A DNA stretch of 20,046 nt from a virus, in the IMG/VR virus record IMGVR_UViG_3300002231_001595, positions 167-20,212 of that record. One strand, given 5' to 3'. A program made the position numbers and the translations under genes. Positions 1-20,046 of this stretch are shown here, piece by piece. Below the pieces are notes generated by a model, which was given only the letters and a program-made list of their open reading frames with translations, was not told where the DNA came from and ran no database searches. Numbering within the stretch: the first letter of the stretch is position 1; the number at the start of each line of letters is the position of its first letter.

Positions 1-205
1 TAGCACCAAGCTGAGCAGCCTTACGCCATACAAGAGTATCTGAATCATCCATGTATAGTGGAATCAGATACCTATGGTTGTTGAAGTCCATCTTGTTGGA
101 GTCTACTTCGACTCCAGACGCAAGTGCCCACATCAGGAATGAATCTTCTCCTAAATATTTGATATCCTCTATTGTGATATCTTCTGGTTCTATGATCTTA
201 CTCAA
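1..205 (-). CDS. terL: Terminase large subunit, N-terminal fragment (probable)
   Basis: The first 68 codons of a gene that runs off the left edge. The start is a TTG at 205, a few bases after the previous stop, with a GAGGAAGA ribosome site about 8 bases upstream; no ATG fits better. Near residues 44-52 the protein reads HRYLIPLYM and then DD, and it ends WRKAAQLGA, where the next codon begins with A. Phage large terminases commonly begin with a 'hRYL..lY.Dd' segment leading to 'k.AQ.G.(S/T)', the start of the Walker A-like ATPase loop. The ATPase and nuclease domains are outside the window, so the call rests on this short segment. Terminase would cut and pump the genome into the prohead. Another P-loop protein is the alternative. 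Confidence 0.6.
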   Translation of the reverse strand, partial: MSKIIEPEDITIEDIKYLGEDSFLMWALASGVEVDSNKMDFNNHRYLIPLYMDDSDTLVWRKAAQLGA

Positions 206-208
206 AGG

Positions 209-433
209 TTAGTCTTCCTCAGGTTCCTGGCCGTAACACTCTCTTATGTGCCGCAAAGCTTGTGAAATAGAGCTACACTTAGCAACACGCACATCAGAGA
301 AGCACTGTGGACACTCGAAATAGTAGTCGGACAAAGACCTATTGTTAACTACATCTTCCCAAGTGAAGTAAAGCTTAGACTTACATTCATTACACTTTAC
401 TGCAAATGTCTCTTCCTCTACTCGAATAGTCAT
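209..433 (-). CDS. Small zinc-ribbon protein
   Basis: A 74-residue protein with two CxxC pairs, C14-x2-C17 and C41-x2-C44, spaced as in a zinc ribbon. The C-terminal tail is acidic and a third cysteine pair is absent. The start ATG overlaps the stop of the upstream gene (TAATG), so translation is probably coupled. It lies directly before the terminase candidate and could be a small DNA- or protein-binding accessory factor, but the position is the only hint of function. The family is not recognised. Confidence 0.75.
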   Translation of the reverse strand: MTIRVEEETFAVKCNECKSKLYFTWEDVVNNRSLSDYYFECPQCFSDVRVAKCSSISQALRHIRECYGQEPEED

Positions 434-825
434 TACTTCCTCCTTGGCGAGGGCGGATAGTTAACTTCATTCCACAACGGAATCTCAGGAGATTCAATAT
501 CCCCGGGATCTGACCAGTCGTCTACCTGTAAGTCTGTATTCCACTGGTTCATCCAGTCCACATATTTATCAACTTTATTGCCTTTCCACTTATCCTGCTT
601 GCTTTCGATATAGTCACAGATTTCAAAAACAACAGATTCGGAAAACTCATCGGCCCCCACAACAGCCTCGTCAAGTTCTTCCTTTGCTTCCATAACTTTC
701 TCCCACTCACTAGACACGACCCTATTGTATATACCCACTGCCTTCTTGAGGCGCTGTTGTGCCTTCTCAAGCATATCGCCTATCTTTTTAAACTCTTCTC
801 TTTGATCTTTACTTAGCTTCTTCAT
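433..825 (-). CDS. Hypothetical protein, helical
   Basis: A 130-residue protein. Residues 1-95 are rich in Lys, Glu, Ala and Leu and look helical, possibly a coiled coil. The C-terminal 35 residues are rich in Pro, Asp and Trp and probably extended (…PEIPLWNEVNYPPSPRRK). A small helical protein just upstream of the large terminase is the usual place for a small terminase subunit, but I see no helix-turn-helix or other supporting motif, so this is only a positional suggestion. The stop overlaps the next start. Confidence 0.75.
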   Translation of the reverse strand: MKKLSKDQREEFKKIGDMLEKAQQRLKKAVGIYNRVVSSEWEKVMEAKEELDEAVVGADEFSESVVFEICDYIESKQDKWKGNKVDKYVDWMNQWNTDLQVDDWSDPGDIESPEIPLWNEVNYPPSPRRK

Positions 826-834
826 AATGTTTCC

Positions 835-1086
835 TTAGTGGTCATATCGTGTTGGGTTCCAGTAAAAGCCTTCTATTGCACAAAGTAACGCATCACGTTC
901 CTTTTCGGACTTACAATCTTTGTATGTGTCCAACAGATCCTTGATCTCTGGGTGGTTCATCCACTGAACAAATGAAATACCATTGCGGACGGAGAAGTGA
1001 GCCGTGCTAGCTAGTCTCATCCGGATATTGATTAGTAGGGGCGATAGGTCTAATGTCGGTCCCCTCTTCGTAATCTCTTGTTCCAT
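835..1086 (-). CDS. Hypothetical protein
   Basis: 83 residues from the ATG at 1086, which would overlap the end of the ParB-like gene by 80 bases. That is unusual here, where overlaps are mostly 4-17 bases. A second ATG at 1023 gives 62 residues and a 17-base overlap, but has no visible ribosome site; the 1086 start has only a weak GGTAGAG. The C-terminal half (MNHPEIKDLL…SEKERDALLCAIEGFYW) reads like a small helical protein. The function is unknown. Confidence 0.55.
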   Translation of the reverse strand: MEQEITKRGPTLDLSPLLINIRMRLASTAHFSVRNGISFVQWMNHPEIKDLLDTYKDCKSEKERDALLCAIEGFYWNPTRYDH

Positions 1087-1858
1087 GCTCTACCGTACTT
1101 GTGTTGTCGTCGTTCGTCAAGAAATCCGTCTGAGCTAATCCGATCTGTAGAATACCTCCTAGGGATACGTTAATATCTAGGTCTTGCTCTACAGACTTCT
1201 CCGCAATCGCCTCAATTGCGGACTTCAGTGAAGAGTTTGCTGCAATGTAAATGTGGTGCTTCTTACCTGCAGGGAAGATGATGAAGCTATTAGGAACCGT
1301 GTGCCCATATTCTGCGAGGATGTTAGACAACACAGTCCCTAGGTCGTCAAGCAGCTTCACAGCAGGGGTGGACACGGCTTCAGCGGCAGCTTTCACTGCC
1401 TCGTCTTCCTCCACTACACGATCTAGGTAAAAGTCAGCAAATGTTTCTTCGTCCTCAAAACCTAGCTGCTCTCGAATGGTGTCAAGGTCTAGGTTGTCTT
1501 CCTCTACAATCTGATTGACTTGGGCCGTGAAAACGTCCTTGTCGATCTTACCTCGTACATAGTTTCGACGAACGGACTCGATCATTGCCTTCGTGTCGTC
1601 CCAATCCTCCTGAACAACACATGGGAACTTTAGCATACCCTCCGCAACACCGGCTCGATATCTATGGTTACCTGAAACTACCTCATACTTTCCGTCTACC
1701 GGACGTACCAGTAAGGTTTCATCAAACCCATTATCTCGGATACTGTTTCGTAGTTCCTCAAACTCATGCTTTGATTGTTTCTGTGAGTTGTGCTCTAACT
1801 CAAACAACTCTGCACTTGGTAAAAGCTGTACCTCGTGAACCTTAATCTCGTCTGTCAT
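1007..1858 (-). CDS. ParB/Srx-domain protein
   Basis: 283 residues. The N-terminal third fits the ParB-like nuclease fold: a lead strand (VQLLPSAEL), a helix (EFEELRNSIRDNGF), a strand (ETLLVRPVDGKYEVV) and the nucleotide-binding motif GNHRYRAG at 63-70, equivalent to GEHRYRA in ParB. An acidic helical segment follows (about 110-165), then an unassigned C-terminal domain (165-283). Phage proteins with this domain include CTP-binding switches, DNA-binding factors and nucleases. No partition partner (ParA) is visible, so a plasmid-style segregation role is not supported. The start overlaps the stop of the upstream gene by 4 bases (ATGA). Confidence 0.8.
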   Translation of the reverse strand: MTDEIKVHEVQLLPSAELFELEHNSQKQSKHEFEELRNSIRDNGFDETLLVRPVDGKYEVVSGNHRYRAGVAEGMLKFPCVVQEDWDDTKAMIESVRRNYVRGKIDKDVFTAQVNQIVEEDNLDLDTIREQLGFEDEETFADFYLDRVVEEDEAVKAAAEAVSTPAVKLLDDLGTVLSNILAEYGHTVPNSFIIFPAGKKHHIYIAANSSLKSAIEAIAEKSVEQDLDINVSLGGILQIGLAQTDFLTNDDNTSTVEHGTRDYEEGTDIRPIAPTNQYPDETS

Positions 1859-2700
1859 TTAGTCCTCTTGAGCCTTGATACTAACCTTGTAAAACTACCA
1901 TCTAGTGTAGAAATAGCAAGGTGATTCCGCACAAAACGGTCTGAATTGGGGTAGTTCTTCTCGTCTGCTGCTTTTAGAATTCTGTGAAGTGGTGTTGTGG
2001 GAGAGCCGACTTCGTAACCCTCCTTTAGTAGCTCTGGGATTAGCTCCACGGCGTTCTCTACTTCTAATGTAAGTACAGAGGAACAATCAGATAGTGGCTC
2101 AAGCCCTAGGTCTTCAGCCTGCTTAGCTCGTTCCTGTAAGGTTCCTCTTGTAGTCTCAATCTCATCTGGGCTCAAATACCCCAATACTGCAGCCTGTGAA
2201 GGCGTAAGGGACGTGTAGTCGCCACCCACAGGATTTGACGACTGGAGTATGAGATCCTGCACACCGGGGCCTACATAAGCTGCAGCACCGGGACATATCG
2301 GAGTAAGTGACGAGATGCCAAGCTGTCCTCCGTACAGGTCAGAGCTAACATAAAGTATGTCTACGTCTGCATCCTCTATTAAAGAAAAATACTCGTTTGA
2401 TAAGTACTCCTGCTTAATAGCAGATAGAACGATGAGTACAGGTTTATCCTTGCTATGCTCAAGTACTTCCTTCAAGCCTTCTAGGCTGGGTAGCTCCGAG
2501 TCCTCTGCAATGTCCAGCATCATAGACTGTGTAGGGGAGGATAGGATTGCAGTAGCTACATCAGGGAAGGTAGTTGCTGTGAACACTGTAACTAGATCAG
2601 GAGAAGTGCTTAGCTTCTTTCGCAGGTAACTAAGCATAGCCCCATATCGAGTGCTGAACAGTGCAGACTTATCGTCTAGTATGTACTTGTCAGACTTCAT
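1855..2700 (-). CDS. Degenerate DegT/DnrJ/EryC1-like aminotransferase-fold protein
   Basis: 281 residues. The order of segments fits a fold-type-I PLP aminotransferase of the DegT class: a TFPDVATAIL segment (44-53), a linker leading to strand LIVLSA (89-94), strand ILYVSSDLYGG (115-125), a YTSLTPSQAAVLGYL segment (162-176, like 'YRmselQAAlGl.qL'), a helix, and a C terminus with TPLHRI (236-241) and YPNSDRFVRNHLAIST (250-265), matching the 'plH…fPnae.la...lslP' end. The loop that should carry the PLP-binding lysine (about 130-155) has no lysine, and the protein is about 100 residues shorter than usual. If the fold is right it is probably not a working transaminase. The assignment is by eye. 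It overlaps both neighbours slightly. Confidence 0.5.
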   Translation of the reverse strand: MKSDKYILDDKSALFSTRYGAMLSYLRKKLSTSPDLVTVFTATTFPDVATAILSSPTQSMMLDIAEDSELPSLEGLKEVLEHSKDKPVLIVLSAIKQEYLSNEYFSLIEDADVDILYVSSDLYGGQLGISSLTPICPGAAAYVGPGVQDLILQSSNPVGGDYTSLTPSQAAVLGYLSPDEIETTRGTLQERAKQAEDLGLEPLSDCSSVLTLEVENAVELIPELLKEGYEVGSPTTPLHRILKAADEKNYPNSDRFVRNHLAISTLDGSFTRLVSRLKRTK

Positions 2701-3016
2701 CGGCCTCTACGCAGCTAGGACAATTACAGTCACAACAGCGACCATTAGCTTTTCGTGGGCCGGGTGCTGTGCATACATACACACCACAATGCCCTGCATG
2801 CTTTCGTTTGAGCGCTAGTAGCTCTACCTCAAGATCACTTGCGCGCTCTCTATTGCTTTCCGCGCGTTCGTACTCTCCTTTAGCGAAATCCCACACAATA
2901 GTTTTTACTCTATGTAGCTCCGCCAATGCAATACAAAGAGGACAATATGCTTGTTCGTATGTAATAGAGGCGTGTTTGTTACTAAAAAAGCCACTGTTTC
3001 CGCTGCAGTTATTCAC
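2690..3016 (-). CDS. Cysteine-rich small protein
   Basis: 108 residues from a GTG at 3016 that slightly overlaps the upstream gene. It has a CPLC pair near residue 25 and a C-terminal cluster of about eight cysteines (HC..YVC, then CCDCNCPSC near 93-101). Between them is a charged helical stretch (about 40-72). The cysteine pairs suggest one or two zinc sites. No known family is recognised. The end overlaps the aminotransferase-like gene by 11 bases, suggesting translational coupling. Confidence 0.65.
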   Translation of the reverse strand: MNNCSGNSGFFSNKHASITYEQAYCPLCIALAELHRVKTIVWDFAKGEYERAESNRERASDLEVELLALKRKHAGHCGVYVCTAPGPRKANGRCCDCNCPSCVEADEV

Positions 3017-3302
3017 TTTGAAGCCCCAGATCCTCTAGATTTAGTTTCTTTTCGTCATGTAGGATCTTTACTCGCACAAGAAGTACATACAAAGCGAGAC
3101 TATCTAAGGCGTCTGACCTAACTCTCCAATGCAGTACAGCAACCAACGCTGTAACCGCTCCAAGAGCTACTCCTAGACCAAAGTTACCTAGGGGATACCA
3201 TAGTGTATGTACTAGGTACACCAGAGACAGTAGTCCTACGTAAGTAACCAGTGCGGTCACAAACACCCTAATCTTGAGCTTCACCATAGGATTCAGATGC
3301 AT
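3009..3302 (-). CDS. Small membrane protein, two TM segments
   Basis: 97 residues from the ATG at 3302, which follows the upstream stop and has a well-spaced AAAGGA ribosome site. An in-frame ATG at 3326 has no ribosome site and would overlap more. Two hydrophobic segments are visible, about residues 13-32 (VFVTALVTYVGLLSLVYLVH) and 39-57 (NFGLGVALGAVTALVAVLHW), followed by a basic and acidic helical tail. It is probably a two-pass inner-membrane protein. It could be a holin-like or exclusion protein, but no lysis gene is near and no function is assigned. Confidence 0.7.
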   Translation of the reverse strand: MHLNPMVKLKIRVFVTALVTYVGLLSLVYLVHTLWYPLGNFGLGVALGAVTALVAVLHWRVRSDALDSLALYVLLVRVKILHDEKKLNLEDLGLQSE

Positions 3303-3303
3303 A

Positions 3304-3489
3304 CTATGTCCTTTGCCATTCGCCATGTGTTGTTTTTACGACATAGCCATGCTTCTCTAACTTGGCAAGGGTCCGCTGCAATGTTTTGTGATCCAGGCTA
3401 GTCCTCTTCACTAAATCTGTAAAGAAGCCTGGAGTCTCTAGGGAGTTCATGACATTTCTGCCAAACTTAATATCGTCTAAGTTCTTCAT
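3304..3489 (-). CDS. Winged-helix DNA-binding protein
   Basis: 61 residues from the ATG at 3489, directly after the upstream stop at 3491. A TTG at 3534 would add 15 residues but overlap the neighbour by 44 bases. The sequence has the pattern of a winged helix-turn-helix: helix (GFFTDLVKRTSL), turn, recognition helix (HKTLQRTLAKLEKHGYV), and a short beta wing (VVKTTHGEW). This is like MarR or ArsR half-domains and small phage transcription regulators. It could be a regulator of late or middle genes; the target is unknown. Confidence 0.7.
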   Translation of the reverse strand: MKNLDDIKFGRNVMNSLETPGFFTDLVKRTSLDHKTLQRTLAKLEKHGYVVKTTHGEWQRT

Positions 3490-3490
3490 T

Positions 3491-3790
3491 CTATATATTT
3501 TTCTTTGACTGTATTGCTGCTTGTCTACCAGCAAATGTCTTCTTACCTTTCAAGTAGATAAAAGCGACAACTAATTTAGGCCCACCGGGCTGTGGTGGGT
3601 CCCCAGGGCGGTCCCCAACCGTAGTGAGCACTTCGGCTCGTCCAGTGTGCTTAGGGTCCTTAGAGAGCCTCCTAGCGGCATGGTCGGCCTGTTTGAGGGA
3701 GATAGGACCGAACAGTTCTTTGTTAGCGTCCTCTCGGTAGTACCACACTAAAGAAGGAATATGTGTGTACGATGATCCTGTGTTAGTCAT
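3491..3790 (-). CDS. Hypothetical protein
   Basis: 99 residues. The N terminus has aromatic residues and a segment 'WYYREDANKELFGPISLKQADHAARRL' style that resembles GYF-2-type or similar small domains; the middle holds a Pro/Gly-rich loop (GDRPGDPPQPGGP), and the end is basic. The family is not recognised. The start ATG overlaps the stop of the HR-x-NGLPA gene at 3787 by 4 bases. Confidence 0.65.
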   Translation of the reverse strand: MTNTGSSYTHIPSLVWYYREDANKELFGPISLKQADHAARRLSKDPKHTGRAEVLTTVGDRPGDPPQPGGPKLVVAFIYLKGKKTFAGRQAAIQSKKNI

Positions 3791-4008
3791 ATCACTTGCT
3801 TTCCGTGTAGCCAGTATTCTTCTATCTTTTGGTTGTTCTCATACTTAACGAATGCAGGACCGTTCTCTCGGTGTGCATAGCCATGCACGTAATAAACTTC
3901 ACATCCATCAGCCATAACAAGGGCAGGCAAACCGTTGTCTCTGTGTCTAGCTCCACGCTCATCGTACCAGTTCTCAGTACCGTTTGGGTATATTTTTAGA
4001 CTAGTCAT
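3787..4008 (-). CDS. HR-x-NGLPA repeat protein, copy 1
   Basis: 73 residues with one and a half copies of a repeat: HRDNGLPA at 22-29, then a G-x-E-x-YY strand (35-40), HRENGPA at 46-52, and a closing EEYWLHGK (63-70). The pattern 'W…HR.nGLPA…G.E.Y…G..HRe.GPA…EyW..G' recalls MORN_2/YwqK-type repeats and small phage proteins of unknown function. It is first of three tandem copies, each linked to the next by a 4-8-base overlap. The function is unknown. The fold is probably an extended beta-hairpin meander. Confidence 0.8.
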   Translation of the reverse strand: MTSLKIYPNGTENWYDERGARHRDNGLPALVMADGCEVYYVHGYAHRENGPAFVKYENNQKIEEYWLHGKQVI

Positions 4009-4268
4009 TTGATGACAAAGTGTTCCTTTCGTAGGAAAGCCCCATCAACCCACCACTCCTTAACTAGGATCGGAGAACCAATACAGTCGTAAGAGTGATA
4101 TAGCATTGCAGGTCCACCTACCCTGTGCCTTAATCCCTGTTCAAAATAACTTTCGCTACCATCTACAGACACCATAGCAGGCAGTCCATTTTCTCTGTGG
4201 GGCTGATAACTGCCCTCTTTCGTCCATTGCTCGACACTATGATCCTGCGTATAAGTGTACTTAGCCAT
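4005..4268 (-). CDS. HR-x-NGLPA repeat protein, copy 2
   Basis: 87 residues. HRENGLPA lies at 24-31, HRVGGPA at 48-54, and EWWVDG at 71-76, the same three landmarks as in the neighbouring copies. The N-terminal 23 residues and the loop at 57-70 diverge freely. The start overlaps the stop of copy 3 by 8 bases and its stop overlaps the start of copy 1 by 4, so the three copies form one translational run. They look like an old tandem duplication, since identity is limited to the motifs. Confidence 0.8.
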   Translation of the reverse strand: MAKYTYTQDHSVEQWTKEGSYQPHRENGLPAMVSVDGSESYFEQGLRHRVGGPAMLYHSYDCIGSPILVKEWWVDGAFLRKEHFVIK

Positions 4269-4548
4269 GAATCGTACTTACGAAAGGTTTAGCAGGTTCC
4301 GAGCGAACAAGAGTACCACGCACCCACCACTCTTTTAATTTCCTCATAGTTCCAAATACTGGAATACAGAGTGTAACAGCTGGCCCACATTCTCGGTGCT
4401 TTACGCCATGCTCATAATATACTTCTCTACCATCAGGATGTATGATAGCGGGTAGTCCATTGGATCTGTGCCACAACTTACCTTTTGAGGATTCGATTGT
4501 CCAGTACTCTGTGCCGTCAGAACTTACTGTATAGTTAACCTTACCCAT
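4261..4548 (-). CDS. HR-x-NGLPA repeat protein, copy 3
   Basis: 95 residues from the ATG at 4548, chosen because GGAAGA sits about 8 bases upstream and the overlap with the SDR-like gene is 8 bases; an ATG at 4569 lacks this. The landmarks are HRSNGLPA at 27-34, HRECGPA at 51-57 and EWWVRG at 73-78. It is the longest of the three tandem copies, with a C-terminal extension of about 17 residues. The function is unknown. Confidence 0.8.
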   Translation of the reverse strand: MGKVNYTVSSDGTEYWTIESSKGKLWHRSNGLPAIIHPDGREVYYEHGVKHRECGPAVTLCIPVFGTMRKLKEWWVRGTLVRSEPAKPFVSTIHG

Positions 4549-5287
4549 GCATCTTCCATATGCCCGCACTCAGGCTTGTGGTTGCTCGATAACCAGTCTC
4601 TGCGTGAGTCCTTGTCATATCAGGAGCCACACGCCACATAATAGAGAATGGAAGAGTTTGTAAAGTGACCGGAGCTAATGTATGACCTCCGGTTGTTCGT
4701 TGCCATGTAATATCTGCGGCTCGGTGCAGATTTACAGGGGTCTCATGGCCCACGTTATACACACCAGTGAGTCCTTCAGTAAACTTAGACCAAAAGACAC
4801 TAAAGAACTTTATAAAGTCCTCCTGAAACAAAAAGGTTCTCTCTTGATACCCAGGTAGAGGGACGTTAACTGCTTGTTGCGCACTAATGTCCCCTAAATA
4901 TCCATGAATAATACCTGTGTGTATATCTTGTCCGTAAACATTAAACGTTCGCAAGACAAGTGTTCTAGGAGCTTCTCTGAACGCAGATGCCTCAGAAGCA
5001 GCACAACGAATGGTATATAATGACTTTGTGTCCCTTGTAGGAGGGATGATCAAGTCTGAATCCTCGGAAAAGGAGGCCACGGAATCACTACTCCAATAGA
5101 TATCTGAGGAGGAGAGTACTAACGTAGGTAGGTTAGGCATCTTAGGTGGGATAACGTGTCCCCCAAAGACATGATAGTCTGCTCCCCCAGCGTAATCTGC
5201 AAGCTCATACCCGTTTTTTATGAACCAGGATTTCACTAAACCTAGCGTATTGTGCCAACCAGACAGGTATACTATAGGTCGAGTCAC
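4541..5287 (-). CDS. Degenerate NAD-dependent epimerase (extended SDR)-like protein
   Basis: 248 residues from a GTG at 5287 with a GTGA overlap. The order of motifs fits an extended short-chain dehydrogenase such as a nucleotide-sugar epimerase: strand IVYLSG (5-10), LVLSSSDIY (57-64, like 'ysSs.vYG'), LVLRTFNVYG (110-119), a ligand loop with QERTFLFQEDF (148-158), and GVYNVG (175-180). The catalytic Y-x3-K is Y91-TIR-C95, so the lysine is a cysteine. The Gly-rich Rossmann motif is reduced to GWHNTLG, and the protein is about 60 residues shorter than usual. It is probably inactive as an oxidoreductase or has a new role, for example in binding. The fold call is good; the function is not. Confidence 0.7.
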   Translation of the reverse strand: MTRPIVYLSGWHNTLGLVKSWFIKNGYELADYAGGADYHVFGGHVIPPKMPNLPTLVLSSSDIYWSSDSVASFSEDSDLIIPPTRDTKSLYTIRCAASEASAFREAPRTLVLRTFNVYGQDIHTGIIHGYLGDISAQQAVNVPLPGYQERTFLFQEDFIKFFSVFWSKFTEGLTGVYNVGHETPVNLHRAADITWQRTTGGHTLAPVTLQTLPFSIMWRVAPDMTRTHAETGYRATTSLSAGIWKMHG

Positions 5288-5397
5288 TTTTTCAAGTCCT
5301 CAAAATCCTTACACTTACAGATCAGAGGAATCTTTCCACAGTTCTTACATCGTGGAAGTTCTTGTTCCTTCTCTTTCTTCGTCTTCTTCTTAGTCAT
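5284..5397 (-). CDS. Zinc-binding mini-protein (37 aa)
   Basis: 37 residues from the ATG at 5397, which has a GGAGA ribosome site about 8 bases upstream; a longer reading from 5469 would overlap the next gene by 80 bases. The N-terminal half is a run of Lys, Thr and Glu; the rest has CKNC and CKC (C18, C21, C27, C29), enough for a single zinc site. It is possibly a nucleic-acid-binding or adaptor peptide. It overlaps both neighbours by a few bases, which supports translation. Confidence 0.6.
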   Translation of the reverse strand: MTKKKTKKEKEQELPRCKNCGKIPLICKCKDFEDLKK

Positions 5398-5596
5398 TGT
5401 CTGTCTCCAACGTAGGCAGTGTTCCTTCTCCCAGTTGCTTATAGTAGCGTGAAGATGCAATGACCGCAAGTTCTAGGTCTGTTTGGAAGGTTGTTACGGA
5501 GTAAAACTTCTCTTCTCCGTCTTGTTTCCAACGAAACTCCACGTTCCAAACCTTGTCGTCTAGTACCTTAAACCATCTTGTGCGAAACTCTTTCAT
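5390..5596 (-). CDS. Hypothetical protein
   Basis: 68 residues. The N terminus forms likely beta strands (WFKVLDDKVWNVEFRWKQ, then EEKFYSVTTFQ) followed by a helix (LELAVIASSRYYKQL) and an acidic tail. The start overlaps the stop of the nuclease gene (TAATG). No family is recognised. Confidence 0.65.
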   Translation of the reverse strand: MKEFRTRWFKVLDDKVWNVEFRWKQDGEEKFYSVTTFQTDLELAVIASSRYYKQLGEGTLPTLETDND

Positions 5597-6096
5597 TAGT
5601 CCTCATCCATCCATTGTTCAGGGTCAGTGTCCAGTAGATCAGACAGTAAACCAATAAATACCTCCGCACCGTCAATGCTCGTGTGCATACCAAACATCCT
5701 AAAGTCCCAGTACTCTACATCATTGTGCATAAAGTAGATGGGTTGCCTGTTTCGCGTAAACACCAGAAGGGGAAGCTTGTGCTCAGGACATTGGTCTACA
5801 GCCTGTTGCCACCACTTCCTCAGTAGTCCTTGTTTCTCTGTGAACAAGTGGTCAAGTGTCCAGCCCTCTACATTCTTCGACTCAACGCACCAAGGGAAAG
5901 ACTCATCAAGAGTTACAATGTCCCCCGCTACGTCCATTGCCTTACGAGAGAAGCCTCTTGTAGCAAAGGAGCCAGACCCTGGTGTTCTAAAGAACTCAGA
6001 GCCCCACCATTCTGCGAACTTCTTAACGAGGATACGCTCTCCACGTTGTCCCTTTCCTCGGGCTTTCTTACCAACTTTAGAACGATCAACGGCCAT
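5596..6096 (-). CDS. Hjc-like PD-(D/E)XK nuclease, possible Holliday-junction resolvase
   Basis: 166 residues. The N terminus (GKGQRGERILVKKFAEW, 14-30) matches the 'kG..fEr.l...l...' helix of archaeal Hjc-type resolvases, with E20 as a catalytic candidate. RTPGSGSF follows at 37-44, then D55 and GDIV (58-61) supply the metal-binding Asp and VESKN (71-75) the E-x-K. So the order E…D…ExK is intact. It would cut branched or mismatched DNA late in recombination, consistent with the RecA/gp32 genes nearby. A general nuclease is the alternative. The start shares a 14-base identity with the start of the next upstream gene. Confidence 0.72.
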   Translation of the reverse strand: MAVDRSKVGKKARGKGQRGERILVKKFAEWWGSEFFRTPGSGSFATRGFSRKAMDVAGDIVTLDESFPWCVESKNVEGWTLDHLFTEKQGLLRKWWQQAVDQCPEHKLPLLVFTRNRQPIYFMHNDVEYWDFRMFGMHTSIDGAEVFIGLLSDLLDTDPEQWMDED

Positions 6097-6289
6097 ATAA
6101 CTCGTACTTCTTTCCTGCGTAGTTTAGCAGATTGTCTAAAAACTCACTATCCGACATGTAGAACATACCACTAGCCCTCTGATCCGGCGTGGCTGTAGCG
6201 ATTAGCTGTCCAACACGAAAGTCCGGGTACTTATCTAGTGTTTGCCCTAAAAGGGCTAGTATCTCCTTAGGTCTGCGATCAACGGCCAT
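6086..6289 (-). CDS. Hypothetical protein
   Basis: 67 residues. It has a helical N terminus (RPKEILALLGQTLDKYPDFRVGQLIATAT) and a C-terminal helix (DSEFLDNLLNYAGKKYELYG), a shape seen in many small phage proteins of unknown role. Its first residues MAVDR are identical to those of the nuclease that follows. The stop overlaps the nuclease start by 11 bases, and the start overlaps the end of the six-repeat gene. Confidence 0.65.
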   Translation of the reverse strand: MAVDRRPKEILALLGQTLDKYPDFRVGQLIATATPDQRASGMFYMSDSEFLDNLLNYAGKKYELYGR

Positions 6290-7352
6290 CTTCTGTTGCC
6301 TCTCTATACCTAGCCCCTAGTGTTTCAAAGGAAGCCAAGGTGTTATTCTCTAGCATTTTGATTCTAGGGTCCTTGATTGCGGCCTTCCACTCTCTCTTAG
6401 TTAGAGTAGCGCCAAACAAAGAGAAGGCTTCATCCATACCTGAGATTGCATTAATAGCAGGACCCTCGCTGTTATGAAGCATACCACAAAAGAAGTATTT
6501 ACGTAGCCCTAGTTCAGGACAAGTAAATGCTGCACCACCAGTTCGATGCAACTTCCCGTATTTTGCATACAAGTGCGCAGCGCCAACATCATCAACTACA
6601 GCTGTTGGTTCGTTGTCGTCGGCTCTATGTAGATCACCGAGAACTCTGTATTCATAGGTACCGTCTGGTCCCACAATAGCGGGTCCGTCAGAACGGTGCA
6701 GCTTGTTTCGCCTGTAGTATTTATTTGCGTGCACATTATAGAGGTTTGGCTCCTCATACTCATTAGGAACAAACGATAAGCTAAGTCCCCTGTTCCCGGT
6801 TTCTCCTATCTCTACCGCAGGTCCGTCTGTTCGGTGAAGCTCGTTAAACTGAAAGTATAGTTTGGATCCACCCGGAAAGATCACAGTGGGAGTATTCAAG
6901 TCACTGTGTAGAATTCCTCCCACATGGTGAACCTTAATCTTACCCTCAATTCCGTCTGTTTGTGTGTGGTGCGGATCCCACTCTCCCCAACCATCGCCTG
7001 CCCAAGCAAGACACCCCGCCACGACACTACGCCTTGTGTGGATCGAAGGAAGCCTGTCAGCGCTGAGAGAGAAGTGTAAGGTTGCCTTGTCTGTTACAGG
7101 ACGAATCTGATGTAAGCCTAGGAACTTATAATCTCTATCCCCATAGTTTGATCCTGAAAAGCATTGCTGTAAACCATCAAACACTAGTTTCTTAGTAGTT
7201 CCTTCGTGAAGCCTTGTTACTTGTACTTCCTTTGGTTCCCCAATAACTACATCAAATAGGTGTAGTTCTTCATCCTCTGTTAACTCATCAGCGGGTATAA
7301 TCCGAGTAACTCCGTTTTCAACGATTTCAACGAGGTCGTTTTTGTCCAACAT
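6279..7352 (-). CDS. Six-repeat HR-x-GPA protein
   Basis: 357 residues. It has an N-terminal domain (1-145) without visible repeats, then six spaced HR-type repeats: LHSDLNTPTV 148-157, LHRTDGPAV 172-180, LHRSDGPAI 218-226, LHRADDNEPTAV 241-252, LHRTGGAAF 268-276 and LHNSEGPAI 292-300, each followed by a Gly and Tyr strand. The C terminus is a helical tail (320-357). It is the long relative of the single-repeat proteins in this window; here the motif is GPA rather than GLPA. Spacing of 20-45 residues suggests a beta-solenoid or meander. Its function is unknown; binding to a protein or glycan is possible. Confidence 0.75.
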   Translation of the reverse strand: MLDKNDLVEIVENGVTRIIPADELTEDEELHLFDVVIGEPKEVQVTRLHEGTTKKLVFDGLQQCFSGSNYGDRDYKFLGLHQIRPVTDKATLHFSLSADRLPSIHTRRSVVAGCLAWAGDGWGEWDPHHTQTDGIEGKIKVHHVGGILHSDLNTPTVIFPGGSKLYFQFNELHRTDGPAVEIGETGNRGLSLSFVPNEYEEPNLYNVHANKYYRRNKLHRSDGPAIVGPDGTYEYRVLGDLHRADDNEPTAVVDDVGAAHLYAKYGKLHRTGGAAFTCPELGLRKYFFCGMLHNSEGPAINAISGMDEAFSLFGATLTKREWKAAIKDPRIKMLENNTLASFETLGARYREATEDGR

Positions 7353-7932
7353 CTAACTTATCTCCAAATACTGCCTCTTCTGGAGGCCAGCCATTATGGA
7401 TTCTCTTGTATAAGGTTCTCTTTGCGACTTTGCAGTCTGGGTGCTTAGACCACTCAGCAATCGTCTGTGTCACGCCATTGATCGTGAGGTTGATGTTGCT
7501 GCGCTGGTTCCTGTTCTGCTCAGTCCTTGATAACCACCTGACGTTCCCAGGCTCATAGTTACCATTCGTGTCCACCCTGTCAATGGTATATTTTGGATCG
7601 GGTCGAGATCCTACGTGCATATAAAACGCTTCAAAGGACTTCCTCCAAAGACTGCACACTTCGATGCCCCTGCCTCCGTAGTTAGGATAGTCTTTACTTG
7701 AAGGATTGTGGCATCGCTGGTTCATCCCAACCCACACAGAATACTCTGGAGGTCTTTCCTTCTTACTAGCCTTACGAGAGCAGGATCTACACATAAGTGT
7801 AGATCCTGCTCTAAGGGAAGCTAAGCGAATGACCCTCGTAGTCTGCTTACAGCCTAGGCACAGGCACTTGTACCCCTTCTTAGCCTTAGCTCGTACCATC
7901 CAGGCGCCATAGACTTTTCCTACCTCATTCAT
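7327..7932 (-). CDS. HNH homing-type endonuclease
   Basis: 201 residues from the ATG at 7932, which gives an ATGA overlap with the small membrane gene. The parts in order are a zinc site (CLCLGC and MCRSC near 23-28 and 48-51), the usual phage HNH lead 'YSVWVGMNQRCHNP…YPNYGGRGIEV', the catalytic core YTIDRVDTNGNYEPGNVRW (about 112-130), and a C-terminal helix-turn-helix (WSKH…RTLYKRIHNGWPPEEAVF). This matches free-standing phage HNH enzymes that spread by cutting uninserted DNA. A 16-bp perfect hairpin lies in the coding region. The end overlaps the next gene by 26 bases, a sign of insertion between genes. Confidence 0.88.
   Translation of the reverse strand: MNEVGKVYGAWMVRAKAKKGYKCLCLGCKQTTRVIRLASLRAGSTLMCRSCSRKASKKERPPEYSVWVGMNQRCHNPSSKDYPNYGGRGIEVCSLWRKSFEAFYMHVGSRPDPKYTIDRVDTNGNYEPGNVRWLSRTEQNRNQRSNINLTINGVTQTIAEWSKHPDCKVAKRTLYKRIHNGWPPEEAVFGDKLDVGQKRPR
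7777..7812. repeat. 16-bp perfect inverted repeat in the HNH gene
   Basis: Arms at 7777-7792 and 7797-7812 are exact reverse complements (AGAGCAGGATCTACAC) separated by the four bases ATAA. In the reading frame of the HNH gene it codes for RAGSTLMCRSCSR, including the second zinc-binding cysteine pair. A perfect 16-base stem inside a coding sequence is unlikely by chance. No T run follows, so it is not a usual terminator. Confidence 0.9.
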
Positions 7933-8033
7933 CCTAACAAATACCAAAGTACGTAGTCAAAGACTAATCCTAGGAAGAATCCGAAAGTCAAGAAGGAGAG
8001 GTTCTTGCTCGTTCTACAAAGCGCTTGCTTCAT
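7929..8033 (-). CDS. Small membrane protein (34 aa)
   Basis: 34 residues, beginning MKQALCRTSKN and ending in one hydrophobic segment (about 12-34: LSFLTFGFFLGLVFDYVLWY). The ATG at 8033 has an ATGA overlap with the upstream stop, and its own TGA overlaps the ATG of the HNH gene, so it fits a translational chain on both sides. This double overlap is the main evidence that it is real. It probably sits in the inner membrane, with a basic N terminus inside. No function is assigned. Confidence 0.6.
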   Translation of the reverse strand: MKQALCRTSKNLSFLTFGFFLGLVFDYVLWYLLG

Positions 8034-8227
8034 CGCTTCTTTTGGGGCTTACGCTGCGCACGAGACGTGCTAAGGCGCTCCAAGAACATGTCCAAGGTCG
8101 CGCCCGGAGTCACACCAAGAACCTGTAGGCGCCCGTCTAGGCTCTTACAGTAGAAGTCTCGATCCTTACCATACAATCGAGCCTTGACGTTTGCGGAGGG
8201 AATCTGAACCGAAATATTGACATTCAT
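8030..8227 (-). CDS. Hypothetical protein
   Basis: 65 residues, with likely beta strands at the start (NISVQIPSANVKARLYG), a basic tail (RAQRKPQKKR) and a leucine-rich helix between (ATLDMFLERLST). The basic tail could bind nucleic acid, but no family is recognised. Both ends overlap the neighbouring genes by 4 bases. Confidence 0.65.
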   Translation of the reverse strand: MNVNISVQIPSANVKARLYGKDRDFYCKSLDGRLQVLGVTPGATLDMFLERLSTSRAQRKPQKKR

Positions 8228-8874
8228 AGGTACACCACCAAAGGAGCATTTGTTACGTTATATCGTTCATTGCAAACAGAAGCATTTGCAACCACAGCGT
8301 TATTTAGGTTGTACAGGCCATAGCCGTTATGGATGTGGCCACACACAACAAGTTTAAGGTTATCCATAGACTCAATAAGTTGCTTTTGGTACTTACACCC
8401 TACAGGTTCCCCTCGAACCGTTCTGTCTCCACGGTCTAGTGGAGGACCATGGGTTACTAAGATATCCGTGTTCGCAGGAACCTTGTCCCAGACTTGCTTC
8501 ATGTTGGGGCGATTCACATTAAATGCCCAATCGTAGAACCAAGGCTGCCTGGGTTCACCGTAGATGTTTAGTCCCTCTACAGTAACGGACTCTTGGTTTA
8601 GTGTGATGATTACACTTTCTGCTTCTTCGTTTAGTAGATCTACTGCTTTGTCTGGATCATCCTCAAACAGCAAGTCGTGGTTACCGGCAACAAAGATTTT
8701 ATGCTTCGCGGGTTGCTTACTAAACCACTTACCAAACTCGCGGATACGATGAGGCCGTCCCTGGAACGTGGCATCGCCAGAGTGTAGTAGAACATCACAC
8801 TCAGGGATTACTAACTCTCCGTGCTTAATGTGCGTATCGGAGATACACACGATCTTAGTCTTCGTTTTAGTCAT
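8224..8874 (-). CDS. Metallophosphoesterase (MPPED/UPF0046-like)
   Basis: 216 residues from the ATG at 8874, which overlaps the upstream TGA (ATGA); a GTG at 8880 is the alternative. The calcineurin-type metal motifs are all present: SDTH (12-15), HSGD (31-34), GNHD (64-67), VTHGPP and CGHIHNGYG, with the His/Asp ligands intact. Spacing and the 'HTH…D…GNHD…GHxH' order fit the small MPPED-like group that hydrolyses phosphodiesters or phosphate monoesters. Unlike the SbcD-like gene of this phage it is short and has no partner ATPase, so it is more likely a nucleotide or cyclic-nucleotide phosphodiesterase, possibly against host signalling. The substrate is unknown. Confidence 0.85.
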   Translation of the reverse strand: MTKTKTKIVCISDTHIKHGELVIPECDVLLHSGDATFQGRPHRIREFGKWFSKQPAKHKIFVAGNHDLLFEDDPDKAVDLLNEEAESVIITLNQESVTVEGLNIYGEPRQPWFYDWAFNVNRPNMKQVWDKVPANTDILVTHGPPLDRGDRTVRGEPVGCKYQKQLIESMDNLKLVVCGHIHNGYGLYNLNNAVVANASVCNERYNVTNAPLVVYL

Positions 8875-9125
8875 ATCCACTCTATGGAGGCAGGCTTATC
8901 CTTGCCTTTTGCTTCCGCTAGTTCTTTCTCTAGTCTGTTTATTGTAGTGAGCAGGAAAGTGATTCCCTTGCTGAGTTTTACTCTCATAGGCACAGGAAGG
9001 CGAGTTAAACAGTGACACCCTCCATTTGTATGGACACCTGTAGACCTGCCCCACACACACCCTCCGTCCGAGCAACCTACTCCTAGTGCTCTCAGACTAT
9101 CATGTATATCTTCAGAGATTTTCAT
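8871..9125 (-). CDS. Hypothetical protein, Cys/Gly-rich
   Basis: 84 residues from the ATG at 9125, which has a strong AAGGAGAGG ribosome site and an ATGA overlap with the upstream gene; a longer in-frame start at 9152 lacks both. The N-terminal half has four Cys and many Gly (VGCSDGGCVWGRSTGVHTNGGCHCLTR style), the rest is helical and basic. It is possibly a small zinc protein. No family is recognised. Confidence 0.65.
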   Translation of the reverse strand: MKISEDIHDSLRALGVGCSDGGCVWGRSTGVHTNGGCHCLTRLPVPMRVKLSKGITFLLTTINRLEKELAEAKGKDKPASIEWI

Positions 9126-9409
9126 TGCTGGCCTCTCCTTACGGCAGCCCACTCTTTGATTTCTTTTCGTGCAAGTGCTGGTGTTTTCTGTACTTTACCG
9201 TATCTAGTTCGGCACTTTACTGAAAACCAGTCCTTCCAAGAATCTTCACCATAGTTGTATAGATTAGCGATGTAGGACTCTAGTAATCGGCTGGACCCAC
9301 CAAATCGAACATAGATAGCGGACATTCTCCCTACAACTTCGCCGTCCTCTAGTATGTCTGTAACACACGTATCCTTTGTTATGCGCGTTGATGTTCCGAA
9401 GGAGATCAC
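9122..9409 (-). CDS. Hypothetical protein
   Basis: 95 residues from a GTG at 9409. The GTGA overlap with the 36-residue gene upstream supports this start. It has beta strands at the start (TDILEDGEVVGRMSAIYVRFGG), then helices and a basic C terminus. No known family is recognised. Confidence 0.65.
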   Translation of the reverse strand: MISFGTSTRITKDTCVTDILEDGEVVGRMSAIYVRFGGSSRLLESYIANLYNYGEDSWKDWFSVKCRTRYGKVQKTPALARKEIKEWAAVRRGQQ

Positions 9410-9516
9410 TTTTCCAGTTCCTGCTCATACCTGTACTCTACAGTAGGAGACCACCTAGGGTAGTAGTAAGCATCCGATTCAGCAAGCAAAAACCCTAGGT
9501 CCTTTGTAGAGGCCAT
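9406..9516 (-). CDS. Small hypothetical protein (36 aa)
   Basis: 36 residues from the ATG at 9516 (MASTKDLGFLLAESDAYYYP…), ending at a TGA that overlaps the GTG of the next gene by 4 bases. It has aromatic and acidic residues (DAYYYPRWSPTVEYRYEQELEK). The ribosome site is weak and the gene is short, so the overlap is the main support. It sits just after the lipoprotein gene. Confidence 0.5.
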   Translation of the reverse strand: MASTKDLGFLLAESDAYYYPRWSPTVEYRYEQELEK

Positions 9517-9547
9517 CTGTAATGGTGACGTACTCACTCTAGCAGAG

Positions 9548-10228
9548 CTAAACAAACGGAAGCAGCATCATAGGAACTAGAAGGTTGTACATGTTCATGG
9601 CACAGCAACTTCCAGTTCGAAGGTGAAGGTATAAGGAGTAAACGAAAACACCAATAGACACAAGATAACTTCCATGTCCTGTAGGAGTAGTGGACAGCTG
9701 TAGATCGTTCATCCAAATCGGCCTAGGGTTATCTTCGTCTGTAAACCAGGCATGTGCTGTAGTGAAGTGTGCACATGCTGGAGCCTCTGGCAAAAGATCG
9801 GCGTTTACAGGAACCAACGGAGGTCTACTACTACGCATATGAACAGAACAGTCTTGATCAAGAGCAAAGTCTGCAACTTCAACAGTGATCAAAGGATGCC
9901 TCACTACGTCCTCTCCACCCATATACCTGTAAGAGTATGTGTAGGTTGAGTCAAAGGAAATATCTGAGTCTGTTACACATAGATTAGAGATTTCAGAAGA
10001 CGGAGTAGAATAGGTGGTGTGAGTGCTTCGATCAAAGGCCAGCAATGCTCGGGCATTGGCTACTTCCGTACAGGATGGCCCTACAGAAGCATCGGGGGTG
10101 ACAAAGGAGCCGTCCGTATACCCGCTGTCTGTGGTTGGTTGTGTTCCGCTGTCCATGGGTCCGACAACGGGACCCGCAGAGCCACAGGCAGAGAGGAGAA
10201 GAGCAAGGATTAGTGCGTTGTTGGTCAT
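9548..10228 (-). CDS. Secreted lipoprotein with its own promoter (possible moron or superinfection-exclusion gene)
   Basis: 226 residues. A short hydrophobic N terminus (ALILALLL, 5-12) leads to a lipobox LSAC with Cys15 and Gly at +2, so lipidation and probably outer-membrane sorting are predicted. Then comes a D/S/T/G/P-rich linker (to about 50), the kind common in lipoproteins of Myxococcota and related bacteria, and a globular part with further cysteines (53, 84, 127, 152 and 208-209) that could form disulfides. The last 40 residues are unusually hydrophobic. Its promoter is described separately; an mRNA from it would begin at the start codon. Phage lipoproteins often block superinfection or alter the cell surface; that role is inferred. 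The neighbouring genes show no signal peptide. Confidence 0.8.
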   Translation of the reverse strand: MTNNALILALLLSACGSAGPVVGPMDSGTQPTTDSGYTDGSFVTPDASVGPSCTEVANARALLAFDRSTHTTYSTPSSEISNLCVTDSDISFDSTYTYSYRYMGGEDVVRHPLITVEVADFALDQDCSVHMRSSRPPLVPVNADLLPEAPACAHFTTAHAWFTDEDNPRPIWMNDLQLSTTPTGHGSYLVSIGVFVYSLYLHLRTGSCCAMNMYNLLVPMMLLPFV

Positions 10229-10234
10229 AACACT

Positions 10235-10262
10235 ACTATAAGACGGCTAGCGGGGGTGTCAA
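10235..10262 (-). promoter_or_regulatory. Near-consensus sigma-70 promoter for the lipoprotein gene
   Basis: On the minus strand TTGACA (10262-10257, a perfect -35) is followed after 16 bases by TATAGT (10240-10235, 5 of 6 in the -10). Only six bases (AGTGTT) lie between the -10 and the ATG at 10228, so transcription should begin at or within a base or two of the A of the start codon. The promoter occupies the gap between the methyltransferase and lipoprotein genes, one of few gaps of this size in the window. Confidence 0.8.
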
Positions 10263-10266
10263 CCCA

Positions 10267-11298
10267 TTATTGGATCAGGGTTCCGACAAACAAAAACTCA
10301 GTTACATGCGAACTACTCGGCGTTCCTACCTTAACACCCGACTTATTGGAGATTCCGATCTTATGGCCGATGTAGGCAGGGTGCTTTATCTCATAGGTTC
10401 TAAGATTGTACTTCTTTCCTAACGTATCTTCGATCTGCTGCCTACTAAGATATCCGGTACTATTGAAAGACAATACAACATACTTTGACTTGAGTAGGTC
10501 TACTACCTGCTGGAATGCAGTAAGTGCATATTTTGAGCTATTCCATAGAGACTTGCGGGTCTTTGTGTCTATTCGCTTCCGTGCCTTCCCGTAGACCTCT
10601 GGTTCGTCCCACTTCACTAAGGTTTCCCAAATATGATAGTTACCTAAGTAGCTGTGCTGGTTGTAGGGAGGGTCTAGGTACGTAAGGTCTGCCGTGTAGG
10701 TCTTCAGACACTCTGTGTCCAGCATGTTCGAGGTGGAGCCGGTGCCTGTGAGGCTGAGTGAAGGAATACGGAGCGACAGAGGATTGAAGCTACGCTTGGA
10801 CCATTGCTTAAGGTAAGCCATCTGTACGCCGCATGTAGAATCAACACGGTCTGCTGCCTCCATGAGGGACGTGAGTAGTATGGACTTGAACAACTTGTCT
10901 GTGAGGTTCATGTCTTCGATGCGATTACGCACTGCTTCTATCTTTTGTGCGTTCTCCTTCTGGAAAAACCAAGATTCGTCAGAGTACGTGTGTGTAAAGA
11001 ACCCACTCTTAAGATACTTGGCATGATACCCTGAAACACCTTCGTGTAGGTCTATAATGGCTTCTGTAGCATCTTTTAGGTAGGTGAATGCATCTGCAGC
11101 AACGTAGCAGTTAGCTAGGGTGTAAGCATAAGCTGCGTAGTCATTCGCATGAACATGATAACCTAGTGTCTTTAGGTCAAAACCTACTCGGCTTGTACCG
11201 GAGTAGAGATCTATTACTGTACCCTTGTCGAGAGTATCTGCAATAGCCTCTCGTATCTTAGGGATAAGTAGTCTCTTTGATCCCAGGTACTTAATCAT
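10267..11298 (-). CDS. D12-class N6-adenine DNA methyltransferase
   Basis: 343 residues. The N terminus MIKYLGSKRLLIPKI is typical of Dam/D12-class enzymes. Motif I for AdoMet binding is DLYSGTSRVG (30-39), and motif IV is DPPYNQHSY (209-217), the catalytic DPPY that flips and methylates adenine. The region between (about 60-205) is the target-recognition part and varies. The recognition site cannot be read from sequence; GATC is only a guess. It would protect phage DNA from host restriction or regulate its processing. It overlaps the upstream gene by 4 bases. No matching restriction enzyme is visible. Confidence 0.88.
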   Translation of the reverse strand: MIKYLGSKRLLIPKIREAIADTLDKGTVIDLYSGTSRVGFDLKTLGYHVHANDYAAYAYTLANCYVAADAFTYLKDATEAIIDLHEGVSGYHAKYLKSGFFTHTYSDESWFFQKENAQKIEAVRNRIEDMNLTDKLFKSILLTSLMEAADRVDSTCGVQMAYLKQWSKRSFNPLSLRIPSLSLTGTGSTSNMLDTECLKTYTADLTYLDPPYNQHSYLGNYHIWETLVKWDEPEVYGKARKRIDTKTRKSLWNSSKYALTAFQQVVDLLKSKYVVLSFNSTGYLSRQQIEDTLGKKYNLRTYEIKHPAYIGHKIGISNKSGVKVGTPSSSHVTEFLFVGTLIQ

Positions 11299-11513
11299 TG
11301 TTTGTGCTCCCTCATGACCACTCCGCCGTTTTCGTAGTAGCTCTCGTCTCCACTGTCACAGACGTATGCAGGAAGTCCGTTGTCTCTGTGCGCGTAGCCA
11401 TTATTATTGCACCACCACTCAGAGTGAACTCCGTCTTCCCAAATAAGAACTACCTTACCTCCATCAAAGACTATTGACTCTTTCCAGTTAACATACATTA
11501 TGGTGTAATTCAC
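11295..11513 (-). CDS. HR-x-NGLPA repeat protein, copy 4
   Basis: 72 residues from the GTG at 11513. HRDNGLPA is at 42-49, followed by a CDSGDESYYENG strand. The second HR repeat is lost, so this is a single-repeat copy, with a long beta-rich N terminus ending in EWWCNNNG. An ATG at 11498 is an alternative start; a GAGAGGTGA ribosome site lies upstream of it but at a long spacing. Its stop overlaps the methyltransferase start by 4 bases, so the two are translationally coupled. The function is unknown. Confidence 0.75.
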   Translation of the reverse strand: MNYTIMYVNWKESIVFDGGKVVLIWEDGVHSEWWCNNNGYAHRDNGLPAYVCDSGDESYYENGGVVMREHKQ

Positions 11514-11520
11514 CTCTCAT

Positions 11521-11721
11521 CTAACTTACTTTCATCTTAACTAGGTAACCACTAGTAGCATAATATGCCTCATATCCATTACTCACTATAACGGCGGGTA
11601 ATCCGTTGCCCCTGTAAATCTTACCTGAGGAGTTACTCCACAACTCTTTAATGACTCCGTGTGTTCTAGAAATCAACTTCACATTAACGTCACCAAACCT
11701 ATGTAAAGTAATTTTGTCCAT
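11521..11721 (-). CDS. HR-x-NGLPA repeat protein, copy 5 (diverged)
   Basis: 66 residues. The motif is YRGNGLPA at 36-43, so the His is replaced by Tyr, followed by NGYEAYYATSGYL. No second repeat. It lies between copy 4 and an unrelated gene, with short gaps rather than overlaps. The change of the invariant His suggests a copy under relaxed constraint. The function is unknown. Confidence 0.7.
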   Translation of the reverse strand: MDKITLHRFGDVNVKLISRTHGVIKELWSNSSGKIYRGNGLPAVIVSNGYEAYYATSGYLVKMKVS

Positions 11722-11724
11722 GTT

Positions 11725-12123
11725 CTACTTTCGGATAATATCAATGTAACCATTCCCGCTACATTCCTGACACCGGAACAAATCTTTACCAGACGCAACC
11801 GCTTCTCTCTCGTCCGACGTGAGAGGACGCCAAGTACCTCGGTAATCAAGATCGTACTCAGCAGGCCCAGCGGGACTTGCAGTATGCCCAGACACCACTA
11901 TTCTACCCTCCCACACCTCAACATGGCCAGGTTCTGGTAGATCAGCCCATACATCTGTCGCGTCTAGTCCGCTCTCTTCCATATCATGCCGAACACCACA
12001 GGTAGCAGACAACACCACAGCCTGATCACTAGTCCTAGAAACGGCAACAACTGCTTGTTGTGACCCTTTGATATATGGACAAACTGTGTCGTCCAACGGA
12101 TTTAGATCTGTAAAGTTATCCAT
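11725..12123 (-). CDS. Hypothetical protein with C-terminal CxxC
   Basis: 132 residues. The middle is beta-rich (VEVWEGRIVVSGHTASPAG…) and the C terminus carries CQECSGNG (near 117-124), half of a zinc knuckle like those in DnaJ-type cysteine repeats. Two further Cys lie earlier (VCPYIKG near 15 and ATCGV near 42) and might complete a site. The family is not recognised. Confidence 0.65.
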   Translation of the reverse strand: MDNFTDLNPLDDTVCPYIKGSQQAVVAVSRTSDQAVVLSATCGVRHDMEESGLDATDVWADLPEPGHVEVWEGRIVVSGHTASPAGPAEYDLDYRGTWRPLTSDEREAVASGKDLFRCQECSGNGYIDIIRK

Positions 12124-12129
12124 GGTTTT

Positions 12130-12285
12130 CTATTCATCGTAGCTGGGGAACAGAGCGAACCAAACAGCATCCACCACACCATACACTGCGTACATTGCTT
12201 CCAAACAAACAGTCAGTAGGGCATAAAATAGATCAGAAATGAGCACACTATTGCTGACCTGCGGGAAGGTGTATGTTCTACTCAC
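12130..12285 (-). CDS. Small membrane protein (51 aa)
   Basis: 51 residues from a GTG at 12285 whose GTGA overlaps the stop of the upstream gene; the stop lies just before the next gene. A hydrophobic stretch of about 30 residues (18-47: DLFYALLTVCLEAMYAVYGV… to …VWFALF) suggests one or two membrane segments. The overlap at the start is the main support, as there is no independent ribosome site. No family is recognised. Confidence 0.55.
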   Translation of the reverse strand: MSRTYTFPQVSNSVLISDLFYALLTVCLEAMYAVYGVVDAVWFALFPSYDE

Positions 12286-12560
12286 AGCGTGGGACCAAAG
12301 TCTGGGACAATGATCTTAGGTTCTTCTTCCTTCTTGCGTTCTTGCATCAGGTCAAGGAGCCTACGAGTCGTCTCTCCCTCAGAAAGCTTGGCCACAGTAA
12401 TAGACTGCGCTTCTTGGTCTACGGAGATATCAAAATGCAGCTTAATCCACCGAGCCGCTTCTTCGTCTTGGATGATCTCGTCAAAGATCTTTCCTAGCGT
12501 CATGTACTTGTTCGCTAGTTCTTCCTCTGTAAGTTCTTCTACTGCTTCTTCTTCTGCCAT
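12282..12560 (-). CDS. Hypothetical acidic helical protein
   Basis: 92 residues, very acidic at the N terminus (MAEEEAVEELTEEELANKY), then a helical centre and a basic stretch (QERKKEEEPK). The family is not recognised; such small acidic helical proteins in phages often bind host enzymes, but nothing here shows that. Confidence 0.65.
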   Translation of the reverse strand: MAEEEAVEELTEEELANKYMTLGKIFDEIIQDEEAARWIKLHFDISVDQEAQSITVAKLSEGETTRRLLDLMQERKKEEEPKIIVPDFGPTL

Positions 12561-12571
12561 GTCTTATCCCT

Positions 12572-12850
12572 TTACTGGTTTAGCTTACGAGTTCTCTTAC
12601 CATCTTCAGTTACGTGATACACTGATAACTTTCTTCCGCGTACCCAATACTCTTCTACCTTAATTTTATCTAAGAAGTATACCAGAGCAGGACCATTTTC
12701 CCTGTGGCGTTGTCCATACTCAAAGTAGTACTCTCCTCCACGCACATTAACAACCGCAGGAAGTCCACTAGAACGATGCAACAAAGCATTCCGTCCTGAT
12801 AAGGTCCACCGCTCTCCATCCTCGTCTATTTTGCATATCTCCTTATCCAA
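12572..12850 (-). CDS. HR-x-NGLPA repeat protein, copy 6
   Basis: 92 residues from a TTG at 12850; there is no ATG upstream in frame before a stop. HRSSGLPA lies at 25-32, HRENGPA at 49-55 and EEYWVRGR at 66-73, so it has the full two-repeat layout of copies 1-3. A basic tail (KRTRKLNQ) follows. Upstream (higher coordinates) lie a relic of a further copy and a hairpin. The function is unknown. Confidence 0.75.
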   Translation of the reverse strand: MDKEICKIDEDGERWTLSGRNALLHRSSGLPAVVNVRGGEYYFEYGQRHRENGPALVYFLDKIKVEEYWVRGRKLSVYHVTEDGKRTRKLNQ

Positions 12851-12868
12851 ATATTTGTTCTTTCAAAT

Positions 12869-12946
12869 CTAGTAGAGAACCATAGTGGCAAATCCATTTT
12901 CTCGGTGATACATTCCTAGCACACTCCACTCTTCGTGCCCCTCAAC
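12869..12946 (-). pseudogene. Relic of an HR-x-NGLPA gene
   Basis: An open frame bounded by stops on both sides (TAG at 12947-12949 and TAG at 12869-12871) reads EEWSVLGMYHRENGFATMVLY. It keeps the signature W-x-x-x-G-x-x-HRENG-x-A, with LP changed to F, but has no upstream part, no ribosome site and no second half. It is best read as a decayed copy. It fills the gap between the hairpin and copy 6. A tiny 14-residue peptide from the ATG at 12913 cannot be excluded but is unlikely. Confidence 0.65.
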
Positions 12947-12977
12947 CTAGCTTACACTTAGGCTTCAACTTGAGGGG
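12938..12977. terminator. Hairpin of 8-bp arms, possible terminator or processing site
   Basis: Inverted repeat CCCCTCAA (12938-12945) and TTGAGGGG (12970-12977) with a 24-base loop that contains a further CCTA/TAGG pair. It lies in the only gap of about 120 bases without an intact gene. Neither strand has a T run after it, so factor-independent termination is weakly supported. RNA processing or stability is an alternative. Confidence 0.45.
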
Positions 12978-12987
12978 TCTGTGCTTC

Positions 12988-13377
12988 CTAGCCATGTGAC
13001 TCACCTATAAGACCTAAGCCTAACCGTTTCAAGTCCTCTAGGCTCATTTTGTACACAATCGTGTCAGAGAAGCCATTGGCCGCTCTTCTGGCGTTTAAGA
13101 TCTCTTCTTGTAAGTGTGCTGCTTTCTTACATAAGGAGACTAATACTTCTCCACGCCAGTTGCGATCCTCAGAGAAGGTTTGAACAAAGGCCGCGATAAC
13201 AACCTCTGTAGGTGAAGACTCGAAAGTATTCTGGATGTTCTCCATAACCGCCGTATATTCTTGCTCTAACTTCGCTGCCTTCTCGTATAGTGACTTCTTA
13301 ACGTCTGATCCAGAGTAGGCGAACTGCCAAGCTCCGTCACTAATATCAACTACCGCTACTGCATTCTTATTGGCCAT
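12988..13377 (-). CDS. Hypothetical protein, coiled helical
   Basis: 129 residues. The sequence after residue 25 is mostly helical (VKKSLYEKAAKLEQEYTAVMENIQNTF, then further Leu and Ala helices). It overlaps the end of the SbcC-like gene by 11 bases and may work with SbcC/SbcD, but that is only a positional guess. It is not a known repair gene by eye. Confidence 0.65.
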   Translation of the reverse strand: MANKNAVAVVDISDGAWQFAYSGSDVKKSLYEKAAKLEQEYTAVMENIQNTFESSPTEVVIAAFVQTFSEDRNWRGEVLVSLCKKAAHLQEEILNARRAANGFSDTIVYKMSLEDLKRLGLGLIGESHG

Positions 13378-13750
13378 GGAGTTTAGACACCGTATCCTTC
13401 TTGACTACTGTTATGGTGTGAGGAAAATATTCCTTCAGAGTCTTATTGTGTGTGACACAAAACACACTACCGAAGTCCTTGTTCTGCTGGGTGAGCAAGG
13501 ACACAATACCAGACAGCCCAGAATCGTCAAGATTCTCAAAGGGCTCATCCATAAACCGAAAGTTTATGTTCTTGTTGGATCTTGAGGCGGCTAAGTCCCC
13601 TAAAGCAAGGGCAATACACACGTCTGCTCTTGCTCGTTCTCCTGAAGAAGAACTCTGGTAAGATTCTCCGCCATCTTTGTTGATCACCTTCACAGCGAAG
13701 ATACTACGAGTCTCGCCGTTCTTCAAGGTCTTTTCCGTCTGAAAACTCAA
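13367..13750 (-). CDS. sbcC: SbcC/gp46-like ATPase, C-terminal lobe (frame-shifted fragment)
   Basis: 127 residues in the frame that follows the second lesion. It has the ABC signature region SSSSGERARAD (the usual LSGGE is altered to SSSGE), Walker B FRFMDEPFENLDDSG and the H-loop CVTHN. These close the ATP site that begins with the Walker A of the N-terminal fragment. Removing one T of TTTT near 13742-13745 joins it smoothly to the preceding piece (KIEF then QTEKTLKNGETR), so the three pieces are one gene of about 637 residues. A TTG at 13750 would allow separate translation, but a lone lobe could not hydrolyse ATP well. Confidence 0.8.
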   Translation of the reverse strand: MSFQTEKTLKNGETRSIFAVKVINKDGGESYQSSSSGERARADVCIALALGDLAASRSNKNINFRFMDEPFENLDDSGLSGIVSLLTQQNKDFGSVFCVTHNKTLKEYFPHTITVVKKDTVSKLHGQ

Positions 13751-15101
13751 TCTTCATGTCCCCATTTGTTGCAATGTCTGCATACTTCTGTACTCGACTA
13801 TTGAGTAACGGAGTAACATGCTTGAGAAGATGAGGACGTAGACCCTTTGCACCGAAGGCATCGACCCAGAACGAACACTTGTCTGCTTTTTCTGTAACTG
13901 CAGTTAGCTCTACTGTAGCTTCTTTAACCTTAGTCTGTAGTTTCTCTATATCTTCATTTACTCTTTGAAGCATAGGAAGCACAGAACACTGCTCGCCTTG
14001 CTTGTCTTGTATCTGCTCTTGTACTCTAGTTAGTTGTAGTAGTAATGCTTGCTTGTTGTCCTTCATGGACCGGAATGAATCAATGTCCAAAGCAACCCTA
14101 TTGAGCTGATTTGAAACATCCGTAAGATTTCTACTTACCTCAGCCAAGCTATCTTCAGCCTTGCCTTTGACTAGCTCATACTCAGACGCAGCCTCACTGA
14201 GCCTTTCTAAGACAGAGCCCATGTGCCTTCTGTGTTCCTTAAGATCCTGTTGGTACTGCTCCAGTACCTTGGACTTGTGTACCTCTCCTACTTCCTGCGA
14301 ACACACAGGACAAGATCCAGTAAGAGCTTGTGTTTTGCTGATAGAGCCCTCAAGAGACTTGATGGCCGACTCTGCTAAGGACAACTCCAACCGGATCTGG
14401 TTGTTCTGCTTGTTTGCCTCTAACGCTAGCGCAGCAAGGTAGTTTCCACAGTTGTTCAGTTCCTCAGTTAGTTTAGCCTTCTCCGCAGATAGCGATTGTT
14501 GCTCTTCTAGTAGGTCTTCTTCACTAACATTGATCACAATAGCGTCTACGTCCTCATGTAGACTTTCTTCTGTGGCCTTAAGAGTAGTTAGTTCATTTGC
14601 TTTCTTTTGTTCAAAGGAAGCAATGTTGTCCTCTAGCTCCTTTTTTGTAACCTCATGCACACCTATCTCTCGTTGGTGAGACTCTAGCTGAGAGGATAGC
14701 TGAGCCTGCTCCTTAGATAGTGCAGCTGTCTGCACTTTTGCTAGCTTCTGCGCCTCAGAGAATACCTCTAGCTGTAGCAAGCCCTCTAAGGTGGTCTTAA
14801 TTCCACTGTCTGTGAGGGAAGCAAGCTTGATCTTTGACCCTGGCATCATGCAACTAAACGTATAAAAATCAAGATCTAGGATCTTATTAATACGCTCTTG
14901 TGTAAGAGCCACTTTGGCTCCTGTGGCGTCTTCGTCGTTAATTGTCAGCAGGAGGCCATTATGTGGCGACATTTCCTTACACTTACGATACCGCGTAACC
15001 ACATAGGTATTCTCTTCGTCTTGGAAATGCACAGATACTTTACAGTTCTTGCCTATTTGACGCTTGATTACTGCATCGTCCTTGAGACCCCGAATGGTCA
15101 C
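13704..15101 (-). CDS. sbcC: SbcC/gp46-like ATPase, coiled-coil and zinc-hook part (frame-shifted fragment)
   Basis: 465 residues from a GTG at 15101; the same frame is open up to 15200 and carries the Walker A loop (DSNGAGKSS) before the GTG. The coiled coil runs from about 120 to 420, with the zinc-hook CPVC in the middle (TGSCPVCSQEVGE), the feature that joins two Rad50/SbcC arms. The frame ends in a false tail after KIEFSDG. With SbcD (16271-17371) this would form a double-strand-break nuclease, as gp46/gp47 do in T4. The broken frame is discussed in the findings. Confidence 0.85.
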   Translation of the reverse strand: MTIRGLKDDAVIKRQIGKNCKVSVHFQDEENTYVVTRYRKCKEMSPHNGLLLTINDEDATGAKVALTQERINKILDLDFYTFSCMMPGSKIKLASLTDSGIKTTLEGLLQLEVFSEAQKLAKVQTAALSKEQAQLSSQLESHQREIGVHEVTKKELEDNIASFEQKKANELTTLKATEESLHEDVDAIVINVSEEDLLEEQQSLSAEKAKLTEELNNCGNYLAALALEANKQNNQIRLELSLAESAIKSLEGSISKTQALTGSCPVCSQEVGEVHKSKVLEQYQQDLKEHRRHMGSVLERLSEAASEYELVKGKAEDSLAEVSRNLTDVSNQLNRVALDIDSFRSMKDNKQALLLQLTRVQEQIQDKQGEQCSVLPMLQRVNEDIEKLQTKVKEATVELTAVTEKADKCSFWVDAFGAKGLRPHLLKHVTPLLNSRVQKYADIATNGDMKIEFSDGKDLEERRDS

Positions 15102-15141
15102 TCCCCATAGCGCCCAGCATAGCGAGTCTAGGAGACTGCTC

Positions 15142-15279
15142 TTACCGGCTCCGTTGGAGTCCTTTCCTGCGCCGTCCTGATTGTCCCCTAGGACGCAACG
15201 TTAGACCCACAGAATCAATTAGGAACTCATCGTCCTCAAAGGACAAGAAGTTCTGTATCTGTACCTTATTGAAGATCAT
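15142..15279 (-). CDS. sbcC: SbcC/gp46-like ATPase, N-terminal fragment
   Basis: 45 codons from the ATG at 15279 (which overlaps the upstream TGA), ending in a stop at 15142. Residues 1-31 (MIFNKVQIQNFLSFEDDEF…) match the start of gp46/SbcC proteins, 'i.nFlSf.~.~…L'. A +1 shift near 15190-15200 moves into the frame that carries GDNQDGAGKDSNGAGKSS, the Walker A. After that point this frame is nonsense (RGQSGRRRK…), so the natural protein must change frame here. Confidence 0.75.
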   Translation of the reverse strand: MIFNKVQIQNFLSFEDDEFLIDSVGLTLRPRGQSGRRRKGLQRSR

Positions 15280-15577
15280 TCAGATTCGTGTCCCAGAAGT
15301 TCATCAAAGGGAATCTCTAGTTGATTTTCGTCTTTCAAGAGGAACTTCCTTTGTCTCTTGATCCTCTATCCTCGTACATACGCAAGTAAGTACCACTGAG
15401 TAGTCCCCAGGACTCCAATCTAGCACCATCTAGGTTCTCTAGTTGGCTAAATACTGCAGCATAGATAGCCTGAGACACCGAGTAGGACTGGCCGTCCTCA
15501 GGCACAACCACACCAGCATCTGCATTGACTGTGTAGACCTTTTGTTCATCGACTGCAATTAAATGTACTCCACTCAT
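15276..15577 (-). pseudogene. Hypothetical protein with one frame break
   Basis: Frame one runs from the ATG at 15577 (with AGAGAG upstream) for 80 residues and ends in a serine-rich tail at 15335. Another frame then continues IKRQRKFLLKDENQLEIPFDELLGHESE to a TGA at 15276, which overlaps the ATG of the SbcC-like gene in the typical 4-base way. This indicates that the intact protein had about 100 residues with its end at 15276, and that one base is missing or two are extra between about 15355 and 15375. Its function is not known. Confidence 0.6.
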
Positions 15578-15580
15578 TCG

Positions 15581-15832
15581 CTACTCTCTTTCTTGTTCTT
15601 TAGTGTAAAAATCAAGCTCTAAGTAAGCACTGTCAAAGCCGTTCTCTACATAAGACTCGTTACCGTCAACTCCTACCAGGGCAGGTAAACCGTTACCTCG
15701 GTGTAGAATGCCGTTTTTACTCCAACACTCCCTATATAAAGCACCACCATAGTACTCAATACGAATGAGTACTCCACCAGGCTGGTGTATTGTCTTCTCA
15801 GAATACTGATATTCTGATTCTTTCATTGTCAC
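15581..15832 (-). CDS. HR-x-NGLPA repeat protein, copy 7
   Basis: 83 residues from a GTG at 15832 (GTGA overlap); an ATG at 15826 is an alternative. HRGNGLPA is at 44-51 after the strand YRECWSKNG, followed by GNESYVENG. The second repeat is absent and replaced by an acidic tail. It is the last of three tandem copies leading from SbcD towards SbcC. The function is unknown. Confidence 0.75.
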   Translation of the reverse strand: MTMKESEYQYSEKTIHQPGGVLIRIEYYGGALYRECWSKNGILHRGNGLPALVGVDGNESYVENGFDSAYLELDFYTKEQERE

Positions 15833-16059
15833 GGAGCCTCAACATAGTAACCATCAGGAGCCTTCTGGCCAAGAAACTTACCACGGAGCCAGTAGGACTC
15901 ATACCCCAAGGAATTCGTAACTGCAGGAAGACCGTTTTCTCTGTGTAGATCTCCCATTATGGTTTTCCAGTGTTCAGTGCACACACCATTAAAAACATAG
16001 TTCTCAATAAACACGACTTCTGATTTTCCAAACTCTATTCTTGTGCGCTTTACCAACAT
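15829..16059 (-). CDS. HR-x-NGLPA repeat protein, copy 8
   Basis: 76 residues. HRENGLPA at 39-46, preceded by EHWKTIMGDL, followed by LGYESYWLRGK. A single-repeat copy. The N terminus (residues 1-30) is beta-rich and shares little with the others. The stop overlaps the start of copy 7 by 4 bases. Confidence 0.77.
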   Translation of the reverse strand: MLVKRTRIEFGKSEVVFIENYVFNGVCTEHWKTIMGDLHRENGLPAVTNSLGYESYWLRGKFLGQKAPDGYYVEAP

Positions 16060-16064
16060 TATGA

Positions 16065-16274
16065 TTATGAGTGATCTACCTTAGTGCGCTGATATACACC
16101 ACCAAGGAAATATTCCTCTGTACCGCTACTGTAAACTATTGCAGGTAGTCCCCCTCCTCGATGAGGTTCGAACTTTTTGTTCAGCCATTTCTCAGCAGCT
16201 ACAACCCCGTCCTCATCATACGCGATTTTTACAGTGTGTCTGCCTGCAATAACAGTACGGTACGAGAAAGTCAT
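16065..16274 (-). CDS. HR-x-NGLPA repeat protein, copy 9
   Basis: 69 residues. HRGGGLPA at 38-45, following EKWLNKKFEP, with a SSGTEEYFLGG strand after it. It begins with an ATGA overlap on the SbcD stop, so it is translated directly behind the nuclease. It is the first of three tandem single-repeat copies. The function is unknown. Confidence 0.77.
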   Translation of the reverse strand: MTFSYRTVIAGRHTVKIAYDEDGVVAAEKWLNKKFEPHRGGGLPAIVYSSGTEEYFLGGVYQRTKVDHS

Positions 16275-17371
16275 AGTCCGTTATTTGTTACTGTTCTAAT
16301 GAACGTTGTGCCCATATCAAGTAAATCAGTGTCTCCGTCTCCGTGCAGTCTAACCCATTCCTCAGCCATGGCAAGGGGGTCAAATAACTCTTTTGGAAGT
16401 TTTGTGTCCGTCATGTCTACTTCTTCCTCTAATACCTCCACACGCTTCGAGGTAGTTCTAGCTTTCTTTTCTAGTCCAGGCTTTGTTCCTGACTTGATTA
16501 CGCGAACAAAATCGTTGTCCCTTACCTTTTCTAAATCTTTCTCAGTAGAGACCTTGACAAACCTAGATGCGGACATGGTGGGTATCTTAGTTACACTGTG
16601 CTTACCTTTTGATACATTTACGTGAAGGAAGCCTCGCTCTGGATCATCGCAATCTCCCCAATTGTGTTCATGTGTAGCGCCTATGTAGTAAGCCTTACTG
16701 CTCAGCTTCTGGTGCTTATGGAAATGACCCAGCAGCGTCAAATCAAAGAACTTTGTTTGCAGATCATTGAAATCCACATCCTTTTTGGATACCAGTACAT
16801 AATCGCTCCCTACGATGCCTCCCTGTACGCCTATGTGACCTAATAGAAGCGTTGGAAACTCATTGGCGTGTCCAAGCTTGGTAAACTCCTTTAAGCGCCC
16901 CAGAGGGGCTTCTAGCTCCTGCGTGTAGGGTAGGGCGTAGATGTTGAGGCCAGGCAACTCATGTAGACCCTCAGTCAGCACTGAGATACCATTCAGTGGA
17001 TCTAAGTGATCCAGTGAAGTATTTGAACCTTCCCTATCTGCAAAGTCGTGGTTTCCTGGGAGAGCAATTATCTTGATTCCCCAATGAGAGAACTTCGCTA
17101 GCTCCCTAGATACAACGGAGAGTACTTCGGTGGAGACTTGACTTCGTTCGTGAAACAAGTCTCCACCGAAAAGTACCCATCCTATTTCGTGCTCCCTTGC
17201 GTAGTCTCTGATTTCCCTAAGGGTCAATATGGTGTCCACAAACCTAGAGTTTAGGTTCCTATATTGCCCCTTATCGTCATGAAACTCCTCTAGGTCAGGT
17301 GGACAATCAATGAAAGTCGCCCCGTACCTAAAGTTGTGTGCATGCATATCAGAGAACGCAAGGAACTCCAT
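16271..17371 (-). CDS. sbcD: SbcD/gp47-like metallo-nuclease
   Basis: 366 residues. The metallophosphoesterase motifs of the Mre11/SbcD group are in order: FSDMHAH (6-12), GGDLFHER (near 69-76), GNHD (near 105), LLGHIG and LLGHFHKHQK. The C terminus is longer and lower in complexity, with a charged coil (EKKARTTSKRVEVLEEEVDMTD) that may be the ATPase-binding end. It works with SbcC to cut and trim double-strand ends and open hairpins. The start overlaps the RecA stop (TAATG), so it is coupled to RecA. In contrast to its partner, its frame is intact. Confidence 0.9.
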   Translation of the reverse strand: MEFLAFSDMHAHNFRYGATFIDCPPDLEEFHDDKGQYRNLNSRFVDTILTLREIRDYAREHEIGWVLFGGDLFHERSQVSTEVLSVVSRELAKFSHWGIKIIALPGNHDFADREGSNTSLDHLDPLNGISVLTEGLHELPGLNIYALPYTQELEAPLGRLKEFTKLGHANEFPTLLLGHIGVQGGIVGSDYVLVSKKDVDFNDLQTKFFDLTLLGHFHKHQKLSSKAYYIGATHEHNWGDCDDPERGFLHVNVSKGKHSVTKIPTMSASRFVKVSTEKDLEKVRDNDFVRVIKSGTKPGLEKKARTTSKRVEVLEEEVDMTDTKLPKELFDPLAMAEEWVRLHGDGDTDLLDMGTTFIRTVTNNGL

Positions 17372-18390
17372 TATTCAGACGCCTTCTCGGGATAGAGAAC
17401 ACTTTGAACAAGTGTCTCCAACTCAGCAACAGTCTCTGGGCTATCGGCTAGTTTAGCTAACGCCTTCAACTTACCTTGGCCTAGCCTCTCTCCCTTGTAA
17501 GAGTACCAAGCGCCTGCCTTCTCAATGAGATTTAGGTTGACACCGTACTCAAACAACTCCCCAATGTGAGAAATACCACAACCAAACTTGTTGTTTGAGT
17601 ACATATCAAACTCACAAGAATGCTTGGCTGTACCGCTGCACTTGTTCTTTTCTACGGTCACACGGGTGCGGTTTCCTACAACCTCGTCACCTTCCTTGAG
17701 GGTAGCAATACGAGCCACCTTGAGTCTGACACTAGAATAGAACCCTAGTGCTTCTCCACCGCTTGTAGTCGTGTTACTACCAAACATGACACCTACGTTA
17801 GCGCGTGTCTGATTTAGGAACACAACCATCGTTCCAGCCTTAGAAACAATGCCTACAAGCTTCCTAAGTGCTTGGCTCATCAACCTCGCTTGAAGTGCTA
17901 CATGGCTCTTGCCCATATCACCATCTAGTTCTGCTGTAGGCACAAGTGCAGCAACAGAGTCTACAATAATGAGATCATAGGCTCCTGCTCGGGTCAAGGT
18001 GTCTACAATCTCTAGTGCTTCCTCGCCATTATCCGGTCTAGACAAGTCCAATGTATCTAGGTCTACACCACAACCGCTTGCGTAGGCAGGATCAAAGGTT
18101 TGCTCTGCGTCAATAAAGGCGCATAGTCCTCCCTCCTTCTGACATTCTGCGATTGCGTGAAGTGTCAGAGAAGTCTTTCCTGACGCATTCTTTCCATAGA
18201 TCTCAATGACACGACCCTTGGGATATCCTCCAATGCCTAGAATCTTATCTAGACCGATGGAGCCTGAGTGTACTATCTCGTACTCAAGGTTCGGAGTATC
18301 TGCTGCCGTCTTGATCTCTGTACCAAATTTCTTTCTAATTGCTTCTAATGCTGCTGCTCTTGCTCTTGCTTTTGCTTTATCTTTGTCCAT
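17371..18390 (-). CDS. recA: RecA, bacterial-type recombinase
   Basis: 339 residues. It follows the bacterial RecA plan rather than the UvsX one: an Ala/Lys-rich N-terminal helix, Walker [10 protein letters not shown] (66-74, where bacterial RecA has GPESSGKT), [13 protein letters not shown] with the catalytic Glu, Walker [11 protein letters not shown], and the L2 loop with [14 protein letters not shown]. Two cysteine-rich segments ([14 protein letters not shown]) and a lost acidic tail differ from E. coli. It would drive strand exchange in recombination-dependent replication with the gp32- and UvsY-like proteins upstream and SbcCD downstream. Confidence 0.93.
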
Positions 18391-18393
18391 ATT

Positions 18394-18567
18394 TTATGTT
18401 TCCTTGTTACTTTCTAGTGTTTCTACTATATCCGCCAACACAGTTCTTGCGTCCATTGCCTGCAGAAGAATATCGGCGGGAAGATTGCAAGGAGAGTCTT
18501 CGAGCATATCAAGAAGAATCTGAACTGGTTGTAGCTTGTTACGAATGATATCCTCTAGCTTTTTCAT
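18394..18567 (-). CDS. Hypothetical protein, helical
   Basis: 57 residues from the ATG at 18567. An in-frame start at 18591 would reach into the hairpin. The sequence is helical (KKLEDIIRNKLQPVQILLDMLEDSP, then DILLQAMDARTVLADIVETLE) and acidic. It lies between the gp32-like gene and RecA. No function is assigned; a helper of recombination is only a positional guess. Confidence 0.6.
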   Translation of the reverse strand: MKKLEDIIRNKLQPVQILLDMLEDSPCNLPADILLQAMDARTVLADIVETLESNKET

Positions 18568-18591
18568 CTTACTACTTCTTTTGCCGCACAA

Positions 18592-18627
18592 GAAGCCCCT
18601 GCCCCTCGTATTCAGGACAGGGGCTTC
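18592..18627. terminator. 10-bp-arm hairpin after the gp32-like gene
   Basis: Inverted repeat GAAGCCCCTG (18592-18601) and CAGGGGCTTC (18618-18627), with 16 bases between. On the transcribed strand it follows the gp32-like gene at a distance of about 20 bases. The tail is TTGTGCGG rather than a T run, so a partial terminator or an RNA-stabilising hairpin are both possible. Such hairpins commonly follow strongly expressed ssDNA-binding genes. Confidence 0.65.
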
Positions 18628-18648
18628 CTAAGCTAGTTGTGGGTTAGA

Positions 18649-19512
18649 TTACCCAGAAATCTGGGCTCTAAGCCGTGCAGCGAGATCTTCATCTTCACCA
18701 AGAGCGGCCACAGGAGTTGCATCCTCTGACATTTGTAGCTCAGGGAGAGACTCGGAAGTCCCAGACGAAGCCACCAAAGCAGGCAGGTCAGACTCCGCAA
18801 GAAGGGAAAGCTGTTCATTCTCAGACATGGTATAACCAACCGTATCCAAAGGAGTCAACTCGCCAAACTCAGGAGCCTCTGAAGCCTGAATGATTACAGT
18901 AACCTTGTACCGAGTGTTACGGCCCTTGCCTGTGCGCCCAATAACAATATCCCGACCATCCTTGGGATCGGACAAGTCCAGATGGTTAGCCGACATTTGC
19001 GTGATGATCTGGTCAAAGACCATGGCGCCTGCAGCGTATACCTGCACCTTGGCTCCGCCAGCCTCAAACGGACAGGGCTTGTCTGCATTTTCCTTGCTCC
19101 ACTGAGCCACATCACGAGCCGTCCATTCAGGATCGTCACGGTCCACGATGTTGAATAGATAGGACTTCTGCCCACGAGTATCCCCAAGACGAGTTTGTGC
19201 AGCAAGGCTGCCCTTGTTCGACTTAAGCTTACTGTTCACTGCACAGATCTTACAAATACCCGTGAGCCCTGGGGTGTGCTCCGTGCAGATAATAGGAGCA
19301 CCCTGATCTGGTGTAATGTTCCAGTGTTGAACGACCTCACGCCAGAACTGGCCTGCGAACTCGCCTTCCTCTGCCCACCCAGGCATGAGCCTGACAGTGT
19401 TGTCTCCAACCTTGGGCTTCCACCAAAAGATCTTGGGGCGGTCACCAAAGTCTGTAGCCTTATTGTCAATCTCTAGTTTCTTACTGTTTACTTTTTCCCA
19501 ATCAATTGCCAT
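18649..19512 (-). CDS. 32: gp32-like single-stranded DNA-binding protein
   Basis: 287 residues. The zinc ligands match T4 gp32 in order and almost in number: H63, C76, C87, C90 here against H64, C77, C87, C90 in T4. The basic N terminus (WEKVNSKKLEIDNKA) may carry the cooperativity function, the core (about 25-225) the OB fold, and the acidic C-terminal tail (SEDATPVAALGEDEDLAARL) the partner-binding end. It coats single-stranded DNA at forks and recruits recombinase and mediator. It starts with an ATG at 19512, a few bases after the UvsY-like gene, and is followed by a hairpin. Confidence 0.9.
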   Translation of the reverse strand: MAIDWEKVNSKKLEIDNKATDFGDRPKIFWWKPKVGDNTVRLMPGWAEEGEFAGQFWREVVQHWNITPDQGAPIICTEHTPGLTGICKICAVNSKLKSNKGSLAAQTRLGDTRGQKSYLFNIVDRDDPEWTARDVAQWSKENADKPCPFEAGGAKVQVYAAGAMVFDQIITQMSANHLDLSDPKDGRDIVIGRTGKGRNTRYKVTVIIQASEAPEFGELTPLDTVGYTMSENEQLSLLAESDLPALVASSGTSESLPELQMSEDATPVAALGEDEDLAARLRAQISG

Positions 19513-19520
19513 GTTTTTCT

Positions 19521-20009
19521 CTACTTCCTGTTGTTTTTCTTGTACTGGTCTTTAAGGATCTCGGGATTACTTGCTGCTTCGGCCCTCAAATTAGCGCCTA
19601 AGCTAACCAAGCAATCCTTTCGATGAATCATTGCATCCCGTGCAGCCTTGATTACTCCTGCATCGGTCTTTGCTTCAAAGTACTTGTCTTGTAGTGCTAC
19701 ATACTCAGGGTGAGTAATCACTACGTTCTTTACCTTTGCTTCGGTGGGTCTTACACCGGCAGCTTCCATGTTGGTTCGGGCTTGAACGTCGAGAACCGCA
19801 TAGGCTCTCTCTAGCTCTGCCTTCTTCCGTTGCTCTGCATCTAGGGCAATCTCATAGGCGGTTGAATACCAACCGTAGGCCCTAGGATGCTCCGCAAACT
19901 CTTCACTCAAGTTACTACGGTCGATCGCTAAATCGGCCTTCAGTGAAGAGTCATATTCTATGTCCCCAACCATGTAGGTGGTGGGGAAAATCCCATCGTC
20001 TGTGCTCAC
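19521..20009 (-). CDS. Possible UvsY-like recombination mediator
   Basis: 162 residues from a GTG at 20009 with AGGAG five bases upstream. The sequence has an N-terminal FAEHPRAYGWYSTAYEIA segment, a long coil (EQRKKAELERAYAVLDVQART), a variable centre, and a helix ending RKDCLVSLGANLRAE. This resembles the layout of small phage mediators such as UvsY: an N-terminal helix pair, a coiled coil, and a closing helix. It lies upstream of the gp32 and RecA genes, a likely place for a mediator. The assignment is from layout, not close similarity. Confidence 0.5.
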   Translation of the reverse strand: MSTDDGIFPTTYMVGDIEYDSSLKADLAIDRSNLSEEFAEHPRAYGWYSTAYEIALDAEQRKKAELERAYAVLDVQARTNMEAAGVRPTEAKVKNVVITHPEYVALQDKYFEAKTDAGVIKAARDAMIHRKDCLVSLGANLRAEAASNPEILKDQYKKNNRK

Positions 20010-20046
20010 GATTTCTCCTGTCGCCTCTTAGTTCAATGTAGCGCCT
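20010..20046 (-). other. Leader of the UvsY-like gene and end of an upstream gene
   Basis: This short edge holds the AGGAGA ribosome site for the gene at 20009 and probably the last codons of a gene that begins outside the window. Two frames reach a stop (TAA at 20028-20030 and TGA at 20033-20035), so the frame of the neighbour cannot be decided. Nothing else is seen. Confidence 0.4.

Follow-up and report, generated by a model that had tools for sequence, protein, structure and literature searches.

The window analysed here, a 20,046-nt stretch that makes up almost the whole of a 20,212-base virus record, was searched as a set of 45 open reading frames (ORFs). Nine of these encode micro-proteins, all on the minus strand, and each was confirmed at its coordinates in the ORF list of the window. 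These copies, together with their relatives and the genes that border them, are as follows.

3787..4008, minus strand: copy 1, 73 aa; two units (HRDNGLPA, HRENGPA) and a closing EEYWLHG
4005..4268, minus strand: copy 2, 87 aa; two units; overlaps copy 1 by 4 bases
4261..4569, minus strand: copy 3, 102 aa from GTG or 95 aa from an internal ATG; two units; overlaps copy 2
6279..7352, minus strand: 357-aa relative; six HRxxGPA-like units in the C-terminal two thirds
11295..11513, minus strand: copy 4, 72 aa; one unit and a longer N-terminal part; overlaps the start of a DNA methyltransferase gene
11521..11721, minus strand: copy 5, 66 aa; one unit (YRGNGLPA)
12572..12850, minus strand: copy 6, 92 aa from TTG; two units
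12878..12943 (about), minus strand: relic, a single EEWSVLGMYHRENGFATMVLY-stop unit with no surrounding gene
15335..15577, minus strand: conserved gene downstream of the run of copies 7 to 9, forming a border of the cassette
15581..15832, minus strand: copy 7, 83 aa; one unit; overlaps copy 8 by 4 bases
15829..16059, minus strand: copy 8, 76 aa; one unit; all-beta AlphaFold2 model
16065..16274, minus strand: copy 9, 69 aa; one unit; its start codon overlaps the stop of an SbcD-like gene
16271..17371, minus strand: SbcD/gp47-like nuclease subunit, bordering the run of copies 7 to 9

All copies lie within an operon of replication and modification genes. As an earlier note on this DNA had described, the nine small genes are intact and stand in runs of three (3787-4569), two (11295-11721) and three (15581-16274), with a lone copy at 12572-12850. 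Weak start codons (TTG or GTG) open copies 3, 4, 6 and 7, and in copy 3 the later ATG is a possible alternative start.

We show that the nine copies share a core of fixed spacing. The pattern [HY]R-x-x-GLPA-x5-G-x-E-x-Y matches nine times in the window and not once in 100 shuffles of it. The core had been written as HRxNGLPA; its fixed-spacing pattern holds in 9 of 9 copies, but its residues are looser than that, really HR[DESG][NSG]GLPA, with YR in copy 5. The claim of a second HRxxGPA unit in copies 1, 2, 3 and 6 proved exact: it follows 24 residues on in each and is closed by E-[YW]-W-[LV]-x-G. In copies 4, 5, 7, 8 and 9 there is only one unit, and the N-terminal part is longer; since the following gene starts immediately, these are genuine single-unit proteins rather than products of a truncating frame error. 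The relic is likewise as reported, one unit that runs into a stop codon, and the 357-aa protein is a homologue by profile (E 1.7e-8 in one search; 62.5 bits against a unit profile). It contains six LH[R/N/S] anchors, in keeping with its description as a six-repeat relative.

Beyond the window, the unit W-x3-G-x2-HR-x2-GPA-x5-G-x3-[WY], with a period of about 23 residues, marks a family to which we give the name HRxxGPA. When a hidden Markov model (HMM) made from 786 outside units, with the window sequences excluded, was run against the 45 ORFs, its top ten were exactly the nine copies and the 357-aa protein, and the window copies align with the outside units by hhalign profile-profile comparison at E 5e-18. 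Taken together, the ranking and the alignment make the window copies a branch of the HRxxGPA family, and they bear out the suggested kinship with short HRxxGPA units in other phage proteins. On this profile evidence the copies form a diverged side branch of a MORN-like repeat family that is found widely in viruses and bacteria and had no name.

The family is rare in cultured phages. Weak relatives came up by tblastn in Agrobacterium phage Atu_ph07, in Pseudomonas phages resembling PA5oct and in Celeribacter phage P12053L. When IMG/VR was scanned with a DNA pattern that sets two HRxxGPA units at a distance of 23 residues, at least 120 stretches matched; genomes of bacteria and archaea yielded at least 118, some of them lying in high-GC genomes without a convincing repeat ORF. 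Compared with other viral HRxxGPA proteins (Atu_ph07, P12053L, Pseudomonas phage PA5oct, environmental phages, Mimivirus R871), the window proteins have the same unit by profile and the same predicted fold, and both occur as small, tandem, translationally coupled genes, several per genome. The window copies differ in carrying HRxNGLPA with an extra residue, so that the two-unit copies step by 24 residues through one inserted residue instead of the family's 23 or so; in having E-x-Y after the turn where the others have K-x-W; and in that many hold one full unit only. Strict HRxNGLPA patterns gave zero matches elsewhere in IMG/VR and in 84,980 genomes, and because such patterns require exact residues this is a sign of rarity, not of uniqueness. 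It is this sub-motif, as far as the sequences go, that is particular to the window, and not the number of copies.

Existing resources gave no name for these proteins. Searches of Pfam, PHROGs, NCBIfam and PADLOC returned zero matches for the window proteins; neither Pfam, PHROG nor NCBIfam has a dedicated model for the HRxxGPA repeat, and the motif was not found in the literature searched. A related-locus search with copy 1 or the 357-aa protein as query gave zero relatives. Matches in a PDB sequence search were at chance level, including one to Helicobacter IceA2 at E 1.1, and were set aside. Many outside family members match DUF6745 (PF20530) through an HR-x-x-GPA-like stretch, some above the cut-off; as the match spans only about 20-40 of its 206 positions, what is shared is the unit and not the domain, and the window proteins themselves have no DUF6745 match in Pfam. 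The fusion proteins L118, L123, L140 and L160 join the repeat to non-repeat domains without a Pfam name and gave no functional clue.

The within-genome expansion had been singled out as the striking feature of this locus. Elsewhere we find it to be a habit of the family: a 322-kb viral contig has 60 family-profile matches and further viral contigs have 36, 34, 23, 20, 19 and 14, with 9 in Atu_ph07, 2 in PA5oct and 1 in P12053L, counts in which one repeat-rich gene can yield several matches. Tandem runs occur at 51 of 200 loci with family ORFs (58 runs, the longest of ten genes), and 106 of the 124 gaps between their genes fall within 30 nt. Multi-copy contigs and common tandem runs thus make the window's expansion ordinary for HRxxGPA proteins, and the counter-case named in the earlier note, a domain with one function that other genomes carry only once, does not describe what was found. 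The earlier description of the locus is real and accurate; the weight it placed on what is unusual is misplaced.

The same note had called the copies an old, still duplicating family. The first half stands. At positions where window copies share a residue, the codon is also shared 153 times, against 131.7 expected at saturation; codon identity is thus near the saturation expectation, which indicates old duplications with saturated synonymous sites. The second half does not hold for the window, where ongoing duplication was not seen and the saturation rules out recent tandem duplication. In a tree of the nine copies, long branches and low supports prevent any ordering of the duplications. In other viruses, duplication is visibly ongoing, with paralogues up to 97.6% identical.

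Core residues are conserved among the window copies despite this synonymous saturation, and we conclude from the codon comparison that the copies are maintained by purifying selection on protein sequence. The proposed check for positive selection was run on the wider family: among recent paralogues elsewhere, the median dN/dS, computed on aligned blocks only and so favouring conserved parts, was 0.41, with values above 1 in 2 of 246 pairs. The earlier note had suggested decoys or inhibitors of a host protein, which the copies may or may not be; the dN/dS excess that would signal an arms race was not seen in the wider family.

A second viral contig, L007, whose RecA is 70% identical, allows the operon to be viewed without the micro-proteins. 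Its gene order (SSB, RecA, SbcD, a homologue of the 15335 gene, SbcC, and homologues of the 12988 and 12282 genes) matches the window, and there are zero family copies across its 14.3 kb. Copies 7 to 9 sit exactly between the SbcD and 15335 genes, where L007 passes directly from SbcD to its 15335-15577 homologue; copy 6 and the relic sit exactly between the 12988 and 12282 genes, where the gap in L007 is only 27 bp. Since L007 has the same operon without the copies, they are cargo and not parts of the replication apparatus. Their presence here and absence there may reflect a gain in this virus or a loss in L007. Other RecA-related contigs had no family member in the stretches examined. In the window, SbcC has apparent frame breaks.

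Structure prediction suggests a resemblance to MORN repeats. Canonical MORN units are 23 residues long with GxG at the start, a glycine at position 10 and YEGEW at 13-17; they serve as protein-protein interaction modules, and MORN1 proteins dimerise and oligomerise (PMC7725318). AlphaFold2 models are all beta, with high confidence for the two-unit copy 1 (pLDDT 95.9, pTM 0.81) and good quality for the one-unit copy 8 (pLDDT 88.4). In a Foldseek search, the copy 1 model matched 28 viral structures at E<=1e-3, mainly phage proteins together with giant-virus proteins; these include Atu_ph07, other phages, Mimivirus, Harvfovirus and Hokovirus, and some are named 'MORN repeat'. The window proteins may share beta-hairpin units of about 23 residues with canonical MORN proteins (MORN1, MORN4, junctophilin, SET7/9); they keep the MORN period to within one residue, and some copies also share an NGxxH-like stretch.

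Several observations count against a MORN-like reading. The best solved structures for the copy 1 model were MORN4 and MORN1, at non-significant values (E>=0.1), and the structure search with the copy 8 model gave zero MORN structures. A YEGEW-type motif is present in 0 of 9 copies. GxG at the unit start is missing in 6 of the 9 small copies; in copies 5, 7 and 9 it is the G of HR-G-x-G-LPA, and both GxG of the 357-aa protein fall outside its repeats. The window thus differs from canonical MORN in having neither the GxG...YEGEW pattern nor a Pfam MORN match. With the variant MORN_2 (PF07661), HRxxGPA proteins have in common that both are built of short beta-repeat units; sub-threshold MORN_2 matches occur in HRxxGPA proteins outside the window, and there are zero above the Pfam cut-off in the window's record. 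On motif and predicted fold together, the window units are MORN-like and not canonical MORN.

Based on the models and on analogy with MORN repeats, we suggest that the micro-proteins probably serve as small modules for binding proteins, carried as accessory cargo in the replication operon. Each would act as a small protein-protein interaction surface, the conserved HR..GPA core holding the hairpins together while variable hairpin positions and the divergent ends choose the partner, and duplication would then yield a set of binders with different partners. Their most likely use would fall early in infection, in binding host proteins or complexes of phage and host, for takeover or counter-defence; the early action on host proteins is suggested by where the genes lie, among those for replication, and by their patchy presence. 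The lack of an arms-race sign in the family's dN/dS speaks against host-target binders, and we also count against binding the empty PADLOC and NCBIfam searches. The reading as a whole, a branch of a MORN-like repeat family supplying binding modules with differing partners that are used on host proteins early and stand outside core replication, is one we favour only tentatively. A wider version appears doubtful, in which HRxxGPA proteins would be a general viral system of small MORN-like binders, each diverged copy neutralising or redirecting a different host toxin or defence enzyme, and the HRxNGLPA copies would be a separate old branch carried as cassettes in a replication operon.

In Bacillus, the YwqK protein is annotated as a MORN-variant protein. 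YwqJ and YwqK are a known toxin-antitoxin pair (PMC6562991, PMC8321402), and by analogy the window copies might bind directly to host toxins or defence nucleases, each copy to a different one, and neutralise them in the way YwqK does the LXG toxin YwqJ. Besides this precedent, an antitoxin-like or counter-defence set would suit paralogues that are small, tandem and diverged and that one relative has and another lacks. Although it is a special case of the binder reading that deserves to be kept in view, we regard it as unlikely. There is no recurrent neighbour gene around outside family members, with at most 3 of 150 neighbours sharing a family, and hence no toxin or defence gene that recurs beside the arrays; no toxin gene is seen next to the window copies; and the PADLOC result, the scarcity of dN/dS above 1 and the empty MORN_2 search of the record all point the other way. 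Toxin-antitoxin pairing by neighbourhood was rejected for want of a recurrent partner.

The copies might instead be structural modules that stack edge to edge like MORN1 dimers into a filament or shell, with different copies capping or spacing it. The oligomerisation of MORN1 proteins, the many copies per genome, and the models, which predict short all-beta sheets whose edges would be open, are consistent with such self-assembly. It is made distinctly improbable by the mixture of copies, some of one unit and some of two, whose ends differ greatly, by the absence of the whole set from L007, and by the lack of a virion-gene neighbourhood within the window.

Still less credit is due to near-neutral expansion, in which small genes rich in repeats would spread by recombination and persist without any strong cause. 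Unequal recombination readily affects repeats, and the near-identical paralogues elsewhere and the one relic in the window would fit; yet nine intact copies keep their core through synonymous saturation, and family-wide dN/dS lies below 1. Least probable of all are accessory factors working with the adjoining SbcCD, RecA or methyltransferase, as every copy does lie inside the replication and modification operon but L007 has the same operon without them and the family adjoins unrelated genes in other viruses.

The HRxxGPA repeats form a very common, multi-copy family of environmental phages for which Pfam, PHROG and NCBIfam offer no dedicated model, and long-read work has found MORN-type repeat proteins to be strongly under-recovered by assembly (PMC9238414). 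For the protein-binding modules that we favour, the window offers a compact test case, with nine small, diverged and confidently foldable paralogues in one operon. Because these nine can be set beside a close syntenic relative that has none, partner specificity and effect on infection are testable gene by gene. That relative, L007, carries other cargo, a DruA-like gene just before SbcD.

The window and its syntenic relative L007, in which the replication operon lacks HRxxGPA genes, carry the same gene with differing cargo around it. Between RecA and SbcD, where the window has nothing, L007 encodes an ORF of its own. As a separate observation, the window's replication operon has at its middle an ORF for which Pfam returned no match:

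L007 8906-9556 (+), 216-aa ORF with a sub-threshold match to DruA (PF14236), between RecA and SbcD
Window 9548-10228 (-), 226-aa ORF whose N-terminus (ALLLSACGSAG) resembles that of a lipoprotein

The SbcC/gp46-like gene of the window is in pieces, three ORFs in differing frames, while its L007 counterpart is a single intact ORF of 634 aa:

Window 13367-15279 (-), SbcC/gp46-like gene, whole extent
Window 15142-15279 (-), piece
Window 13704-15101 (-), piece
Window 13367-13750 (-), piece

Frame is also lost near 15385, in the neighboring conserved 15335 gene, and the broken frames in this region reflect either assembly errors or gene decay.

Elsewhere, HRxxGPA units occur in fusions and in long repeat proteins at other loci:

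L118 673-1743, unnamed domain at the N-terminus, joined to HRxxGPA units
L160 4575-5732, the same arrangement
L097 2264-4954, long repeat protein, HRDND[KEL]PA sub-type
L163 183-1133, long repeat protein, HRDND[KEL]PA sub-type

The N-terminal domains of the two fusions have a GT[DK]WCTA-like motif in common, and the HRDND[KEL]PA sub-type and the HRxNGLPA branch of the window bear an identical one-residue insertion.

The largest HRxxGPA expansion observed was in a single viral contig, L185 (IMGVR_UViG_3300015050_001523, 322,518 bases), with 60 matches to the family profile, of which one repeat-rich gene may yield several. About 20 HRxxGPA genes in tandem arrays were also seen on one 56-kb archaeal MAG contig, JABXKB010000001.1 (L253, L312 and L321); its record title reads Lokiarchaeota, and this HRxxGPA-rich contig is possibly a misbinned or integrated virus.

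Follow-up and report, generated by a model that had tools for sequence, protein, structure and literature searches.

The minus-strand gene that starts at the ATG of positions 10226..10228 is best read, at a probability of roughly 0.6, as an accessory phage gene for an exported envelope lipoprotein, expressed from a promoter of its own that is used by the host RNA polymerase. The window, by which we mean the whole stretch of 20,046 nucleotides that was analysed, is almost the entire IMG/VR record IMGVR_UViG_3300002231_001595 (20,212 bases), itself a linear fragment. We describe the surroundings of the gene, the promoter and predicted start, and the protein, before turning to its possible host and role.

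Genomic setting

Every recognised gene in the 20-kb window lies on the minus strand, and the lipoprotein gene sits within a block of recombination and replication genes. Those recognised encode a single-strand binding protein, RecA/UvsX, SbcD, SbcC, a ParB-like protein, a RusA-like protein and an HNH endonuclease, along with several small genes that have no assigned function. Immediately upstream is a D12-class N6-adenine DNA methyltransferase gene (10267..11298, minus strand; Pfam PF02086, E=3.5e-34) that ends in a TAA at 10269-10267. Its relatives in phages and bacteria are 45-51% identical, and the closest in a named phage (46%) belongs to Thermus phage phiLo, where it is annotated 'putative M.Tsp509I'. 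Downstream on the same strand follow a 43-aa ORF with a GTG start and a coding-like codon score (9406..9537), the stop of which overlaps the next GTG, and then further co-directional genes that overlap one another by GTGA-type junctions (together 8224..9409; 9122-9409, 8871-9152 and a metallophosphoesterase at 8224-8880).

The nearest relative found is a 14,295-base contig (L129) whose genes match those of the window between 20009 and 12282 in the same order, with proteins 35-72% identical (70% for RecA). The lipoprotein gene is located past the end of this common block, and so no close relative informs on its conservation. A megablast of the whole window against phages returned no match, tRNA and Rfam searches of the window likewise returned none, and no viral relatives were found in a search with SbcD.

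Two other features of the fragment deserve mention. The ORF at 4541-5287 (minus strand) weakly matches PHROG 540, a family of nucleotide-sugar epimerases (E=0.00075), and is possibly a surface-sugar or DNA-modification gene. At least nine small minus-strand genes, paralogues dispersed among the core genes, carry the repeat motif 'HRENGLPA(I/V)..DG.E.Y(Y/F)..G', including those at 3787-4569, 6279-7352, 11295-11721, 12572-12850 and 15581-16274; none of those tested had a Pfam match, and at one such place, between RecA and SbcD, the nearest relative carries a different gene.

Promoter and leaderless start

The gap between the methyltransferase stop codon and the ATG at 10228 is 38 bases long and reads, on the minus strand, TGGG, TTGACA, 16 bases, TATAGT and AGTGTT, with the two hexamers, the 16-base spacer and the six bases before the ATG just as the initial annotation had described them. 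The -35 hexamer (10257..10262) matches the consensus at all six positions and the -10 hexamer (10235..10240), which begins 12 bases before the ATG, at five of six. This site ranks best of the 15 promoter-like sites in the window and is the only one on either strand with at least 11 of 12 consensus matches, where a first-order Markov model predicts about 0.18 per strand. By chance alone, such a site would place its start point on one of the 41 gene starts with a probability of about 0.002, and would fall within 100 nt upstream of a gene start with one of about 0.04, both being post hoc estimates. Among the genes scanned, the lipoprotein gene has the best start-proximal promoter, and the earlier description of the gene as self-promoted thus holds, this being the single best promoter in 20 kb and placed exactly in the gap before it.

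The further claim that the gene is expressed independently does not fare as well. No terminator-like site was found on the minus strand between 10228 and 8224, so the promoter would feed a short operon that includes the overlapping downstream genes; it is probably an internal operon promoter, not the promoter of a lone gene. Nor did we find grounds for expression in the prophage state, which had also been suggested: none of the window ORFs searched was recognisable as an integrase, repressor, tail or lysis gene, the surroundings are recombination and replication genes, and a temperate-phage reading was rejected for want of a recognised integrase or repressor.

Seven bases after the -10 box is the usual distance to a transcription start point. 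The seventh base here is the A of the ATG itself, which points to an mRNA that probably begins at its first codon. The ATG is the sole possible start for the signal peptide, with an in-frame TAG seven codons upstream, and no stretch of at least 3 nt before it matches the Shine-Dalgarno sequence AAGGAGGT. The initial annotation was right on this last point, and yet the missing site is only weakly distinctive, since six other genes in the window have none either, 14 have matches of only 3 nt, and the signal across the whole window is hardly above background. The signature of leaderless genes in bacteria is a TANNNT box that precedes the start codon by about 12 bp (PMC3160421), and TATAGT, 12 bp before the ATG, fits this TA-led pattern (TANNNT some 10-12 bp before the start, no Shine-Dalgarno site), which bears out the suggestion of a probably leaderless transcript. 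TA-led bacterial genes and lambda cI transcribed from PRM resemble the present gene in the distance of about 12 bp from -10 box to ATG and in lacking a Shine-Dalgarno site (PMC3160421), but cI is a repressor gene, and the start of the lipoprotein mRNA is a prediction from sequence. Delta-proteobacteria belong to the groups in which leaderless genes abound, these having been reported in 8 of 33 of their genomes, at a mean of 15.8% of genes (PMC3160421); if the host is delta-proteobacterial, a leaderless start is unremarkable.

Signal peptide, linker and mature domain

The first codons (10187..10228, minus strand) encode a predicted signal peptide, MTNNALILALLLSA, with a hydrophobic run ALILALLLSA, a mean h-region hydropathy of 2.8 and a lipobox, LLLSA|C, at codon 15, as first noted. 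Residues 12-15, LSAC, match the pattern [LVI][ASTVI][GAS]C, and among 284 open-frame start codons in all six frames of the window the ATG at 10228 is the only one followed by such a lipobox. The signal peptide is short, and its n-region, MTNN, has neither K nor R, which is atypical; a positive charge there is usual for a Sec signal and is not absolutely required. The product is a predicted lipoprotein and a predicted substrate of Lgt and LspA. The predicted lipidated Cys15 is followed by a 38-residue, DSG-rich linker to Cys53 that is free of K, R and E (GSAGPVVGPMDSGTQPTTDSGYTDGSFVTPDASVGPSC; Cys15 and linker together 10070..10186), in keeping with the odd linker reported initially.

The 3' end of the gene requires correction. 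Taken in one frame, the table-11 ORF runs to a TAG at 9550-9548 and gives 226 aa with a hydrophobic tail. Codon log-odds favour frame 0 until about 9660 and frame +1 from there to a TGA at 9597-9595, and single-sequence structure models, weak in both cases, point the same way: the 226-aa reading yields a disordered-looking model with a helical end (pLDDT 34, pTM 0.20), the frame-changed 210-aa reading an all-beta model (pLDDT 47, pTM 0.42) whose best-modelled part is the new C terminus. Because codon statistics and models agree, we prefer a mature domain at 9595..10069 (minus strand) with a frame change near 9640-9665, and do not accept the tail of the 226-aa product as its real C-terminal end; the initial annotation, which ended the gene at 9548, is probably wrong here and the true stop is probably that at 9597-9595. 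The SbcC-like gene of the window (13367-15334, minus strand) is likewise broken, over three frames, compared with one intact 634-aa ORF in the nearest relative (L129, 10952-12856), and so assembly indel errors or decay are the likely source of the frame breaks in the window, including that at the 3' end of the lipoprotein gene. Promoter and signal peptide are unaffected by the frame change. In the preferred reading the domain has four cysteines, at residues 53, 84, 127 and 152, and this even number, together with the beta-rich model, is compatible with an oxidising compartment.

Relatives and a clue to the host

No relative of the lipoprotein was found in viral contigs or in genome contigs, and tblastn against named phages gave only chance Maribacter matches (E=5). 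Searches of Pfam, NCBIfam, PHROGs and PDB sequences found nothing beyond signal and linker, as did a search of 379 Myxococcota genomes. A search for similar folds, made with the low-confidence model, yielded nothing at E<=0.001, its lipocalin-like and fHbp matches (E>=0.39) not being meaningful. These searches having produced no homologue, conservation backs neither the protein nor its promoter.

The signal and linker are nevertheless a clue to the host. Matches to the two together (beginning at residue 15 or earlier, without a stop, E up to 0.1, tallied by hand) occurred in 35 of the 379 genomes from Myxococcota (the phylum of the Sandaracinus genome), against 4/372 for the phylum of the Planctomycetota genome and 6/379 for that of Crenalkalicoccus; this is a 6-9-fold excess (Fisher P 1e-7 and 1e-6 against the two control phyla) of matches in low-complexity composition, not homology, and one that the larger Myxococcota genomes somewhat favour. 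An aligned example is GCGDDDGSTTPMDSGVEDAGATDGGIATPDAG (from L116). Myxococcota lipoproteins with linkers of this style (for example those of L116, L125, L126 and L107) share with the phage protein a lipobox followed by repeated DSG/DAG and by Cys, but the similarity stops at the signal peptide and linker, and K or R occurs more often in their signal peptides. The best bacterial relatives of the adjacent methyltransferase are in delta-proteobacterial and Myxococcota MAGs, in a family that is widespread. Given how much commoner such a signal and linker are there than in the two other phyla, a host within Myxococcota appears likely.

The juxtaposition of methyltransferase and lipoprotein was also seen elsewhere: of 14 other contigs from phages, three unrelated ones (L005, L017 and L003) have a lipoprotein gene adjoining a D12-class methyltransferase. 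In L005 (IMGVR_UViG_3300035670_000014, 170,948 bases; L005:10001-11491), as here, the gene directly downstream of a methyltransferase relative encodes a lipoprotein, one with a D/S/E-rich linker, and has a promoter-like site of its own (TTGATA-17-TATATT, 10/12); this protein is unrelated in sequence and has 101 aa, and the gene has a GTG start preceded by a Shine-Dalgarno-like TAGGAG, hence a leadered transcript. The lipoprotein-like gene lies directly downstream of the methyltransferase in L017 (L017:4998-6366) and directly upstream in L003 (L003:9493-11056). Of the 24 ORFs that flank the methyltransferases in these 14 contigs, 3 are lipoprotein-like, compared with 11 among 1,714 phage ORFs elsewhere (P 0.0008, for a pattern found after looking, counted with a simple, crude predictor that was loosened before the count, and involving mutually unrelated lipoproteins). 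At 80 bacterial methyltransferase loci there was no lipoprotein excess (3/106 versus 8/309), and Thermus phage phiLo, the only close relative among named phages, has no annotated lipoprotein beside its methyltransferase. We treat the pairing as a lead only. That the two genes might form a recurring exchangeable module, with DNA modification directed against internal defence and an envelope protein against competitors, is a doubtful extension of it. In one further contig (L007:10001-10943) the relative of the methyltransferase is broken over several frames.

Alternative readings

The gene might instead be a passenger, or moron, a host-type lipoprotein gene captured together with its promoter, without a role in phage growth, adapted in base composition and possibly decaying. 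Self-contained promoters are typical of morons, the linker is in the style of host lipoproteins, the protein is without relatives, and decay could account for the broken frame near 9650; against this, its GC (0.48) and GC3 (0.43) match those of the phage genes and its codon scores are phage-like, so that any capture would have to be old, and the frame would have been preserved up to the final ~50 codons. We regard this origin as unlikely, if still deserving of serious consideration. It is more doubtful again that the promoter exists mainly for the downstream operon (the small ORFs and the metallophosphoesterase), the lipoprotein being its first cistron and the leaderless start incidental. The overlaps among those genes and the uninterrupted path to them would suit such an arrangement, but the cistron that gains most directly from so near a promoter is the first, and read-through from upstream would already be enough for the genes beyond it.

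The promoter match could also be fortuitous, in which case read-through from the operon upstream would supply the transcript and ribosomes would re-initiate past the stop codon of the methyltransferase gene. The ATG lies just 38 nt behind that codon, genes are closely packed and run in one direction across the whole window, and use of Shine-Dalgarno sites is weak throughout; set against a site that has no equal at 11/12 in the 40 kb of both strands and is precisely positioned, coincidence seems very improbable. Least credible of all is that the protein is an outer-membrane spanin acting in lysis. Its sole PHROG match is to an Rz-like spanin, a weak one (E=0.076) that is limited to the signal peptide (residues 1-22), the protein is far larger than typical o-spanins, and no inner-membrane partner, endolysin or holin was recognised among the nearby ORFs searched; an Rz1-like assignment was rejected on these grounds.

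Proposed mechanism and role

Returning to the reading of an accessory envelope lipoprotein with its own promoter, we propose that host RNA polymerase with the housekeeping sigma factor uses the near-consensus promoter in the 38-base gap and begins transcription at the ATG or within 1-2 bases of it, giving a leaderless mRNA that 70S ribosomes would translate without a Shine-Dalgarno site. The promoter would be a separate entry into the co-directional operon, such that the lipoprotein could be made without the upstream block, probably together with the small overlapping genes downstream. After Sec-dependent export, the product would be lipidated at Cys15 and processed by signal peptidase II; what remains would be a beta-rich domain, probably with disulfide bonds, carried by a flexible DSG-rich linker in the style of Myxococcota lipoproteins. 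Its most likely role would be to change the surface or periplasm of the infected cell during infection, with the blocking or masking of a receptor against further phages as the leading candidate.

Phage lipoproteins of this kind are known. Llp of T5 is a superinfection-exclusion lipoprotein that jams FhuA from the periplasm (PMC9586334) and is expressed early in infection (Decker 1994, as cited in PMC9586334), and Rtp45 is another, acting on LptDE (PMC12685063). The present protein would be, like Llp and the Cor proteins of T1-like phages, a phage-encoded lipoprotein, and the exclusion lipoproteins Rtp45 and Oekolampad of LptDE-targeting phages are comparable as phage lipoproteins that have a disulfide and act at the outer membrane (PMC12685063). 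The differences are considerable. Known exclusion lipoproteins are ~6-8 kDa and adjoin receptor-binding genes; Llp is small (61 residues aligned; PMC9586334) and encoded directly downstream of the receptor-binding gene pb5, and Rtp45 and Oekolampad are ~6 kDa, whereas the protein described here is ~20 kDa with a long linker, has no sequence similarity to solved structures, and is encoded beside methyltransferase and recombination genes. No similarity to the Llp, Cor or Rtp45 families was found in the Pfam, NCBIfam, PDB-sequence or phage tblastn searches, and no receptor-binding or tail-tip gene lies beside the gene, its neighbours being the methyltransferase and small genes, and none of the ORFs searched across the 20 kb being recognised as a tail gene. 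Given the much smaller size of Llp and Rtp45 and the position of their genes next to those for receptor binding, an exclusion role for the present protein is an analogy and not membership of a family. As one part of the overall reading, exclusion or receptor masking is thus a tentative suggestion, at rather less than even odds.

The find is a modest one, an orphan within a familiar class of phage accessory genes. If the reading is true, this orphan envelope lipoprotein would join the small set of phage lipoproteins, coming as it does from a phage of a poorly sampled host group, probably the Myxococcota, and would offer a compact test case of how the host polymerase expresses a leaderless phage gene. 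The style of the linker is, in addition, a usable clue to the host of an uncultivated phage.
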